This document shows, piece after piece, positions 1 through 64,000 of a DNA stretch of 64,000 nt; the stretch's first letter is position 1; each line of letters starts with the position of its first letter. The translations under genes and the position numbers were made by a program. The DNA is from a beta proteobacterium KB13 (GTDB taxonomy: Bacteria > Pseudomonadota > Gammaproteobacteria > Burkholderiales > Methylophilaceae): NCBI GenBank assembly GCA_000156155.1, contig DS995299.1, positions 645,827 to 709,826 on the forward strand. Reading direction: 5' to 3'. The notes under the pieces were generated by a model. That model searched no databases, had not been told where the DNA came from, and saw only the letters and a list, made by a program, of their open reading frames with translations.

Positions 1-925
<925 letters not shown>

Positions 926-1984
926 TTAGGAAAAGTATTTTTGGGCTTGTTCACTTCCCGGGATCAGATTATGTTTTTCCATTTCTTTCACAATTTGATT
1001 CATATGATTTTTGATTGAAGCTACATATACTGAATCAATTTCCTTATTTCGACCATCAACCATAACTGCATTTAGTTTAATGCAGAACTCATTCATCAAA
1101 TTTGTCATTTCATCAAAAGCATCTATACAATTATTTGTAGACGGGATATCAAGGCTCACAATAATGCCTTGTATAAAGGCATCACTATCAATTTTTAGTG
1201 GCTGTCTATTTAAATTCATAATTTTGAACATTTTTTGACCATCTACTTTTGGGTCAAAATACCAATGATAATTTTTAAAAAGCCTTATATTTGCTTTGTT
1301 AAAAAAATCTTGAAATGCCCCAAAGTGAAATGAACTATCTGTTTTGGGTTGAATTTTGATAAGAAAGTTTTTGTTGATTAATCTTTTAAATGGCACAAGG
1401 TTTGCAGTGCTTTCAATGATATCCTCATTTGATAACCATATCTGATTGACCTCTAAATGTTGTTTGATTTTTTCAATTAAATCTAAAAATTTCTGCTTTA
1501 CTAGCTGATCAATGTCCAACCTTCTTGATATCAGAGGAAGAGATAGAAGAATTTGATCAAATACATAGTTTTCATCAATCGCCTCACCTGTTGCCCACAA
1601 ACCATCATCTTTTCTTAGGTAGAGGCTTGTTTTTAGATCTCTCAGATAGGAAGTTATATCCAGATCCAACAAAACTCTTGCTTCGCTTGTTTTGTTCAGG
1701 GTAAGGCTAACAACAGACTCAAAATTGAGATTAATTTCACCAGGAAGATGTTTCTTTAAAAAATCTATTGATACGTTATGGTTTGATGGCTCATGAGCTA
1801 TAAAGTTATCTAACTCTGATGGGTTGTCGAAATTTTTATCGAACAGTGGATCATGCTGTCGACGCATTGAGTCTGCTTTTTTCTGCTTTTCACGAGTTTT
1901 TTTTAACTGCAACCAATTAAAAATAATCATGAATAAAACAATGGTTAATCCAAGGATTAACAGAGCAATCTGAACATCGCTCAT
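926..1984 (-). CDS. zipA: Cell division protein ZipA-like
   Basis: ZipA tethers FtsZ to the inner membrane at the division ring. The 352-residue product has one N-terminal membrane segment (about residues 5-25), a basic, charged linker (KKTREKQKK onwards), and a C-terminal globular region from about residue 90 that I take as the FtsZ-binding fold. Sequence conservation is low in this family, so much of the call rests on architecture and position between smc and ligA. Its start codon overlaps the smc stop by 4 bases (ATGA), indicating translational coupling. ligA follows after 6 bases. Confidence 0.8.
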   Translation of the reverse strand: MSDVQIALLILGLTIVLFMIIFNWLQLKKTREKQKKADSMRRQHDPLFDKNFDNPSELDNFIAHEPSNHNVSIDFLKKHLPGEINLNFESVVSLTLNKTSEARVLLDLDITSYLRDLKTSLYLRKDDGLWATGEAIDENYVFDQILLSLPLISRRLDIDQLVKQKFLDLIEKIKQHLEVNQIWLSNEDIIESTANLVPFKRLINKNFLIKIQPKTDSSFHFGAFQDFFNKANIRLFKNYHWYFDPKVDGQKMFKIMNLNRQPLKIDSDAFIQGIIVSLDIPSTNNCIDAFDEMTNLMNEFCIKLNAVMVDGRNKEIDSVYVASIKNHMNQIVKEMEKHNLIPGSEQAQKYFS

Positions 1985-4900
1985 GAAGTCACCTGACGCT
2001 CTTCTCTTGGGGTCTCCTTAGCATTATTTAAGTCAACCTCAACAATTTTAGAAACTCCTGACTCTTGCATCGTTACGCCTATAAGCTGTTCAGCAAGCTC
2101 CATGGTAATTTTGTTGTGTGAGACATACAAAAATTGTGTATTTGATGACATCTCTTTAACTAACTCACAAAATCTTTCTGTATTTGAATCATCAAGAGGT
2201 GCATCAACCTCATCTAATAAACAGAATGGTGCTGGATTTAATCTAAATAAAGCAAAAACTAATGCAATAGCTGTTAATGCTTTTTCACCACCTGATAAGA
2301 GATGGATGGTTGTATTTTTCTTTCCGGGTGGTTGAGCAACAATTTGTAATCCAGTATCTAATATTTCATTACCCAAGAGCTCAAGAACTGCCTTACCACC
2401 ACCAAACAACTTTCTAAAGTAATCATTTAAGTTTTGATTAACACTGTTATAAGTTTCTTTCAGCTTATCACGGGTTTCACGATCAATTTTACCAATAGCC
2501 TCTTCGAGTGTTGCGCTAGCTTGTGATAAATCTTCTACTTGGCTTGCAATGTATGCCACCCTCTCTCTTTCACTTTCAAGCTCTGATACAGCAGCCATAT
2601 TTATAGGGCCAATTCTTTCGATTTTTTGGTTTAATTTTTCAATTTTTTCCCCAATGGATGTTGCACTCTCACCATCAATTTCACTCGCCACTTCATCATC
2701 ATTTGTGTTGAACTTCAAGAATTCTTTTGCAGAGTAATCATAATCAATTTTAGTTTGTTGTTCCTTTAATGTCTCTGCTTGAAAAGTTTCAGAGATTGGA
2801 TTGATTTCTTGAATAATTGTTAGTCTGACTTGCTCCTTTTCCCTCAAGGCTGTTTCCTTAATGGCTAGCTGATCACGTTTATCCTTTAACTGCTCCTCTG
2901 CACTTTGTTTTTCATTGATGAATTTTTCTAAGTCTTGATTCAACTCATTGTGTTTTTGCGCAAATATATCCAAATTAAATTCACCAGAAGTTCTGCTGAG
3001 TGCACCTTGTTCGTTAGATAGAATTTGATTCCGCTCGTTTATATCGTTTATCTTGGCTTGGGCTAAATTGATCTTGTATTCTATTTCTCGTTTTTCTTTT
3101 TCAGCCTCATCAAATACTCTCTTTGCTTCAATGAACGACTGCTCTTTTGAATTTTTCTCAACGGAAACGTTTTCTATGGTTTTAGTTAAATCAGTAATTA
3201 CATTTGAAAGTTTCTGGCTAGTCTCATATTTAGTTTGCCTATCTGATGCAATAAGATTTTTTTCTTTATCTAAGGTCTCTAGCTCATCCGATATTGACTG
3301 AATCCTTTCTGTAGCAGATGCTTTTTGAAACCTTTGTCTTGAAAATTTTATCTCTAAAGCCTTTAATTCTTTCTCTGTAACATCACGCTGTTCAATTAAG
3401 TTGCTTAAGCTGTCTTTATTTTCATCCATCTTCTCTTTTTCTAGAGATATTTTTGAAACGACCGATTGATTAGTCTCTTGAAGCTTTTTTAAAGCCTCGC
3501 TAAGCTCTTCAATTTTTGCCTTTGTAGCGAATGCATCAACAGCAATATCATTGGTCCCGTGAAGATACTGGTAAAGCCTACCGTATATATTGCCGTTTTC
3601 ATCTACCAAAGACTGGCCGGGAGTTAGCTTTTTACGATAGGTATCCAGTTGACTCAAATCTTCAATTATAAAAATATTTTGTGTGAGTTCGCTAATAACC
3701 GGCTTGTATTCAGGCTCAATCTCTATCAATTGATTTAAGGGCTTTAAATCTTCAAAATTGGAATTATGGATTGACTCGCTTGATGATGTCATCACAGCGA
3801 CGCCAAAAGATGATTTATGAGTATTAAATTTAGATGAGAAATAAGCATTGGACTTAACTCCCATCACGGAATCTAGAGCTTTTGCAAACTTCTCATCAAT
3901 TTTAACTTTATTAAGCAAGCTGTTGTCTGAGTTAATATTATTATCTTCAAGCCAGCGATCGATTTGGTCTTGGTTAACTTGGGAATCGATTAAAGAATTT
4001 AAAGACTTAATTTCGGCCTCAACTTGACTTAACTCAGTTTGAATATCCTGACGCTCATCGTATAGCGCCTCCAAAACTTCTGAATGATCATCCATTGAAT
4101 CCTTTTTTGAGTTTATCTCCTCATTTAAACCCTCTATAACACTGCTGAGTTCAGCTATATTTTCATCGCCCGAGCTGTTTGCTTCGTTTAGTAAATTTTC
4201 TTGGTTCTTTAATTCTGTTTGTAACTGATCAAACCTTTTCTCAAAGTCTTGAATTTTACCGTCCATAAAGGATATGGTATTTTGGTCTAATCTTAACTGT
4301 TCTTTGCTCTCCTGAAGATTTTCTTCAACTGATTTAAATTCATTATTTATTTCTGAAAATTCAGATTCTGTTTTTTTGTAATGATCTTCTTTTTCTTTGT
4401 ATGTGTTCTGATATTCACTTATTAGTTTTTTATGCTCGGTCAGATCAACTTTGAGTTGATCTGATAGATTGTTCAATCTTGCAAGTTCTTCTGTGATTTT
4501 CTTGATGCGATTATTGCTTTGTTCAACCTGTGCCTTAGCTCGCTCTTCTTCATTTCGATTGGATTCAATCTTACTTTCTACGGAGCTTACCTTTGAGCTT
4601 ATTTCGTAAAAGTTTGCTTGGATTGGATTTAAGGCCTCATTTTCCGATTTGAGATCTTCCCGTGAATTTTCTACGGCAAGTTCCGCTTTAGTCAACTCAG
4701 TTTTCTTTTGCTCTAGCTTAACTTCAGTCTGCTTTAACTTCTCTTGAGATTCCTTCCAGGTTTTGGATGCTGTCTCTTTCTTTAAGTAAGCTAGTTGGGC
4801 TTCTAACTGTTTAAGCTGTTCCTTAAAAAGATTATATTTTTTTGCTGCCTCTGCTTGCGCTTCAAGCTTTGAAATAGCGGAATTGATTTCTTTTTCAAGA

Positions 4901-5487
4901 TCTTGAACGCGCTGAAGGTTATCTCTTGTATCACGTAGTCTGTATTCCGTCTCCTTCCTTCTTTCTTTGTATTTACTAATGCCCGCAGCTTCTTCCAGAA
5001 AATTTTTCAGCTCCTCTGGTTTTGCTTCAACAAGCTGTGAAACAGTATTTTGTCCAATAATGGCATAACCTCTTGTTCCCAAGCCGGTTCCATAAAAAAG
5101 GTCTGCTATATCTTTTCTACGAACATTGATACCATTAATTGAATAGGTTGATCCCTTGTCTTTTTCGATTGTTCTGCGGACTGCAATTTCGGAATATTTT
5201 GCCCATTCATTTGCAGCTTTGTTCTCAGTGTTGTCAAAAAGAAGTTCCACGCTGGCTCTTGATATTGCAGGTCTCGTGTCTGTTCCGTTAAATATGACAG
5301 ATTCCATCGACTCTCCTCTTAGCTCTTTTGCTGAGGATGAGCCCAGGACCCATTTAACTGATTCCATGATGTTTGATTTACCGCATCCATTTGGTCCGAC
5401 TATGCCAACTAATTGACCTGGTAAAGAGATGGTGGTGGGATCTACGAAGGTTTTAAAACCGGCCAACTTTATTTGTCTTAACTTCAA
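1981..5487 (-). CDS. smc: Chromosome segregation protein SMC
   Basis: SMC is the ATPase that compacts and individualises chromosomes. The N-terminal head has the Walker A motif GPNGCGKS. Long coiled coils (rich in E, K, Q, L) flank a hinge at roughly the middle. The C-terminal head carries the signature LLSGGEKAL and the Walker B stretch FCLLDEVDAPLDD. I chose a TTG start at 5487, giving MKLRQIKLAGFKTF, the usual start of the family, with a GAGAGAAG-type ribosome site just upstream. An in-frame ATG at 5538 would add 17 atypical residues. The TTG start also leaves 78 bases for divergent promoters shared with queF. Length (~1168 residues) is normal. It is first in the smc-zipA-ligA operon. Confidence 0.95.
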   Translation of the reverse strand: MKLRQIKLAGFKTFVDPTTISLPGQLVGIVGPNGCGKSNIMESVKWVLGSSSAKELRGESMESVIFNGTDTRPAISRASVELLFDNTENKAANEWAKYSEIAVRRTIEKDKGSTYSINGINVRRKDIADLFYGTGLGTRGYAIIGQNTVSQLVEAKPEELKNFLEEAAGISKYKERRKETEYRLRDTRDNLQRVQDLEKEINSAISKLEAQAEAAKKYNLFKEQLKQLEAQLAYLKKETASKTWKESQEKLKQTEVKLEQKKTELTKAELAVENSREDLKSENEALNPIQANFYEISSKVSSVESKIESNRNEEERAKAQVEQSNNRIKKITEELARLNNLSDQLKVDLTEHKKLISEYQNTYKEKEDHYKKTESEFSEINNEFKSVEENLQESKEQLRLDQNTISFMDGKIQDFEKRFDQLQTELKNQENLLNEANSSGDENIAELSSVIEGLNEEINSKKDSMDDHSEVLEALYDERQDIQTELSQVEAEIKSLNSLIDSQVNQDQIDRWLEDNNINSDNSLLNKVKIDEKFAKALDSVMGVKSNAYFSSKFNTHKSSFGVAVMTSSSESIHNSNFEDLKPLNQLIEIEPEYKPVISELTQNIFIIEDLSQLDTYRKKLTPGQSLVDENGNIYGRLYQYLHGTNDIAVDAFATKAKIEELSEALKKLQETNQSVVSKISLEKEKMDENKDSLSNLIEQRDVTEKELKALEIKFSRQRFQKASATERIQSISDELETLDKEKNLIASDRQTKYETSQKLSNVITDLTKTIENVSVEKNSKEQSFIEAKRVFDEAEKEKREIEYKINLAQAKINDINERNQILSNEQGALSRTSGEFNLDIFAQKHNELNQDLEKFINEKQSAEEQLKDKRDQLAIKETALREKEQVRLTIIQEINPISETFQAETLKEQQTKIDYDYSAKEFLKFNTNDDEVASEIDGESATSIGEKIEKLNQKIERIGPINMAAVSELESERERVAYIASQVEDLSQASATLEEAIGKIDRETRDKLKETYNSVNQNLNDYFRKLFGGGKAVLELLGNEILDTGLQIVAQPPGKKNTTIHLLSGGEKALTAIALVFALFRLNPAPFCLLDEVDAPLDDSNTERFCELVKEMSSNTQFLYVSHNKITMELAEQLIGVTMQESGVSKIVEVDLNNAKETPREERQVTS

Positions 5488-5527
5488 ATACTTCTCTCTA
5501 TGATCTATAAAATCGCAAAAATAATTG

Positions 5528-5533
5528 TATAAT
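5528..5533 (+). promoter_or_regulatory. Candidate -10 box for queF
   Basis: A perfect TATAAT lies 33 bases upstream of the queF start in the short divergent region between smc and queF. No good -35 hexamer sits 16-18 bases further upstream, so this is a weak prediction based on the -10 box alone. Confidence 0.35.
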
Positions 5534-5565
5534 TGCAAAAATTTTTTTAAAGGTTTAATACCACG

Positions 5566-6009
5566 ATGAAACTTACAAAACTAGGAAGTAAGCCAACCGC
5601 ACAACCAACTAAAGAGTTAGAAACTTTCAGCAATCCAAATCCAAAAGGTGATTTTCATATACATATGGAAATACCTGAATTTACTTGCCTGTGTCCAAAA
5701 ACTGGGCAGCCAGACTTTGCAACTCTATATCTAGATTATATCCCTGATAAGCACTGTGTGGAACTGAAAAGTCTAAAATTATATATGTGGTCCTTTAGGG
5801 ATGAAGGTTGCTTCCATGAGGCTGTCACCAATCAAATTTTGAGTGATTTAGTTAAAGCAACAAAGCCTCGTTATATGAAATTAACATCTAAGTTTTATGT
5901 CCGGGGAGGGATCTTCACTAACGTCGTTGTTGAGCATAGAAAAAAAGGATGGAAACCACAACCTAAAGTTGATTTAGATCAGTTTCCAAGTCAAAATAGC
6001 GTTGTTTAA
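5566..6009 (+). CDS. queF: NADPH-dependent 7-cyano-7-deazaguanine reductase (preQ0 reductase), short form
   Basis: QueF reduces the nitrile of preQ0 to the amine preQ1 in queuosine biosynthesis; the enzyme is cytosolic. At 147 residues it is the compact, single-module type (B. subtilis-like) rather than the ~280-residue E. coli type. The catalytic cysteine is C43 in LCPKTGQPD with the acid D50, and the substrate-binding His-Glu pair is H84-E85 in DEGCFHEAV. The QueF signature around residues 69-80 ([12 protein letters not shown]) is intact. It is divergent from smc and followed 6 bases later by tRNA-Ala. A ribosome site (AGG) lies about 13 bases before the ATG. Confidence 0.96.
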
Positions 6010-6015
6010 ATAACT

Positions 6016-6091
6016 GGGGGTATAGCTCAGCTGGGAGAGCACTTGCATGGCATGCAAGGGGTCAGCGGTTCGATCCCGCTTACCTCCACCA
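6016..6091 (+). tRNA. tRNA-Ala (anticodon GGC)
   Basis: A complete cloverleaf can be drawn. The acceptor GGGGGTA pairs with TACCTCC (one G-U), the D arm contains AGCTCAGCTGGGAGAGC, and the anticodon stem CTTGC/GCAAG frames loop ATGGCAT (anticodon GGC). The T arm is AGCGG-TTCGATC-CCGCT. CCA is encoded at 6089-6091. Its 3' end is the apparent attachment site of the island that follows. Confidence 0.98.
6069..6091 (+). repeat. Putative attachment site, left copy (tRNA-Ala 3' end)
   Basis: The last 23 bases of tRNA-Ala. Bases 6069-6089 recur with a single mismatch at 11476-11496, and bases 6081-6091 (TACCTCCACCA) recur exactly at 7718-7728. This is the pattern left when elements integrate at the 3' end of a tRNA gene. 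Confidence 0.6.
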
Positions 6092-6132
6092 AATTCCACT
6101 TTTACTAAAACCTAATAAATTCTAGTTGGATT

Positions 6133-6702
6133 TTAGATTCTAAGAAATTTTAAAATACGATGGCGTTGACTTGCAAGGATTGTTAAAAAAATCATACTTC
6201 CAGTTAAATCGCCAATGAAAGTCGCTATCCAATCTCTGTAAAAATTAGATAAAGTTGTACCTAAAATATAATAACCATATAGTGCATATAAAAAGCTATA
6301 AGTGAATGCATAAACAAAAGCCATAGATACAATTAATTTAAGATTTAGATTCTCAAGTTGTTTACCAAGTGGATATAAAGAGTTAAATGTATAAATTATC
6401 AAGATAGGTACTGTTGCGCTTAATGTTGCATAAAATATTATAGATAAAATAGAAGTATTTTCGAATAAAAAAACCATTGCAAAAAAGCTACCTAAGAAAA
6501 TGCCAACCCACGCATCTTCTTTATAGATTGCTGCAAAAAAAAATCTCATCCCTGCAGGTAAATAAATGAAGTGAATGTGTTCTTTATAGGTAAAAATTGA
6601 AAGAAAGTTATTATTTAAGACATAAAGTGTGAAGTAAACAACAGTAATAAATAAATAAAGCTTATATTTTCTGAAATTGAGTGAAATCATAGAGTTTATC
6701 AA
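6133..6702 (-). CDS. MASE1-like integral membrane protein without an output domain
   Basis: The 189-residue product is almost entirely hydrophobic, with about five or six membrane segments. The motifs IYLPAGMRFFFAA, WVGIFLGSF and FIGDLTGSMIFL resemble those of MASE1-type membrane sensor domains, which normally precede histidine kinase or GGDEF domains. Here nothing follows the membrane part, so it is a stand-alone sensor-like module of unknown function. Its start overlaps the end of the upstream winged-helix gene by about 40 bases; a second Met four residues in would still overlap. The gene lies inside the tRNA-Ala island. Classification is by motif resemblance only. Confidence 0.6.
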   Translation of the reverse strand: MINSMISLNFRKYKLYLFITVVYFTLYVLNNNFLSIFTYKEHIHFIYLPAGMRFFFAAIYKEDAWVGIFLGSFFAMVFLFENTSILSIIFYATLSATVPILIIYTFNSLYPLGKQLENLNLKLIVSMAFVYAFTYSFLYALYGYYILGTTLSNFYRDWIATFIGDLTGSMIFLTILASQRHRILKFLRI

Positions 6703-6997
6703 TCTCCATAAGGTATTTATTGTAATTTTTTCCTTTTTGAATAAATTTTACTCTTTCATCATCTTTTGAATTCACGTAATCCAGCACTTCAGACTGCTTC
6801 ATTTTTTTTAAGCGACGATGTATTGTGGAAGGAGATAAATTTTTAATTCCCTGAATTACATTATTAACTTTTAACTCTGATTTTTGAGACCACTTCATAT
6901 CTAGATATGCAATTATAAGAACATCTTCAAAATCAATCTTAGCTTCCGCAAGAGGTGCAATCGCATTTAGGAAGTTTGAAATACGTGTATTTGACAT
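6662..6997 (-). CDS. Small winged-helix (MarR-like) DNA-binding protein
   Basis: The 111-residue protein looks like a minimal winged helix. A helical N-terminus is followed by a recognition region near residues 50-75 (LSPSTIHRRLKKMKQSEVLDY) and then a wing-like SKDDERVKFIQKG, typical of MarR-type regulators. It is leftward and overlaps the membrane-protein gene downstream. MarR-type EctR repressors control ectABC in several methylotrophs, so a role in controlling the ectoine genes ~0.8 kb away is possible, but that is inference. Its short length means it may lack a normal dimerisation region. Confidence 0.65.
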   Translation of the reverse strand: MSNTRISNFLNAIAPLAEAKIDFEDVLIIAYLDMKWSQKSELKVNNVIQGIKNLSPSTIHRRLKKMKQSEVLDYVNSKDDERVKFIQKGKNYNKYLMEIDKLYDFTQFQKI

Positions 6998-7090
6998 AAA
7001 GTTATCTTTCTTAACTGGTTAATATGTATGAAATCTTAACATCATCTATTTTTAAAAAATAATATACTTATTCGAAAAGCATTTTGTGGA

Positions 7091-7408
7091 CTAAATTAAC
7101 CAATCTTCTCTAAACTTTTGCAACCAGTTTTTTTCTTTATTTGGTTGTTTAACCCTCTTAATATTTAATTTTTTTTCTAAATCATCTAAATTTTTTATTA
7201 ATTCTCTTGGTTCTTCTCCCAGTAGCTTAATATATTTTTTTAAAGATGAAAAAAAGAGATTTTTGGAACGATAAAAATTGATATCATTTTTCTCCAAAGC
7301 AATAATGTGCTGGTTTGATAAAGCCATTGTATGTGATAAATGATCGATATTTAAGTCTTTATTTTCCCTAAGCTGTTCTAAATATTTACAATCATAGTCA
7401 ATTATCAT
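7091..7408 (-). CDS. Small RodZ-N-terminus-like HTH protein
   Basis: The 105-residue protein carries a helix-turn-helix of the type at the N-terminus of RodZ (about residues 10-70: LRENKDLNIDHLSHTMALS, then IIALEKNDINFYRS and a helix ending LLGEEPRELI). It lacks the transmembrane and periplasmic parts of RodZ, ending instead with a basic tail and WLQKFREDWLI. It could be a DNA-binding regulator or a truncated scaffold protein. It is the first of three leftward genes in the island and faces away from ectA across a 400-base gap. Confidence 0.6.
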   Translation of the reverse strand: MIIDYDCKYLEQLRENKDLNIDHLSHTMALSNQHIIALEKNDINFYRSKNLFFSSLKKYIKLLGEEPRELIKNLDDLEKKLNIKRVKQPNKEKNWLQKFREDWLI

Positions 7409-7717
7409 ATTTAATTAAGTTGTATATAATATTAATGTCAATATAACATATATAGTCAATTTGACAAATAATTAAATATCGTTAAGAATATTAGTAGGTA
7501 TTTATTATATTGAAGAAACCTAAAATAATTTCATGCAGGTGAATTTATAGAGGTCTTTATTTATTAGCAACTTAAATAATGTAATAAATACCTAACTTAA
7601 AATTTAGAAATATCCACTTTTTTCTCCCATATATGTGGTAAAAAATGTGGGAAAAAGGAATATTAGTTTTATAAACTCTCAATATACAAAGAATTAATAA
7701 AAAATATTTATAGTAGA

Positions 7718-7728
7718 TACCTCCACCA
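7718..7728 (+). repeat. Internal copy of the tRNA-Ala 3' terminus
   Basis: TACCTCCACCA is identical to the last 11 bases of tRNA-Ala including CCA. It is a GC-rich string in very AT-rich surroundings and lies 80 bases upstream of ectA. It may mark the junction between two successive insertions at the same tRNA. Confidence 0.45.
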
Positions 7729-7745
7729 TTATGCTGTATTGAAAT

Positions 7746-7794
7746 TTACCTCTTAAATTAGGTAATAAGCAAGATTTTTTAGATCGTGTATGAT
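7746..7794 (+). promoter_or_regulatory. Candidate ectA promoter and operator
   Basis: The 400-base gap 7409-7808 holds no convincing gene. Near its right end is an inverted repeat TTACCT (7746-7751) / AGGTAA (7760-7765), a plausible operator. It is followed by a -10-like TATGAT at 7789-7794, 15 bases before the ectA ATG. The -35 is poor. If this -10 is used the leader would be very short, consistent with the lack of a Shine-Dalgarno sequence before ectA. An imperfect inverted repeat of CTCCCAT/ATGTGGG type lies further upstream at about 7617-7656. Confidence 0.3.
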
Positions 7795-7808
7795 TACAGT
7801 TCTAGAAT

Positions 7809-8336
7809 ATGACAATCGAAGTATATTCGGAACAAAATATTCAGATCAAAAAACCAACAATCAGTTATGGTTTACAAATTGCGGTTCTTGTAAAAAACTG
7901 TCCTCCGTTAGATTTAAATTCAACTTATCATTACTTTATTCAATCTCATTATTTCTCTGAAACATGTGCAATTGCAGTTAATGAGGATGATAAAGTTCTT
8001 GGTTATGTATCTGGTTTTACTAACCCTAAAGACCATAAAACTCTTTTTATTTGGCAGGTTGCCATTTCTGAATGTTCTCGTGGAAAAAGTCTAGCAACAA
8101 AATTAATACATTTTATTTTGCGTCATCATGATATTGAATTTATAGAAACAACAATCACTCAAGACAATAAAGCTTCACAGTCACTTTTTAAAAAAATTAG
8201 CAAAGATCTAGAAACAGAAATTACCGAAGTTTCATTCCTCGATAAATCTAAACATTTTTCAAACCAACATGATTCCGAATATCTTTTTCGTATCGGACCA
8301 TTAAAAACACCAAAGGAAAAAAATGAAAATATTTGA
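7809..8336 (+). CDS. ectA: L-2,4-diaminobutyrate acetyltransferase
   Basis: EctA acetylates L-2,4-diaminobutyrate with acetyl-CoA, the second step of ectoine synthesis in the cytosol. The 175-residue protein has the GNAT fold. The central GYVSGFTNPKDHKTLFIWQVA and the acetyl-CoA-binding helix start SECSRGKSLATKLI (about residues 90-103) are typical of EctA, as is the following TTITQDNKASQSLF. It overlaps ectB by 14 bases. No Shine-Dalgarno sequence is evident before the ATG. Aspartokinase and aspartate semialdehyde dehydrogenase, which supply the precursor, are not in the cluster. Confidence 0.95.
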   Translation: MTIEVYSEQNIQIKKPTISYGLQIAVLVKNCPPLDLNSTYHYFIQSHYFSETCAIAVNEDDKVLGYVSGFTNPKDHKTLFIWQVAISECSRGKSLATKLIHFILRHHDIEFIETTITQDNKASQSLFKKISKDLETEITEVSFLDKSKHFSNQHDSEYLFRIGPLKTPKEKNENI

Positions 8337-9636
8337 AGAAATAGAATCAGAAGTTCAAAGCTATGCCCGCTCATTTCCAAGAGTTTTTAATAAAGCTCAA
8401 GGAGAATATTTATATGATACCGAAGGGAATCAATACCTCGACTTCTTGGCGGGTGCCGGTACATTAAATTATGGACACAACAACCCTATATTTAAAAAGG
8501 AGTTGTTGAAGTACATTGAATCAGATGGTATCACGCATGGCTTAGACTTACACACCAATGCAAAGGGTAATTTTTTAAATACCTTTAATGACAAAATCCT
8601 TAAGCCGAGAAATATGGATTATATGGTTCAGTTTACTGGTCCAACTGGAGCAAATGCGGTTGAAACTGCCATGAAGCTTGCTCGAAAAATCAAACAAAGG
8701 GAGACAATAATTAGCTTCACTAATGGCTACCATGGTGTAACCCTTGGGGCGTTAGCCTCAACAGGAAATCAACATCATCGAGGTGGTGCTGGTATGTTGC
8801 TAACAGGCGTTGACACCCTACCCTATGATGGTTACATGGGTGATGACATTGACACAACAGCATATCTAGACAAAGTGTTAACTGATAGCAGTAGCGGTGT
8901 TGATCATCCAGCAGCCATTATAGTAGAAACGGTTCAAGGTGAAGGCGGTATTACTGCAGCAAGTTTTTCATGGTTACAAAACATTGAAAAAATATGTAAA
9001 AAACATGACATCTTACTGATTGTGGATGATATCCAGGCTGGTTGTGGACGAACCGGTACATTTTTTAGCTTTGATGAGGTTGGAATCCAACCTGACATCA
9101 TCACTATGTCAAAGTCTCTGAGTGGCTATGGTTTACCTTTTGCAATTGTGTTATTTAAGCCTGAACATGATATCTGGAAACCTGGAGAACACAATGGCAC
9201 ATTTAGAGGCAATAACCTTGCCTTTGTCACTGCCGAAGCAGCAATAAATCATTACTGGTCTGATGATTTATTTTCTAAAGAAGTAAAGCGAAAAGGCAAA
9301 TATATGTATGACCGTATCAATAAAATAATTGACCAATATGGCGAAGGAAATTTTTCATCACGAGGTCGAGGAATGTTCCAAGGTATTAATTGTGTGAGTG
9401 GGGAACTGGCAAGTAAAATTACTAAACTAGCCTTTAAAAATGGTTTAATGATCGAAACTAGTGGTGCAGATGATCATGTTATTAAATTCTTATGCCCATT
9501 AACAATTTCTGATCAAAATTTAAAAAGAGGTATAGATATTCTCGAGGATGCCATTGAGACAGTATGTGCAAAGGTTAAAAACTTTGATGAAGAGGTCGAT
9601 TACTTTGATGAAAATTATGAGGTTGAAGAAGAATGA
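8323..9636 (+). CDS. ectB: Diaminobutyrate--2-oxoglutarate aminotransferase
   Basis: EctB transaminates aspartate semialdehyde with glutamate to give 2,4-diaminobutyrate, the first committed step to ectoine. The 437-residue length is normal for this class III PLP aminotransferase. Seen are the FTGPTGANAVETAMKLAR cofactor region, the VDDIQAGCGRTG motif with the PLP-pyridine aspartate, and the Schiff-base lysine K264 in TMSKSLSGYG. The gene sits between ectA (14-base overlap) and ectC (4-base overlap). The acidic C-terminus (FDEEVDYFDENYEVEEE) is notable. Confidence 0.97.
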   Translation: MKIFEEIESEVQSYARSFPRVFNKAQGEYLYDTEGNQYLDFLAGAGTLNYGHNNPIFKKELLKYIESDGITHGLDLHTNAKGNFLNTFNDKILKPRNMDYMVQFTGPTGANAVETAMKLARKIKQRETIISFTNGYHGVTLGALASTGNQHHRGGAGMLLTGVDTLPYDGYMGDDIDTTAYLDKVLTDSSSGVDHPAAIIVETVQGEGGITAASFSWLQNIEKICKKHDILLIVDDIQAGCGRTGTFFSFDEVGIQPDIITMSKSLSGYGLPFAIVLFKPEHDIWKPGEHNGTFRGNNLAFVTAEAAINHYWSDDLFSKEVKRKGKYMYDRINKIIDQYGEGNFSSRGRGMFQGINCVSGELASKITKLAFKNGLMIETSGADDHVIKFLCPLTISDQNLKRGIDILEDAIETVCAKVKNFDEEVDYFDENYEVEEE

Positions 9637-10016
9637 TTGTAAGACATTTAAATGATTGTTTAATTGATAGAAAAATTGAAGACCCCTATGGAAACTGGAA
9701 TAGTGTTCGCATGTTATTAAAGGACGATGGCATGGGATTCTCTTTTCATATCACCACTATCTACGCCAACAGTTCAATGAAGATGCATTACATGAATCAT
9801 CTGGAATCGGTTTATTGCATTTCAGGTACAGGAACAATTAAGGATATGAAAACTAATCAGGAGCATAAAATTGAACCAGGTGTAATTTATGCTCTTGATC
9901 AACATGATGAACATATTCTTACTTCGCATGATGAAATGCAGCTGGCATGCGTATTTAATCCCCCAATCACGGGCACTGAAGTTCACAATAAACTAGGTGC
10001 ATATGAACTAGAATAA
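9633..10016 (+). CDS. ectC: L-ectoine synthase
   Basis: EctC cyclises N-gamma-acetyl-diaminobutyrate to ectoine. The 127-residue cupin begins MIVRHLNDC and contains SVRMLLKDDGMGFSFHITT, then the metal-binding cupin segments MHYMNHLESVYCISGTG and LDQHDEHIL, all characteristic of EctC. The start overlaps the ectB stop (ATGA). No ectD hydroxylase follows, so the product is predicted to be ectoine rather than 5-hydroxyectoine. Confidence 0.96.
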   Translation: MIVRHLNDCLIDRKIEDPYGNWNSVRMLLKDDGMGFSFHITTIYANSSMKMHYMNHLESVYCISGTGTIKDMKTNQEHKIEPGVIYALDQHDEHILTSHDEMQLACVFNPPITGTEVHNKLGAYELE

Positions 10017-10023
10017 ATCTTTT

Positions 10024-11409
10024 ATGGAAATTGTATTCCTTGGACTTTTACTTTTCATTGCTTTAATTGGGATTGCCTCCAGTAGATTAAATAAACCTAC
10101 GGTAAAAAATTACTACCTAGCAGATAAGTCTTTAAGCCCATTGTTATCTGGCTTGTCTGCAATGGCGACCAACAATAGCGGCTACATGTTTATTGGTCTT
10201 ATTGGGTTTACATATCTTAATGGGCTATCAAGTATATGGTTAATGATTGGTTGGATATTAGGTGATTATCTAATCACAAAAAAATTATTTGCAAATATTG
10301 TAAATAAAAGCTTCCGTTCAAGAAATGTTACCTACGCATCAATCATTGGCGATCTAGCTAAAAACAAACTGATCACCAAATTAATAGCATCAATTAGCTT
10401 TGTCTTTTTACTGATATACGCCTCTGCTCAATTCGCAGCCTCTGGGAAGACATTAATGGCAGTCATGAATTGGGAGTTCTATTATGGTGTAATCACTGGT
10501 GGCTTTATTGTTCTGGTTTATTCTTTAACAAGTGGGATCAGAGCATCAATTTGGACTGACGCAGCACAATCAATAATCATGTTAGTTTCTATGGGTTTGC
10601 TAGTTTTATTTTCAATTGGCAAACTTGGTGGAATTAATCAAACATTATTTCAACTATCTGAGATTGATGGCTTCATGAGCCTATTCGGACCAGATACTGG
10701 AGATTCTGTTTTATTTAATGCACTTTCATCCCTTAGCTGGATAGTTGCAGGTATGTTTGTAATTGGGCAACCTCACATAATGATTAGATTTTTTGCGGTT
10801 AAAGATCATAATGATCTAATCCGCTCAAGGATTTTTTATTATTCTAGTTATATATTATTTTATGGTTTAGCTTTTGCGGTTGGAATGTTATCCAGACTAA
10901 TTTTAGATAACACTGCTGGGTTTGATCCAGAATTAGCTTTACCCATGATGGCACAAATATTATTTAATCCCTTTATGGTTGGTCTAATCATTTCTGGAAT
11001 TTTTGCTGCAACAATGTCAACCGCTGATTCTTTGATTATTAATTGTTCAGGAAATATTTCACAAGATATATTTGAACTAACTAAGTTTTCGAAAGCGAAA
11101 ATAGCAGGTATTACACTACTTGTTGCCATTACCTCAATTATTATTGCTTTAATTAATAGCGGGAGCGTATTTTCTATAGTTGTGTTTTCATGGACGATAC
11201 TTGGTTTCTTACTTACCCCATTATTGATAATGATTTCTTTGAATAAAACAATAATTGCAAAACATTTTGTAATTTCAGGGATTCTTTCAACAATGATTTT
11301 TTATATTGTTAATAGCTATGTTTTTTTCGAAGGCATTTATTTGGGAATATATCCATTTGTTGTAAACTTGATATATTTACATTTCTTTTTAAAAAGAAGT
11401 AAAAACTAA
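10024..11409 (+). CDS. Sodium:solute symporter (SSS family, PutP-like)
   Basis: The 461-residue protein has about 12-13 membrane segments and the SSS-family layout. The N-terminus contains NYYLADKSLSPLLSGLSAMATNNSGYMF (residues ~30-57), the region that forms the sodium and substrate site, and TSGIRASIWTDAAQSIIM, a signature of the PutP subgroup. It starts 7 bases after ectC, so it is probably co-transcribed with ectABC. Uptake of proline, ectoine or a related compatible solute is a reasonable inference, but the substrate cannot be read from the sequence. Confidence 0.88.
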   Translation: MEIVFLGLLLFIALIGIASSRLNKPTVKNYYLADKSLSPLLSGLSAMATNNSGYMFIGLIGFTYLNGLSSIWLMIGWILGDYLITKKLFANIVNKSFRSRNVTYASIIGDLAKNKLITKLIASISFVFLLIYASAQFAASGKTLMAVMNWEFYYGVITGGFIVLVYSLTSGIRASIWTDAAQSIIMLVSMGLLVLFSIGKLGGINQTLFQLSEIDGFMSLFGPDTGDSVLFNALSSLSWIVAGMFVIGQPHIMIRFFAVKDHNDLIRSRIFYYSSYILFYGLAFAVGMLSRLILDNTAGFDPELALPMMAQILFNPFMVGLIISGIFAATMSTADSLIINCSGNISQDIFELTKFSKAKIAGITLLVAITSIIIALINSGSVFSIVVFSWTILGFLLTPLLIMISLNKTIIAKHFVISGILSTMIFYIVNSYVFFEGIYLGIYPFVVNLIYLHFFLKRSKN

Positions 11410-11427
11410 AAAGATGTGTTAAAAGTT

Positions 11428-11496
11428 GGGGTAATTGAACTGCAATGGCATCCATTGCACCCCATAGGTCTTCAATTCGGTCCCGCTTACCTCCAC
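11428..11496 (+). pseudogene. Decayed tRNA-Ala copy (right island boundary)
   Basis: Bases 11476-11496 match the tRNA-Ala 3' end (6069-6089) with one mismatch. Upstream, a GGGGTAA stretch can pair with TTACCTC like an acceptor stem, and the string TGGCAT of the anticodon loop is kept inside a perfect 8-bp hairpin (11441-11448 with 11452-11459). The D arm is missing, the T stem no longer pairs and the CCA is altered, so it cannot be a working tRNA. It is best read as a degraded duplicate of tRNA-Ala marking the distal end of the island. Confidence 0.6.
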
Positions 11497-11665
11497 AAAT
11501 TTCCTATTTAATAAGCTGTAATCTATTCTTAATAATTAATTACTATTGATGCACTTCTATTGTGCAAAGGCTCATAAAAAATCAGTAATTTTTAAATATT
11601 TGTGACATTTTTGATTATTTAATTAATTTTTAGGAACTCTTCATGTGCGGCAACGTCGAGCCCAT

Positions 11666-11821
11666 ATGATTTGTTCTACAGTAAATAATTTTTGTTTTAA
11701 TTGTAAACAACGAGCCAAATTTTTTGATAATTCAACGAGAAAGTGGTACTGTGGATTTTCAATAGATGCTCGTGGCGTGTGTAATAAAAAAAGAAGTGAA
11801 TTAAATACTTTTATTAATTAA
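11666..11821 (+). CDS. Small cysteine-rich protein, zinc-ribbon-like (uncertain)
   Basis: This 51-codon open frame encodes a basic peptide with five cysteines: C3, C10, C13, C29 and C39. The pair C10-x2-C13 (CFNCKQ) and the later single cysteines could bind zinc. The stretch KWYCGFSIDARGVCNKK is compositionally protein-like rather than random AT sequence. An eight-codon frame with a better ribosome site (AGGAAC, then ATG at 11643) ends with its TGA overlapping this ATG, which may couple translation. It lies in the 464-base gap between the symporter and the monooxygenase, just beyond the island boundary. I recognise no family. Confidence 0.4.
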   Translation: MICSTVNNFCFNCKQRAKFFDNSTRKWYCGFSIDARGVCNKKRSELNTFIN

Positions 11822-11873
11822 GAAGTTTTATGTAAAAATGAAATTCTTAACATCATATATGGGATCGTACTAG

Positions 11874-13214
11874 TTGGCTAACAAAGCAAACAAAGTCGAT
11901 ATCATAATTATTGGAGCCGGAATTGCCGGTATATCCAGTTCATACTATATTCAAAAAAATTTTCCCCATCTCAAATACAAAATTATTGAGGCTCGAAACG
12001 ACCTTGGTGGTACATGGGATCAAATGACTTTTCCTGGCGTTCGTTCGGACACCGATATGTATACCTATGGATATTCCTTCAATCCATGGCCAGGGTCAAT
12101 AATCGGAATGGGGAAAGAAATCAAACAATATCAAGTTGATACCGCTGAAAAATTTAATATCAAAGAAAATATTTTATTTAATACACACGTTAAGTCACTG
12201 TCTTGGAAAAACAAAACTTGGATAACAAAAACCAGTAAAGAAACCTTTCATAGTCAATATGTTGTTTGCTGCACGGGATCGCGCGATTATAGAGAGCCTA
12301 ACTTCCCAAAATTTAAAGACGAAGATAAATTTAAAGGTGAAATTGTACATACTCAGACATGGGGGAAGACAAGATTCAAAGGAAAGGATGTTGCCTTAAT
12401 TGGCAGTGGTTGCACCGCAGTAACCATGACACCCGCGATAGTTAAGGAAGCAAAGTCAGTTACACTTGTTCAACGAAGCCCTGCTTGGATTGTTAATGTG
12501 GATGGCAGCGAAAAATCAAATCGCCTGTATAAGACTTTTGAAACACTAATAGATTACGCTTACAGTCGGGTTTTTAAAAAACATTATAAAAAGAAAGTAT
12601 TGTCTCAGTATTCTAACTATTACTCTCATGACAATATTCCATCCTATGATTATTGGAATCAAAGGCCAGCATGCAGCTTAGATAATGATTATTTTGAATC
12701 TATAAAATCTAATAAAGTAACCGTGGAGCATTCAGGTATAAGTAATTGGGAAAAAAATGGACTTAAATTATTAAATGGAAAAAGTATCAAATGTGACCTA
12801 GCCATTATGGCAACCGGACTCAATGCTCAACTTCTGGGTGGTATCGATATATTGGTCAATGATAAAAAAGTTAATCTAAACAAAACAAGCTGGTATCGGG
12901 GAATGATGTTTAGTGGAATTCCAAATCTTTTTGCACACACTGGTTATATTAATTTTAGCTGGACTGCCCGATGTGAAATTGTCAGCGAGAGAATATGTAA
13001 GACGATAAAATATATGCAAAAGAATAGTTATACAAATTGCGTTCCAAAGTATAAAGGTGAAAAATCTAAGCCAGCTATCGAAGCAAATTATGTTCTAAGG
13101 TCCATTGATAAATTTCCTAATAGAAGTTACAAGTTTGATAATGCAAATTACTTAAATGAATATATTCAATTTAAGATGTCAAAGATAAACGATGGTGTAT
13201 TAAATTTCCAATAA
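11874..13214 (+). CDS. FAD-dependent monooxygenase, Baeyer-Villiger-like
   Basis: The 446-residue protein has an N-terminal FAD-binding Rossmann motif (GAGIAGISS, residues ~14-22) and a second dinucleotide-binding motif for NADPH (GSGCTA, about 177-182). Between them, FKGEIVHTQTWG (from about F153) matches the type I Baeyer-Villiger fingerprint F-x-G-x3-H-x3-W, except that Gly replaces the final Pro/Asp. It oxygenates a ketone, sulfide or amine; the substrate is unknown. The start is TTG. It lies 20 bases upstream of metY and may share its operon, hinting at sulfur-compound chemistry. Confidence 0.82.
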   Translation: MANKANKVDIIIIGAGIAGISSSYYIQKNFPHLKYKIIEARNDLGGTWDQMTFPGVRSDTDMYTYGYSFNPWPGSIIGMGKEIKQYQVDTAEKFNIKENILFNTHVKSLSWKNKTWITKTSKETFHSQYVVCCTGSRDYREPNFPKFKDEDKFKGEIVHTQTWGKTRFKGKDVALIGSGCTAVTMTPAIVKEAKSVTLVQRSPAWIVNVDGSEKSNRLYKTFETLIDYAYSRVFKKHYKKKVLSQYSNYYSHDNIPSYDYWNQRPACSLDNDYFESIKSNKVTVEHSGISNWEKNGLKLLNGKSIKCDLAIMATGLNAQLLGGIDILVNDKKVNLNKTSWYRGMMFSGIPNLFAHTGYINFSWTARCEIVSERICKTIKYMQKNSYTNCVPKYKGEKSKPAIEANYVLRSIDKFPNRSYKFDNANYLNEYIQFKMSKINDGVLNFQ

Positions 13215-13233
13215 ACTTTAAAGGTAAATACAT

Positions 13234-14511
13234 ATGAAATTAGAATCATTAGCTCTGCATCACGGCTACAAACCAGAGCAAACCACAAAGGCTGCCAATA
13301 CTCCGATTTATCAAACATCAGGTTTTACTATCGATGACACCCAACACGGAGCCGACTTATTTGATCTTAAAGTTGAAGGAAACATTTACTCAAGAATTGG
13401 TAATCCTACAAATGCTGTATTAGAACAAAGAGTTGCTGCCATGGAAGGCGGTATTGCTGGCTTATCATTGGCATCAGGTATGTCTGCTATAACCTATGCT
13501 GTGCAATGTCTTGCGGGCCCTGGTGACAACATCATTAGTACAAACCAACTATACGGAGGCACCTACAACTGCTTTACACACAGTTTTCCAAAACAAGGAA
13601 TAAAGGTGAAGATGGTTGATGGTGCTGACTTTCAAGCTATTGAAAATGCAATTGATGGCAATACAAAGGCCTTATATTGTGAATCAATTGGAAATCCATC
13701 GGGTATCATTATTGATATCAAAAAGTTTGCTGAGATTGCAGATAAACATGGTATTCCATTGATTGTAGATAATACAGTGGCAACACCATACCTGTGCAGA
13801 CCTATAGATCTTGGGGCTTCCATTGTGGTCCATTCGCTCACCAAATACATAGATGGACATGGGTCAACAATTGGAGGAATAATTGTTGATTCTGGAAAAT
13901 TCGACTGGACAAAGGATCCAAAAAAATTTCCTATGCTCAATGAGCCTGACCCTTCTTATCATGGTGTTATTTACACAAAAGAGTTTAAAGAAGCAGCTTT
14001 TATTGCTTGTTGTCGAGTTGTTCCATTAAGAGAGACTGGTGCATGCCTGTCACCACACAGTGCATTTTTAATTATGCTCGGTCTCGAGTCCCTTGGAGTT
14101 AGAATGGAGCGCCATTGTGATAATGCTTTAGCTTTGGCCAAGCATTTAGAAAAGCATGATCGAGTTGCGTGGGTAAATTATGCTGCCCTTCCTGACGATA
14201 AATATCATGAGACATGTAAAAAAATTACCGGGGGAAAGGCTTCAGGCATTATCAGTTTTGGTATTAAAGGTGGCATGCGAGCAGCTACTAAATTTATCGA
14301 TGCCCTTCAGATGATTCTCAGAGTCTTGAGCATGGGTGACGCAAAATCACTAGCTTGTCATCCAGCATCGACACTGCATCGACAGCTAAATTCAGATCAG
14401 TTAGCTTTAGCTGGAGTTAGTGAAGATATGATTAGAATTTCAGTAGGTATTGAACACATCGATGATATTATTGCTGATGTAGATCAGGCAATCAAAGCTT
14501 CAGTAACTTAA
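13234..14511 (+). CDS. metY: O-acetylhomoserine (thiol)-lyase / sulfhydrylase
   Basis: MetY makes homocysteine (or methionine) from O-acetylhomoserine and sulfide (or methanethiol) using PLP. The 425-residue length fits. The fold-type I markers are present: YSRIGNPTNAVLEQR, LASGMSAI, GGTYNCF and the PLP lysine K204 in VVHSLTKYIDGHG. The C-terminal SCHPASTLH-type segment (ACHPASTLHRQL) and RISVGIEHIDDIIADVDQA are typical. It has a good ribosome site (AAAGG) and follows the flavin monooxygenase closely. Confidence 0.95.
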   Translation: MKLESLALHHGYKPEQTTKAANTPIYQTSGFTIDDTQHGADLFDLKVEGNIYSRIGNPTNAVLEQRVAAMEGGIAGLSLASGMSAITYAVQCLAGPGDNIISTNQLYGGTYNCFTHSFPKQGIKVKMVDGADFQAIENAIDGNTKALYCESIGNPSGIIIDIKKFAEIADKHGIPLIVDNTVATPYLCRPIDLGASIVVHSLTKYIDGHGSTIGGIIVDSGKFDWTKDPKKFPMLNEPDPSYHGVIYTKEFKEAAFIACCRVVPLRETGACLSPHSAFLIMLGLESLGVRMERHCDNALALAKHLEKHDRVAWVNYAALPDDKYHETCKKITGGKASGIISFGIKGGMRAATKFIDALQMILRVLSMGDAKSLACHPASTLHRQLNSDQLALAGVSEDMIRISVGIEHIDDIIADVDQAIKASVT

Positions 14512-14519
14512 TGCCATCT

Positions 14520-15458
14520 CTAGGGACAGTTAAAACATGATCCTTGTTTTTTATCCCAATTTTTTATTGAATCCAACCCTTTAACATCCTTAAAATCAGC
14601 ATTCTTTACTTCAGCTTCATTTAAATCAGCCCCCGTTAAATCAGCGCCAGTTAGATCTGCCTGAATTAATTCAGCCCTATTTAAGTTTGTATTTCTCAGA
14701 TTTGCTCCTCGCATATTAGCAAATTTGAAACTAGCAATATTCAAGTTGGTATTTTCAAAATTAGTATTTTCAAAGTTGCCACTTGTTGAATCAAACTTCA
14801 TCTGACCCATGGGTTGGTTGCCAACATCTAAACCCAAATCAGCATTTGATACATCGGCACCAGACATGTCTACTTTACCCAAAGTACCAATTAAACGAAC
14901 ACCACGTAAATTCGCTTTGTGAAAATTTGTGTTACCAAAGATTGGTTGGAAAATTGTAGCCATCGAGAGATTTGCACCGGTAAAATTGGCCTCTTCTAAT
15001 CTAGCTAAATTAAGGTAAGCTCTTTGCAAGTCAGCACCTGATAAGTTAGCCCCTCTCAAATCAGCTCCAAAAAAGCTAATGTTAACCATTTTACAATGCG
15101 TCAAATCTTTACCGCTAAAATTTAAATAGCCTACGTCAAGATTGGATAAATCACATTCCGGGTCATTATTTAAGATATTGTCGACCTCCTCTTGAGTTAT
15201 TTTTTTTCGCTCATCATTTAAGGATGCTGTATAAAATTGCTCTGCTTTTTTTATTACCTCTTGAGGATTTTCTAGAAAAATATCTTTAGCTACCTTGTTA
15301 CCGAAACAGTAGGTTTTACCGTCCACTTTTTTATTTACAGAGCAATCAGTTACATGAAAATTTCCCTCTGAAAGGCTGGTTGTACAGAAATTATTAAATT
15401 CCTCACTAAAAGCGGGGACATTTAACACCAGTAAGACAATTGATAATAATTTTTTCAT
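14520..15458 (-). CDS. Exported pentapeptide-repeat protein
   Basis: The 312-residue protein starts with a signal peptide (MKKLLSIVLLVLNVPAFS). From about residue 110 to 300 it is a run of A(D/N)Lxx pentapeptide repeats (for example ADLRGANLSGADLQRAYLN), expected to form a right-handed quadrilateral beta-helix. An N-terminal region with two cysteines and a C-terminal CFNCP tail suggest disulfides in the periplasm. The function of exported pentapeptide proteins is unknown. It follows a small exported protein gene by 24 bases in an apparent leftward operon. Confidence 0.85.
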   Translation of the reverse strand: MKKLLSIVLLVLNVPAFSEEFNNFCTTSLSEGNFHVTDCSVNKKVDGKTYCFGNKVAKDIFLENPQEVIKKAEQFYTASLNDERKKITQEEVDNILNNDPECDLSNLDVGYLNFSGKDLTHCKMVNISFFGADLRGANLSGADLQRAYLNLARLEEANFTGANLSMATIFQPIFGNTNFHKANLRGVRLIGTLGKVDMSGADVSNADLGLDVGNQPMGQMKFDSTSGNFENTNFENTNLNIASFKFANMRGANLRNTNLNRAELIQADLTGADLTGADLNEAEVKNADFKDVKGLDSIKNWDKKQGSCFNCP

Positions 15459-15482
15459 TAAGCCAACATCCTTTTTGATTTT

Positions 15483-15731
15483 TTAATTAGACATACACTT
15501 GCCGAATGAAGCCCTGGCATCATCCGGATTCTCAATACCTTGAGTTTGCATGACGCATTTAATTTTCTTGGAAATATCCTTATTAGATTTATTAAAATCA
15601 GAAAGTGGGATATTCAGCTCTCTTGAGAGCTCTTCGGGTGGAATACCCATAGCATCGGCCAGCTCTTGAGCTGTATCAAATGCAAACACACTGTTGCTAC
15701 ACATAACCATTAAGACAACAAGATGCTTCAT
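15483..15731 (-). CDS. Small exported protein of unknown function
   Basis: The product is 82 residues with a signal peptide (MKHLVVLMVMCSNSVFA). The mature part is helical and acidic, with two cysteines (KCVMQT and GKCMSN) that could form a disulfide. The stretch ELADAMGIPPEELSRELNIP looks like an HTH-like helix pair but it is exported. A ribosome site AAAGG precedes the start. It sits between the DM13 gene and the pentapeptide-repeat gene, all leftward. I recognise no family. Confidence 0.75.
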   Translation of the reverse strand: MKHLVVLMVMCSNSVFAFDTAQELADAMGIPPEELSRELNIPLSDFNKSNKDISKKIKCVMQTQGIENPDDARASFGKCMSN

Positions 15732-15759
15732 TACACCAACCTTTCAAACCAAAACTTAT

Positions 15760-16242
15760 TTATACATACTGAGCAGCCGTAATAAACTCACTGAATGACT
15801 CACACCAGATCACAATAGTATTGTATTTATTAATTTGTATGTCAGACGGAATATGCACAATAAAGTTTTCAAAAATATTCACATCGGCGATATATGCTGC
15901 GGAATCTTTAATGGCAAGAAATTCCTTCTCATTTTCAACAAATTGTTGAGTTAAGTACACTTTATAATCAGGTCCTGGAGCAATTTTTCCTTTTATCACT
16001 ATATGTTTATCCGAAATAGTCACATCAGCCTCACCCCAATGCAATAAATCACTACCGGCTAGATCTCTAATAAATTTTGTTTTGTATGCTGCATCAGATT
16101 GAAGTTGGTCAATATCCATGATGTCGCTTGAATCTGGGGCAATCAAGATGGGTAAGAGATAAATGCCTAATGCAAAACCAAAAAATAATGCTGAAATATG
16201 AGTAAATAAAAGAATGATTTTGGTTTTAAGTTTTTTTTTCAT
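15760..16242 (-). CDS. DM13-domain membrane-anchored protein
   Basis: I placed the start at the ATG at 16242, giving MKKKLKTKIILLF followed by a hydrophobic anchor. A longer frame begins at 16326 but would collide with the divergent HTH gene. The C-terminal ~100 residues match the DM13 pattern: GEADVTISDKHIVIKGKI, then PGPDYKVYL, and near the end VIWCESFSEFITAAQ with the conserved WC. DM13 domains are proposed to take part in redox or electron-transfer processes at cell surfaces. The protein is about 160 residues, probably periplasmic and tethered. It is the first gene of a three-gene exported-protein set. Confidence 0.75.
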   Translation of the reverse strand: MKKKLKTKIILLFTHISALFFGFALGIYLLPILIAPDSSDIMDIDQLQSDAAYKTKFIRDLAGSDLLHWGEADVTISDKHIVIKGKIAPGPDYKVYLTQQFVENEKEFLAIKDSAAYIADVNIFENFIVHIPSDIQINKYNTIVIWCESFSEFITAAQYV

Positions 16243-16324
16243 TTTTAAACGATTGTTAAGCTTAATTGACTTATAAAATATTTTAAAAGTATCTTTTACT
16301 ATAAAACAAGAGTACCATAGGTTC

Positions 16325-16540
16325 ATGAAAGATGCTTACTTGAATATAAGTGAGATCGCACATTCGCTCAAAATTGACCATAAAACTCTTATGCAGTGGG
16401 TCCATGACGGTAAATTTCCCCCACCAAAAAAAATAATCAATGATCGTTTTACGATTTGGAGTTACGCTGTCATCGAAAAATGGATTGCGCAACAGAAAGA
16501 AAATCAGGAATGGTTTGATGACATTGATCCAGAATCTTAA
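16325..16540 (+). CDS. Small AlpA/excisionase-like HTH protein
   Basis: The 71-residue product has a MerR-superfamily helix-turn-helix (LNISEIAHSLKIDHKTLMQW, residues 6-25) followed by VHDGKFPPPKKI, the wing typical of AlpA and phage excisionase proteins, and a C-terminal helix ending in acidic residues. Such proteins are often encoded by prophages and integrative elements, but no integrase or phage gene is near. It is divergent from the DM13 gene and its stop overlaps the convergent phosphoethanolamine transferase by 4 bases. Confidence 0.75.
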   Translation: MKDAYLNISEIAHSLKIDHKTLMQWVHDGKFPPPKKIINDRFTIWSYAVIEKWIAQQKENQEWFDDIDPES

Positions 16541-18210
16541 TGGCTTTCAATGATATGTTCAGTTCCATTAAGTTTTGACATCTCTTTCAAGTAGGGGTTA
16601 CCTACAATTATATTATCTTCAAGAAAATCTGAGCTTAAAATACTTTGGTGAGAAATAAAATCATTAAATTTAATATCTAGAAAATCTGTATAAGTGTAAA
16701 TAAAATCTGAAAGGCTATATTGACGGATGAACATTGAAGGATCGGTAAATTTTGAATTTAGATATTCATTCTGACCAACCCAGAAAAAAAATGGCACCGC
16801 ATACATACCTATAGTTGGATGAGCTTCGTTTCTACCCTGAAATTGATGATCGTGAACGTCATACACCTCTTCACCGTGATCAGAAAAATAAACGAGGCTG
16901 CTATTATTAATTTTAGATTTTTTTAAAATGTCGATTAACTCATGAACAACATGATCGTTATACAGGACGGCATTATCATAGTGATTAATTCGCTCCACTT
17001 TGTCTTTTGGTATTTTTTGATTTAAAGAAGTATCATCAATAAAAAATTTATAAGACTCAGGGTAGCGATACTTGTAACTCATATGAGTTCCTAACAGATG
17101 AACAATGATGATCTTTTTTTCATTTTCATTTTTTAATATTTCCTTGTAGGGACCTAATACTTTCTCATCGAAACTATAGGAATTTTGATTTCTAGCATTA
17201 TTCAAAAAGAACTGTTCATCCGCTTGTTTTGCAAACGATGTCAGCATTGTATTTCTGGTTGTAAGAGTCTGTTGGTTTGATATCCAATACACTTTATATC
17301 CAGCCTGTTTCAATACAGACATCAATGAGGCTTTGCTTTTGTACAGATCAGGGTTCTGTTGATCGGCAAAAGTTAAAACTTGAGATAGACTTTCAATGGT
17401 ATTTGGTCTCGATGAGAAAACATTGGTAAAAATTTTTAATTCATTTTTTATTGACCTTAATTTGGGGTTGGTTTTTCTTTTGTAACCATAAAGAGACATA
17501 TGTAATCTCGAGGTTGCTTCACCAATTACAATCACATGCGCTGAGTCGGCGAAGTCATCATTCTTTACCAAACCTTCAACAGATTGATTTTTATTCAATT
17601 CATTTAGATTTCTTGCTACAACCTCCACCTCTCTTTGGTAATCAATGTATGCTCCTATTAATTGATAAGGCGAAGCAACGCCCATGTGCTCATGAACGTT
17701 TTTTGTGAATGCGCTGAATGATCCTCTTTTTATCCACTTCTTGACTGGAGATGCAAAAACAAGGGCCAGTATTAGACAAGTGAAAATAATTTTTCTTTTG
17801 TTTGATATTTCAAAATCTTTAATAAATTTCCATAAAGAAAAGCATGCGATAAGATAAATAGAAATTAAAACAACAACGTTAAGTGATAAATAGTTCTCTA
17901 AATACTCTTTGGACTCGGCAATATTTGATTCAAAGATTATAAAAAATAAGCTTTGTGTAAGTTCTTGTTTATATATGATGGCGTAAAAAACACTGGGAAG
18001 CGCTAACAATATAAATGGCACGCCCATAAATAAAGTTACTTTTCTTGCCCTATTAGGAAAAAGAATAACGGGCAAGGCCCAGAGCAATGCAATTGCCAAA
18101 ATATCTCTGACAGATTCGTAATTGGAGTAATAAAAAAAAGATAAGTAGAACTGAGCTGCCCCTGTAATAAAAATAAAAAAAATGTATATTAAGAGGAGTC
18201 TCTTGGCCAA
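16537..18210 (-). CDS. Phosphoethanolamine transferase (EptA/CptA-type sulfatase fold)
   Basis: This 557-residue inner-membrane enzyme has about five N-terminal transmembrane helices (residues 1-165) and a periplasmic alkaline-phosphatase-like domain. The catalytic threonine is T233 in VIGEATSRLHMSLYGY, followed by KTNP. Metal ligands appear in YFSDHGEEVYD and in the later HPTIGMYAVPFFFW segment. The family transfers phosphoethanolamine to lipid A or core sugars of lipopolysaccharide. The TSR rather than TTR around the nucleophile and the overall pattern place it with EptA/CptA-like proteins; the precise acceptor is unknown. Confidence 0.85.
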   Translation of the reverse strand: MAKRLLLIYIFFIFITGAAQFYLSFFYYSNYESVRDILAIALLWALPVILFPNRARKVTLFMGVPFILLALPSVFYAIIYKQELTQSLFFIIFESNIAESKEYLENYLSLNVVVLISIYLIACFSLWKFIKDFEISNKRKIIFTCLILALVFASPVKKWIKRGSFSAFTKNVHEHMGVASPYQLIGAYIDYQREVEVVARNLNELNKNQSVEGLVKNDDFADSAHVIVIGEATSRLHMSLYGYKRKTNPKLRSIKNELKIFTNVFSSRPNTIESLSQVLTFADQQNPDLYKSKASLMSVLKQAGYKVYWISNQQTLTTRNTMLTSFAKQADEQFFLNNARNQNSYSFDEKVLGPYKEILKNENEKKIIIVHLLGTHMSYKYRYPESYKFFIDDTSLNQKIPKDKVERINHYDNAVLYNDHVVHELIDILKKSKINNSSLVYFSDHGEEVYDVHDHQFQGRNEAHPTIGMYAVPFFFWVGQNEYLNSKFTDPSMFIRQYSLSDFIYTYTDFLDIKFNDFISHQSILSSDFLEDNIIVGNPYLKEMSKLNGTEHIIESH

Positions 18211-18267
18211 CTTGATGCTTTCTAAAAAAAATTCTATGGAAATGATAACAGAAAACTTTGGGGTAAT

Positions 18268-18447
18268 CTAAAAACCTTTGGATTTAAAAAAGAAGTGGAA
18301 AAGAATTCCAAGCAGGCAAATAGGTAGAGCTAAAATGAATGATTCTTTTGGGGTATTAAAAATACTTTTTAATGCTTCACGGTAATAAAAACCAACCATG
18401 AGCAAAATTAAAAAAAGGCCTAAAATTCGAGCAAAATCTGATTCCAT
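18268..18447 (-). CDS. Small two-helix membrane protein
   Basis: With the ATG at 18447 the product is 59 residues, with two hydrophobic segments (ILGLFLILLMVGFYY and ILALPICLLGILFHFFF) joined by a short polar loop. It begins 2 bases after the stop of the small exported protein upstream, so both form one operon. No family is recognised. Confidence 0.6.
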   Translation of the reverse strand: MESDFARILGLFLILLMVGFYYREALKSIFNTPKESFILALPICLLGILFHFFFKSKGF

Positions 18448-18449
18448 AG

Positions 18450-18605
18450 TTACATGCAAACAATGGTGCCGTTTTCAAAGCGAGTGCATTTTTTTACAAC
18501 TCCATTGTCATCTGTGATTTCAATCGTCTCTTCCGCAAAACTGGCATGGAATAATATAAGACTTGAAAAAATAAGTATTTTCAAAAATATTTGTAACTTC
18601 ATCAT
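18450..18605 (-). CDS. Small exported protein with two cysteines
   Basis: A 51-codon frame on the reverse strand encodes a clear signal peptide (MMKLQIFLKILIFSSLILF, ending HASFA). The mature peptide is about 27 residues: EETIEITDDNGVVKKC then TRFENGTIVCM. The two cysteines could form a disulfide. The start may be either of two tandem ATGs (18605 or 18602). A rightward frame through the same bases lacks these features. It is followed after 2 bases by a small membrane protein gene. Confidence 0.65.
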   Translation of the reverse strand: MMKLQIFLKILIFSSLILFHASFAEETIEITDDNGVVKKCTRFENGTIVCM

Positions 18606-18662
18606 GACCTTTATGATAAAGAATAAAATAAAAAGTGCCTCTTTATTTGATAATATTAAAAG

Positions 18663-18848
18663 ATGAATTATGAATGTCTTATGGATGTATGGAATGGGTG
18701 GCTAGTAGCCTCCTTTTACATTATTTCCTTTATTTATTTTTCAATTAAAAGAAAAGATGCCGATTTAGTGTCATTGATCATCCCTGTCTTAGTTTTAGGA
18801 AACTTCTTCTTACTGATTTTTATCATTTATTCTCAAATACAATGTTAG
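18663..18848 (+). CDS. Small two-helix membrane protein upstream of ogt-like gene
   Basis: This 61-residue protein has two hydrophobic helices (WLVASFYIISFIYFSI and LIIPVLVLGNFFLLIFIIY) separated by KRKDADLV. It overlaps the start of the alkyltransferase-like gene by 7 bases, which supports translation of both. No family is recognised. Confidence 0.5.
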   Translation: MNYECLMDVWNGWLVASFYIISFIYFSIKRKDADLVSLIIPVLVLGNFFLLIFIIYSQIQC

Positions 18849-19141
18849 AGCTCAAAGGAACATCTTTTCAGAAAAAAGTTTGGGATGCAATAATGAACAT
18901 TCCAAAGGGTCAGGTGAGAACTTATAAAGAAATAGCCGTATCGATAGGTCACCCAAACGCTTATCGTGCTGTGGCAAGTGCGTGCAAACATAACCCCTAC
19001 CCCATTGATATTCCATGCCATCGAGTTGTCCCTATCGCAGGCGGCCTAGGAAATTACTTAGGGGTTATGAATTGTGAGAGGAAGAAAAGACTGCTGGAAG
19101 CTGAGGGAGTGGATGTAACTCTTTTTAAATGTTTAGATTAA
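18842..19141 (+). CDS. Methylated-DNA--[protein]-cysteine methyltransferase domain protein (Ogt/ATL-type)
   Basis: The 99-residue protein is just the C-terminal DNA-binding/active-site domain of O6-alkylguanine-DNA alkyltransferases. It has FQKKVWDAIMNIPKGQVRTYKEIA, the arginine-finger region NAYRAVASACKHN, and the active-site cysteine C59 in IPCHRVVP. Alkyltransferase-like proteins usually replace this Cys with Trp, so here methyl transfer may be retained. It lacks the N-terminal domain of Ada/Ogt. It is convergent with the next gene, overlapping by 4 bases. Confidence 0.9.
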   Translation: MLELKGTSFQKKVWDAIMNIPKGQVRTYKEIAVSIGHPNAYRAVASACKHNPYPIDIPCHRVVPIAGGLGNYLGVMNCERKKRLLEAEGVDVTLFKCLD

Positions 19142-19689
19142 TTTAAACGTTTATCAGTATTCCTAGCTTGTTTCAAAAGAATGTTTTCCATTTCGGTCTC
19201 TTTCGCGCTTCTTTCTTTCCAAGTAATGGCTTTTGATGTCACATACTGACCCTTGTATTCCTCTTTAATTAACTTGTTATATTTCCAACCCTCGATCAGC
19301 TTCTCATTACCCTTGCTGTCACTCCACGAGATTTTTGTAGTGGTCGGCATGATATCGTAATATTCCGCGGGAATTTCCACCACATCATATCCAATTGAAT
19401 TTAGTTTACATATTAAATCCTCAGCCCCAACGTTGGATTCAAGGATCTCATCTTCAGTAAGCTGGAATGCTTCAATCTCAGGATAGGTTTTGGCCAAATA
19501 GATTTGCAAGGGTGAGCCTTTAGGAATAACCACGCGATAAATTAATTCACCATTAACTTCCTTCGTGAAAAAATCCCAGTAACTGACTGAGCCCCTATGC
19601 CAAATTTCCTCAGCAGAAGCCTTAATCACAATACCGTGCTTTTCTAGACTTTCATCTTCGTCATCAAAAAAATCAAAATCTTCCGACAT
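19138..19689 (-). CDS. Conserved-looking cytosolic protein of unknown function
   Basis: The 183-residue protein begins with a highly acidic tail (EDFDFFDDEDESLEKHG) and ends with a basic helix (ERSAKETEMENILLKQARNTDKRLN). The middle contains WDFFTKEVNGELIYRVVIPKG and IPAEYYDIMPTTTKISWSD, without membrane segments, signal peptide or a motif I know. It is monocistronic, between the alkyltransferase gene and an MHS transporter. Confidence 0.6.
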   Translation of the reverse strand: MSEDFDFFDDEDESLEKHGIVIKASAEEIWHRGSVSYWDFFTKEVNGELIYRVVIPKGSPLQIYLAKTYPEIEAFQLTEDEILESNVGAEDLICKLNSIGYDVVEIPAEYYDIMPTTTKISWSDSKGNEKLIEGWKYNKLIKEEYKGQYVTSKAITWKERSAKETEMENILLKQARNTDKRLN

Positions 19690-19776
19690 GTTGTATATCC
19701 CAAATTGAATGCTATTAAAGATTAATGAATGCTTAAAAAGTTGCCTATTCTTCCAAATAATTGGTGGTTTGTCGAC

Positions 19777-21036
19777 TTAAGATTTCTCTTTTGAATAAAA
19801 GGCCGCTATGAGAGATAAGAGTCCCATTAAAGAAAGATAATAACCCACATAATTAAATCCAAAATTATTAGCAAGCCATAGAGCAATAAATGGAGCAAAT
19901 GAGGCTCCTAAAATACCGGACAAATTAAATGACAGCGAGGCACCGGTGTACCTCACCTCGGTTGGAAAGACATTGGATAACATGGTGCCTAAGGGGCCAT
20001 AGGTGAGTCCCATTAATGCCATCCCAATAAATAAGGTCACCATTACGCCAATGGAATGAATACTAATCACCTCTTCAAAGAACAGACCAAATACAAGAAT
20101 GAAGAATGAGGTAACAACCATCATCTTTCTTGGGGTCAGCTTATCTGCAAAGTAGGCTGATAATGGAATCATCCCTGCGAAGAAGAGTATCGAGTAGAGC
20201 TGAATGATAAGAAATTCCTCATCAGTGAAATTGAGATGCTGAATTGACCAGCCTGCAATGAATACAGTCATCAGATAAAAGATTCCAAAGGTGGCGATCC
20301 CAGTGAAAGCTGCTAGGAATAATGGTAGTTTTTGCTCTCTAAATATTTTTGCTATGGGTACATTTTGATGTAGTTTTTTGTTTTGGCTAGCCTTTATAAA
20401 TTCTGGTGTTTCAGATATTTTTAACCTTATATATAAACCAATTCCAATTAATAATGCACTGGCAATAAATGGAATTCGCCAGCCAAAGTTGAGAAAATCT
20501 TCCTTGGTCAACATTTCAGTTAAGATCAAAAATATTCCACCAGACATTAATAAGCCCAGTGGTGCTCCTAATTGAGGAAACATTCCAAACCACGCACGTT
20601 GGCCTTTTGGTGCATTCTCCACAGCCAATAAGACAGCCCCGCCCCATTCACCGCCCAAGCCAAAACCTTGTCCAAATCTGCATAGAACAAGCAATATTGG
20701 TGCCAAAATACCCACAGATTGATAGCTAGGGAGCAAACCAATCATAATGGTCGATAGGCCCATGGTAAGCAAAGCAGCAACCAGTGTAGCCTTGCGGCCA
20801 ATTTTATCGCCAAAATGTCCAAAAAAAGCAGAACCAAGAGGTCTGGCAAAAAATGCAACCGCAAAGGTCGCTAATGACTGCAGCATTTGTGTGGTCGGAC
20901 TTGATTCTGGAAAAAAAAGATACGGAAAAACCAAGATTGCCGCATTGGCATAGATATAAAAATCAAAAAATTCAATGGTCGTGCCGGCGAGGCTAGCCAA
21001 TAAAACAGTCGTTTTAGAATTAGTTTTATTTGTCAT
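19777..21036 (-). CDS. MFS transporter, metabolite:H+ symporter (MHS) family
   Basis: The 419-residue, 12-helix protein opens with TIEFFDFYIYANAAILVFPYLFF, characteristic of the MHS branch (ProP, KgtP, shikimate transporters). The loop 2-3 motif GHFGDKIGRKATL and the loop 8-9 counterpart ADKLTPRKMM are present, as is RFGQGFGLGGEWGGAVLL. The branch imports osmoprotectants or carboxylates with protons. The substrate is not determinable; no C-terminal ProP coiled coil is seen. It is a single leftward gene. Confidence 0.88.
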   Translation of the reverse strand: MTNKTNSKTTVLLASLAGTTIEFFDFYIYANAAILVFPYLFFPESSPTTQMLQSLATFAVAFFARPLGSAFFGHFGDKIGRKATLVAALLTMGLSTIMIGLLPSYQSVGILAPILLVLCRFGQGFGLGGEWGGAVLLAVENAPKGQRAWFGMFPQLGAPLGLLMSGGIFLILTEMLTKEDFLNFGWRIPFIASALLIGIGLYIRLKISETPEFIKASQNKKLHQNVPIAKIFREQKLPLFLAAFTGIATFGIFYLMTVFIAGWSIQHLNFTDEEFLIIQLYSILFFAGMIPLSAYFADKLTPRKMMVVTSFFILVFGLFFEEVISIHSIGVMVTLFIGMALMGLTYGPLGTMLSNVFPTEVRYTGASLSFNLSGILGASFAPFIALWLANNFGFNYVGYYLSLMGLLSLIAAFYSKEKS

Positions 21037-21093
21037 TAAAAGCTTTAAGATAGATTAATCAGATGACAATCTAACACAAAGCTTCGTAAAGTG

Positions 21094-21804
21094 TTAATCC
21101 TCAGAATCGGGAACAAATCTTAATACCGCACTATTAATACAGTATCTCTTGCCTGTGGGTGGTGGTCCGTCATTGAATACATGTCCTAAATGGATCCCGG
21201 AACTTGCACTGAGCACCTCAACCCTCATGCCATCGTCATGAAATGATAATGCGCCTGGAATGGGATCAAAGAAGCTAGGCCATCCTGTTCCACTATCAAA
21301 TTTCGTATCACTTCTAAATAATTTGGCTCCAGTGAGCGGATCTACGTAGTAACCTGGCTCTTTGTTATCTAACAATGAACCAGTAAATGGGTATTCGGTA
21401 CCATTCTCAAAAGCAATTTTTCTTTGTTCAGGAGTCATGGTTTGCAGACTTACCCATTCCCAGAATCGCTTTTTATCACCGTCATAACCTGTATATCGAG
21501 CAATTTCTTGATGATTTTTGGTCATTACTATTGTTGGGGTGACTATCACTGGTTCATTCAGCTGGACCGAGCCATCATTAAAATCATAGGTTTCGACGAG
21601 TTTGACATCAGATTCCCAGTCTTTAGTCACATCCTTCTTAAATAACTGACAGGACGAGCAATCTTCTGCCTCATAAACAACTATTTGTAATTCTTGAATG
21701 ATTTCTGGTGATAAATGTTCTTGCTTCATTTTTCTAGCCTCTGACAAAGAAGTGATGCTCAATAAAAAGATAAAAAATATGGGGAATACTAAGTAATTTT
21801 TCAT
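21094..21804 (-). CDS. msrB: Exported MsrB with N-terminal thioredoxin-like domain
   Basis: MsrB reduces methionine-R-sulfoxide in proteins. The 236-residue protein has a signal peptide (first ~23 residues) and a thioredoxin-like domain with C49-S-S-C52 and a cis-Pro segment (VTPTIVM). An MsrB domain from about residue 100 carries DSGTGWPSF, HLGHVFNDGPPPTG and the catalytic C222 in RYCINSAV. The usual zinc-binding CxxC pairs are absent (GYYVDPLTGAKLF), as in the zinc-less PilB-type subgroup. The fused thioredoxin-like part may act as the periplasmic reductant. Confidence 0.9.
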   Translation of the reverse strand: MKNYLVFPIFFIFLLSITSLSEARKMKQEHLSPEIIQELQIVVYEAEDCSSCQLFKKDVTKDWESDVKLVETYDFNDGSVQLNEPVIVTPTIVMTKNHQEIARYTGYDGDKKRFWEWVSLQTMTPEQRKIAFENGTEYPFTGSLLDNKEPGYYVDPLTGAKLFRSDTKFDSGTGWPSFFDPIPGALSFHDDGMRVEVLSASSGIHLGHVFNDGPPPTGKRYCINSAVLRFVPDSED

Positions 21805-21972
21805 TATTAATAAAGGTAGTATTGTATATAATGTTAATAGATTAAATTCATAATGTAATGTTCAATATTAAATAAAAACTATTTATAATCATATATTTAT
21901 AAGTATTAATTAAAGTAGATACTAAAATATATATTTATTGAAAAAAAAATTATTTCACGTAATCTTGTAAGC

Positions 21973-23112
21973 ATGAATCAATTTGATAAGGTTATTTCTC
22001 GTTTCAACAGCGATTCCGTCCGCTGGGATAAGTACAACAAAGACATTATCCCTCTTTGGGTTGCAGATATGGACTTTGAAACCCCTCAATGTGTCATTGA
22101 TGCCGTCGCCAAAAGACTCAATCATAAAATTTTTGGATACACCCATGCCCCACATCAACTCAAAGAAGAAATAACTCATTACATTAAAGATCAGTTTGAC
22201 TGGGCTATTGAGCCTGAATGGATTGTATTTACCCCTAGTTTAGTTTCAAGCTTGTATTCAATTGCTCAACAGGTAACACAGGCTGATGATCATGTGTTGA
22301 CACTGCAGCCGGTATACCATCATATCTTGCAGGCGGCATCTTTTTCTAATAGAGATTATTCCGCTGTGCCGTTAGATAATTATAATAATCGACTCATTCT
22401 GAGTGCGGACGGGCTAAAGCATTACCAAAAAAATAACACACGCCTATTGTTCTTCTGTAATCCCCATAACCCTGGAGGATCAGTATATTCAAGGACAGAA
22501 CTCACTGACATTGCCGAATTTTGTGTGAACAACAATATTGTGATCTGTTCAGATGAGATTCATTGCAATATGATTCATGATGGGATTCAGCATATCCCCA
22601 TCGCAAGCTTATCTGAGGAGATTGCCGACCAATCCATCACATTAATGTCCTTGAACAAAGTGTTCAATATTCCAGGACTTGGATTGGCTTGGATGATTTG
22701 CAAGAATAAAGAGATAAGAAAGAAGATACAAGCACAAATTGGCACCCTGATCCCTGATCCGCAAATTATCAGCTATGTCAGTACCCAAGCTGCCCTTCGT
22801 CATGGAGAAACATGGCGACAAGAACTTATTCAATACCTTGAGAGCAATAAGTTAATGTTAAAAAATAATATTAAACAGATGCAGCCATTACAAATGTACA
22901 CAATGGAAGCTAGCTATTTAACATGGATTGATTGCAGTCAATTAAAGATTGAAGATCCGGCACAGTTATTCTTAGAGCACGGTCTTGCATTGCAGCCTGG
23001 ATCGATGTTCCAGCAAGATAATCACGTGAGAATTAATATCGCCACACCCAAATCAGTTCTCAGTGAAGCCTTAAATAGGATGCATGCCTCTATTGATAGT
23101 CTTCAAGCCTAA
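21973..23112 (+). CDS. PatB/MalY-type PLP-dependent C-S beta-lyase
   Basis: This 379-residue fold-type I enzyme of the MalY/PatB group cleaves cystathionine or related cysteine S-conjugates to thiol, pyruvate and ammonia. Typical features are PLWVADMDFETP near residue 30, FCNPHNPGGSVYS, the SDEIHCNMI motif with the PLP aspartate, and the lysine K229 in MSLNKVFNIPGLGLAW. The stop overlaps the convergent AsmA-like gene by 4 bases. An aminotransferase activity is possible but less likely. Confidence 0.9.
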   Translation: MNQFDKVISRFNSDSVRWDKYNKDIIPLWVADMDFETPQCVIDAVAKRLNHKIFGYTHAPHQLKEEITHYIKDQFDWAIEPEWIVFTPSLVSSLYSIAQQVTQADDHVLTLQPVYHHILQAASFSNRDYSAVPLDNYNNRLILSADGLKHYQKNNTRLLFFCNPHNPGGSVYSRTELTDIAEFCVNNNIVICSDEIHCNMIHDGIQHIPIASLSEEIADQSITLMSLNKVFNIPGLGLAWMICKNKEIRKKIQAQIGTLIPDPQIISYVSTQAALRHGETWRQELIQYLESNKLMLKNNIKQMQPLQMYTMEASYLTWIDCSQLKIEDPAQLFLEHGLALQPGSMFQQDNHVRINIATPKSVLSEALNRMHASIDSLQA

Positions 23113-23933
23113 AACAAATCTTTTAGTTTTTTTAATTCTTTAATGTTTTCAATTTCGCCAAGCTCAGACTCAATTTTTTTAATGGCCTTATCTGCTTCTC
23201 GATCAATTTGTTTTTTAAGGTCTTTTTCAAGATCATTCACTAAATTTTTAAAATTAACAGCTCTCTTTAAATCTTTTTCCATAGCATCAAGGAATACCTT
23301 CATTAACTCGTCTGCCAACAACCCATTCTCTTTTGCCCCAATGTTACTTAATTTAATATTAGGCAGCTGGACAGATAAGGTTTGACTGGAGGCAAACGGC
23401 ATCACCGCCTCAACTTCAGTATTGATCATCTCAAAAGAGCGAATAATAATCTTTTTACTTTGTTGTGCCTTTGATTGACTAGCGGTTTTCTCTTGCACTT
23501 CAACCGGGTTATTTTTTTGATCACTGCTTTTTTTCTTTGTATTTTTATCTATGTTTTTCTTTAGCTCAACAAAGTTAGTTTTTCCATCATTGAATTCATA
23601 CACGATATCAGCGTGATTGATAAATACCCTTTCAATGATCACCACGTCATCTAAAATAGTGCCCACATCAATATCTAATTCAGCTTGGTCAAAACGGAAA
23701 GCGTATTTAGTTTGAAACCCTTCGGGATTACCTTGTTGATAATTATTGAGAACACCGACGCCCTCTTTTAAATTTAATTTAACCTGAGCAAGGCTGACAT
23801 TGGTTTGTGTCGCATCTGAAACAGATGTCACAATAATTTCTCGGACAATTTCATCTAGATTGTCTTTTAAAAAAAAGAGTAGTCCTGATACTGCAATCAA
23901 AACTATTAATAATATGACCAATAATTTTTTCAC
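23109..23933 (-). CDS. AsmA-like membrane-anchored protein
   Basis: The 274-residue protein has an N-terminal membrane anchor (LLVILLIVLIAVSGLLFFL) and then a periplasmic region. The region starts with the AsmA-type arrangement of a beta-rich segment: TNVSLAQVKLNLKEGVG, YAFRFDQAELDIDVGTIL and VIIERVFINHADIVYEF. A lysine/glutamine-rich linker follows (residues ~125-160) and the C-terminal ~70 residues are charged coiled coil. AsmA-like proteins act in envelope lipid transport or homeostasis; the exact role is unknown. Confidence 0.7.
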   Translation of the reverse strand: MKKLLVILLIVLIAVSGLLFFLKDNLDEIVREIIVTSVSDATQTNVSLAQVKLNLKEGVGVLNNYQQGNPEGFQTKYAFRFDQAELDIDVGTILDDVVIIERVFINHADIVYEFNDGKTNFVELKKNIDKNTKKKSSDQKNNPVEVQEKTASQSKAQQSKKIIIRSFEMINTEVEAVMPFASSQTLSVQLPNIKLSNIGAKENGLLADELMKVFLDAMEKDLKRAVNFKNLVNDLEKDLKKQIDREADKAIKKIESELGEIENIKELKKLKDLF

Positions 23934-24051
23934 AATAAAACCTAAAATTACTATTCATAAATTATATTAATTTGTCTTTTTTTTATAGTCAATTGACTTC
24001 AGGAAATTGATATAAGATCATTGAAGAAAGTTAAATTTTTTATTCGAGCTC

Positions 24052-24669
24052 ATGGAGATTTTAAAATACATTGCATTAATAGATCAGGCCATCAATGAAA
24101 ACGAATCTGAAATTGAAGGATTAGATCGGGCGATTGGTGATGGAGATCACTTTATTAACCTAAAAAGAGGTATCACCGCCATACACTCAATGACCGATCA
24201 GTTATCGACAATGACTGTGAATGAACAATTTAAGATGATCGGCATGAAAGTTTTATCCACCGTGGGCGGTGCCTCTGGACCCTTATTTGCGACTTTTTTT
24301 TTGGAAATGGGTAAACACATCACCGACAGCAAACCATCCCTAAAAATTATTGCTGAAGCTTTTTCCAAGGCAGTTGATGGGATAAAACAAAGAGGTAAGT
24401 CTGATGTTGGTCAGAAAACGATGCTCGATGTGCTCATTCCTGTTGCCGCAAAGTTTGAAGAACTAGCATCTTCAAACATGAGCACTCAAGAAATCGCCTC
24501 AGACGTAAACCAGTTTGCGATCGATTGTGCCCATAATACAAAAGACATGCTGCCTACCAAAGGAAGATCATCTGGTTTGGGTGAGCGTGCCCTAGGACAT
24601 ATGGACCCAGGGGCAAAAAGTTGTCAGGTAATGATCAGTGCTGTTTGTCAGCACATTCAAGGAGAGTAA
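24052..24669 (+). CDS. dhaL: Dihydroxyacetone kinase subunit DhaL (nucleotide-binding)
   Basis: DhaL supplies the phosphoryl-carrying nucleotide domain of dihydroxyacetone kinase. The 205-residue protein has the magnesium/ADP-binding DGDHFINLKRG (residues ~31-41), GGASGPLFATFF and the C-terminal GRSSGLGERALGHMDPGA. It reads DGDH where PTS-dependent DhaL proteins usually read DGDTG, closer to ATP-dependent enzymes. It is followed by dhaK after 6 bases; no dhaM is present. Confidence 0.92.
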   Translation: MEILKYIALIDQAINENESEIEGLDRAIGDGDHFINLKRGITAIHSMTDQLSTMTVNEQFKMIGMKVLSTVGGASGPLFATFFLEMGKHITDSKPSLKIIAEAFSKAVDGIKQRGKSDVGQKTMLDVLIPVAAKFEELASSNMSTQEIASDVNQFAIDCAHNTKDMLPTKGRSSGLGERALGHMDPGAKSCQVMISAVCQHIQGE

Positions 24670-24675
24670 ATACCA

Positions 24676-25680
24676 ATGAAAAAATTTCTCAACAACCCAA
24701 AAAACTTTCTCAAAGAAAGTTTATCCGGTCTAGGTAAAGCCCATCAAAATTTATTACAAGTTCACTTTGACCCCACTTTTGTTACCCGAAAATCTATCAA
24801 TTCCGATAAGGTGATTTTAGTTTCTGGAGGAGGTTCTGGTCATGAGCCATTACATGCTGGGTTCATTGGTCATGGCATGTTGGATGCTGCCTGTCCAGGA
24901 CACGTGTTCACATCCCCTACTCCTGATCAAATGATGGCTGCTGTAGATTTTTGTAAACCTAACAAAGGAGCCTTATTTATCGTTAAAAATTATTCAGGTG
25001 ATGTCATGAATTTTGAAATGGCCGCTGAAATGACATCGTATGAGAATGCCACGATATTGGTGAATGATGATGCTGCGGTGATTGATTCGAGTTACACCAC
25101 TGGAAAAAGAGGTGTGGCAGGGACGGTCATTGTTGAGAAAACTGTAGGTAGTCTCGCTGAAAATGGAGGTGATTTAAAATCATGCGTGGATTTGGGGAAT
25201 GAAGTTAACCAACGATGTTCTTCAATCGGTGTTGCCCTATCGAGTTGTACTATTCCAGAGGCTGGTAAGCCCACTTTTGATATTGAGGATGATCAAATTG
25301 AATTCGGTGTGGGTATTCATGGTGAGCCTGGCCGAAGACGAGAACAAATCAGACCAGCACAAACGATTGTGAAAGACATGATCGAGGCTATTATTGAAGA
25401 TTTTAAAGGTAAAAATCTGGCCCTTTCAAACAACACAGAGCTTCTAATGATCGTTAATGGTTTTGGTGGGACCCCGATCTCAGAGTTGTACCTGATATAT
25501 GAGAATGCATGTGAAATTTTAAGTGGTTACCAATTAAATGTTGTGAGATCGTTAGTGGGAAATTATACAACCGCGCTGGACATGGAGGGCGCCTCAGTGA
25601 CGTTGTGTGTATTAAATGACCAGATCAAAAACCATTGGGATACACCAGTACATACCGCAAGTCTTCGATGGGGTGCCTAA
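24676..25680 (+). CDS. dhaK: Dihydroxyacetone kinase subunit DhaK (substrate-binding)
   Basis: DhaK covalently binds dihydroxyacetone through an active-site histidine, here H215 in VGIHGEPGRRRE. The N-terminal SGGGSGHEPLHAGFIGHGMLDAA and the NYSGDVMNFEMAAEM segment are diagnostic. At 334 residues it is full length. The order dhaL-dhaK is reversed relative to the common dhaK-dhaL. In a C1-using cell the enzyme could feed dihydroxyacetone to the triose phosphate pool, but that physiological role is inference. Confidence 0.94.
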   Translation: MKKFLNNPKNFLKESLSGLGKAHQNLLQVHFDPTFVTRKSINSDKVILVSGGGSGHEPLHAGFIGHGMLDAACPGHVFTSPTPDQMMAAVDFCKPNKGALFIVKNYSGDVMNFEMAAEMTSYENATILVNDDAAVIDSSYTTGKRGVAGTVIVEKTVGSLAENGGDLKSCVDLGNEVNQRCSSIGVALSSCTIPEAGKPTFDIEDDQIEFGVGIHGEPGRRREQIRPAQTIVKDMIEAIIEDFKGKNLALSNNTELLMIVNGFGGTPISELYLIYENACEILSGYQLNVVRSLVGNYTTALDMEGASVTLCVLNDQIKNHWDTPVHTASLRWGA

Positions 25681-25722
25681 ATGTCGTTAAAATCTATTAA
25701 AAGTTATTAAAAATACGTTAAA

Positions 25723-26013
25723 TTAACTTATCTCAGAAATAAAAACTAAACCAAAATAGTTCACCATGAACATCATTACCAGGAAAATGACAGTGAAATA
25801 TTTGCCCTCTTTTCGTGATTCATCAGCAAAAAAAGTGATTTTTGGGATGTTTAGTAAGATAAAGAAATTAAAGGCAGCTAACATGGCTATCCAAAATTCT
25901 GCCATAAAACGATCCCTAAAAAAGAAAAGTACCACAGCAATTACTAATGCTGCATAAAATGATTTTCTCCATGTGGTTTGACTATTTTTAATTTCAGTAA
26001 TAATTTTTTGCAT
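25723..26013 (-). CDS. Small membrane protein of unknown function
   Basis: The 96-residue protein has three hydrophobic helices (ALVIAVVLFFF, FWIAMLAAFNFFILLNI and VIFLVMMFMVNYFGLVFI) and short charged loops. It starts 1 base after the end of the exported cysteine-containing protein upstream, forming a leftward three-gene operon. No family is recognised. Confidence 0.65.
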   Translation of the reverse strand: MQKIITEIKNSQTTWRKSFYAALVIAVVLFFFRDRFMAEFWIAMLAAFNFFILLNIPKITFFADESRKEGKYFTVIFLVMMFMVNYFGLVFISEIS

Positions 26014-26014
26014 T

Positions 26015-26386
26015 TCAACTACCTTTTAGCTGTGATAAATTTTGTTCATATTTCTTATTATATTCAACCTGATATTGATCACAGAAGTCATCCTTCTTAT
26101 TATCTTGGCTCTTGTCGATTGATTCCAACACTTTGGCTGAATCATAATTTTTCTCTAATTCGAGCGACAGCTGTTGCCCCTTTGTTCGATCATTAATAGG
26201 TAACATATGAACAGCCATTCCTTTGCACACTAGGGAATTAACGATCTCAATATCAGGACAATAATTTGATTGAATAAATTCACCATCAAGACAGTGATTG
26301 ATGAAGGCATTAAAGTCATCCATCATCATTTCGGCATAAACTGGGAAAGCTAAAAGCATCAAAAGCAGCCGAAGGCTAATTTTCAT
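26015..26386 (-). CDS. Small exported cysteine-containing protein
   Basis: I chose the ATG at 26386, which gives a signal peptide MKISLRLLLMLLAFPVYA. The frame is open further upstream to 26461 but that would bury the signal. The mature ~105 residues have four cysteines (NHCLDGE, NYCPDIE, LVCKGM, DFCDQY), suggesting two disulfides in the periplasm, and a C-terminal polar helix. It overlaps the gene before it by 11 bases. No family is recognised. Confidence 0.65.
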   Translation of the reverse strand: MKISLRLLLMLLAFPVYAEMMMDDFNAFINHCLDGEFIQSNYCPDIEIVNSLVCKGMAVHMLPINDRTKGQQLSLELEKNYDSAKVLESIDKSQDNKKDDFCDQYQVEYNKKYEQNLSQLKGS

Positions 26387-26597
26387 TCGCTCTTTCTTGT
26401 TGAAGTTTTTCAAAAGCTTTTTGGAGTTCTTCTGGTGACATGGATTCATAATCAATTTCACCCTCTTCTACTTCTTTTTGAGGTGCTTCGCAAAAGTAAT
26501 TACAGTAGATTGTTGAGATGATTTTGTAATTAATGGCTAACCAGATAATAACCATCAGCAAAATACTTACTCGAATTAACAATCTTTTCACACTCAC
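26376..26597 (-). CDS. Small single-helix membrane protein
   Basis: The 73-residue protein has one N-terminal membrane helix (LIRVSILLMVIIWLAINY), two cysteines close after it (IYCNYFCEAP), and an acidic, helical tail (YESMSPEELQKAFEKLQQE). It is first in a leftward operon of three small envelope genes. No family is recognised. Confidence 0.65.
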   Translation of the reverse strand: MSVKRLLIRVSILLMVIIWLAINYKIISTIYCNYFCEAPQKEVEEGEIDYESMSPEELQKAFEKLQQERANEN

Positions 26598-26744
26598 CTC
26601 AGCTTCTTCAAAAAGTTTGACAACATATTATACAAAATACTTAAAGAGGTAAAACCTTTAAATAAAAAAATGTCACATACATGTAATGATTAAACTTCTG
26701 TGGCACAATACGGTCCATTAAAAAATTATTAAAAAGAGTTTTAT

Positions 26745-27260
26745 ATGGCTTCAGACTTTAACTATCTCAAAGATCACTTTCCGAAAAATTTCAATCAAAC
26801 TGTGATGGAGCATCAGGCAGTCAATAAGGTATTAACCTTTTGCAATAAAGATGCGCAGTTTTTATTGTTTACCGGCATGTTCCACGAAGTCAATGGTGGT
26901 AAAGGTATAACCGATGATTTAGAAGTTTATTTTGTTAACTATTTAGCAGATCAACTCAAGCTAACTGCATTTGGTCGCGCCGCTGCCTATGTTTTAGAAG
27001 ACCAAACAAAATTTATTGGTTATGACATTAAGAGTACGGATAATGAAATATGGTCTCAACAAAATATATTTGAAGCTAACGAAGAGGGTCGAGTTACTAA
27101 GGTCATTGAAAAATTTAGCAATACCAGTGATACCAATCCCATCTGCCCATTAGTCAGTCGCTACTTTGAAAAAATCGATTTTCCGGAAGACACGCTTGAA
27201 TTCTTAAAAAATCTGCATGCTCAAGTGACACCTAGCCTGATTGAAATTAAACGCGCCTAA
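26745..27260 (+). CDS. Soluble protein of unknown function
   Basis: The 171-residue protein has no signal peptide or membrane segment. It has two cysteines (LTFCNKD and NPICPLVSRYF) and a region LTAFGRAAAYVLEDQTKFIGYDIK that may be a nucleotide- or ligand-binding fold, but I do not recognise it. It appears monocistronic, with its own upstream region shared divergently with the small envelope operon. Confidence 0.6.
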   Translation: MASDFNYLKDHFPKNFNQTVMEHQAVNKVLTFCNKDAQFLLFTGMFHEVNGGKGITDDLEVYFVNYLADQLKLTAFGRAAAYVLEDQTKFIGYDIKSTDNEIWSQQNIFEANEEGRVTKVIEKFSNTSDTNPICPLVSRYFEKIDFPEDTLEFLKNLHAQVTPSLIEIKRA

Positions 27261-27275
27261 ATGACTTTATAAATT

Positions 27276-27401
27276 CTAACTGAGTTGGCAGATTTGACTG
27301 CCTTCTCCAAAAAATTTTTGACACATCACTGGATTTAGAAATACTAAAGCTATGTAGATTACGATAAAGGCTATTAGCCCGTATTTAAGATTTTTTTTCA
27401 T
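27276..27401 (-). CDS. Very small single-helix membrane protein
   Basis: A 41-codon reverse-strand frame encodes a basic N-terminus (MKKNLKYG), one hydrophobic helix (LIAFIVIYIALVFL) and a short tail with two cysteines (VMCQKFF and SQICQLS). The layout resembles the 73-residue protein at 26376-26597. It lies in the gap between the unknown protein and the SulP gene. Confidence 0.45.
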   Translation of the reverse strand: MKKNLKYGLIAFIVIYIALVFLNPVMCQKFFGEGSQICQLS

Positions 27402-27498
27402 GTTCTTTATGTTATCCATATAAATATCAAAATCAAGCCGTAAATTTCAACTCAACAGTGTAGAATCACATCTCCCAAATTAATCAACAAAGATCCCT

Positions 27499-29016
27499 AT
27501 GCAATATACAGTGAATGAAATCAAAACTAACCTCTTAAGTGGGCTCACAGTGGCGCTGGCCATGGTGCCTGAAGCCATCGCATTTGCCCTCATCGCTCAT
27601 GTGTCACCTTTGACCGGGCTTTATGCAGCCATTATCGTGTGTTTAATTACCTCGGTTTTTGGTGGACGTCCGGGAATGATTTCTGGAGCCACAGGGGCGT
27701 TGGCTGTGGTGATGGTAGGTTTAGTAGTCAATCATGGAGTTCAGTACTTATTTGCTACTGTTATTTTAATGGGTCTTTTTCAGCTGGTCTTTGCTTTATT
27801 TCGTTTAGGTAAATTTATTCGTATGGTCCCCTATCCAGTGATGTTAGGCTTTGTAAACGGATTAGCAATTGTGATTTTTCTTGCTCAATTTAATCATTTT
27901 AAGATAACTGATGAGTCTGGAATCAGTCAATGGATGAGTGGCGTCGCTCTGTATACGATGGTAGGACTAACATTATTAACAGCTTTATTAATCTATGTAA
28001 TTCCAAAAGTGACAAAAATTATCCCAGCACCTCTGGGAGCAATCGGTATTGTTTCATTTATCACCATATTTTTTAATCTGGATACTAAAACCGTGGCTGA
28101 CCTTGGAGCCATTGGCGGCAATCTTCCGATCTTTCAGATCCCTGTCTTAGATTATAATTTTGAGACTTTTCGAATCATCACTCCTTATGCCCTACTTTTG
28201 GCCGCGATTGGTTTAATTGAAACCCTGCTCACATTAAATCTGATTGACGATATGACAGAAACGCGTGGCAGACCGAATCGGGAGTCTATGGCTCAAGGTG
28301 CAGCGAATATTCTCACCGGATTTTTTGGAGGTATGGGCGGTTGCGCCATGATTGGTCAAAGCATGATCAACATCAACAATGGTGCCCTCAAAAGATTATC
28401 TGGCATCGCAACGGCTGTTTTTTTAGCTTCTTTTATTCTTTTTTTATCTGACTGGATTGAAATGATTCCTCTGGCTGCTTTAATCGGGGTGATGTTTGTC
28501 GTGGCTGAAAAAACATTTGAATGGGGAAGTTTAAGGCTGTTTGGCAAAGTGCCTAAAGAGGATATTATCGTCGGCCTTCTGGTTGGTGGTATCACCATTA
28601 TTGCTGACTTGGCTATTGCGGTAATACTGGGTGTGATTGTCTCTGCTCTATTTTTTGCTTGGGATCATGCAAAAAAAATTAATGTAAACGAAAAAACAAA
28701 TAAAAAAGGATGGAAAGTTTATAAACTAAGTGGCACGCTTTTCTTTGCCTCTGTTCAAAATTTCCAAGACCTGTTTGACCATAAGAATGACCCAAAAGAC
28801 GTGATCATAGATTTTAACAACTCAAAGGTGGCTGATCACTCCGCAATTATGGCAATCGATAACATTGCAAATAAGTATAAGAAAGTCGGTAAAAAACTGC
28901 ACTTAGTGCATTTGAGTCCCGAATGTTTGGAAATTTTAGATACCGCTAAAGATATGGTTGAAGTGAACCTGCTGGAAGATCCAAAATATCATATTGCCGA
29001 TGACAAATTAGCTTAA
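27499..29016 (+). CDS. SulP-family anion transporter with STAS domain
   Basis: The 505-residue protein has the SulP layout: a membrane domain to about residue 390 with the signature AIAFALIAHVSPLTGLYAAI near the N-terminus and the GGMGGCAMIGQSMININNGA segment, followed by a cytosolic STAS domain (about 405-500). SulP proteins import sulfate, bicarbonate or dicarboxylates. No partner such as a carbonic anhydrase is adjacent, so the substrate is open. It stands alone, 70 bases before tRNA-Glu. Confidence 0.93.
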   Translation: MQYTVNEIKTNLLSGLTVALAMVPEAIAFALIAHVSPLTGLYAAIIVCLITSVFGGRPGMISGATGALAVVMVGLVVNHGVQYLFATVILMGLFQLVFALFRLGKFIRMVPYPVMLGFVNGLAIVIFLAQFNHFKITDESGISQWMSGVALYTMVGLTLLTALLIYVIPKVTKIIPAPLGAIGIVSFITIFFNLDTKTVADLGAIGGNLPIFQIPVLDYNFETFRIITPYALLLAAIGLIETLLTLNLIDDMTETRGRPNRESMAQGAANILTGFFGGMGGCAMIGQSMININNGALKRLSGIATAVFLASFILFLSDWIEMIPLAALIGVMFVVAEKTFEWGSLRLFGKVPKEDIIVGLLVGGITIIADLAIAVILGVIVSALFFAWDHAKKINVNEKTNKKGWKVYKLSGTLFFASVQNFQDLFDHKNDPKDVIIDFNNSKVADHSAIMAIDNIANKYKKVGKKLHLVHLSPECLEILDTAKDMVEVNLLEDPKYHIADDKLA

Positions 29017-29043
29017 ATTAAAATGTTTAAACTGAATAAAATA

Positions 29044-29073
29044 TTGGCACAACATAATAGTTTATAGTAGAAT
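29044..29073 (+). promoter_or_regulatory. Promoter of tRNA-Glu
   Basis: TTGGCA (29044-29049) and TAGAAT (29068-29073) are separated by 18 bases and lie 17 bases upstream of the tRNA, a convincing sigma-70-type promoter. Confidence 0.6.
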
Positions 29074-29090
29074 ACGGACTTCTAAATGAT

Positions 29091-29166
29091 GTCCCCATCG
29101 TCTAGAGGCCTAGGACACTGCCCTTTCACGGCGGCAACAGGGGTTCGAATCCCCTTGGGGACGCCA
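29091..29166 (+). tRNA. tRNA-Glu (anticodon TTC)
   Basis: The acceptor GTCCCCA pairs with TGGGGAC. The D arm, the anticodon stem around CCTTTCA (anticodon TTC) and the T arm GGGGTTCGAATCCCC are all present. CCA is encoded at 29164-29166. Confidence 0.98.
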
Positions 29167-29446
29167 ATAATTTTCTCCAAATCTAATAAATTACTAGCTA
29201 ATCAAAACATTTGTATTTAGAAATCTTTTACAATCCATACGTTAGTCGAAGTTTTTAATTAACAACAGTAATTGCTTGCAACAGTCAATTCATTGCTTTA
29301 GGCATAGAGGATACGCATCTGGTTGTTTTATCTTGTTTCCAATTTTTTTAAATATAGATAACATTTTAATACTGGGCAGGTTATTAAAAATTGTAAGGAG
29401 CCATTTCAGTTAATGGTTAATTTAATTGATGTAAAATTTAATCACA
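29167..29446. other. Intergenic region without a convincing gene
   Basis: The 280 bases between tRNA-Glu and the O-antigen ligase gene show no supported coding frame. A slightly less AT-rich stretch at 29261-29327 can fold with an imperfect outer stem (AACAACAG with CTGGTTGTT) followed by TTTT, a weak hint of a small RNA. The base composition drops after this point into the polymerase gene. Confidence 0.3.
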
Positions 29447-30679
29447 ATGCTAAATAAAGAAAAAAATTCATTTATAAATTTATTGTTTTATTTGCTTTTA
29501 TTTATTATATTTTTCATGAGTGGAGTTAACTACCTGTCAATACTGACTTTCCAATCACTTTTTACGCTTTCAATATTTTTATTTTATACAAATGAATTAA
29601 TATCTATTGTTAAAGAAGTAAAACACAAGGAAATCATATTCTTTTTATTAGCTATTACGTCAATATCAATATCGTATTTTTTTTCACCCATATTAAATAT
29701 TAACGGACTCCATAACGACTACCACGGAATGACTTTAAGATATTTTTCTTCAATTAGCCAACTTCTTTTCTTTTTTTCACTTTTCGTATTCACGAAAGTT
29801 ACTTTTTTTAATTTTTCAAAACTAATTAATTTTTTAATATTTTCCTTTTTTCTTTACATTTTTTTATTAATTACTAGAAATTATTTTGATCATCATTTGA
29901 TAGGTCTTGATTTGGTCAATAACAGAAGACATCTAGGCTATTATTTCGTTTTTTTTATAGCAATTTTTATGTCACGATTTGCAGTGGTTACTTTGAAAGA
30001 TGAAAAAAAAAGTAAACAATATTTAGTTAGTATTTTAATTATTGCATTTACTGCTTTTTTTATTTACGTAGCTGGAAGGGGCGCAACACTTTCACTCTTT
30101 GCATGCGCTGTATTATTGTTATTTTATATTTACAAAAAAAACTCATTAAAGTTACTAAATTACCTAAAAAATCTTTCAATTATTTTAACCACATCGATCC
30201 TGCTATCTTATGTTTTACCCAATTTTAAAATTTTTGAGACAAACCAACTAGAGGTATTGCTTAAAAGGACATTTACAACAGAGAATATTTCATCTCATAG
30301 GTTTTATCTGTGGCAAACAGTTATTGAAAATAATACAAGGCCAATATTTGGTTTAGGTCCCAATAGTTTCAAACATTTAAGAGATAATAATAAAAAAATT
30401 GAATCAATCGGTGCAATACAACCACATAACATTTTTATACAATTTTATTTAGAGTGGGGAATTATGGGTATATTTATAATATGTAATTTTTTATTAATTA
30501 ACTTAAAAAAAATATTTTTTAATAGCTTCACAAAAAAAGATTTAAATGGAGTTCACATCGTTTCCCTTTCAACATTATCATCAATGATAATACTTTCTTT
30601 TTTTGACGGTACCTTTTTTTATTCGCAGACGCTATCATTAATAATTATTTTTATGGTTACTGGCCTATATAAAAAATGA
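29447..30679 (+). CDS. O-antigen ligase/polymerase (Wzy/WaaL-type) membrane protein
   Basis: The 410-residue protein has about ten to twelve membrane helices. A large periplasmic loop (about residues 260-325) contains RFYLWQTVIENNTRPIFGLG-type residues, PNSFKHL, and an HNIFIQFYLEWGIMG segment, the hallmarks of O-antigen ligases and polymerases. It would attach or polymerise polysaccharide on lipopolysaccharide. The gene is exceptionally AT-rich with long T-runs compared with its neighbours, as is usual for surface polysaccharide genes acquired horizontally. It stands alone, without glycosyltransferases. Confidence 0.82.
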   Translation: MLNKEKNSFINLLFYLLLFIIFFMSGVNYLSILTFQSLFTLSIFLFYTNELISIVKEVKHKEIIFFLLAITSISISYFFSPILNINGLHNDYHGMTLRYFSSISQLLFFFSLFVFTKVTFFNFSKLINFLIFSFFLYIFLLITRNYFDHHLIGLDLVNNRRHLGYYFVFFIAIFMSRFAVVTLKDEKKSKQYLVSILIIAFTAFFIYVAGRGATLSLFACAVLLLFYIYKKNSLKLLNYLKNLSIILTTSILLSYVLPNFKIFETNQLEVLLKRTFTTENISSHRFYLWQTVIENNTRPIFGLGPNSFKHLRDNNKKIESIGAIQPHNIFIQFYLEWGIMGIFIICNFLLINLKKIFFNSFTKKDLNGVHIVSLSTLSSMIILSFFDGTFFYSQTLSLIIIFMVTGLYKK

Positions 30680-30737
30680 GATGAATTAATGTTTTGTAAT
30701 TATGTTTATTTAAAATTTTTACAAGAAAAAGGGAAAT

Positions 30738-32360
30738 ATGAAAATACTTAGAGATATATTTTGGGGACGCTTCACATTATTTTTTATTATTGGTGTACTT
30801 CTTTTTTTTTCACAAACACTTCCTTTGCGTTATGAATATAAAATATTTTTTTTATTAACATTTTCACCACTTTTTTTACTTGGTCTATATGATCTGTTAC
30901 AAAAAAAACGCTCAATATTAACAAATTATCCATTGATTGGAAGAATGAGGTTTCTATTAGAGTCAATTAGGCCAGAACTCAGACAGTATTTTTGGGAATC
31001 TGACGACGACAAAGTTCCATACTCTAGAAATCAAAGAGCCATGGTTTACCAAAGAGCAAAAAATATACACGGCATTAGACCATTTGGATCTCTCGAAGAG
31101 ATGTATGGTGATGATTATGTCTGGCTCAATCATTCAATCACCCCTTCGGTGATATTAGATCAGGATTTTAGAGTGAAAGTTGGTTCAGGAGAAAATGCTT
31201 ACAACATCTCAGTTTTAAATATCTCAGGAACATCATTTGGAGCCTTATCACCTAATGCAATAACGTCTTTTAATCTTGCTGCCAAAAAAGGAAAATTTGC
31301 TCACAACACAGGTGAGGGTTCATTTTCAAAATACCATAGCAATGGTGGTGGAGATACAATATGGCAAATCTCGACAGGTTATTTTGGTTGTAGAACCAAA
31401 GATGGAAGATTTTCTGAAGAAAAATTTAAGAAGACGGCAAACCTCAAACAGATAAAAATGATTGAAATTAAAATTAGCCAAGGTGCAAAACCTGGTCATG
31501 GTGGAATGCTTCTTGGTTCAAAAGTAACAGAGGAAATTGCCAATACCCGAGGGGTTGAGCCTGGACAAGATTGTATTTCTCCAGCAAAACACCAAGAATT
31601 TTCAACTCCTAAAGAATTAATTAATTTTGTTTATAAACTAAAAAAACTCTCAAATAACAAACCTGTTGGAATAAAGCTATGCATAGGTCATCCATGGGAA
31701 TTTATATCTATAATAAAAACCATGGTCTCAATGAAAAAATATGTCGACTTTATTACCATTGATGGATCTGAAGGTGGGACAGGAGCAGCTCCGGCAGAAT
31801 TTACGGATCATTTCGGTTCACCGCTCAAGGATGCAATTGTTTTTGCAAGCAATACTTTAATTGGTGCAGGCTTAAAGGACCAAATAAAATTGGCTGCTTC
31901 AGGTAAACTTGTCTCAGCATTTGATATAGCTCAAATATGTGCTCTTGGGGCAGACTGGGTCAACATGGCAAGGCCCTTTATGTTTTCTATTGGTTGCATC
32001 CAAGCACGGGCTTGTCATACTGGAGAGTGTCCAACGGGGATAGCGACAATGAATAAAAGTAGATACCGTGCAATAGACATTGAAGACAGGTCAAACAGAG
32101 CCTCAAACTTTCACAAAAATACTTTACATGTTTTTAAAGAAATGTTGGAATCTGTTGGAGTTAAACACCCGTCAGAGTTAAATAGGAGACACATAGTAAG
32201 GAGACTCTCTGAAAGTGAAATAAAATTAGCAGATCAAATTTATCCAAAAGTCTTACCTAATGAGCTGCTCACAAAAAATAAAATAAAAAATTGTGCAGAC
32301 CCTCGATTAAAAGTGTACTGGGATAAAGTAAATGCTAATAGCTTTAATTATTCCGAATAA
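30738..32360 (+). CDS. FMN-binding glutamate synthase-family protein (membrane-anchored)
   Basis: The 540-residue protein has two N-terminal membrane helices (residues ~10-55) and then a domain like the FMN-binding half of glutamate synthase large subunit. ISGTSFGALSPNAI, QGAKPGHGGML, TIDGSEGGTGAAP and the iron-sulfur cysteines in CIQARACHTGECPTGIATMN are intact. It lacks the glutaminase domain, so it is not a classical GltB. Such stand-alone proteins are widespread and of unclear function. A good ribosome site (AAAGGGAAAT) precedes the ATG. Confidence 0.88.
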   Translation: MKILRDIFWGRFTLFFIIGVLLFFSQTLPLRYEYKIFFLLTFSPLFLLGLYDLLQKKRSILTNYPLIGRMRFLLESIRPELRQYFWESDDDKVPYSRNQRAMVYQRAKNIHGIRPFGSLEEMYGDDYVWLNHSITPSVILDQDFRVKVGSGENAYNISVLNISGTSFGALSPNAITSFNLAAKKGKFAHNTGEGSFSKYHSNGGGDTIWQISTGYFGCRTKDGRFSEEKFKKTANLKQIKMIEIKISQGAKPGHGGMLLGSKVTEEIANTRGVEPGQDCISPAKHQEFSTPKELINFVYKLKKLSNNKPVGIKLCIGHPWEFISIIKTMVSMKKYVDFITIDGSEGGTGAAPAEFTDHFGSPLKDAIVFASNTLIGAGLKDQIKLAASGKLVSAFDIAQICALGADWVNMARPFMFSIGCIQARACHTGECPTGIATMNKSRYRAIDIEDRSNRASNFHKNTLHVFKEMLESVGVKHPSELNRRHIVRRLSESEIKLADQIYPKVLPNELLTKNKIKNCADPRLKVYWDKVNANSFNYSE

Positions 32361-32381
32361 ATATCTTACTTTGTATTAAAT

Positions 32382-33008
32382 ATGGATGACCTTTTATTAC
32401 ATCTAGGCCTTTTTTGCATTCTACTTGGATTCTTGACCAGAGACCAGATTTTGCTTCGAACATTTGTGGTTTTAGGTCAAACATTATTTGCTGTTAATTA
32501 CATTGTTCACGACACATCCTTGTTTTCTCCTATGTTTTGGCATGTTTTATTTGTCGGGATAAATGCAGTTATCATCACCCAAATCTACTTTGAAAGAAAA
32601 ACATTCAAATTTACTGAAAGACAAAAAATACTGTACTCACATTTTAATAATCTCAATCCAGGCGAATTTAGAAAATTATTAAAAATAACCAACTGGCAAA
32701 CCGTAAAGAGAAAAAAGAAAATTACCAGATTGAATAAAAAGTTAAACAATTTGTTTTTTATAATTGATGGTTATGTTGAGGTTCAAAAAGATGAAAAGAT
32801 AATTAAATTAAAGGGACCAGTTTTTATTGGTGAGCTTGCTTTTTTATCAAAATCAAATGCCTCTGCAGATGTTACTGTCTTATCAAAGTCTAATTTGGTT
32901 TATTGGAAAAATAAAGAATTAAATAAACTTTTATCTACAAGACCATCCATGAAAATATCATTAAATAACTTAATTAATAAAGACTTGGTTAAAAAACTTT
33001 CTAATTAG
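32382..33008 (+). CDS. Popeye-like membrane protein with cyclic-nucleotide-binding-type domain
   Basis: The 208-residue protein has three N-terminal hydrophobic helices (residues ~5-70) and then a cytosolic domain with the cNMP-binding beta-roll pattern: LNNLFFIIDGYVEVQKD, then GPVFIGELAFLSKSNASADVTVLSKSN-type residues. This is the layout of Popeye-domain proteins. The canonical phosphate-binding arginine of CRP-type domains is not evident, so ligand binding is uncertain. It begins 21 bases after the glutamate-synthase-like gene and is probably in its operon. Confidence 0.7.
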   Translation: MDDLLLHLGLFCILLGFLTRDQILLRTFVVLGQTLFAVNYIVHDTSLFSPMFWHVLFVGINAVIITQIYFERKTFKFTERQKILYSHFNNLNPGEFRKLLKITNWQTVKRKKKITRLNKKLNNLFFIIDGYVEVQKDEKIIKLKGPVFIGELAFLSKSNASADVTVLSKSNLVYWKNKELNKLLSTRPSMKISLNNLINKDLVKKLSN

Positions 33009-33046
33009 AGAAAATTTACCTTTCCTGATTTTTTAACAATTAACGA

Positions 33047-33637
33047 GTGCATATTATTTTGAAAAAAGAAACTGCCAGAAAAAATTATCAAAAAAAACGT
33101 CAAGGATTATCTACTTTACAATTTGAAGAAGATTCGTCCCAAATTATCCGCAACCTATTTGGGTTAATTAAAAAATTTAAGCCAACCTGCATTCATTGCT
33201 TCTTAACTATTAATCAAAAAAGCGAGATTAATACAAAGCCCATCATAGAATATTGCTGGAAAAATCATATCGATGTCGTTGTTCCCGTCACTGACTTCAC
33301 AAACAATATGTTAAAAAATGCCAAATTTGAACCGAGTACCAAAACAGCACTCACAAAAAACAATATTCCAGAGCCGATTAATCCCATATGGGCTAATGAT
33401 AGCGATATTGATTTAGTGATCACACCGCTTTTGGCTTTTGATGCAATGGGACATCGAGTTGGATTTGGCAGAGGATTCTATGATTGTTTTTTTTCATCTT
33501 TAAATAATGAGGTAAAGAGAGTTGGGGTGAGTTTTTTTGAGCCTTGTGAAATTTTAGAGGATATCGATAATTATGATATTCCACTAACTCATTGTGTGAC
33601 GCCACAAACGACTTATTGCTTTAAGAAAGATAATTAA
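33047..33637 (+). CDS. 5-formyltetrahydrofolate cyclo-ligase
   Basis: This enzyme converts 5-formyl-THF to 5,10-methenyl-THF using ATP, salvaging inhibited folate. The 196-residue protein has the basic N-terminus (KKETARKNYQKKRQ), FLTINQKSEINTKPI in place of the usual sugar-like loop, and the C-terminal ATP-binding GHRVGFGRGFYDCFF followed by the family's VGVSF strand. The start could be GTG at 33047 or TTG at 33060. A strong hairpin terminator follows. Confidence 0.9.
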   Translation: MHIILKKETARKNYQKKRQGLSTLQFEEDSSQIIRNLFGLIKKFKPTCIHCFLTINQKSEINTKPIIEYCWKNHIDVVVPVTDFTNNMLKNAKFEPSTKTALTKNNIPEPINPIWANDSDIDLVITPLLAFDAMGHRVGFGRGFYDCFFSSLNNEVKRVGVSFFEPCEILEDIDNYDIPLTHCVTPQTTYCFKKDN

Positions 33638-33649
33638 TTTTTTAGATTG

Positions 33650-33671
33650 CAGGGAGCAAGAATGCTCCCTG
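33650..33671 (+). terminator. Rho-independent terminator between convergent genes
   Basis: A perfect 9-bp stem CAGGGAGCA / TGCTCCCTG with a 4-base loop is followed on the + strand by a T-rich run (TTATTTATTTTTT). It ends the cyclo-ligase transcript and may also serve panB on the other strand, where the T-run is poorer. Confidence 0.85.
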
Positions 33672-33677
33672 AATTAT

Positions 33678-34481
33678 TTATTTTTTAGCAGGCGGGTACG
33701 TCTCAGCTTCGGAGGGAAATGCTCCGGAATGAACATCCGCTGCAAATTGATTAACTGCCTTGGTAATAAGCTCTGCACCATTCAGATAGGTTCTCACAAA
33801 CCTTGGTTTGAAGTCAGTACAAAAACCTAACATATCTGGCAGCACCAGTGCTTGACCGTCTACGTCCAGGCCAGCGCCAACACCCACCACAGGAATCGCC
33901 ACAGCGTCTCGAACAGCCGCTCCAACATGTCGTGGCACAGCTTCCAAAACAATAGCAATACATCCGAGCTCTTCAAGTGTTTTTGCTTCTTCAATGATCT
34001 TTAGCTCACTTTCTTTTGTCTTGCCTTGAGGTTTAAATCCACCAATCGCATTATGATGCGTTGGGGTGAGGCCAATATGGCCTATCGTAGGTATGCCCGA
34101 CTCAGATAAATGTGCGTAGAGCTCCTCGTTACCATCTATACCCTCAATCTTGAGAGCATTGGCACCTGCCTTCATTAAGATTTCGACATTATCTAAGGCG
34201 TCATACAAACCCTTTCTGGTGCTCATAAAGGGCATGGCAGCAATTAGAAATTTATCCTTTGCGCCCTTCTTTACCGCTCGGGTATGCATGGCGATAGTCT
34301 CGACATCACAGTTAATAGTATTTTCATTACCATGAATAACCATGGACAGGTCATCACCAATCAGAATCCCATTAATGTCTGTGTCATTGAGAATTTTTGC
34401 GCTCCAATACTCATATGACGTGACAACAACAATTTTCTGACCATCTGCTTTTAATTTTTTAAAAGATTCCAAAACACTCAT
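33678..34481 (-). CDS. panB: 3-methyl-2-oxobutanoate hydroxymethyltransferase
   Basis: PanB transfers a hydroxymethyl group from 5,10-methylene-THF to ketoisovalerate to give ketopantoate, the first step of pantothenate synthesis. The 267-residue TIM-barrel has VTSYEYWSAKILND near the start, DDLSMVIHGNENT with the metal ligand, IPTIGHIGLTPTH, and the catalytic region LEAVPRHVGAAVRDAVAIPVVGVGAG. Tyr in TSYEYW replaces the Asp more usual after TSYD. panC is not adjacent. Confidence 0.94.
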   Translation of the reverse strand: MSVLESFKKLKADGQKIVVVTSYEYWSAKILNDTDINGILIGDDLSMVIHGNENTINCDVETIAMHTRAVKKGAKDKFLIAAMPFMSTRKGLYDALDNVEILMKAGANALKIEGIDGNEELYAHLSESGIPTIGHIGLTPTHHNAIGGFKPQGKTKESELKIIEEAKTLEELGCIAIVLEAVPRHVGAAVRDAVAIPVVGVGAGLDVDGQALVLPDMLGFCTDFKPRFVRTYLNGAELITKAVNQFAADVHSGAFPSEAETYPPAKK

Positions 34482-34572
34482 ATTGCAGTCCTTTCTTAAA
34501 TCTAATAATCATATTATCTGAATATTTAACTAGATGACAGATAACCATATACAATTAATGGTTTTTTTAAAG

Positions 34573-34578
34573 TATAAT
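34573..34578 (+). promoter_or_regulatory. Candidate -10 box for the hairpin RNA upstream of the CFA operon
   Basis: A perfect TATAAT sits 20 bases before the first of three consecutive hairpins. The -35 region is weak (TACAAT about 17 bases upstream). Transcription would start near 34585. Confidence 0.45.
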
Positions 34579-34584
34579 AACCTT

Positions 34585-34690
34585 ACAAATTTAATGGTTT
34601 TTTGCCATAAGCAGGTTGGCAAAAAAAGTGACGGTATCCACATACTGTTACATCTCTGAGGCCCTAAATCTCTCCTGGGCCTCTTTATAT
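34585..34690 (+). ncRNA. Candidate structured small RNA or attenuator leader with three hairpins
   Basis: Within the 303-base gap between panB and the CFA-like gene, three hairpins follow each other. H1 is TTTTTTGCCA / TGGCAAAAAA (34598-34607 with 34617-34626, 10 bp). H2 is GTGACGGTA / TACTGTTAC (34628-34636 with 34643-34651, 9 bp, two G-U). H3 is GAGGCCC / GGGCCTC (34658-34664 with 34677-34683, 7 bp) followed by TTT. H3 is a terminator in the + direction. A TATAAT box lies at 34573. No coding frame explains the stretch. It may be an independent ~100-base RNA or a leader that controls the lipid operon 95 bases downstream. I recognise no known RNA family. Confidence 0.55.
34658..34686 (+). terminator. 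Terminator hairpin of the candidate small RNA
   Basis: Perfect 7-bp GC-rich stem GAGGCCC / GGGCCTC, 12-base loop, followed by TTTATATT. It is oriented to stop rightward transcription before the CFA-like gene; there is no T-run in the opposite direction. Confidence 0.6.
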
Positions 34691-34784
34691 TAAAAAAATA
34701 ATTAATCTTTTTATACTCAATCGCACACAAAAAAATTATTTTCATTATGATTAATATGTCTAATAATTTACCAAGAATACTCAT

Positions 34785-35813
34785 ATGTCATTTGCTTTAA
34801 AACTTGCTGAAAAAAATTTAGTGCCGGACTGGTTAATAAGAATTGGAATTAGAAGCCTATTAAAAGATCGTTTAATCGAAATTTGTTCTGACAACCCAGA
34901 AAATCTCCAAAAACACAAAATAAAATTTGTAAATGCAATGAATCGATCCCCTATTGCGGTAGACACTAATTTAGCAAATGATCAACATTACGAGGTACCA
35001 GCAGATTTTTATCATTATTCACTAGGTATAAATAAAAAATACAGCTCATGTTATTGGAACAACTCGACAAAAACTCTAAACAACGCCGAACAATTAGCTC
35101 TAAAAAAGACTTGTGAGCATGCGGAGTTAAAAAATGGCCACAGTATTCTTGAGTTAGGATGTGGATGGGGCTCATTAACCTTATGGATGGCAAAAAAATA
35201 TCCTAAATCTAAAATTACAGCCGTTTCTAACTCCCACTCACAACGCAAATATATTGAGAGCCAGGCCAAACAAAGAAAGCTGACTAATGTAAAAATTATT
35301 ACCTGCAACATGACAGAGTTCGATACAAAATTAAAGTTTGACCGCATTGTATCCGTTGAAATGTTTGAGCACATGAGAAACTTTGCTGCGTTATATGAAA
35401 AAATTTCAAACTGGCTAAAAAAAGACGGCAAATTCTTTAAACATATCTTTGTGCATAAAAGTGCACCTTATTTGTTCCAGGTTAAAGATAGCAATGACTG
35501 GATGAGCCAATATTTTTTTTCAGGGGGTATGATGCCTTCAATTGATCTACCTCTTTACTTTCAAAGCTCTCTAAAGATAGAACAACAATGGCTTTGGGAC
35601 GGAACACATTACGCCAAAACAGCTCGAGAGTGGCTTAATAATACAGATAAAAATAAAACAGAAATCATAAACATCTTCAAAGACTGTTATGGGTCTGATC
35701 AAGCAGAACTTTGGCTACAAAGGTGGAGAATATTTTTTATGGCCTGTGAGGAACTTTGGAATTACGACCAAGGTCAAGAATGGATGGTTGCTCATTACCT
35801 TTTTTCTAAATGA
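34785..35813 (+). CDS. CFA-synthase-like SAM-dependent fatty acyl methyltransferase
   Basis: The 342-residue protein belongs to the cyclopropane-fatty-acid synthase family, which uses SAM to modify unsaturated acyl chains of membrane phospholipids. The SAM motif ILELGCGWGSLTLW has its glycines at about G125-G129, followed by ITAVSNSHSQ. VEMFEHMRNF is typical of a subgroup encoded with DUF2878/DUF1295 proteins rather than of E. coli Cfa. It begins a tight operon, its TGA overlapping the next ATG. The product could be a cyclopropane, a methylated acyl chain, or a furan fatty acid precursor; this cannot be decided from the sequence. Confidence 0.85.
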   Translation: MSFALKLAEKNLVPDWLIRIGIRSLLKDRLIEICSDNPENLQKHKIKFVNAMNRSPIAVDTNLANDQHYEVPADFYHYSLGINKKYSSCYWNNSTKTLNNAEQLALKKTCEHAELKNGHSILELGCGWGSLTLWMAKKYPKSKITAVSNSHSQRKYIESQAKQRKLTNVKIITCNMTEFDTKLKFDRIVSVEMFEHMRNFAALYEKISNWLKKDGKFFKHIFVHKSAPYLFQVKDSNDWMSQYFFSGGMMPSIDLPLYFQSSLKIEQQWLWDGTHYAKTAREWLNNTDKNKTEIINIFKDCYGSDQAELWLQRWRIFFMACEELWNYDQGQEWMVAHYLFSK

Positions 35814-36307
35814 AACATAAGCTGATTAACTTTGTTCTGTTTCAGAGCATCTGGTTTATCTTTATTCTCTCAGCTGCTCACGACTCGTTTTATGGCGCAC
35901 TGGTGGGTTTTTGTTTATTAACACTCCAATATCTCCACGGTAAAAAATTATTTGCTGACTGCGTCCTGATTGTTTTAGCGATCGTTATTGGATTTATTCA
36001 TGATGGGCTTCTAAAATACTTTAATTTTATTATATATCATATTGTATTTATTGATTTTTATTCACCTATTTGGATCATTGGTTTATGGATATCTTTTGCT
36101 TTAACAATTAACCATTCACTTGCCTGGTTGCAAAATAAACCTGCACTTCAAATCTTTTTTGGTCTGATCGGTGGACCTCTGGCTTATCTTGCTGGCGAAA
36201 AACTTGGAGCAATTACTCTGAGTTATGAATACACTCTATATATTTTAGCTTTGAGCTGGGCGGTAGTAACGCCAGTTTTGTTTAAATTTTATGCAAAAGG
36301 AAAATAA
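35810..36307 (+). CDS. DUF2878-type integral membrane protein
   Basis: The 165-residue protein has five or six membrane helices and the features of the DUF2878 family, including the C-terminal FFGLIGGPLAYLAGEKLGAI. The family is of unknown function and commonly lies beside CFA-like methyltransferases and photolyase genes. It overlaps the methyltransferase by 4 bases and abuts the next gene with no spacer. Confidence 0.8.
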   Translation: MKHKLINFVLFQSIWFIFILSAAHDSFYGALVGFCLLTLQYLHGKKLFADCVLIVLAIVIGFIHDGLLKYFNFIIYHIVFIDFYSPIWIIGLWISFALTINHSLAWLQNKPALQIFFGLIGGPLAYLAGEKLGAITLSYEYTLYILALSWAVVTPVLFKFYAKGK

Positions 36308-37075
36308 ATGAATGTTTATTTAGACGCATTACTTTTTTCTTTGTTGTTTGGTTTGGTTGGGTGGATTTATTCCTTCGTAAAAACTAATGTCAATATTGTT
36401 GACTCCATGTGGAGCCTATTCTTCATCGTCAACATTGCCTGTTTTGCCCAAGCTAATAGCATTTCTGATAACCAGTGGATGATCTATGCCTTGCTTGTTA
36501 TTTGGGCTGTACGATTGTCCGCTTATTTATGTATCAGAAATGCAAATAAGCCAGAAGATTCGCGATATCAAGATATACGCCGTAATTACTCGCCTCATTT
36601 TCCCTTGAAAAGCTTATTTATTATCTTCATCTTTCAGGCTGTTTTAGCATTAATCATCTCTTATCCACTATATTACATATTCAATCCCATTGATGAACAG
36701 GGATGGAATTTTCTGATGCCGCTGAGCTACCTCATGATAGCTATTGGCATTCTTTATGAGACCATAGCTGATTATCAGCTGTATAAATTCAAAAAAACCA
36801 ACGCGTCAGGCGAGGTGAGTAATACCGGCTTGTGGAGATACTCGAGACATCCCAATTATTTTGGTGAGTTGTTAATCACATGGGGTATTTTTGTTAATGC
36901 GATTCAATTTGGACATATTTTTATCATCATTTCTCCCCTTTTAATGACCTACTTCCTCTTTAAGTTTTCTGGAGCAGGTTTGATGGAAGAAACCATTATT
37001 AATCGTAAACCAAAATATAAAAAATACATTCAATCCACTAATTCAATCCTGCCATGGTTACCCAAAGAGTCGTAA
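36308..37075 (+). CDS. DUF1295 membrane protein (steroid 5-alpha-reductase-like)
   Basis: The 255-residue membrane protein has six or seven helices. The DUF1295 signatures are NIVDSMWSLFF near the N-terminus and, near the C-terminus, GLWRYSRHPNYFGELLITWGI, followed by LMEETIINRKPKYKKY. The fold is shared with steroid 5-alpha-reductases and isoprenylcysteine methyltransferases, so a reductase or methyltransferase acting on membrane lipids is plausible. It immediately follows the DUF2878 gene and overlaps the next by 22 bases. Confidence 0.85.
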   Translation: MNVYLDALLFSLLFGLVGWIYSFVKTNVNIVDSMWSLFFIVNIACFAQANSISDNQWMIYALLVIWAVRLSAYLCIRNANKPEDSRYQDIRRNYSPHFPLKSLFIIFIFQAVLALIISYPLYYIFNPIDEQGWNFLMPLSYLMIAIGILYETIADYQLYKFKKTNASGEVSNTGLWRYSRHPNYFGELLITWGIFVNAIQFGHIFIIISPLLMTYFLFKFSGAGLMEETIINRKPKYKKYIQSTNSILPWLPKES

Positions 37076-37689
37076 GTTTTTCTTCTATGATGCTATTGTG
37101 CTGTAGCGTCTATGCTGAACAAATAAATTTCCAAGTTCAATTAAATGACAAGGATATTGGTTTTCATGAATTTAATGTACAAAAAGATACGATTAGTAAT
37201 AAAGCTCAATTCGACGTGAAGTTATGGTTTATACCGGCCTATAAGTACCGTCACACAGCAACAGAAGTATATAAAGATAATTGTCTAATTCAATTAGAAA
37301 GCGAAACTCAAGATGGCGCCGATTTTTTTGAATTATCAAGCCTTGCGGACTCTGCATTTTTCAAAATTAAAGCAAATGATAAAGGTTACAATCACCCAGC
37401 ATGCTCACAAACCTTTCGGTATTGGGATATTAAATTTACGGAACAGGATCTTGCCATCAATCCTCAAGATGGTGAAATTTTTAAATTAACATTCTTAAAA
37501 GATGAAGACGAAGAAGTAAAGACCAAAACAAATACATTTTTAGCCAATAAATACACACTTCGTGCCATTAATGATCAGGATGAAAAATTTCACATCGAAC
37601 TTTGGTACGAACAAAATTCCAAAAAATGGATCAAACTGAAATCTTATTTAAAAGATGATAACGTCATCACCTATATACTAAATGACTAA
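37054..37689 (+). CDS. Exported protein of the CFA-like operon (DUF6134/DUF3108-like)
   Basis: The 211-residue protein has a signal peptide (MVTQRVVSFSSMMLLCCSVYA) and a beta-rich mature part beginning INFQVQLNDKDIGFHEFNV and YKYRHTATEVYKDNCL. The pattern recalls small periplasmic beta-sheet families such as DUF6134/DUF3108 found in the same neighbourhoods in other bacteria, though the assignment is tentative. Its start overlaps the DUF1295 gene by 22 bases and its end overlaps the next gene by 8 bases. It may bind the modified lipid. Confidence 0.65.
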   Translation: MVTQRVVSFSSMMLLCCSVYAEQINFQVQLNDKDIGFHEFNVQKDTISNKAQFDVKLWFIPAYKYRHTATEVYKDNCLIQLESETQDGADFFELSSLADSAFFKIKANDKGYNHPACSQTFRYWDIKFTEQDLAINPQDGEIFKLTFLKDEDEEVKTKTNTFLANKYTLRAINDQDEKFHIELWYEQNSKKWIKLKSYLKDDNVITYILND

Positions 37690-37942
37690 ATCAACAATGA
37701 ATCAAGAAGATCTTTCCCGGCTTATAGAAATGGCCTGGGAAGATAGAACTCCATTTGATGCTATTTTCAAACAATACGGCTTAACTGAAAACGAAGTCAT
37801 GCGTCTCATGCAAAAAAATCTCAAACGATCTTCTTACGTCCTTTGGAGAAAAAGGGTTAAAGAGATTGGTTTAAAGCACCAAAAAAAACGTGGATTTTTG
37901 ACTTCTAATGCATATGCGAGCAATCAATACAAGCCAAAGTAA
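37682..37942 (+). CDS. DUF2805 / TIGR03643-type small protein
   Basis: The 86-residue protein, perhaps starting at Met6 (MNQEDLSRLIEMAWEDRTPFD), carries the TIGR03643 features: a helix-turn-helix-like region QYGLTENEVMRLMQKNLKRSSYVLWRKR and the basic tail TSNAYASNQYKPK. It may bind nucleic acid. It ends the lipid operon, 6 bases from the convergent fumarase gene. Confidence 0.8.
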   Translation: MTKSTMNQEDLSRLIEMAWEDRTPFDAIFKQYGLTENEVMRLMQKNLKRSSYVLWRKRVKEIGLKHQKKRGFLTSNAYASNQYKPK

Positions 37943-37948
37943 CTTAAC

Positions 37949-39436
37949 TTACTGAGAAATGATTCTCCATTGTTTGGGGCCGCTCGTGTGAATTGAATTT
38001 CCCTCTTGATCGACAGCCACAGTAACAGGCATATCTTTGACTTCAAATTCATAAATAGCCTCCATACCGAGTTCTTCAAAAGCTATTTTTTGTGCTTTTT
38101 TAATAGCTTTGGAAACTAGAAATGCTGCGCCACCAACCGCAATCATATAAATCGCTTTATTTTTCTTAATCATCTCAATCGCTTGCTGTCCTCTTTCGGC
38201 TTTGCCAATCATACCGATTACCTCTTGATTAAGAATAGATTCAGTAAATTTATCCATCCTGGTTGCTGTTGTCGGTCCTGCTGGGCCGACTGCCTCATCT
38301 TGAACGGGATCTACTGGTCCAACGTAATAGATCACTCTATTTTCTAAATCCACTGGGAGCTGTTCACCATTAGCAATCATAGACTCAATCCGTTTATGCG
38401 CAGCATCCCTGGCGGTAAGTATTTTTCCATTTAGTAATAAAGTATCGCCTGCTTTAAATTGACTCATCCGCTCTTTTGTTAATGTATCAAGATCAACTGC
38501 AATCGCATTTTCATTTGGTTGCCACTCTTCTTTTGGATAAAAATCTAACCTGGGTGGATCAAACTCTGCAGGACCATTTCCATCGAGTTTGAAGTGAATG
38601 TGTCTTGTGGCCGCACAATTTGGAATAATAGCAACCGGAAGCGATGCCGCATGTGTTGGAAAGTCATTAATTTTTACATCCAAAACAGTGGTGAGACCAC
38701 CTAGGCCTTGAGCCCCAATTCCAAGCTGATTAATTTTTTCATACAATTCTAATCGTAATTCATCCACCCTTGATTTAGCGCCTTTATCTATTAGCTCTTG
38801 TATATCAATGGATTCCATTAAAGACTCTTTTGCCATAATCACAGCTTTTTCTGCAGTACCACCGACACCTATTCCAAGAACACCTGGTGGACACCAGCCA
38901 GCGCCTAAAGTAGGAATGAGGTCAAGAATGTAACCCACTAGATCATCAGATGGATTCATCATTTTTAAATGCGCTTTATTCTCTGACCCACCACCCTTGG
39001 CTGCAATCTTAAAGTCTATCGAGTGACCTTTAACCAGGCGAGTATGAATCACGGCAGGTGTATTATTCTTCGTATTTTTCCTTAACCCTAATGGATCCTC
39101 AACAATTGAAGCCCTTAGGGGATTTTCAGGATTTAAATAAGCTTCGGCAACACCCTGATTGATTAAATCATCGATTGTCTGGTCACCTTCAAATTCCACA
39201 TTCATGCCGACATCAACAAAAATAGTCACAATACCAGTGTCTTGACACAGAGGCCTCTTACCTAAAGCTGATAATTTAGAACTCGTTAATATTTGCAACA
39301 TGGCATCTTTAGCAGGTTTTGATTCTTCCTTCTGATATGCCGCGGTCATCGCTTGAATGAAATCTTCGGAATGATAATAGGATATGTACTGCAGCGCGTC
39401 ACTGACGCTAGAAATAATATCGTGGTTTTTAATCAT
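37949..39436 (-). CDS. fumA: Class I (iron-sulfur) fumarate hydratase
   Basis: The enzyme converts fumarate to malate. At 495 residues it fuses the alpha and beta parts. The N-terminal half has RPLCQDTGIVTIFVDVG and the cysteines that bind the 4Fe-4S cluster (in CQDTG, NCAATRH and GAGWCPPG-like segments). The C-terminal half has GPAGPTTATRMDKF. It is the last gene of the leftward sdh operon, 3 bases after the acyl-CoA synthetase. It takes the fumarate made by Sdh and delivers malate to MaeB of the same operon. Confidence 0.95.
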   Translation of the reverse strand: MIKNHDIISSVSDALQYISYYHSEDFIQAMTAAYQKEESKPAKDAMLQILTSSKLSALGKRPLCQDTGIVTIFVDVGMNVEFEGDQTIDDLINQGVAEAYLNPENPLRASIVEDPLGLRKNTKNNTPAVIHTRLVKGHSIDFKIAAKGGGSENKAHLKMMNPSDDLVGYILDLIPTLGAGWCPPGVLGIGVGGTAEKAVIMAKESLMESIDIQELIDKGAKSRVDELRLELYEKINQLGIGAQGLGGLTTVLDVKINDFPTHAASLPVAIIPNCAATRHIHFKLDGNGPAEFDPPRLDFYPKEEWQPNENAIAVDLDTLTKERMSQFKAGDTLLLNGKILTARDAAHKRIESMIANGEQLPVDLENRVIYYVGPVDPVQDEAVGPAGPTTATRMDKFTESILNQEVIGMIGKAERGQQAIEMIKKNKAIYMIAVGGAAFLVSKAIKKAQKIAFEELGMEAIYEFEVKDMPVTVAVDQEGNSIHTSGPKQWRIISQ

Positions 39437-39439
39437 AGT

Positions 39440-41059
39440 TTAGCGAACCGTTGATTGAGAAACTGCAATAGATTTATCAATATGTTTTCTTAATATTTTA
39501 CCATTTTTAGTTTTAGGAAATTCATGGGCAATGTAAATCGTTTTTGGAGCCTTGTAAGCTGCCAAATTATTTTGTCCAAACTTAAGAAGATCATTAGGAT
39601 CTGGATCTTTGCCTTCATGTGGCAGAATATAAGTCACTACTAATAATTTATCTTTTTCAATTTCTTCCCCAATCGCTGCACAATCCGCCACATCAGGATG
39701 AGATTTGAATACACGCTCAATTTCATATGGAGACACACGATAACCAAAGCTTTTAATAATGTCGTCTTTTCTTCCTAAAAACCAAATATAACCATCCTCA
39801 TCATATTTCGCATAATCGCCTGTAAAGAACCAACCGCTATGTAAATGTTTATCCGTTTCTTCGGGTAAATTCCAATATCTTAAAAATAAACCTGGGTCAC
39901 TATCAGGAACACATATCATCCCCTCTTCACCTGTACTAACTTCTTCTAAGGTGTCAGGATTTATTAATTTAATATCATGTCCTGGTTGAGGAAAGCCTGC
40001 TGAACCTGGACGGATGGGGTTATATTTATTCTCAGAAAGATAATATGAAAATTCTGACATACCTACCGCTTCAAATATATCTTGCTTAAATCTGTCTCTC
40101 CATTGATTTAGCACCTCATCAGATAAATGCTCACCGGCACTCATGCAATATCTTAATGATGGAATATCTTCAGCCTTAAAGTCAGTCTTTTGTAAGATCT
40201 GTCGATAAATCGTTGGGACTCCAATAAAAATTGTGGCACTGTGTTTTTTGATCAACTTCATCCATGTGTCTGCGTGATTTTTTCCTTCATACACCACGAT
40301 GGTTTTTCCTAGATGTAGTGGATCCATCAACCCAGATCCCAAAACATATGTCCAATTAAATTTCCCTGAGTGAACAATACGATCACCTTGGCCTTCAAAA
40401 TCAAACCAATATTGTGATGCAGGCTTTCTCCCAATAATAGCTCGATGCGCATGTAAAACGCCCTTTGGATAGCCTGTAGTCCCTGATGTATAGACTAAGT
40501 ATGCCGGATCATTCGCCTTGGTATTTACAGAAAAATCAATTTTTTTTATCTTATCAATTTCTTGTTGCATATCAAAAATATGAAAATTATCTGACTCTTC
40601 AACATCCCCAACCCCTGTCAAGAAAATGTATTTAAGTTGTGGAGGAAGATTATGCTCCTGTAACGATTTCCACATGGATTTATCCGTGACCAAGGCTGTG
40701 GCTTGAGAATCATTAGCTAAATAGACGACCTCTTCCGCTGTTAATAAAGTTGATGTCGGTACAGAGACATATCCCGCCTTCATGGCGCCTAAAAAAGAGA
40801 TGGGATAGTCAAGAGAATTTGGTAGACGAATAAGAACTCTGTCTTCACTCTGTAAGCCTAAATTGATCAGACATTGAGCAAACTGATCGGTCTTTATGGC
40901 TAATTCTTTAAAACTAATTTGGTCAGTGCCAAGCTCATCATTCTCAACAATCATGGCCAACTTATTTTCAAATTCTGTTCCAAGATGAATAGACGAACAT
41001 AGCTGACCAATATTTATTTCCTCAGGAACATTCCATTCCCACTCAAACTTTTGAATCAT
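39440..41059 (-). CDS. AMP-binding acyl-CoA synthetase
   Basis: The 539-residue ANL-superfamily enzyme has the P-loop YTSGTTGYPKG, the A5/A8 motifs (EAVGMSE, GWFFTGDYAKYDEDGYIWFLGRKDD) and the C-terminal catalytic lysine region PKTKNGKILRKH. It resembles short/medium-chain synthetases. Its place within the succinate/methylcitrate operon suggests propionate or a C4-C5 dicarboxylate as substrate, but the sequence does not settle it. Its start overlaps the stop of the upstream CitE-like gene by one base and fumA follows 3 bases downstream. Confidence 0.9.
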   Translation of the reverse strand: MIQKFEWEWNVPEEINIGQLCSSIHLGTEFENKLAMIVENDELGTDQISFKELAIKTDQFAQCLINLGLQSEDRVLIRLPNSLDYPISFLGAMKAGYVSVPTSTLLTAEEVVYLANDSQATALVTDKSMWKSLQEHNLPPQLKYIFLTGVGDVEESDNFHIFDMQQEIDKIKKIDFSVNTKANDPAYLVYTSGTTGYPKGVLHAHRAIIGRKPASQYWFDFEGQGDRIVHSGKFNWTYVLGSGLMDPLHLGKTIVVYEGKNHADTWMKLIKKHSATIFIGVPTIYRQILQKTDFKAEDIPSLRYCMSAGEHLSDEVLNQWRDRFKQDIFEAVGMSEFSYYLSENKYNPIRPGSAGFPQPGHDIKLINPDTLEEVSTGEEGMICVPDSDPGLFLRYWNLPEETDKHLHSGWFFTGDYAKYDEDGYIWFLGRKDDIIKSFGYRVSPYEIERVFKSHPDVADCAAIGEEIEKDKLLVVTYILPHEGKDPDPNDLLKFGQNNLAAYKAPKTIYIAHEFPKTKNGKILRKHIDKSIAVSQSTVR

Positions 41060-42186
41060 TATAGTATTGCTCCATAAGGCCAGTTTTCACGAATCACTTG
41101 AGCTGGTAATTTATTCAAAACACTAATCGCAAAATCTGTATCGTCTTGATTTAAAGCTCTGAGCGCATGTGCTCTTAAGAGCGTCTGCAACGCTTTACCA
41201 AACATCGGAGGATCAAGCATTTCCCCCTCAAATTTAATTGCTCCGCCAAGCAATGCATCCGCTTCAATCGCAGCTTTTAATACTCTTATTCTCAGATTAA
41301 TTTCTGTTGGGGATGGAGTGTATGCTACTTTACATAGATGAATGTGTCCTGGATGAATCACCTGTTTTCCTGTTAATCCTTTTTCTGCTTCAGTCACTGC
41401 GTGACGATAAACGGTGCGTGACTCATCATCCCCGTGCAAATCTAACCAGCGGCGAACATCATGTGGCTCAATAAATTTTTCTGGCATGATATGTTCACCA
41501 ATTAAAGTTTCGACTCCACCAATAACACCTTTCCCGGCGATTCGAGCTTCAAACATAATTTGATTTAAAAAATAAGTCAGCTCCTCGATCCAATTGGTAG
41601 GTGTAATATTGATGCCCATGGCTTTGGAAAAATCATGAATACCAAATACCACATGTTTTACCGTGTTATAGGACATTAAGTCAGGAACGATTTTTAATGA
41701 TCTTGGATGTTCAATAATTGGCTGAATAGTGATTTTTGGATTCAGGTCTAAGAGAATACTTGATAAATCTCTCACCTCAGCAGAGCCATAGGCTTCACCT
41801 GCTTTAGCCAGCATGACCACGTCAACATAATCAGATACCACTTTTAACAAAGTAATATCTTTTTCAAACTCCGTTGTTCTGAATGGATTAATTCGGATAG
41901 CAATTTGAACATCCGGTCTGGATTTTCTTAAACCGCTCAGTTCTAATTTTAATAGCTCTCGACTTAATTCTTTTTTACTACATCCATCTTCCAAATCAAA
42001 AATTAGCGTGTGAGCAATGGTCTGGTGAGCATGTTTCTTAAACCTAGCTGATGCAGCCTCTAAATCCTCGTAAGTGCTATTAGAGGGAGAATATTTCACA
42101 GGAGGGTAATACAGCTGGATTCCAGGCCAAAACCCACCAAATAAATCTGACTCTATTTTTGAGATATTTTTTTCATTAATCATCAC
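41059..42186 (-). CDS. HpcH/HpaI-family CoA-ester lyase (CitE-like), copy A
   Basis: The 375-residue protein is a CitE-like TIM barrel. It keeps the family's LIFDLEDGCSKKE, the arginine strand AIRINPFRT, the metal-binding glutamate in QPIIEHPRSL and aspartate in VVFGIHDFSKAMG. It is longer than the ~290-residue CitE/Mcl type, with an extended C-terminus that includes LRAHALRALNQDD. Malyl-CoA, citramalyl-CoA or a similar ester is the likely substrate. It overlaps sdhE by 11 bases and the acyl-CoA synthetase by one. Confidence 0.85.
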   Translation of the reverse strand: MMINEKNISKIESDLFGGFWPGIQLYYPPVKYSPSNSTYEDLEAASARFKKHAHQTIAHTLIFDLEDGCSKKELSRELLKLELSGLRKSRPDVQIAIRINPFRTTEFEKDITLLKVVSDYVDVVMLAKAGEAYGSAEVRDLSSILLDLNPKITIQPIIEHPRSLKIVPDLMSYNTVKHVVFGIHDFSKAMGINITPTNWIEELTYFLNQIMFEARIAGKGVIGGVETLIGEHIMPEKFIEPHDVRRWLDLHGDDESRTVYRHAVTEAEKGLTGKQVIHPGHIHLCKVAYTPSPTEINLRIRVLKAAIEADALLGGAIKFEGEMLDPPMFGKALQTLLRAHALRALNQDDTDFAISVLNKLPAQVIRENWPYGAIL

Positions 42187-42394
42187 TCACCTCTTCTTGG
42201 ATCAACTCTCTTAAATTTCGTGTAGATAATATATTCCAAAGATCATTGTCTTGTTTTTTTAATATTCTTAACAAAGCGTTCTTCTCAATTAACGTCAACG
42301 ACTCATATTCGTTTTGATAAAAATCTCCCAACACAAGATCAAGCTCTAGCAAGCCTCTTCTGCTTTTATATCGAATAACATGATCAATATTCAT
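42176..42394 (-). CDS. sdhE: Succinate dehydrogenase flavinylation factor
   Basis: SdhE promotes covalent attachment of FAD to SdhA. The 72-residue protein contains the diagnostic RRGLLELDLVL and the later YESLTLIEKNALLRIL. It overlaps sdhB by 4 bases and the following lyase by 11, embedded in the sdh operon. Confidence 0.95.
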   Translation of the reverse strand: MNIDHVIRYKSRRGLLELDLVLGDFYQNEYESLTLIEKNALLRILKKQDNDLWNILSTRNLRELIQEEVSDD

Positions 42395-43128
42395 GAAGAC
42401 TCCTTTTTAAGTGAAAATATTTTCTTCACAGATGTTTTTTTTCTTTTAAACTGCAATTCCTTAATGCCAGATATTGCTTTTGCGGGACTTAATCCTTTGG
42501 GGCAAACATCAGCGCAATTCATAATGTTATGGCAACGAAACAAACGGTCTTCATGGTCTAAAAATTCTAAACGCTCCTCGCCACCTTGGTCTCGAGAATC
42601 CGCTAAGAATCGATAGGATTGTAGCAATGCTGCAGGCCCCATAAATTTATCTGGTCCCCACCAGAAAGATGGGCAGGAGGTGGTACACGCACCACACAAA
42701 ATACATTCATATAATCCATCCAGCTTTTTACGATCTTCAGGAGATTGAAGTCTTTCAGTTTTGGGGACCTCTTCATTGTTAATGAAATATGGCTTCACAT
42801 CATGATAGTTTTTGAAAAATTGATCCATATCCACAATTAAATCTTTGATAACCGGAAGTCCTGGCATTGGGCGTATCACAACTGGCTCTTTTAAATCCTT
42901 TAATTTGGTAACACAGGCTAAACCATTTTTTCCATTAATATTCATCCCGTCAGATCCACAGACGCCTTCGCGACACGATTTTCTTAATGCCAAGGTTTCA
43001 TCTTGCTGTTTTATCTTCATCAAAGCATCTAATAGCATCTGATCACCATCATCTAAATCAACCTCATATTTTTTCATGTATGGTTTTTTATCCACTTCAG
43101 GGTCAAATCGATATACTGAAAACTTCAT
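42391..43128 (-). CDS. sdhB: Succinate dehydrogenase iron-sulfur subunit
   Basis: SdhB passes electrons from the SdhA flavin to quinone through three iron-sulfur clusters. The 245-residue protein has the 2Fe-2S cysteines (SCREGVCGSDG and a later C), the 4Fe-4S motif CILCGACTTSCPS and the 3Fe-4S motif CHNIMNCADVCPKG. It follows sdhA after 2 bases. Confidence 0.97.
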   Translation of the reverse strand: MKFSVYRFDPEVDKKPYMKKYEVDLDDGDQMLLDALMKIKQQDETLALRKSCREGVCGSDGMNINGKNGLACVTKLKDLKEPVVIRPMPGLPVIKDLIVDMDQFFKNYHDVKPYFINNEEVPKTERLQSPEDRKKLDGLYECILCGACTTSCPSFWWGPDKFMGPAALLQSYRFLADSRDQGGEERLEFLDHEDRLFRCHNIMNCADVCPKGLSPAKAISGIKELQFKRKKTSVKKIFSLKKESS

Positions 43129-43130
43129 AA

Positions 43131-44882
43131 TTAATACACCCTTTTTTTAAGTGGAAAAGTTTCCACTGTTAATGGTTTTAAATTTACCGGACGATAACCA
43201 ATGGTATTGGTTTGTGAGTAGTACAAGGTATGTTTTAACCATTGCTCATCATTTCTATCTTCAAAATCAGACCGGCAGTGAGCACCTCGACTTTCCTCAC
43301 GCGCATGAGCAGATTCAATCGTGGCTTTAGCGACCTCAATTAAATTTTTTAATTCCAGAGCATCAATTCTTGCTGTATTAAAGACATTGCTGGTATCTGA
43401 AATTTGTAACCTTTCAGAACGTTCTGCAATGTCGTGAATTTTTTTCACCCCTTCTTTTAATAATTCAGGAAATCTAAATACGCCACAATGCTGTTGCATA
43501 GTGGAGCGTAAATCATTTCCTAGTTGGACAATATTTTCAGAATCTTTGCTTTGTGTATTCAAGGATGCCACTCTTTGTTGAGTAAATTCAACAGCTTCTT
43601 TAGGTATGTCTGGATATTTTGCTTTTTGATCAATGGAATCAATCACATGCAGCCCTGCAGCTCTGCCAAAAACAATTAAATCAAGCAGTGAATTAGAGCC
43701 TAATCGATTAGCTCCATGAACAGAAACGCAGGCACATTCACCGACGGCATAAAAATTTTCAACTCGATCGCCAGAATCATTTTTTCTGACCTGACCATGT
43801 AAGTTTGTTGGAATACCTCCCATCATATAATGGACAGTCGGCACAACAGGAATGGGGTCTTTGATTGGGTCGGCATTAGCAAATTTAATTGCAATCTCAC
43901 GGATGCCCGGCAATTTCTCATTAATTTTATCTTCTCCGAGGTGGGCTAGTTGCAAATAAACAGCATTTTTATTTTTTCCAACACCCTTGCCATTTTTTAT
44001 CTCTGTAGCAATTGCTCTAGATACAACATCACGGCTCGCAAGGTCTTTAGCATTTGGCGCGTATCGTTCCATAAAACGCTCGCCATCCGAATTTTCAAGA
44101 TACCCGCCCTCACCACGACAACCCTCTGTCACCAACACTCCAGCTCCCGCAATCCCAGTCGGATGGAACTGCCAGAATTCCATGTCTTCTAAAGGAATGT
44201 TTGCTCGAGCAGCCATGCCCAATCCATCCCCTGTATTAATATAAGCATTGGTACTTGCCTCAAATATTCTGCCCGCACCGCCAGTGGCAAAGATTGTTTT
44301 TTTGGCCTGAAAGATGGCTAACTGACCCGTGGCCATCTCATACGCAATGACCCCTAGCACCTCATCATCCTTTGTCTTAATCAGATCTAGCGTGCTCCAT
44401 TCAATGAAAAACTGAGTGTTATTCTTTACATTTCTTTGATACAACGTATGCAACATCGCATGACCGGTGCGATCAGCAACGGCACAGGTGCGTGACATGG
44501 CAGACTCACCAAAATTTTTAGTCATTCCACCGAATGGACGTTGATAGATTTTGCCATCTGAGTTTCGATCAAATGGCATGCCGTAGTGCTCTAACTCATA
44601 GATCGCATCGGCCGCACTCTTACACATATATTCAATCGCATCCTGATCACCCAAGTAATCTGATCCTTTAATCGTGTCATACATGTGCCAGATCCATTTA
44701 TCTTCCGTCACATTCCCAAGTGCTGCAGCTACTCCTCCCTGAGCTGCGACAGTATGAGAACGTGTCGGAAAAACTTTTGACAACACAGCAACATTTAATC
44801 CTGCATCTGAGAGCTGCAGAGCGCTTCTTAAACCAGCTCCACCAGCACCCACAACTAAGACATCAAATTTAAAATGCTGCAT
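43131..44882 (-). CDS. sdhA: Succinate dehydrogenase flavoprotein subunit
   Basis: SdhA oxidises succinate to fumarate. The 583-residue length is normal. The FAD-binding [13 protein letters not shown] begins at about residue 12, the FAD-attachment histidine is in [10 protein letters not shown], and the active-site [22 protein letters not shown] and RGAHCRSDF segments are present. In this operon it links methylisocitrate-derived succinate to fumarate. Confidence 0.98.
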
Positions 44883-44885
44883 CTG

Positions 44886-45239
44886 TTAAATATCCAAAAG
44901 AAATAAAACTAAAAAAATAATCTGTAAAACCATACTAAAAAGTAAAATTAAATATATGGTCTGATTCATCCATTTATTTTTAATGTAATCATCAATCACA
45001 TGCTGAACCCCTATCCAACCATGGAAAAAAGTGATTAAAAATAAAATAGTAATAATTGAGCGGTGAATGATGGATTGAAAAAAATCCACCCAGGCTTGAT
45101 AATCCAAATGGTCAATTTGGACCCAATTAAAAATAAGATAGCCAATAAAAAAATATAAACAAAATGCCGAGAATCTTTGGTAAAGCCACTGTGTCATTCC
45201 ACCAAACAAGTTGAAAAAAGGATTTTTTACCATAACCAA
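44886..45239 (-). CDS. sdhD: Succinate dehydrogenase membrane anchor subunit
   Basis: The 117-residue protein has three membrane helices. It carries the start GGMTQWLYQRFSAFCLYFF, the haem/quinone-region FFHGWIGVQHVIDDYIKN and the C-terminal hydrophobic helix. It overlaps sdhC by 13 bases. Confidence 0.93.
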   Translation of the reverse strand: MVMVKNPFFNLFGGMTQWLYQRFSAFCLYFFIGYLIFNWVQIDHLDYQAWVDFFQSIIHRSIITILFLITFFHGWIGVQHVIDDYIKNKWMNQTIYLILLFSMVLQIIFLVLFLLDI

Positions 45240-45601
45240 ATTCCTGCAATAAATGTCAGAAGGAAACTCGCCACCAAAACAATCTTACTGGTCATCCGCG
45301 CAATAATCAGATCAACACCAAAATGCAAATCAAGCAGGAGGTGTCTGGTACCAGCTATCAAATGGTGAATAATGCCCCATAACATAAGGCACTTGATTAA
45401 CTTAAATAACGTCGTATCAAATAACAAAAGAACCCAGTTAAAGATATTTTCATTTTTTAATGACCAGTAGAGCGATATTGTCAACAATGGCATCAACACA
45501 AACAAAACAACACCGCTCACCCGGTGCAAAATCGAAACCATAGCAGGCACAGGAAATCGAATGGTAAATAGATTTAAATTTTTTGGATTTCTATTTTCCA
45601 T
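45227..45601 (-). CDS. sdhC: Succinate dehydrogenase cytochrome b556 subunit
   Basis: The 124-residue protein with three membrane helices has the quinone-site region SILHRVSGVVLF and the haem-ligand motif HHLIAGTRHLLLD. It overlaps the malic enzyme gene by 11 bases, showing that maeB and sdh share one transcript. Confidence 0.96.
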   Translation of the reverse strand: MENRNPKNLNLFTIRFPVPAMVSILHRVSGVVLFVLMPLLTISLYWSLKNENIFNWVLLLFDTTLFKLIKCLMLWGIIHHLIAGTRHLLLDLHFGVDLIIARMTSKIVLVASFLLTFIAGIWLW

Positions 45602-46805
45602 AAAATTCCTTTAAAGCCGCCAGGCGAACACTTTCTGCTACATACTCTTTTAATCTTGGATCAAATGGTTTAGGGATTATGTAGTCAGGTCCAAATTTTA
45701 ATTCCTTCACTTGATAGGCATCCAGCACGGACTGTGGAACCTCCTCTTTCGTTAATTTAGCCAATCCCTCAGATGCGGCTAACATCATATTCATTGAGAT
45801 CTGTGGCGCTCTTGCATCCAAAGCCCCTCTGAATAAAAAAGGAAAACCCAGTACATTATTTACTTGATTTGCATAATCTGATCTACCCGTTGCCATGATG
45901 ACATCATTTCTTACAGATCTAGCTTCAACTGGTGTAATTTCAGGATCAGGATTGGCTAGAGCAAAAACAATCGGATCTCTTTTCATTTTTAATAAGTATT
46001 CTTTTGGAAATAAATTTGCCCCAGATAAGCCGATAAATACATCCGCATCTTCAATAATTTCTTCCAATGTGGTTGCTTTGGTGTCACTTAAAAATTCTTG
46101 ATTATAGATATTGGCATCATCTCTTGATTTATTTAATACCCCTTTTCGATCAACGAGATGGATGTCATTTACCCCCAAATGTCTGATTAAACGTGCACAG
46201 GATAACCCAGCAGCGCCAGCACCAAGAAATACCACCTTAATGTCATCAATTTTTTTATTAACAATTTCTAATGCATTTTGTAATCCTGCAGCCACGATCA
46301 CTGCTGTGCCATGTTGATCATCATGAAACACAGGAATGTTAAGACGCTTTTTTAATGTATCTTCAATATAGAAACATTCTGGAGCCTTAATATCTTCAAG
46401 ATTGATACCACCAAAGGTAGGTGCTATCGCAGCAACAGTTTCTATAAACTGATCAGGATCAGATAAATCGATCTCAATATCGTATACATCTATATCCGCA
46501 AATTTTTTAAAGAGGATGCCCTTGCCTTCCATGACAGGCTTACTGGCAAGCGCACCAGTATCTCCAAGACCTAAAACAGCAGTTCCATTGGAAATAACCG
46601 CAACCAAATTTCCTTTGTTGGTATACCGATAGGCATTGTCTTTATCGTCTTGAATGGCTCTGACCGGCTCTGCCACTCCTGGTGAATAAGCGAGAGATAA
46701 GTCATAGGCCGTGTCACACTGCTTCCTTGAAACAATCTCAATTTTTCCAGGCCTTGGATGCTCGTGATAATTTAGAGCTTCATCATTTAAAGACATATTA
46801 TTCAA
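45591..46805 (-). CDS. maeB: Malic enzyme (decarboxylating malate dehydrogenase), without phosphotransacetylase domain
   Basis: The 404-residue malic enzyme converts malate to pyruvate and CO2 with NAD(P). The N-terminal [32 protein letters not shown], the metal site [11 protein letters not shown] and the NAD(P) fold [16 protein letters not shown] are clear. It lacks the C-terminal phosphotransacetylase domain of long MaeB. Related betaproteobacterial operons often have malate dehydrogenase here, so the operon seems tuned to pyruvate formation. It overlaps gntR by 8 bases and sdhC by 11. Confidence 0.93.
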
Positions 46806-47514
46806 GCTCCGTCTGATAATGATAATTTTCAGTGAGGCACAATCCTAACCTCCACTCAACAGGCTTCTCACCATAGGTATATGAGAGTCTCTCAATGCTT
46901 AATAATGGTGTTTTTTTTGGGATGCTTAATAATTTAGAAACTTCATCCCCTGCGGCTACCGCCTTAATTTTTTCATTGGCCTTAAGCATTTGAACCCCGT
47001 AGCGTGATTCATAAAGTCTATATAGGGACCCTTTTTTTTGATTGATCATCTCCTCGTTTAATCCCTTAAAGGCAGATGATGAAATATAAATTTCATCAAG
47101 GATAAGGGGTTTTTTATCAAAAGTAAGTAATCTCTTGATCTGAAATACAGGTGAGCCTGGGATAAGGTTTAATTGTTTAGCCACATAGCTTGAAGATCGA
47201 ATTTTCTTAAAAGAAAATAATTTACTTTCCAGTTTTTCTTTATGGCCTTTGGTTGAAGTTAGTCTTAAAAATCGTAATTGGATCTGCTCTTCATCATGAG
47301 TGGTTACGTAGGTCCCTTTTCCTTGGCGTCGAACTAATATTTTCTCATTTGAGAGTGCATCAATGGCTTTTCGAATGGTTCCTTGGCTGACCTTAAAATC
47401 ATTCGCCAATTCAATCTCACTTGGAATCATGTCCCCTGCTCTCCACTTACCAGATACTAACTCTTCAGTGATTCTTTGTTTGACCTGCACATATAAAGGT
47501 ATGTTCATACTCAA
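46798..47514 (-). CDS. GntR-family (HutC/UTRA type) transcriptional regulator
   Basis: The 238-residue protein has the N-terminal winged helix (residues ~8-72, with SGKWRAGDMIPSEIELANDF and VSQGTIRKAIDAL) and a UTRA ligand-binding domain (~90-235). It is the first gene of the malic enzyme-sdh-fum operon and divergent from the lyase-prp operon. It probably controls both from the shared 223-base region, and itself. The ligand may be an acyl-CoA or organic acid of the pathway; that is inference. Confidence 0.93.
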   Translation of the reverse strand: MSMNIPLYVQVKQRITEELVSGKWRAGDMIPSEIELANDFKVSQGTIRKAIDALSNEKILVRRQGKGTYVTTHDEEQIQLRFLRLTSTKGHKEKLESKLFSFKKIRSSSYVAKQLNLIPGSPVFQIKRLLTFDKKPLILDEIYISSSAFKGLNEEMINQKKGSLYRLYESRYGVQMLKANEKIKAVAAGDEVSKLLSIPKKTPLLSIERLSYTYGEKPVEWRLGLCLTENYHYQTELE

Positions 47515-47539
47515 TAAATTAAAATTTAACTTATGTATA

Positions 47540-47551
47540 TCTTATATAAGA
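47540..47551. promoter_or_regulatory. Candidate GntR operator: perfect 12-bp palindrome
   Basis: TCTTATATAAGA is a perfect palindrome 26 bases upstream of the gntR start, where it could block gntR transcription. It overlaps the first copy of the 14-base repeat TATATAAGACTAAA (47543-47556). Confidence 0.5.
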
Positions 47552-47556
47552 CTAAA
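47543..47556 (+). repeat. 14-base direct repeat, copy 1 in divergent regulatory region
   Basis: TATATAAGACTAAA, identical to the copy at 47654-47667, 111 bases away. The two copies flank the middle of the intergenic region, one next to each operon. Confidence 0.55.
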
Positions 47557-47653
47557 TAAAAAATCAACAAGAAATTAAAAAAAATTATATATTACTAAAT
47601 TATTGAATTTATTAATATATGTATAAAATATTTATAAATATATAGATAAAACA

Positions 47654-47667
47654 TATATAAGACTAAA
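47654..47667 (+). repeat. 14-base direct repeat, copy 2 in divergent regulatory region
   Basis: Second exact copy of TATATAAGACTAAA, 8 bases upstream of the TTGACA of the rightward promoter. It is a likely second operator. Confidence 0.55.
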
Positions 47668-47674
47668 AATAATA

Positions 47675-47702
47675 TTGACATATTTTTTTTATTATTTAGA
47701 AT
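47675..47702 (+). promoter_or_regulatory. Promoter of the lyase-MaoC-prp operon
   Basis: TTGACA (47675-47680, perfect consensus) and TAGAAT (47697-47702) with a 16-base spacer lie 36 bases upstream of the first ATG. The repeat at 47654 sits just before the -35. Confidence 0.6.
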
Positions 47703-47737
47703 GTAATACAAATTAATAATTTATTCACATTGATGCG

Positions 47738-48619
47738 ATGAATACAAATACTTACAAACCCAGACGTTCGATGTTGTATGTACCTGGATGCAATAAAAGG
47801 TATCTAGAAAAAGCAAAGGAATTAAGAGCAGATACAATTATTTTGGATCTCGGCGACCCTATCCTGCTGGATGCTAAAATCCAATCAAGAGATAACGTGA
47901 TTGAGATGCTTCAAGAAAGAGGTTATGGCAAAAGGGAGGTTGTCGTTCGTGTTAATGATTTTGACTCACCCTGGGGTTTGAATGACATTAAAGCAGTTGC
48001 CCCTCTTCAACCTGATGCAATATTGTTTCCAAATATTGAATCAAAAGAAGATATCCTTAATTGTATTGCCGAGTTAGATCGATGTGGAGGTCAAGATATT
48101 TCAGTCATGGTGATGATTGAAAGTCCTTTGGCTGTTTTAAATGCAAAAGAAATTGCAAGTGCATCAGATCGGATTATTTGTATGGTCTTAGCAACATCAG
48201 ACCTCATATCCCAAATGTATGCTAGGACCACGCAAGATCGAATTGCACTCACCACCAGTCTATCATTGGTCATTTTGGCAGCACGCGCCTATGGCTTATC
48301 AGTGATTGATGGTATTCATAGCAATCTTAAAGATACTGCTTCCTTCGAGTATGCCTGCCGCATGGGAAGAGATATGGGTTTTGATGGAAAATCCTTAGTC
48401 CACCCAGATCAGTTGGCTTACGCCAATGATGCTTACACACCGAAGCCTGCTGAAATTGAACAGGCCAAAGCCATCATTAGTGGGCTCGCAGAAGCGAACG
48501 CTTCAGGAAGAGGAACAGTTGTAGTCGATGACAAATTAGTAGAGCACCACCATGTCACCGCTGCAAAAAGATTACTGGTGCAGTATGAAATGATGGAAGA
48601 ATTGGAAAATAATATATGA
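47738..48619 (+). CDS. HpcH/HpaI-family CoA-ester lyase (CitE/Mcl-like), copy B
   Basis: The 293-residue protein has CitE/malyl-CoA lyase length. RRSMLYVPGCNKRYLEKA at the start, the CoA-binding arginine R71 in VVVRVNDFDS, the metal ligands E128 (VMVMIESPLAV) and D155 (ATSDLISQM) and GKSLVHPDQ near the end are conserved. The usual LDLEDAV reads ILDLGDPIL, so the conserved Glu is Gly39. It may be an L-malyl-, beta-methylmalyl- or citramalyl-CoA lyase. It is first in the prp operon and overlaps the MaoC gene by 4 bases. Confidence 0.85.
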   Translation: MNTNTYKPRRSMLYVPGCNKRYLEKAKELRADTIILDLGDPILLDAKIQSRDNVIEMLQERGYGKREVVVRVNDFDSPWGLNDIKAVAPLQPDAILFPNIESKEDILNCIAELDRCGGQDISVMVMIESPLAVLNAKEIASASDRIICMVLATSDLISQMYARTTQDRIALTTSLSLVILAARAYGLSVIDGIHSNLKDTASFEYACRMGRDMGFDGKSLVHPDQLAYANDAYTPKPAEIEQAKAIISGLAEANASGRGTVVVDDKLVEHHHVTAAKRLLVQYEMMEELENNI

Positions 48620-49677
48620 GTCAAAATCAAGGAAATTTTTTAGAGGATTTTTCACCTAACCAGGTATATCAGCACGCTATTCCTAGAACTATTTCTGACG
48701 GAGATGTTTCGTTGTACCTTGCTCTTGTAGGTAATCGCAATCCTTTGTACTGCTCTATTTTAACTGCAAATAATATTGGTTTAAATGCCGCGCCAATCGA
48801 CGATATGTTACTTTTCCATATCGCATTTGGTCGAACAGTAAATGATATCTCTCTAAATGCGGTAGCTAATCTAGGCTATGCAAATATTCAGTTTAAGAGA
48901 AATGCTTATGTTGGAGATACTATTCGCTCAGAGTCACAAGTTATTGGCGTAAAAGAAAATTCAAATAAGTCGACGGGTGTTGTTTATGTGAGGTCAACAA
49001 CATTTAATCAAGATGATGAGGAAATACTATCCTGGATTCGTTGGGTAATGGTTCCAAAAAGAAATAATGACTCAAAAATAAACGAACTCATACCAAATGA
49101 TTTACCAGAGATTTCAGATTTATCTCAGATTCATCGCCATGATGTCTCATATGCAAATTTCAATTCTATAGATACCGGATCAGATTTATTATTTGAGGAC
49201 TATGACATTGGTCAAGTTATAAATCATTCTTCTGGAATGACCATTGATGAAACAGACCATACCCTTGCGACGAAGCTCTACCAGAATAATGCAAAGCTGC
49301 ACTTTGATGCTTACATGATGAAATCCACCCCATTCAAAAGACGTTTAATTTATGGGGGACACATCATCTCATTATGCCGATCATTATCATTTGAAGGTCT
49401 AGAAAATGCTCTGCAGGTGGTGGGTGTAAATTCAGGTGTTCATTCAAATCCAACATTTGCTGGGGATACCATTTACACAAGAACAGAAATTATCGATAAA
49501 TTTGAGCATGGCAATTTTTCAGGTGCTGGAGTTTTAAGGTTACGACAATTGGGTATAAAAAACACGCCTAGTGCTCTTATTGAAAATATTACCAGTGAGA
49601 AAAATGGGAAAAAAATTTACGATCCAAGCATAGTTCTTGATATTGATTATTTTGTAGTAATTCCAAAAAGGAAATAA
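48616..49677 (+). CDS. Double hot-dog MaoC-type hydratase (mesaconyl-CoA hydratase-like)
   Basis: At 353 residues it has two hot-dog halves (about 20-150 and 185-345). The second half has IDETDHTLATKLYQNNAKL followed by HFDAYMMK, and a glycine-rich IYGGHIISLCRSL segment, as in mesaconyl-CoA hydratases (Mch/Mcd, ~345 residues). Such enzymes interconvert methylmalyl-CoA and mesaconyl-CoA, or related C4-acid esters. Flanking by two CitE-like lyases supports a role in a lyase/hydratase pathway. Assignment beyond family is inference. Confidence 0.8.
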   Translation: MSQNQGNFLEDFSPNQVYQHAIPRTISDGDVSLYLALVGNRNPLYCSILTANNIGLNAAPIDDMLLFHIAFGRTVNDISLNAVANLGYANIQFKRNAYVGDTIRSESQVIGVKENSNKSTGVVYVRSTTFNQDDEEILSWIRWVMVPKRNNDSKINELIPNDLPEISDLSQIHRHDVSYANFNSIDTGSDLLFEDYDIGQVINHSSGMTIDETDHTLATKLYQNNAKLHFDAYMMKSTPFKRRLIYGGHIISLCRSLSFEGLENALQVVGVNSGVHSNPTFAGDTIYTRTEIIDKFEHGNFSGAGVLRLRQLGIKNTPSALIENITSEKNGKKIYDPSIVLDIDYFVVIPKRK

Positions 49678-49679
49678 TT

Positions 49680-50669
49680 ATGGCTTTAACTCATCCTAAC
49701 GAAGCATTATTTACAGGTGAAAAACCTTTTCCAATGATTCCTGTGTGTGAGCACTTTGCAGGCAGTGAAAAATTAATCACAAAGGCACTCGGTTTGCAAG
49801 AAACATTAGGTCCAATTTTTAATATTACCTGTGACTGCGAGGATGGAGCTGCAGCTGGCCAGGAGCAGGAACACGCAGAGATGATTGTGCGTATCCTCAA
49901 TTCTGAAGCTAATCAGTTTAAGATGGCTGGCTCAAGGATTCATGACTATACTCACCCACATTGGAAAAAAGATGTGGATATCCTCGTTGCTGGCGCAGGA
50001 AACGTGCTTAGTTATATTACGATTCCGAAATCTACCAATGCTGAACAGCCAAAAGAAATGATTGCTTACATTCAAAAGGTGGCTAAAGAGAATAATATTA
50101 ATCGTGAAATTCCAATTCACGTCCTTATTGAAACCCATGGAGCTCTCGCTGAAGTGCAAAACATTGCAAAACTTCCTTGGCTTCAAGTGTTAGATTTTGG
50201 GCTTATGGATTTTGTCAGTGGTCACCATGGTGCTATCCCTGCATCAGCGATGCGAAGCCCAGGTCAATTTGATCATAAATTACTAGCAAGAGCTAAAAGC
50301 GAGGTGGTTGCGGCGGCAATAGCCAATGGCGTAGTGCCTGCACATAACGTCACATTGGATTTAAAAAATACCGAGACCACGTTCTCAGATGCGAAAAGAG
50401 CTCGTAATGAATTTGGCTTTATGAGAATGTGGAGTATCTATCCAACCCAGATCACTGCAATTGTCGATGCGATGAAACCAAATTTCAATGAAATTCAAGA
50501 TGGGGCTGAAATACTAATACTCGCCCAGGATGCGGACTGGGGGCCGATACAATTTAAAGGTGAGCTGCATGACCGAGCCACTTATCGGTACTTCTGGGAA
50601 ATCCTTCAAGCTGCAAAACAAACAGGTCAAGACATTCCTAAGGAAGCTGACCAGAGATTTTTTTCATAG
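49680..50669 (+). CDS. HpcH/HpaI-family CoA-ester lyase, copy C
   Basis: The 329-residue protein is a divergent CitE-like barrel: NITCDCEDGAAAG in place of DLEDAV, metal ligands in VLIETHGAL and LDFGLMDFVSGHHGA, and a long C-terminus with ILAQDADWGPIQFKGELHDRA. This resembles the (3S)-malyl-CoA thioesterase/lyase-type branch often encoded near propionate or glyoxylate genes. It starts 2 bases after the MaoC gene and 9 bases before prpB. Confidence 0.82.
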   Translation: MALTHPNEALFTGEKPFPMIPVCEHFAGSEKLITKALGLQETLGPIFNITCDCEDGAAAGQEQEHAEMIVRILNSEANQFKMAGSRIHDYTHPHWKKDVDILVAGAGNVLSYITIPKSTNAEQPKEMIAYIQKVAKENNINREIPIHVLIETHGALAEVQNIAKLPWLQVLDFGLMDFVSGHHGAIPASAMRSPGQFDHKLLARAKSEVVAAAIANGVVPAHNVTLDLKNTETTFSDAKRARNEFGFMRMWSIYPTQITAIVDAMKPNFNEIQDGAEILILAQDADWGPIQFKGELHDRATYRYFWEILQAAKQTGQDIPKEADQRFFS

Positions 50670-50678
50670 AAAGGTTAT

Positions 50679-51554
50679 TTGATGTCTGCCGGTAAAAAAT
50701 TTAGAGATGCCCTTGCCCAAGAAAAACCTCTACAAGTAATTGGTGCGATTAATGCGTACCATGCTCTCCTAGCCACACAAACTGGCTATAAGGCCTTATA
50801 TCTTTCCGGTGGAGGTGTTGCGGCTGGTTCCTTAGGGATTCCTGACTTAGGTATATCTACCTTGGAAGATGTATTAATAGATATCAGAAGGATTACAGAT
50901 GTGACTGACACCCCCTTGCTTGTTGACATTGATACAGGGTTTGGTGGTGCATTAAATATATCTCGGACAATTAAGTCGACGATTAAGGCAGGTGCGGCAG
51001 CTGTTCATATTGAAGATCAGGTGCAAGCAAAACGATGTGGTCACCGCCCAAATAAGGCCATTGTTTCTCAACAAGAGATGGTGGATCGGATCAAGGCGGC
51101 AGTTGATGCTAAAACAGATCCAGACTTTGTCATTATGGCTCGAACCGATGCCTTAGCAGTTGAGGGTTTATCAAGCGCAATTGATCGGGCATGTGCTTGT
51201 GTCGCAGCTGGTGCAGACATGATCTTTCCTGAGGCCATGACAGAATTGTCCATGTATCAGGAGTTTTCTAATGCAGTCAAAGTCCCTGTTCTGGCAAATA
51301 TTACAGAGTTTGGGTCTACCCCTCTTTTTACTAGAGAGGAATTGGCTGACGCTGATGTTAGTCTTATCTTGTATCCGTTAAGTGCCTTCCGAGCTATGAA
51401 TAAAGCGGCCTTATCCGTTTATGAATCAATACGAAAAGATGGAACACAACAAAATGTAATTGAGCTGATGCAGACCAGAAATGAATTATATGAGTTTCTC
51501 AATTATCATGCGTACGAAAAAAAATTAGACGAGCTCTTTGAGCAGGAAAAATAG
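50679..51554 (+). CDS. prpB: 2-methylisocitrate lyase
   Basis: PrpB splits 2-methylisocitrate into pyruvate and succinate. The 291-residue isocitrate-lyase-family barrel has the catalytic K118-R-C120-G-H122 motif, [18 protein letters not shown] for the metal site and [12 protein letters not shown]. The succinate it releases feeds the sdh operon across the divergent promoter. prpC follows 17 bases later with a good ribosome site (GGGAGG). Confidence 0.96.
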
Positions 51555-51571
51555 ATTACGAGGGAGGATTT

Positions 51572-52717
51572 ATGAATAACGTTGCTGAAAAAAAAGTAAA
51601 AAAGGGAGTTGCCCTTGCAGGTGTAAATGCAGGTACTACAGCAGTTTGTACAGTTGGGCACACAGGAAATGATCTACATTATCGTGGTTACGACATTTTA
51701 GATCTAGCAAAATATTCTAATTTTGAGGAAGTGGCTTATTTATTGATTCATGGTGAATTGCCAAATTCTGCCCAATTATCAGCATACAAAGATAAACTTA
51801 AGACTCTTCGAGATATTCCAGATGCTGTCAAGATTGCTTTAGAGCAACTTCCAAAAAATTCACATCCAATGGACGTGATGCGAACAGGTTGCTCTGTCCT
51901 AGGAACAATTGAACAGGAAGGTGAAGATCGTGATATTGAAAAAACAAAAAATATTGCTGATCGCCTCATTTCTTGTTTTGGTTCAATGTTGATCTATTGG
52001 TATCATTTTTCACATAATGGAAAAAAAATAGATTGTGTCTCTGAAATGGATTCCATAGCAGGACATTTTCTATACTTATTGCATGGAAAAGCACCATCAG
52101 GGCTTCATGAAAAGGCAATGAATACTTCACTTGTATTGTATGCAGAGCATGAATTTAATGCATCTACTTTTACCTCTCGTGTCATTGCAGGAACCTTGTC
52201 CGATATGTATTCAGCGATCACAGGGGCTATTGGCGCACTTCGTGGACCGAAACATGGTGGCGCTAATGAAGCAGCGATGGAGATTATTGCGCGCTACAAA
52301 GATGCTGATGATGCTGAAAATGATATCCGTGAACGCATGGCTCGTAAAGAAATCATCATTGGTTTTGGACACCCTGTTTACACTATTGGTGACCCAAGAA
52401 ATGAAAGTATCAAATCTGTTTCAAGGGCACTATCAGAAGATGCTGGGGATATGAATTTATTTAACATCTCAGAAAGAATTGAGAAAGTGATGTGGGATGA
52501 GAAGAAAATGTTCCCTAATTTAGACTGGTACAGCGCATCAAGCTACCATCTGATGGGTATCCCAACTTCTATGTTTACTCCAATTTTCGTAATCTCAAGA
52601 ACAACAGGTTGGGCAGCTCATGTAATCGAACAAAGGATTGATAATAAAATTATCAGACCAAATGCAGAATATACCGGCCCAGATAACAGACCGTACACAA
52701 CAATAAATCAAAGATAA
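51572..52717 (+). CDS. prpC: 2-methylcitrate synthase
   Basis: PrpC condenses propionyl-CoA with oxaloacetate. The 381-residue citrate-synthase-fold protein has [28 protein letters not shown], characteristic of PrpC, the catalytic histidines in [16 protein letters not shown] and [13 protein letters not shown], and the C-terminal [14 protein letters not shown]. Its context with prpB and prpD supports methylcitrate rather than citrate synthase. Confidence 0.96.
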
Positions 52718-52730
52718 AGAAAGGTTAAAA

Positions 52731-54191
52731 ATGTCTTCACACATTTCTAATGTAAGACCTGAGCCCGATCAGGTCATCGTAGATATTGCAAAATATGCAA
52801 ATGAGTATGAAATTAACAGTGATGAGGCTATAGATACTGCAAGATATTGCTTAATGGATACATTGGGATGTGGTTTAGAGGCACTGAGTTACTCAGCATG
52901 CACTAAACTTTTAGGGCCAATTGTTCCAGGAACCATTGTTCCCAATGGTGCGAAAGTTCCAGGAACTAATTATCAATTAGATCCCATCAATGCTGCATTT
53001 AATATTGGTGCCATGATTCGATGGTTAGATTTCAATGACACTTGGCTGGCAGCTGAATGGGGTCATCCATCAGATAACTTGGGAGGTATTTTAGCGGTTG
53101 CAGATTGGCTATCAAGAACAAGGATTGCGGAGGGACAGCCCCCTCTCCTTATGAAAGATGTGCTCATCGCCATGGTCAAAGCCCATGAAATTCAAGGAGT
53201 GATCGCTCTTGAGAATAGTTTTAATCGAGTCGGTTTAGATCATGTGCTTTTAGTTAAAGTAGCCTCAACAGCGGTCGTTGCAAAGATGCTAGGAGCTACA
53301 TATGAGCAAATCATTGATGCTGTTTCAAATGCATGGTTAGATGGGCAAAGTCTGAGAACCTACCGCCACGCACCTAATACAGGTTCCCGAAAATCATGGG
53401 CTGCGGGTGATGCGACCAGCCGTGCTGTGCGATTATCGTTAATGGTAATGAAGGGTGAAATGGGATACCCATCCGCACTTAGTGCTAAAACATGGGGTTT
53501 TTATGATGTACTGTTTAAAGGCAAACCTTTTGAATTTACTCAGGCATACGGTTCCTATGTGATGGAAAATGTACTCTTTAAAATATCTTTTCCAGCTGAG
53601 TTTCATGCTCAAACCGCAGTGGAATGTGCCCTAGCGTTACATCCGAATAATATTGACTTGATAGATACTTTAGAGAAGATAGATAATATTGATCGAATTG
53701 AAATTAAAACGCATGAATCAGCGATCAGGATTATCGATAAAACAGGTCCACTAAATAACCCTGCCGATCGTGATCACTGCATACAGTACATGACTGCAAT
53801 CGGTTTACTCAAAGGCAATCTTAACGCGCAAGATTATGAGGACGAGGTAGCAAATGATCCACGAGTGGATGCACTTCGGGAAAAAATGACCTGTATTGAG
53901 AAGCCAGAATATACCAAAGATTATCTTGATCCCGATAAAAGATCGATTGCCAACGCAATACAAATTTTTTACAAAAATGGCTCATCTTCTGAACAGGTCG
54001 CGGTTGAATATCCGATTGGGCATCGACGACGCCGAAGCGAAGGGATTCCTGAATTGATTAAAAAATTTGAGATTAACCTGAAGCGTGAATTTGATGATAC
54101 TCAGTCTGAGAAAATTATGAATCTTAATTTAGATATTGATTTACTGCAAAAAACACCAGTAAATGAATATGTCGATCTATACACTAAGTAA
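52731..54191 (+). CDS. prpD: 2-methylcitrate dehydratase
   Basis: PrpD dehydrates 2-methylcitrate to 2-methylaconitate. The 486-residue protein has the MmgE/PrpD features [35 protein letters not shown] and [14 protein letters not shown]. The hydration of the product to methylisocitrate by aconitase B would have to come from elsewhere. It ends the rightward operon and overlaps a convergent small gene by 8 bases. Confidence 0.96.
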
Positions 54192-54423
54192 GCTCAGACT
54201 GAATTGCTCTTAATTCATCTAACGGATCTTGATATTCATCATATTCATGATCCGTTTGAGCATACCAATAACGACTGTTAGATTCATCTCCCTCAATTTT
54301 ATGAAGGACTGCATGGATCCAATTCGAATGATTTGAACGCATCTCTTGTACAATTTTGTGAGATGCATCCCATTCATCATTAATTGCTAAGTCAAGTGCC
54401 TTAATGAGATTATTATTACCCAC
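54184..54423 (-). CDS. Small conserved-looking cytosolic protein
   Basis: The 79-residue acidic, helical protein contains [18 protein letters not shown] then [20 protein letters not shown], a pattern I have seen in small uncharacterised proteobacterial proteins but cannot name. The start is GTG. Its first base overlaps the TAG stop of the zinc-finger gene, so it is the third gene of a cutA operon. Confidence 0.7.
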
Positions 54424-54581
54424 TAATTCGATTCCTTTTGCTTTCTATATTCGCAACCAGGTAAATGATTTTCCAGTAACCCATTAATTGTTAAAGTGGA
54501 GACTTTACAAAATTGACACTGGTAATTATTCACACCCTCCTCAACTCTTTCTTGTGGGTAGTCAATAAAATATTTATTCAT
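54423..54581 (-). CDS. Small zinc-finger protein
   Basis: A 52-residue protein has a single C2HC-type finger: C22-x2-C25 (QCQFCKVS), then ENHLPGCEYR with H39 and C43. The N-terminus MNKYFIDYPQERV is acidic/aromatic. It overlaps the end of cutA by 8 bases and the next gene start by one base, consistent with a real, coupled gene. It may act in metal binding or as a small adaptor; function unknown. Confidence 0.65.
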   Translation of the reverse strand: MNKYFIDYPQERVEEGVNNYQCQFCKVSTLTINGLLENHLPGCEYRKQKESN

Positions 54582-54900
54582 TATTATCTGTCTCCTTTAT
54601 CATCCATTCTAAATATTTTTGCTCTACATGTACATTAAGCACAATTAACTCTGGTGTCTCGTATGGGTGATTTACTAGAAAAAAATTTTTTATTCCTTTG
54701 ATTTTCTTATTTGTAGTTTTCATGATCACCATTGTTTCAGCGTCTGTGGTGATTTTATTTTTCCACCAATACATCGACTGAACATTACCAATGACGTTAG
54801 CACATGCAATCAATCTTTGTTTGACTAATTCACTAATAAAAGGCTTACATTTATTTTTGGGTAATGTGGTTATGATGAGTTTAGGTCTATTAAACAACAT
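54574..54900 (-). CDS. cutA: Divalent cation tolerance protein CutA
   Basis: The 108-residue trimeric family member shows LVKQRLIACANVIGNVQSMYWWKNKI, TDAETMVIMKTT, HPYETPELIVLNV and YLEWM, all diagnostic. CutA is linked with copper tolerance and signalling, but its precise role is unclear. It is the first gene of a three-gene leftward micro-operon. Confidence 0.95.
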   Translation of the reverse strand: MLFNRPKLIITTLPKNKCKPFISELVKQRLIACANVIGNVQSMYWWKNKITTDAETMVIMKTTNKKIKGIKNFFLVNHPYETPELIVLNVHVEQKYLEWMIKETDNNE

Positions 54901-54945
54901 AAAAAACTATTCAAATGATTTTCAATACATTATAGTTGGAATCAT

Positions 54946-55149
54946 ATGTTATTTAGAAAACATTTAACAGAAGCTGGAAAACCTTACTGGAGACATTTTA
55001 TGTTTGCTTTTAGGGCTGGTTTCCTTCTAATTTATGCTGGAATTACTTCAATTATCCATGCGTTAATTCCATCTTTATTTCCTTTTGTAAGTCAGAAAAT
55101 TGTCCAAAGGTTAATTAAAGAATCTGAACAAGAAAGAAGATCAAAATGA
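54946..55149 (+). CDS. DUF6356-type small membrane protein
   Basis: The 67-residue protein contains HLTEAGKPYWRHFMFAFRAG, a hydrophobic helix FLLIYAGITSIIHALIPSLFPF and a charged C-terminus. This matches the DUF6356 pattern. It overlaps the peroxiredoxin gene by 4 bases. Confidence 0.7.
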   Translation: MLFRKHLTEAGKPYWRHFMFAFRAGFLLIYAGITSIIHALIPSLFPFVSQKIVQRLIKESEQERRSK

Positions 55150-55970
55150 AATATTTACTCATCCCCTTTTTAATCTTATTTAATTGTATCGGTCATGCAT
55201 TACAAATTGGGGATATGACTCCTGACTTTGATGCCAGCACAACGAAAGGCGATCTTAATTTTTACAAATGGTCCAAGGACAGTTGGGTGGTATTATTTTC
55301 TCACCCTGGAGACTTTACACCGGTCTGCACAACTGAGCTCGCATACGCTGCTTTTCTTCAGCCCGAATTTACTGATAAGAATGTCAAACTTATCGGCCTT
55401 AGTGTCGATTCACTTGAGGATCACAAGGAGTGGATCCCGCACGTCAATGCTTATAAAGATAAGATTAAAACAGAGTTTTCACTTGAAAAATCTTTGGATA
55501 AATTTACTGATGTGTTTAAAAGTCGTCCTGATGTGGATTACCCGATCATCGCCGACACCTCAATGGAGATTGCAAAAATATTTGATATGATTCACCCGAA
55601 TGCCAACCCTAATGAAAGTGCCTTTGGGATTAAACATAAAGCCACCGTTCGATCTGTGTTTATTATTTCGCCTGATAAAAAAGTCCAAACCATTCTCACC
55701 TACCCCATGCACGTCGGAAGAAACTTTTATGAAATTCTCAGGACTGTTGAAGCCCTTCAAGTCGCAGATAAATATAAAGTTTCTACGCCTGCAAATTGGA
55801 GCCCAGGGGATGAGGTGATTGTACCAACCTATATTACCAACGACATGATCGAAGAACATTATTCAACTAGTGAATTTACCGAACACCAAAAATATTTAAG
55901 AATGATCGAACAGCCAGGTTTTTATCAAGGAAATAAAAATAGAAATAAAAGCCGGATATATAAAAAATGA
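55146..55970 (+). CDS. Exported 1-Cys peroxiredoxin (Prx6 type)
   Basis: The 274-residue protein has a signal peptide (first ~18 residues), then a Prx6-type peroxiredoxin. The active-site motif FSHPGDFTPVCTTEL has the peroxidatic C61, and WIPHVNAY and ILRTVEALQVADKYKVSTPANW follow. No resolving cysteine is seen in the mature protein. Most Prx6 proteins are cytosolic, so export is unusual; it would detoxify peroxides in the periplasm. It ends in a polar, basic tail. Confidence 0.9.
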   Translation: MKYLLIPFLILFNCIGHALQIGDMTPDFDASTTKGDLNFYKWSKDSWVVLFSHPGDFTPVCTTELAYAAFLQPEFTDKNVKLIGLSVDSLEDHKEWIPHVNAYKDKIKTEFSLEKSLDKFTDVFKSRPDVDYPIIADTSMEIAKIFDMIHPNANPNESAFGIKHKATVRSVFIISPDKKVQTILTYPMHVGRNFYEILRTVEALQVADKYKVSTPANWSPGDEVIVPTYITNDMIEEHYSTSEFTEHQKYLRMIEQPGFYQGNKNRNKSRIYKK

Positions 55971-56789
55971 TTAATTCACGTCAAGAATTGTTAGTGTGCC
56001 TGCCTTCATGTCAGGGATGTAAACTTTTTTGTTATCCTGACTTAGGCTAATATCGGCTGCCGCTTCAAACTTGTCATTTATCAGTTCAGCTTTACCTGCA
56101 ATCAACTTGTAAAGTTTACCTTCTAACCAACTGCTTAAAAAGAAGGTATCTTTCACTTTTGCAATTCCATCGCCACCATTAAATCCCTCAGCTATTTTCT
56201 TGAAAGATTTTTTATTTAAATCAGCCTCAAAAAACTCACCGGCCCAGTCCAAAACATAGAGTGCATCTCCATCCAGAAGAAGGCCGTTGGGAGCTTTAAT
56301 TAAATTTCTCTCATCCTCAAATATAGTTTCAATTTCACCCGAGGTTTTAATTATAAAGATCTGACCAGTGCTCTTAAAATCACCTGAATCAGAGACGTAT
56401 AAATTTCCCTTATCATCCACATCAATATCATTCAAAAAGACCGGACTTCTTGGAAATTGCATTGTTCCTGCATAAACAGCAGACGTTTTATTTTCAATAT
56501 CTACCTCAACAACCACATCTCGATCAGTCACATATAGTTTGTTATCAAACAATACCAAACCTTTTGGATCATATAAGTCATCAACGATCGTTGTTAAATT
56601 TCCACTTTTATCAATCATTGTAATTTTCCCGTCTTTATCAACATCTCGTTCGCCTATTTCTGAGACATAAATATTACCGTCTTTATCCTCGATAACTGAT
56701 TCAGGCATCTTGAAACCCTCGATGACAACATCAGCAAATACTGAATTAGATAACAAATTTAAACTTAATAAAATCCAAAGTAATCTCAT
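55971..56789 (-). CDS. Exported SMP-30/NHL-like beta-propeller protein
   Basis: The 272-residue protein has a signal peptide (MRLLWILLSLNLLSNSVFA) and repeated propeller blades of the SMP-30/NHL type: MPESVIEDKDGNIYVSEIG, FLNDIDVDDKGNLYVSDSG, APNGLLLDGDALYVLDWAG. It could be a lactonase acting on the product of the sugar dehydrogenase encoded just before it, a pairing that makes chemical sense, but catalytic residues cannot be assigned. The gap between the two is 15 bases. Confidence 0.75.
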   Translation of the reverse strand: MRLLWILLSLNLLSNSVFADVVIEGFKMPESVIEDKDGNIYVSEIGERDVDKDGKITMIDKSGNLTTIVDDLYDPKGLVLFDNKLYVTDRDVVVEVDIENKTSAVYAGTMQFPRSPVFLNDIDVDDKGNLYVSDSGDFKSTGQIFIIKTSGEIETIFEDERNLIKAPNGLLLDGDALYVLDWAGEFFEADLNKKSFKKIAEGFNGGDGIAKVKDTFFLSSWLEGKLYKLIAGKAELINDKFEAAADISLSQDNKKVYIPDMKAGTLTILDVN

Positions 56790-56804
56790 AGTCGTTCCTA
56801 ATAA

Positions 56805-57935
56805 TTAACGTGTTAATTTCCAAACTGGTGATTTTCTTAGATCAGTAATTAGATAGATATCGCCAACTTGATCGATCTCAAAATCACGTATACGGCCTAT
56901 ATCGCCTCCCAGGATAACTTCCTCACCAACAATGTTTCCGTCTTCAAAATCCAATCGAATGAGACTTTCCCCATCAAGAGAGCAGACAATTAAATCACCT
57001 TGCCACTCAGGAAAGGTTTGTCCTGAATAAAATTGTACACTGCTGATGGCCATCGAAGGCACCCAGTTCAGTTTTGTTGAAGTAAATTGATCATCGAATG
57101 GTGATTTACCAATCTTGATACCAGTATATTCACTTCCGCCCCATGATATATGTTTCCAGCCAAAATTTGCTCCATGTTGAGCGATCGCAATATGATCTCC
57201 ACCTCTGGGGCCGTGACTCGAAAATAAAATATCATTTTCTGGTGTCAAAGTAATTCCTTGTGGATTTCTTACACCGATGGAGTATATTTCAGGGAGCCAA
57301 TCAGGATGAGATGTAAAGTGGGGGTTATCACTTGGAACTGACCCATCTGTTTTAATTCGAATGATGCTTCCTGGATGGGTATTCGGATCTTGTGCAATCA
57401 TCTCACCACCTCGCTCACCAAAACCGGCATATAGATTGTCATCTTTAATTACAATACGTGACCCATAGTGCCTATTTTCTTTTAACTTAGGTGCGGCTAT
57501 TAGAAGATTTTGAAAATCTGTAATTTCATTAGCCTGAAACTTGCCCTTTGCAATAGCTGAACTTGAAAATTTACCATCATGATCATAGCTGTAGGTAAAA
57601 TATAAATATTCGTCATTTGGATTGAAATAAACGTCCAACAGACCTCCCTGTTTACCTCCAGGTTTGTATTCAACGTGTTGGATATTATGATTAATTTGGG
57701 TTTTGCCAGCATTTTTTTTATTGAATTTAAATAAACCGCCCCCTTTTTCTGAAATGATCATCTCTTCATTATTAAGTGAGGTTATACCCCAGGGGTGCTC
57801 AAAGGAAACATCAAGTTTTTGTAATTTATAATCTGAATTAGTTTTAGAATACTTTTTATAATTACTTATTTTTTGATCAGCTATAGCAAATGACATCTGC
57901 AAGCTTAAAACGAAAATAATTATTTTAATGGGCAT
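56805..57935 (-). CDS. Exported PQQ-dependent sugar (aldose) dehydrogenase
   Basis: The 376-residue protein has a signal peptide and the soluble aldose dehydrogenase (GDH-B/Asd) beta-propeller. It includes SFEHPWGITSLNNEEMIISEKGG, GGLLDVYFNPNDEYLYFTYS, GERGGEMIAQDPNTHPGSI and IYSIGVRNPQGITL. The GHD-type motif usual around the catalytic histidine is not obvious, so activity is likely but unproven. PQQ would be available in a methylotroph. It starts the two-gene propeller operon. Confidence 0.85.
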   Translation of the reverse strand: MPIKIIIFVLSLQMSFAIADQKISNYKKYSKTNSDYKLQKLDVSFEHPWGITSLNNEEMIISEKGGGLFKFNKKNAGKTQINHNIQHVEYKPGGKQGGLLDVYFNPNDEYLYFTYSYDHDGKFSSSAIAKGKFQANEITDFQNLLIAAPKLKENRHYGSRIVIKDDNLYAGFGERGGEMIAQDPNTHPGSIIRIKTDGSVPSDNPHFTSHPDWLPEIYSIGVRNPQGITLTPENDILFSSHGPRGGDHIAIAQHGANFGWKHISWGGSEYTGIKIGKSPFDDQFTSTKLNWVPSMAISSVQFYSGQTFPEWQGDLIVCSLDGESLIRLDFEDGNIVGEEVILGGDIGRIRDFEIDQVGDIYLITDLRKSPVWKLTR

Positions 57936-58018
57936 GTGAATATCTATTAATTAAAGATTTTAGATAGCTGTCAGGAGAAAAGTTTCAGAATATTTGTTTT
58001 GATTTTAATGGAAGAAAA

Positions 58019-58108
58019 TGGCGGAAGAGGTGAGATTCGAACTCACGGTGGGCGCGAACCCACGTCGGTTTTCAAGACCGGTGCATTAAACCACTCTGCC
58101 ACTCTTCC
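58019..58108 (-). tRNA. tRNA-Ser (anticodon TGA)
   Basis: The reverse strand folds as a class II tRNA. The acceptor GGAAGAG pairs with CTCTTCC, the anticodon loop is CTTGAAA (anticodon TGA), and a long variable arm (CGTGGGTTCGCGCCCACCG) precedes T arm GAGTTCGAATCTC. CCA is encoded. Confidence 0.97.
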
Positions 58109-58146
58109 GTGGTGCAGATTTTATCATAGGTTTGAAATCTACAAAA

Positions 58147-58659
58147 CTAATCTTTAAATATTTCTTCATGAAAACCAAAGTATCGATAATCCTCAATTTT
58201 CATTGGATATAAAATACCATCTAAATGATCGCATTCATGCTGTACGACACGAGCATGAAAATCCTCCACTTCCCTTTCTATTTTATTACCCTCAGCATCA
58301 TACCCCTCATACTTAATATGAGTAAACCTCGGCACGACTCCTCTAAGACCAGGGACAGACAAACAACCCTCCCAGCCATTTTCTTTTTCATCTGACAATG
58401 GTGTAATGATCGGATTAATGAGGACGGTAAATGGTACAGAGTCTGCTTCTGGATAACGATCGTTTGTATCAAACCCAAAGATGACTAGGCGCTTAAAAAC
58501 ACCAATCTGAGGAGCAGCTAAGCCAGCTCCATCATTGGCTTTCATGGTCTCTTTCATATCATCAATAAGAGTTGTAAGGTCTTCCTTTTCAAAGTCTACC
58601 GGCTCGCTTACCTTGAGTAACTCAGGATTACCCATTTTAAGAATATCTCTAATAGCCAT
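58147..58659 (-). CDS. def: Peptide deformylase
   Basis: The enzyme removes the formyl group from nascent proteins. The 170-residue protein has the three motifs [19 protein letters not shown] and QHECDHLDG, which supply the metal ligands Cys and two His and the catalytic Glu. It overlaps the nucleoside phosphorylase gene by 11 bases, in an operon of two. Confidence 0.97.
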
Positions 58660-59395
58660 GTGTTTTTACAAGATGAACAAGAATATCGATGGTGTTTTTA
58701 ATGGTCTGCTCCGAACTATGATTGAGCATGGCAGACGAGATTCCCTCAGCACTTTCTCCCCTTCCAGCCGCATGATTCGCCACTGGACAGATTGCTACAT
58801 AGCTTAAATTTAACTCACGAGCCAACACTGCCTCTGGCATCGCCGTCATCCCCACAATCGTTGCTCCATCTTTTTCATAACGATCAATTTCAGCTGCCGT
58901 TTCCAATCGAGGGCCTTGGGTTGCTGCATACACCCCTTCGGTTACAAAGTTGTATGTTAATTTTTGAACAGATTGAATAATAATTTCCCTTAAACTCATG
59001 TCATAGGGATAGGTGAAATCAATGTGTTTCACCGGATTATCTATTCCATCAAAGAAGGTATTATTTCTTCCATAAGTGTAATCGATAATCTGATGAGGTA
59101 TAACAAAGTCTCCAACCTTGATTGATTTTTCAATAGACCCTACTGAGGCAATTGAGATAATAGACTTAACACCTACAGATTGAAGGGCCCAAATATTTGC
59201 TCGATAATTAATATGGTGAGGAGCTAAAGTATGATTAGCGCCATGTCTGGCTAGAAAAATCACCTCTTTTCCTCCCAGATTACCAAAAATCAAGGGTTCT
59301 GATGGCTGGCCATAAGGAGTTTTGACAATTTCACGACGAATTATTTCCAACCCCTTAATATTACATAACCCAGATCCACCGATTATCGCTAGCAA
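58649..59395 (-). CDS. S-methyl-5'-thioadenosine/thioinosine phosphorylase
   Basis: The 248-residue purine nucleoside phosphorylase family enzyme has the start [45 protein letters not shown] and [10 protein letters not shown], followed by [17 protein letters not shown]. It recycles the methylthio-nucleoside made in polyamine synthesis. Whether it prefers the adenine or inosine form cannot be decided here. It is divergent from hpnC. Confidence 0.92.
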
Positions 59396-59422
59396 AATAA
59401 TTTATCCTTATATAATAATTAA

Positions 59423-60262
59423 ATGAAATCAAATAATTATACAAGTCTAAAAGATAATCGTGTAATCAAAAAGCATTATGAAAACTTTTCTATTGCTAAA
59501 TTTTTACCCAAAGAGAATAAAAATGCCATTATTACCATTTATGCTTTCGCTCGTATTGGTGACGATATTGCAGATAACGAAAATCTTTCAGCAAAAGAAA
59601 AACAAGATCAACTTAAAAAAATAAAATCTCAGTTAGATGTAATAAAAAACCACAGAATGCCAAGCGAACCTTTGTTTGTCGACTTATTTCACCTCATTAA
59701 AACTTATAAACTGAATATTCAATACTTCTACCAACTCCTCGATGCTTTTTTTCAGGATACAACCAAAAAGAAATACAAAAATGAAAAGGAGTTATTTGAT
59801 TATTACGAAGATGCTGCAAATGCTGCTGGGAGGTTATATCTTCAAGTCAACCAACTTGATTCAAAAGAAACCTATAAGTATGCAAATCATGTTTGTTCTG
59901 CTTTTGCTATGATAGACATGATTCAAGATATCCAGGAAGATCTTAATAAAGATAGGGTTTATCTTCCAGAATCATTGATCAAACAATACGAAATAGATGT
60001 TTCAGCACTTAAAAAAGGTCAATTTCATGGAGATTGGCAGAATTTTAAAAATTATTGGACCGATCAAATCAATAATCGCTTAGTATTGGGAAAAGGTATT
60101 CTTAACTATGGTAATTGGCGTTTTAAGTTAGAAATGAAATTATTAATATCAGCTGGTATCATGCTTAGTCGAAAAATCAAAAAAAGGGGAAACCCTTTCA
60201 ATATAAAAATGGGTCCAATAAGTTGGTTTATTGTTTTTACAAAGGCAATTTTTCTTCGATGA
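59423..60262 (+). CDS. hpnC: Squalene synthase HpnC (hopanoid pathway)
   Basis: HpnC converts hydroxysqualene-related intermediates from presqualene diphosphate on the way to squalene. The 279-residue prenyl-synthase-fold protein has the Asp-rich motifs ARIGDDIADNE and MIDMIQDIQEDLNKDRVYLP. It overlaps hpnD by 4 bases (ATGA). HpnE and squalene-hopene cyclase are not in the window. Confidence 0.9.
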   Translation: MKSNNYTSLKDNRVIKKHYENFSIAKFLPKENKNAIITIYAFARIGDDIADNENLSAKEKQDQLKKIKSQLDVIKNHRMPSEPLFVDLFHLIKTYKLNIQYFYQLLDAFFQDTTKKKYKNEKELFDYYEDAANAAGRLYLQVNQLDSKETYKYANHVCSAFAMIDMIQDIQEDLNKDRVYLPESLIKQYEIDVSALKKGQFHGDWQNFKNYWTDQINNRLVLGKGILNYGNWRFKLEMKLLISAGIMLSRKIKKRGNPFNIKMGPISWFIVFTKAIFLR

Positions 60263-61101
60263 GACCTGATCAATATTGCAAAAACAAACTTAAAGAGAGC
60301 AAAACCAATTTCGCGTTGCCTTTTATCTTTCTCAATCCCCAAAAGAAAAAGGCTCTCATTGCCTTATATGCCTTTTGCCGAGAGGTAGATGACATCGCTG
60401 ATAATTGCATAGAGTACGAGGTTGGTTTAGCGAAATTAGACTGGTGGCACTCCGAAATTAACAACTTATACCAAGACAATCCGCAACACCCTGTAACCAA
60501 AGCCCTGCTAGAGCCTGTGCGTAAATATAATCTAAATCAAAATTACTTCATAGAAATCATTGATGGGATGAAGATGGATCTAGATTTCAATCGATATGAG
60601 GATTTCAAGCAACTCCAGTTGTATACCTATCGAGCAGCCTCGGTTGTGGGTATCTTAGCGGCTCATATATTTGGATTCGAGAACAAAAAAACTCTAGATT
60701 ATGCCCATAACCTTGGTATCGCATTGCAGCTAACCAATATTATTCGTGATGTAGGTGAGGATATTCGAAGAAATAGAATTTATATTCCATTAAATGACTT
60801 AAAACAATTTAAGATTGATGAAAATGATTTTAAAGGCCATGTAGACCCTAAAAAACTTATTAATTTAATGGAATATCAAATTAAGCGAGCTAAGTCATTT
60901 TACAGTAAGGCTTTTTCACTGCTCCCAAAAGAAGATAAGAACAGGCAACTTCCTGGAATGATGATGGGTTATATTTACTATGATTTGTTGCTATCGATTG
61001 AGGAAGGTAATTTAGCCAATATTCTTAATGAGCGAACTCAGCTCACACCAATAAGAAAATTTTATATAATATTAAAAACTATATTAAAAATAATAACTTA
61101 G
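60259..61101 (+). CDS. hpnD: Presqualene diphosphate synthase HpnD
   Basis: HpnD condenses two farnesyl diphosphates to presqualene diphosphate. With the ATG at 60259 the product is 280 residues; a longer frame from 60223 adds 12 unlikely residues inside hpnC. The two Asp-rich motifs are in YAFCREVDDIADN and LTNIIRDVGEDIRRNRIY. It ends at a weak AT-only hairpin shared with radA. Confidence 0.92.
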   Translation: MRPDQYCKNKLKESKTNFALPFIFLNPQKKKALIALYAFCREVDDIADNCIEYEVGLAKLDWWHSEINNLYQDNPQHPVTKALLEPVRKYNLNQNYFIEIIDGMKMDLDFNRYEDFKQLQLYTYRAASVVGILAAHIFGFENKKTLDYAHNLGIALQLTNIIRDVGEDIRRNRIYIPLNDLKQFKIDENDFKGHVDPKKLINLMEYQIKRAKSFYSKAFSLLPKEDKNRQLPGMMMGYIYYDLLLSIEEGNLANILNERTQLTPIRKFYIILKTILKIIT

Positions 61102-61128
61102 AATAATAATTTAATTTAAATTATTATT
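61102..61128. terminator. AT-only hairpin between convergent hpnD and radA
   Basis: AATAATAATTTAA pairs perfectly with TTAAATTATTATT, giving a 12-bp effective stem with a minimal loop, followed by T-rich sequence on the + strand. It lies exactly between the two stop codons, so a bidirectional terminator is likely although G-C pairs are lacking. Confidence 0.45.
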
Positions 61129-62491
61129 ATTTTATAGCTGCATTTAAAGCATTTTTGATATTATCAACAGGGATTAATTCGACATCATCAATGGTCTTTT
61201 TAGGTAGATTCTTTCTAGGCAAAATGATGCGTTTAAAGCCTAATTTTATAGCTTCCTGAATTCTCTCCTGCCCTCGCACAACGGGCCTTACTTCACCCCC
61301 TAAGCCAACCTCTCCAAAAATAAGAGTTTTGCTGTGGACCTGTTTTTCTTGCAATGAGGAAGCGATTGCGATCAACACAGCCAAGTCAACACCGGGTTCA
61401 GAAATCTTAACCCCACCTACCGCATTTAAAAAAACGTCATGGCTATGACAGGATAAGCCCAGGTGTTTATTTAAGACGGCTAAGATCATTGATATTCTAT
61501 TATTCTCCAAGCCAACAGATAGTCTCTTAGGAGAAGATTGCTTTGACTCATCAACTAATGCCTGGAGTTCGATTAGAATTGGTCTGGTTCCCTCTTGCAT
61601 GACCGTAACCACTGAACCTGCTTGATCAAAAGAGGTTTCAGATAAAAATATAGCTGATGGGTTTAAGATCTCTTTCAAACCCTTTTCAGTCATCGAATAA
61701 ATACCCAATTCATTGACTGCGCCATATCTATTTTTAATTGACCTTACTAAGCGATAAGAGGAGTTTGACTCCCCTTCAAAATATAAGACTGTATCGACTA
61801 TATGTTCAAGCACTCGCGGACCGGCTATAGAGCCTTCTTTAGTCACATGGCCTACAAAGATCATGCTGACATCATTTGCTTTAGCTACCCGTGTCAATTG
61901 CGCAGCGCATTCCCTTACCTGCGATACTGATCCTGGAGCTGAGTTGAGCTCCTCAGAGAAAAGGGTTTGTATCGAATCAATCACTACTACACTAGGTTTC
62001 TCTTTTTCAATGACGGTAATAATATTGCCCAAATTTATTTCCGATAGCACTAAAAGATCAGAGACCTCTAAATCTAACCTTCTTGCTCGCATCGCAACCT
62101 GTTCAATAGATTCCTCACCCGTTATATAGATTGCAGTAATTTCTTGATTAGGATTTTTTGTCAGAGAAGATAAAGCCTGAATCAATAATGTAGATTTTCC
62201 AATGCCTGGATCCCCACCAATCAATGTCACACCTCCAGGGACAAGACCTCCTCCTAAGACTCGATCAAGCTCACTATTGTTGGTTGGATGCCTAAATATC
62301 TCATTAATTTCTACTTCATTGATATTAATTAAGTTTGATTTTTTATTTAATGACTTAAAACGTGATGTTGATGTCTGAACTGCTTGTTCTTCCAGACAAT
62401 TCCACTCAAAACAATGTGGGCATTGGCCTTGCCACTTTGAAGAATGACCACCACATTGCTGGCACTGGTATAAAGTCTTTGATTTAGCCAT
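61127..62491 (-). CDS. radA: DNA repair protein RadA
   Basis: RadA is a RecA-related ATPase that drives branch migration in recombination. The 454-residue protein has the N-terminal zinc finger (CQQCGGHSSKWQGQCPHC), Walker A in LIGGDPGIGKSTLL, the KNRYG motif (family consensus KNRFG) and a C-terminal Lon-like domain with VGGVKISEPGVDLAVLIAI. It overlaps alr by 8 bases. Confidence 0.97.
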   Translation of the reverse strand: MAKSKTLYQCQQCGGHSSKWQGQCPHCFEWNCLEEQAVQTSTSRFKSLNKKSNLININEVEINEIFRHPTNNSELDRVLGGGLVPGGVTLIGGDPGIGKSTLLIQALSSLTKNPNQEITAIYITGEESIEQVAMRARRLDLEVSDLLVLSEINLGNIITVIEKEKPSVVVIDSIQTLFSEELNSAPGSVSQVRECAAQLTRVAKANDVSMIFVGHVTKEGSIAGPRVLEHIVDTVLYFEGESNSSYRLVRSIKNRYGAVNELGIYSMTEKGLKEILNPSAIFLSETSFDQAGSVVTVMQEGTRPILIELQALVDESKQSSPKRLSVGLENNRISMILAVLNKHLGLSCHSHDVFLNAVGGVKISEPGVDLAVLIAIASSLQEKQVHSKTLIFGEVGLGGEVRPVVRGQERIQEAIKLGFKRIILPRKNLPKKTIDDVELIPVDNIKNALNAAIK

Positions 62492-63557
62492 AATTTATAT
62501 CAATTGGTACCCTTGATGCTGATGAGATTGCACACAAGAGTTCATAGCCAACTGTTTTCGCATTATTAGCCACCTCATCAACACTCAACTGCTCTCCCCA
62601 TAACTCAACCATAGATCCGTAATTTACATTTCCTAGATCAGTAATATCAACCGCCAGCATATCCATAGATACCCTACCCACAGTTTTAGTTTTTATCCCA
62701 TCAATCACCACAGGTGTTCCAGTAGGCGCATGCCTTGGATAACCATCCGCATATCCACAAGCCACGGTTGCTATCCTCATATCCTTGTCAGCAATAAAAT
62801 CTTCACCATAACCAACACCTTGTCCTTTTTTGATTTCCTGAATAGAAATGACCTCTGAACGAAGAGTCATAACTGGTTTTAAGTCAGGTATCTTTTGTGA
62901 AAAATCAAATGGAGTTGCACCGTACAACATAATGCCAGGTCTCACCCAGTCTGCATGAGTCTTATTGTCTGAAATCAGAGCTGCAGAATTTGCAATAGAG
63001 AATGGCTCGTTGAAGTCATTCATAAGTTTTTCAATTTCTTGATATTGTCCATCAGTGCCGTTAGTTTTATCAGCATTTGCAAAATGACTCATAAATACAA
63101 TTTCATTGATACGAACATCATTTTTTAGTTGCTTATATACTTTATTAACGGCATTAATTGAAAAACCAAGTCGATTCATGCCGGTATTAATTTTTAAATG
63201 AATATCAATCTGCTTGTCATGAGGAAGCTGTCTAATTAATGCCAACTGATAATCATTATGGACCACCAAATTAAAATGGTAAGCCGCAGCAATTTTTAGG
63301 TCTTCCTCATCAAAAGCACCTTCTAGCAACAATATTTTTTTATCAAACCCAGCTTCTCTGAGCTCAATTGCATCTTCAATGGTAAGCACAGAAAAAGCAT
63401 CTGCCTCATTAAAGGCTCCTGCCATAAGAGTTAAGCCGTGTCCGTATGCATTAGCTTTGAGTGTCGCCATAATCTTTGATGAGGGAGCTAGAGATCTTAC
63501 ATAATTTAAATTATGTTTCGCATTATCAAGATTAATTAGAGCTTTTAAAGGGCGCAT
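62484..63557 (-). CDS. alr: Alanine racemase
   Basis: Alr makes D-alanine for peptidoglycan with PLP. The 357-residue protein has the PLP lysine K34 in ATLKANAYGHG, the barrel strand HLKINTGMNRLGF and the catalytic tyrosine region QGVGYGEDF. It shares one base with the dnaB stop (TAATG) and overlaps radA by 8 bases. Confidence 0.97.
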   Translation of the reverse strand: MRPLKALINLDNAKHNLNYVRSLAPSSKIMATLKANAYGHGLTLMAGAFNEADAFSVLTIEDAIELREAGFDKKILLLEGAFDEEDLKIAAAYHFNLVVHNDYQLALIRQLPHDKQIDIHLKINTGMNRLGFSINAVNKVYKQLKNDVRINEIVFMSHFANADKTNGTDGQYQEIEKLMNDFNEPFSIANSAALISDNKTHADWVRPGIMLYGATPFDFSQKIPDLKPVMTLRSEVISIQEIKKGQGVGYGEDFIADKDMRIATVACGYADGYPRHAPTGTPVVIDGIKTKTVGRVSMDMLAVDITDLGNVNYGSMVELWGEQLSVDEVANNAKTVGYELLCAISSASRVPIDINYG

Positions 63558-64000
63558 TATTCTGGAATTTCATAACCAACAGGATTGGCATAATTTTCAA
63601 ATTTAGTATATTCACCCAAAAATGTTAATTTCACCCTACCAACAGGACCGTTTCTTTGCTTAGCTAAAATAATTTCAGCTATTCCCTTGTCCGGCGTTTC
63701 AGGGTTGTAAACTTCATCACGATAGATAAACATAATGACATCTGCATCCTGCTCAATCGCGCCTGATTCTCTTAAATCTGACATGACCGGTCGCTTGTCA
63801 GGTCTTTGCTCCACACTTCGGTTCAATTGGGATAAAGCGATAACTGGGACGTTCAGTTCCTTAGCTAATGCTTTTAAGGATCGTGAAATTTCAGATATCT
63901 CGGTAGCTCTATTTTCAGTCGAACCAGCTGAGCCCATTAATTGCAAATAATCAATCACTATAAGACCCAATCTGCCGCACTGTTTATGGAGTCTTCTGGC
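63557..64000 (-). CDS. dnaB: Replicative DNA helicase DnaB, C-terminal part (cut by window edge)
   Basis: The reverse strand is open from the right edge to the stop at 63557, giving the last ~147 residues of DnaB. Walker B is in [12 protein letters not shown], followed by [29 protein letters not shown], the [22 protein letters not shown] arginine-finger region and AKQRNGPVG. The start and N-terminal domain lie beyond the window. The order dnaB-alr-radA is conserved in betaproteobacteria. Confidence 0.97.

Follow-up and report, generated by a model that had tools for sequence, protein, structure and literature searches.

The stretch of DNA analysed here (the window) comprises 64,000 nt of the beta proteobacterium KB13 (contig DS995299.1, 645,827 to 709,826; genome 1.334 Mb), a small-genome methylotroph that is probably marine. 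Its tRNA-Ala gene is followed by two small elements, the second encoding ectoine synthesis, each ending in a repeat of the last bases of the tRNA. The features are:

6016-6091, plus strand: tRNA-Ala(GGC) with an intact 3' end, on which the array is anchored (ARAGORN; Rfam 60.9 bits)
6092-7728, no strand assigned, cargo on the minus strand: element A, 1.64 kb, with exact TACCTCCACCA borders; DNA of relative G157 is 90% identical
6133-6702, minus strand: MASE1-like membrane protein, below the Pfam cut-off (PF05231, E 3e-6, 27 bits against 29.8)
6662-6997, minus strand: SarA/Rot-like winged-helix regulator, below cut-off (PF22381, 25.3 bits against 27)
7091-7408, minus strand: HTH_25-like regulator, just under cut-off (PF13413, 24.0 bits against 24.6)
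7634-7717, plus strand: right end of element A, common to the right end of the insert in G056 (z 7.7)
7718-7728, plus strand: copy 1 of the tRNA-Ala 3' end, 11/11 (exact TACCTCCACCA)
7729-11498, plus strand: ectoine element, 3.77 kb, between copies 1 and 2; right end common to G015 (z 34.7)
7809-8336, plus strand: ectA, diaminobutyrate acetyltransferase (TIGR02406, 166 bits, cut-off 120.6)
8323-9636, plus strand: ectB, diaminobutyrate-2-oxoglutarate transaminase (TIGR02407, 662 bits, cut-off 552)
9633-10016, plus strand: ectC, ectoine synthase (PF06339, 178 bits; NF009806, 177.9 bits, cut-off 128)
10024-11409, plus strand: sodium:solute symporter, SSF (PF00474, 144 bits)
11423-11434, plus strand: AAGTTGGGGTAA, element-end motif, sole copy in the genome (motif search)
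11476-11498, plus strand: copy 2 of the tRNA-Ala 3' end, 20/21 over 11476-11496 (mismatch search)
11874-14511, plus strand: FMO-like monooxygenase (11874-13214) and metY (13234-14511), by profile matches; in the interval of several relatives
29091-29166, plus strand: tRNA-Glu(TTC), far border (ARAGORN); adjoins tRNA-Ala in other genera

Both repeats described by the first-pass annotation were recovered. TTCGATCCCGCTTACCTCCAC is exact at 6069-6089 and returns with the one claimed mismatch at 11476-11496; the window holds no third site at up to three mismatches, and 100 shuffles gave none. TACCTCCACCA is exact at 6081-6091 and at 7718-7728 (0.01 expected in the window), the latter 81 bases before the start of ectA, where 80 had been reported. 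These are its only two sites in the 1.334 Mb genome, and both lie at the tRNA-Ala island. Since the same 11-mer read backwards likewise has two sites there, such an 11-mer is in itself no rarity across the genome, and what matters is where TACCTCCACCA lies. Across 31 genomes it occurs 72 times, against 22 for the backwards control; 22 of the 72 sites lie inside tRNA-Ala, and six lie within 25 kb downstream of tRNA-Ala on the same strand where about 0.33 are expected (P 1.5e-6, the 25 kb limit having been set after the sites were seen and many genome sizes being rounded). G119 has four more exact copies, on contigs other than that of its tRNA-Ala. On the shuffles, expected counts and clustering across the 31 genomes, a chance origin of the repeats was rejected.

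EctA, EctB and EctC all score above curated cut-offs, and the known role of ectoine makes osmoprotection their likely function. The symporter is PutP-like, yet falls under the PutP equivalog cut-off (TIGR02121, 166 against 515.5). The ectoine cassette is not uniform, since ectA of the window is less similar to its counterparts in G015 and G034 (78-80% identity) than is ectB (92-93%). Copy 2 had been placed inside a decayed tRNA copy, a claim that fared less well: beyond the 3' 23 bases, 11416-11475 resembles the tRNA at p = 0.07 (p = 0.025 for the counterpart in G015), and neither ARAGORN nor Rfam calls a tRNA near 11476-11496. Most of this stretch is better read as an element end, since the AAGTTGGGGTAA within it is also present where other elements end; that 11424-11498 is an entire tRNA in decay is a weak possibility.

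The variable site is larger than these two elements. In other genera tRNA-Glu lies 53-103 bases after tRNA-Ala in six of the seven loci fetched (the six representing 5 genera), and the seventh contig stops 161 bases past tRNA-Ala. Within the genus, 17-38 kb separate the two genes in 10 of the 11 genomes that have both on one contig; in the eleventh, G080, they are 126 kb apart on opposite strands. In the window the variable DNA is 6092-29090. The composite tRNA-Ala island proposed at first pass stands as two elements with repeat borders, but its extent was understated, the variable stretch running up to tRNA-Glu at 29091.

Copies of the tRNA 3' end bound 12 cargo elements of 1.3-5.3 kb behind tRNA-Ala in 8 of the 17 genus genomes for which 3 kb or more downstream of the gene was fetched; a second copy is absent in nine of the 17. 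From the repeat scan we left out seven weak matches (4-5 mismatches to the 16-mer, 1 to the 11-mer), located at G000 2404, G034 1419 and 23597, G046 21265, G015 1050, G138 226 and G157c4 678. Those at G000 2404, G034 1419 and G015 1050 fall inside smc, and closely similar sequence surrounds that at G157c4 678. The copies at G000 7728 (copy 1 of the window) and G056 8739 score no better by the 16-mer alone, and were kept because they have the exact 11-mer and share an upstream end (z 7.7). Ten further stretches, later or ectoine-bearing, gave seven more weak matches, none of them on the three ectoine stretches; two of the seven, from a G147 stretch that has neither tRNA-Ala nor tRNA-Glu, contain the 11-mer without mismatch.

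Part of the elements also share their ends. Six left ends, chosen by eye out of 30, agree in 32-36 of their first 36 bases, whereas bases 61-260 agree in 51-66 of 200 (ungapped), which argues for the same ends carrying different cargo. Across 57 end pairs, five exceed z 5, two of these being ectoine cassette against ectoine cassette, and 52 fall below z 3. The left end of the G015 ectoine element matches that of the second element of G157 in 132 of 170 bases (z 13.6). Two motifs picked by eye from these same sequences mark such ends. GGGGGTA-N5-GGGGGTA occurs without mismatch four times no more than 200 bases from a tRNA copy and nowhere else in 1.06 million strand-bases (with three mismatches allowed, five times near tRNA copies and 15 times elsewhere); in the few elements that have it, it lies 116 bases inside the left end or 85-94 bases inside the right end. 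The genome of G015 has only two copies of AAGTTGGGGTAA, one per end of its ectoine element; elsewhere in the genus there are seven more, against four for the backwards control. At the right end of element A, TGTGGTA (7634) and TGTGGGA (7646), 12 bases apart, may be read by eye as degenerate GGGGGTA pairs; its left end matches none of the 12 left ends compared.

What occupies this spot varies among relatives, several of which have different cassettes there and no ectoine genes. Element A is missing from G015, where the ectoine element is present; in G034 ectABC-SSF occupies the site without the distal tRNA copy; in G046, G056 and G065, FMO-metY is preceded by other DNA and there is no EctC. A variant lacking just 7729-11496 had been predicted, and G157 is such a variant: DNA 90% identical to 6093-7677 runs straight into DNA 91% identical to 11507-11890. 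The junction, however, lacks both repeats and so is not a clean att excision.

These distributions bear on whether ectABC is an old, vertically inherited locus whose place behind tRNA-Ala is incidental. The EctB sequences of six genus genomes form one clade (100/100) in a tree of 31 of 80 named loci (the best 80 of 575 matches), the six and one sequence from genus g10. Their branching, G138 with G150, then G114, then G000, G034 and G015, resembles the order by queF identity of the four relatives in which both are present (G034 99, G015 99, G114 89 and G138 79%), as vertical descent would have it. Against this, EctC is confined to 6 of the 31 genomes searched for it (the EctB count covered 23 genus genomes), and it is missing from G046 and G056, although their queF (95-97%) is closer than that of G114. 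Moreover, in G015 the cassette is flanked on either side by a tRNA copy and matching end motifs, and the neighbours of ectABC differ between clades. We think this reading improbable. The single clade makes the gain look old, with later loss and relocation; taken with the other ectABC neighbours in G114, G138 and G150, it points to an earlier entry into the genus, the tRNA-Ala site probably being a later address. The fetched stretches with ectABC in those three genomes have no tRNA-Ala 3' copy (the G114 contig ends at ectA). The ectoine genes apparently entered the genus once and were afterwards moved and lost. No donor emerged among the mostly marine gammaproteobacterial relatives in the best 80 of 575 EctB matches.

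None of 10 intervals held on one contig has a tyrosine recombinase (PF00589, E 0.001 or better); for serine recombinases (PF00239) the only match is in G046, outside the interval. Nor does an IntI-type tyrosine recombinase lie next to the array. Among 187 family genomes, only G157 and G104 combine a tRNA end with an exact repeat pair, and those contigs have no PF00589 match. In viral contigs this combination was absent, and a tRNA end with the left-end motif occurred at 11 loci, none with a tRNA gene (ARAGORN). No conjugation genes were found among 21 proteins scanned with models other than those for relaxase or type IV secretion.

Two other histories compete with site-specific insertion. Homologous exchange may have worked through conserved flanks (queF-tRNA-Ala and SulP-tRNA-Glu) and short shared repeats, the tRNA copies being relics and no recombinase acting today. 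The lack of an integrase in the interval fits this. Between G034 and the window genome the differences amount to 25% in smc, 7% in queF, 8-9% in ectB, ectC and SSF, and 4-5% in dhaLK and SulP, and to more again in ectA (20-23%) and EptA (27%), a mosaic typical of homologous recombination. Replacement islands driven by recombination are known from this family (Layoun et al. 2024, PMC10872708). Flank recombination alone would not lead one to expect tRNA-3' borders, common ends with unrelated cargo or border repeat pairs, and we give it somewhat less than even chances. Alternatively, the elements may be remnants of integrase-bearing islands or prophages, that is, decayed cis-mobilizable elements whose integrase was lost in a streamlined genome. 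The small genome and the decayed repeats in the window fit this, as do other tyrosine integrases in the genus, several on stretches with tRNA-Pro/Arg/His, -Phe, -Met or -Arg(cct) genes; it sits less well with the elements' lack of any PF00589 match at E 0.001 or better and with shared ends that are still sharp in G156, G151, G098 and G092. We give it, too, somewhat less than even chances.

We consider it likely that small non-autonomous cargo elements attach to the 3' end of tRNA-Ala(GGC) in this genus and collect there, sometimes in tandem. A site-specific recombinase would fuse the tRNA 3' sequence of an incoming element with the tRNA-Ala gene, so that the tRNA is whole again and a second 3' end marks the far border. 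The next element would enter at the rebuilt tRNA, and distance from the gene would increase with age; in the window, element A with its regulators and MASE1-like protein precedes the ectABC-symporter element, which is presumably older. The elements comprise cargo and ends resembling recombinase-recognition sequences, one subset having the common 36-base left ends. As they encode no recombinase, the elements would be non-autonomous, either using an enzyme from elsewhere or being remnants of elements that lost theirs. Several findings count against this account: no recombinase for tRNA-Ala was found in the 187 family genomes or the viral contigs, exact repeat pairs and matching ends are few, AAGTTGGGGTAA also lies elsewhere in the genus, nine genomes have no second tRNA copy, the G157 junction lacks the repeats, the ectABC stretches of G114, G138 and G150 have no tRNA-Ala 3' copy, and the cassette itself is uneven between ectA and ectB.

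The closest known systems are cis-mobilizable accretion islands (CIMEs), the ssrA islands of Dehalococcoides and the tRNA-Lys islands of Methylopumilus. As reviewed in PMC5704250, CIMEs and tandem tRNA accretion likewise involve att-like tRNA 3' repeats at both borders, no integrase and tandem arrays; here, however, no autonomous parent was found at the tRNA-Ala site, and the elements are very small, some with shared ends. Dehalococcoides islands also stand in tandem behind one RNA gene, with 3'-end repeat borders and adaptive cargo; PMC3146451 counts 15 without an integration module and sixteen with a serine-recombinase module, whereas here no such module was found and the target is tRNA-Ala. 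In the same family, fGI-2 of Ca. Methylopumilus repeats the last 20 tRNA bases before variable cargo, but at tRNA-Lys and, according to PMC10872708, only in two freshwater species; its main text has no 'tRNA-Ala', and its Figure 3 is said to box further, unnamed insertion sites. Tycheposons, also treated in that paper, are likewise tRNA-anchored with ecological cargo in streamlined plankton, but are reported to be marked by a tyrosine recombinase, which was not found here. The same gene set, with a putP symporter after ectABC, has been noted in OM43 strains KB13 and MBRS-H7 and read as a horizontal gain (PMC6794327); the main text of that paper lacks 'island', 'tRNA', 'mobile' and 'integrase'.

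A bolder and rather doubtful extension of the attachment-site reading is an enzyme-less cassette system in a free-living, streamlined genus, in which cargo units of 1.3-5.3 kb, all with standard ends, turn over in an array as a trans-acting recombinase inserts and removes them. Its enzyme might, just as tentatively, come from another island, a phage or a plasmid. Perhaps the same kind of array occurs once at tRNA-Glu, in G153. If true, traits such as ectoine synthesis, a heavy-metal-associated protein or a sigma-factor unit would be swapped like integron cassettes.

To our knowledge, few routes are known by which streamlined ocean bacteria gain whole traits. Here ectoine synthesis, likely a freshwater-to-sea trait, is tied to one defined site where DNA has landed repeatedly, and with the end sequences one can look in isolates and metagenomes for the recombinase that is missing here and follow how small cargo units travel.

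The site behind tRNA-Ala(GGC) was compared among genomes drawn from 187 of the family and 31 of the genus. In other genera the gap from tRNA-Ala to tRNA-Glu(TTC) measures 53–103 bases in six of seven fetched loci (six genomes, five genera), the contig at the seventh stopping 161 bases past tRNA-Ala. In this genus 17–38 kb separate the two genes in 10 of the 11 genomes with both on one contig; in the eleventh, G080, they lie 126 kb apart on opposite strands. Since tRNA-Glu adjoins tRNA-Ala in other genera but starts at 29091 here, the variable stretch is 6092–29090 of the window, which itself occupies 645827–709826 of a single-contig genome of 1.334 Mb. The first-pass annotation had proposed a composite tRNA-Ala island at 6069–11496; a composite island anchored there is supported, but the position of tRNA-Glu makes the stretch longer than claimed.

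Features of the tRNA-Ala site in the window
6016–6091, tRNA-Ala(GGC)
between the repeats, minus strand, MASE1-like gene, slightly below the Pfam cut-off
between the repeats, minus strand, SarA/Rot-like gene, slightly below the Pfam cut-off
between the repeats, minus strand, HTH_25-like gene, slightly below the Pfam cut-off
between the repeats, after the three minus-strand genes, ectA, ectB and ectC, above curated cut-offs
between the repeats, after ectC, sodium:solute symporter (SSF), PutP-like, below the PutP cut-off
29091 (start), tRNA-Glu(TTC)

Copies of the tRNA-Ala 3' end delimit two elements in the window, element A (6092–7728) and the ectoine element (7729–11498). The 21 bases of 6069–6089 recur with one mismatch at 11476–11496, the sole other window site within three mismatches. 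An exact copy of TACCTCCACCA lies at 7718–7728, with no further copies in the window genome outside tRNA-Ala and this one, the backwards control pattern being likewise present twice genome-wide.

The genes directly behind tRNA-Ala differ pairwise among the window genome, G015, G034, G157, G056 and G046, except between G015 and G034, which both start the interval with a small reading frame followed by ectABC–SSF. A relative lacking just 7729–11496 had been predicted, and G157 is such a variant: it joins DNA of 6093–7677 (90% identical) to DNA of 11507–11890 (91%) without ectABC, and has no EctC match, although its assembly is just 88% complete with 5% contamination. As both tRNA copies are missing at this junction, with ~50 bases gone on the left and 8–10 on the right, it may stem either from a loss of the ectoine element that was imprecise or from an older state that has since decayed. 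In G015 element A is absent and the ectoine element behind tRNA-Ala ends in a decayed tRNA copy (81% over 97 bases); in G034, where ectABC–SSF occupies this place, no distal copy is present. The insert of G056 is a different one; it terminates in TACCTCCACCA and is followed by the FMO-like monooxygenase–metY pair (window 11874–14511), which other genes precede in G046 and G065. The fthC–panB pair (window 33047–34481; stretches L048, L056 and L065) is found behind tRNA-Ala in some genus genomes and past tRNA-Glu in others, which suggests that DNA has been inverted or exchanged across the interval. In five fragmented genomes (L050, L052, L059, L060 and L061) the contig stops at most ~120 bases past queF or right after tRNA-Ala, as expected of a site that varies between strains.

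In 17 genomes the fetched sequence reaches at least 3 kb past tRNA-Ala; eight of them have extra copies of the tRNA 3' end, bounding 12 elements of 1346–5296 bases, and the window genome and G156 alone have two or more delimited elements in succession. Pfam scans identified as cargo a CDP-alcohol phosphatidyltransferase with a cytidylyltransferase (G098), a heavy-metal-associated protein (G151), a PD-(D/E)XK nuclease (G056) and an ECF-type sigma factor (G157). A gamma-glutamyltransferase and a neighbour with a sub-cut-off methyltransferase match were scanned in G074, itself without a second tRNA copy; their relatives sit between copies in G141 and G156. Six left ends, chosen by eye out of 30 (two each from G156 and G151, one each from G098 and G092), have 32–36 identical bases among the first 36 and 51–66 of 200 at bases 61–260, ungapped. 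Left ends of the G015 ectoine element and the second G157 element match at 132 of 170 aligned bases (z 13.6), beginning 3 bases past the tRNA end. Ends also match between the first G157 element and G104 (z 6.3), between the right ends of element A and the G056 insert (z 7.7), and twice between ectoine cassettes; the remaining 52 of 57 element-end pairs compared had no clear similarity. The neighbouring tRNA-Glu may anchor cassettes, too, because in G153 (contig C7, L210) an exact 16-base copy of its 3' end recurs 596 bases behind it, with one gene between (copies at 8959 and 9555, counted with the stretch reversed).

Two repeats, both picked by eye, occur near these borders. All four exact GGGGGTA-N5-GGGGGTA pairs in fetched sequence lie within 200 bases of a copy of the tRNA end. 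In G157 and G104 a pair is found 116 bases in from the left end, and in G157 and G156 one is found 85 and 94 bases, respectively, in from the right end; none occurs away from tRNA copies in 1.06 million strand-bases. At up to three mismatches, five pairs are near tRNA copies versus 15 elsewhere. AAGTTGGGGTAA occurs 11 times in 31 genomes, versus four for its backwards control: once in the window genome (11423–11434), twice in G015, at either end of its ectoine element, once in G157, at the left end of an element, and seven times among G056, G132, G124, G074, G098 (two) and G155. Both repeats look like arm sites of a tyrosine integrase, by comparison with how phage attachment sites are generally built.

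Phage_integrase matches are present in all 31 genus genomes, and none lies between tRNA-Ala and tRNA-Glu in the 10 whose interval is on a single contig. Just two are present in the window genome, and we take them for XerC and XerD. Further integrases in the genus sit on stretches with other tRNA genes, including Pro/Arg/His, Phe, Met and Arg(cct); PF00239 was matched in G046 only, outside the interval, and exact-pattern searches of the 187 family genomes and of viral contigs returned no integrase-bearing relative.

EctC is found in six of the 31 genus genomes, and their six EctB sequences group in a single clade (support 100/100). Its neighbours in the tree are for the most part marine gammaproteobacterial, with Gallionellaceae, one Burkholderiaceae and one Kiritimatiellota sequence among them; the branching there is too poorly resolved to point to a donor. 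The best EctB identities outside the genus are 74–75% among the matches listed (best 80 of 575). ectABC–SSF is contiguous in all six bearing genomes and stands behind tRNA-Ala in the window genome, G015 and G034. Elsewhere it adjoins genes found after tRNA-Glu in several other genomes (G114), lies near the monooxygenase–metY pair (G138) or ~5 kb away from genes related to those accompanying the G151 heavy-metal-associated protein (G150); these three ectABC stretches showed no copy of the tRNA-Ala 3' end. The best-fitting history is a single gain, after which the genes were lost and relocated; repeated exchange between members of the genus is a possible alternative. In another genus of the family, G029 (L071) has an ectoine cluster with EctB 60–61% identical and a symporter ~1 kb away; its EctB falls outside the clade of six, and the cluster is apparently an independent gain.

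Identity between G034 and the window is a mosaic, with smc at 75% (DNA), queF at 93% and SulP at 96%. Against the ectA genes of G015 and G034, which share 95% with each other, window ectA (7809–8336) reaches 78–80% identity. It may have been exchanged, because its divergence is distributed along the whole gene while ectB stays at 92–93%. Together, the mosaic and the divergent ectA point to recombination in the region. Also in G034 (window 926–5538 against L047), the zipA protein is 79% identical; queF, ectB, ectC, SSF, MFS, patB, dhaLK and SulP are at 91–96%, with ectA and EptA low again. The minus-strand frame between tRNA-Ala and ectA, 71 residues in G015 (L046) and 90 in G034 (L047), opens with a signal-like sequence and contains tandem repeats in frame, G015 being one unit shorter; it is absent from the window.

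KB13 and MBRS-H7, two strains of the marine OM43 methylotrophs, are reported to have gained ectABC–putP horizontally (Salcher et al. 2019, PMC6794327). The window's ectABC with a PutP-like symporter behind it fits this group, to which the genome probably belongs. Three main flexible islands are described in Methylophilaceae (Layoun et al. 2024, PMC10872708), one of which, in freshwater species, bears repeated tRNA-Lys 3' ends; the main text contains neither 'ectoine' nor 'tRNA-Ala', but its Figure 3 reportedly marks further insertion sites with boxes, without naming them. We found no paper on a Methylophilaceae tRNA-Ala island in the open-licence literature. The nearest precedents are the Dehalococcoides ssrA islands (PMC3146451) and the CIME concept (PMC5704250). 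The array is a known kind of structure, at a site of which we found no description. It is a real, well-delimited tRNA-Ala cassette array that includes an ectoine cassette.
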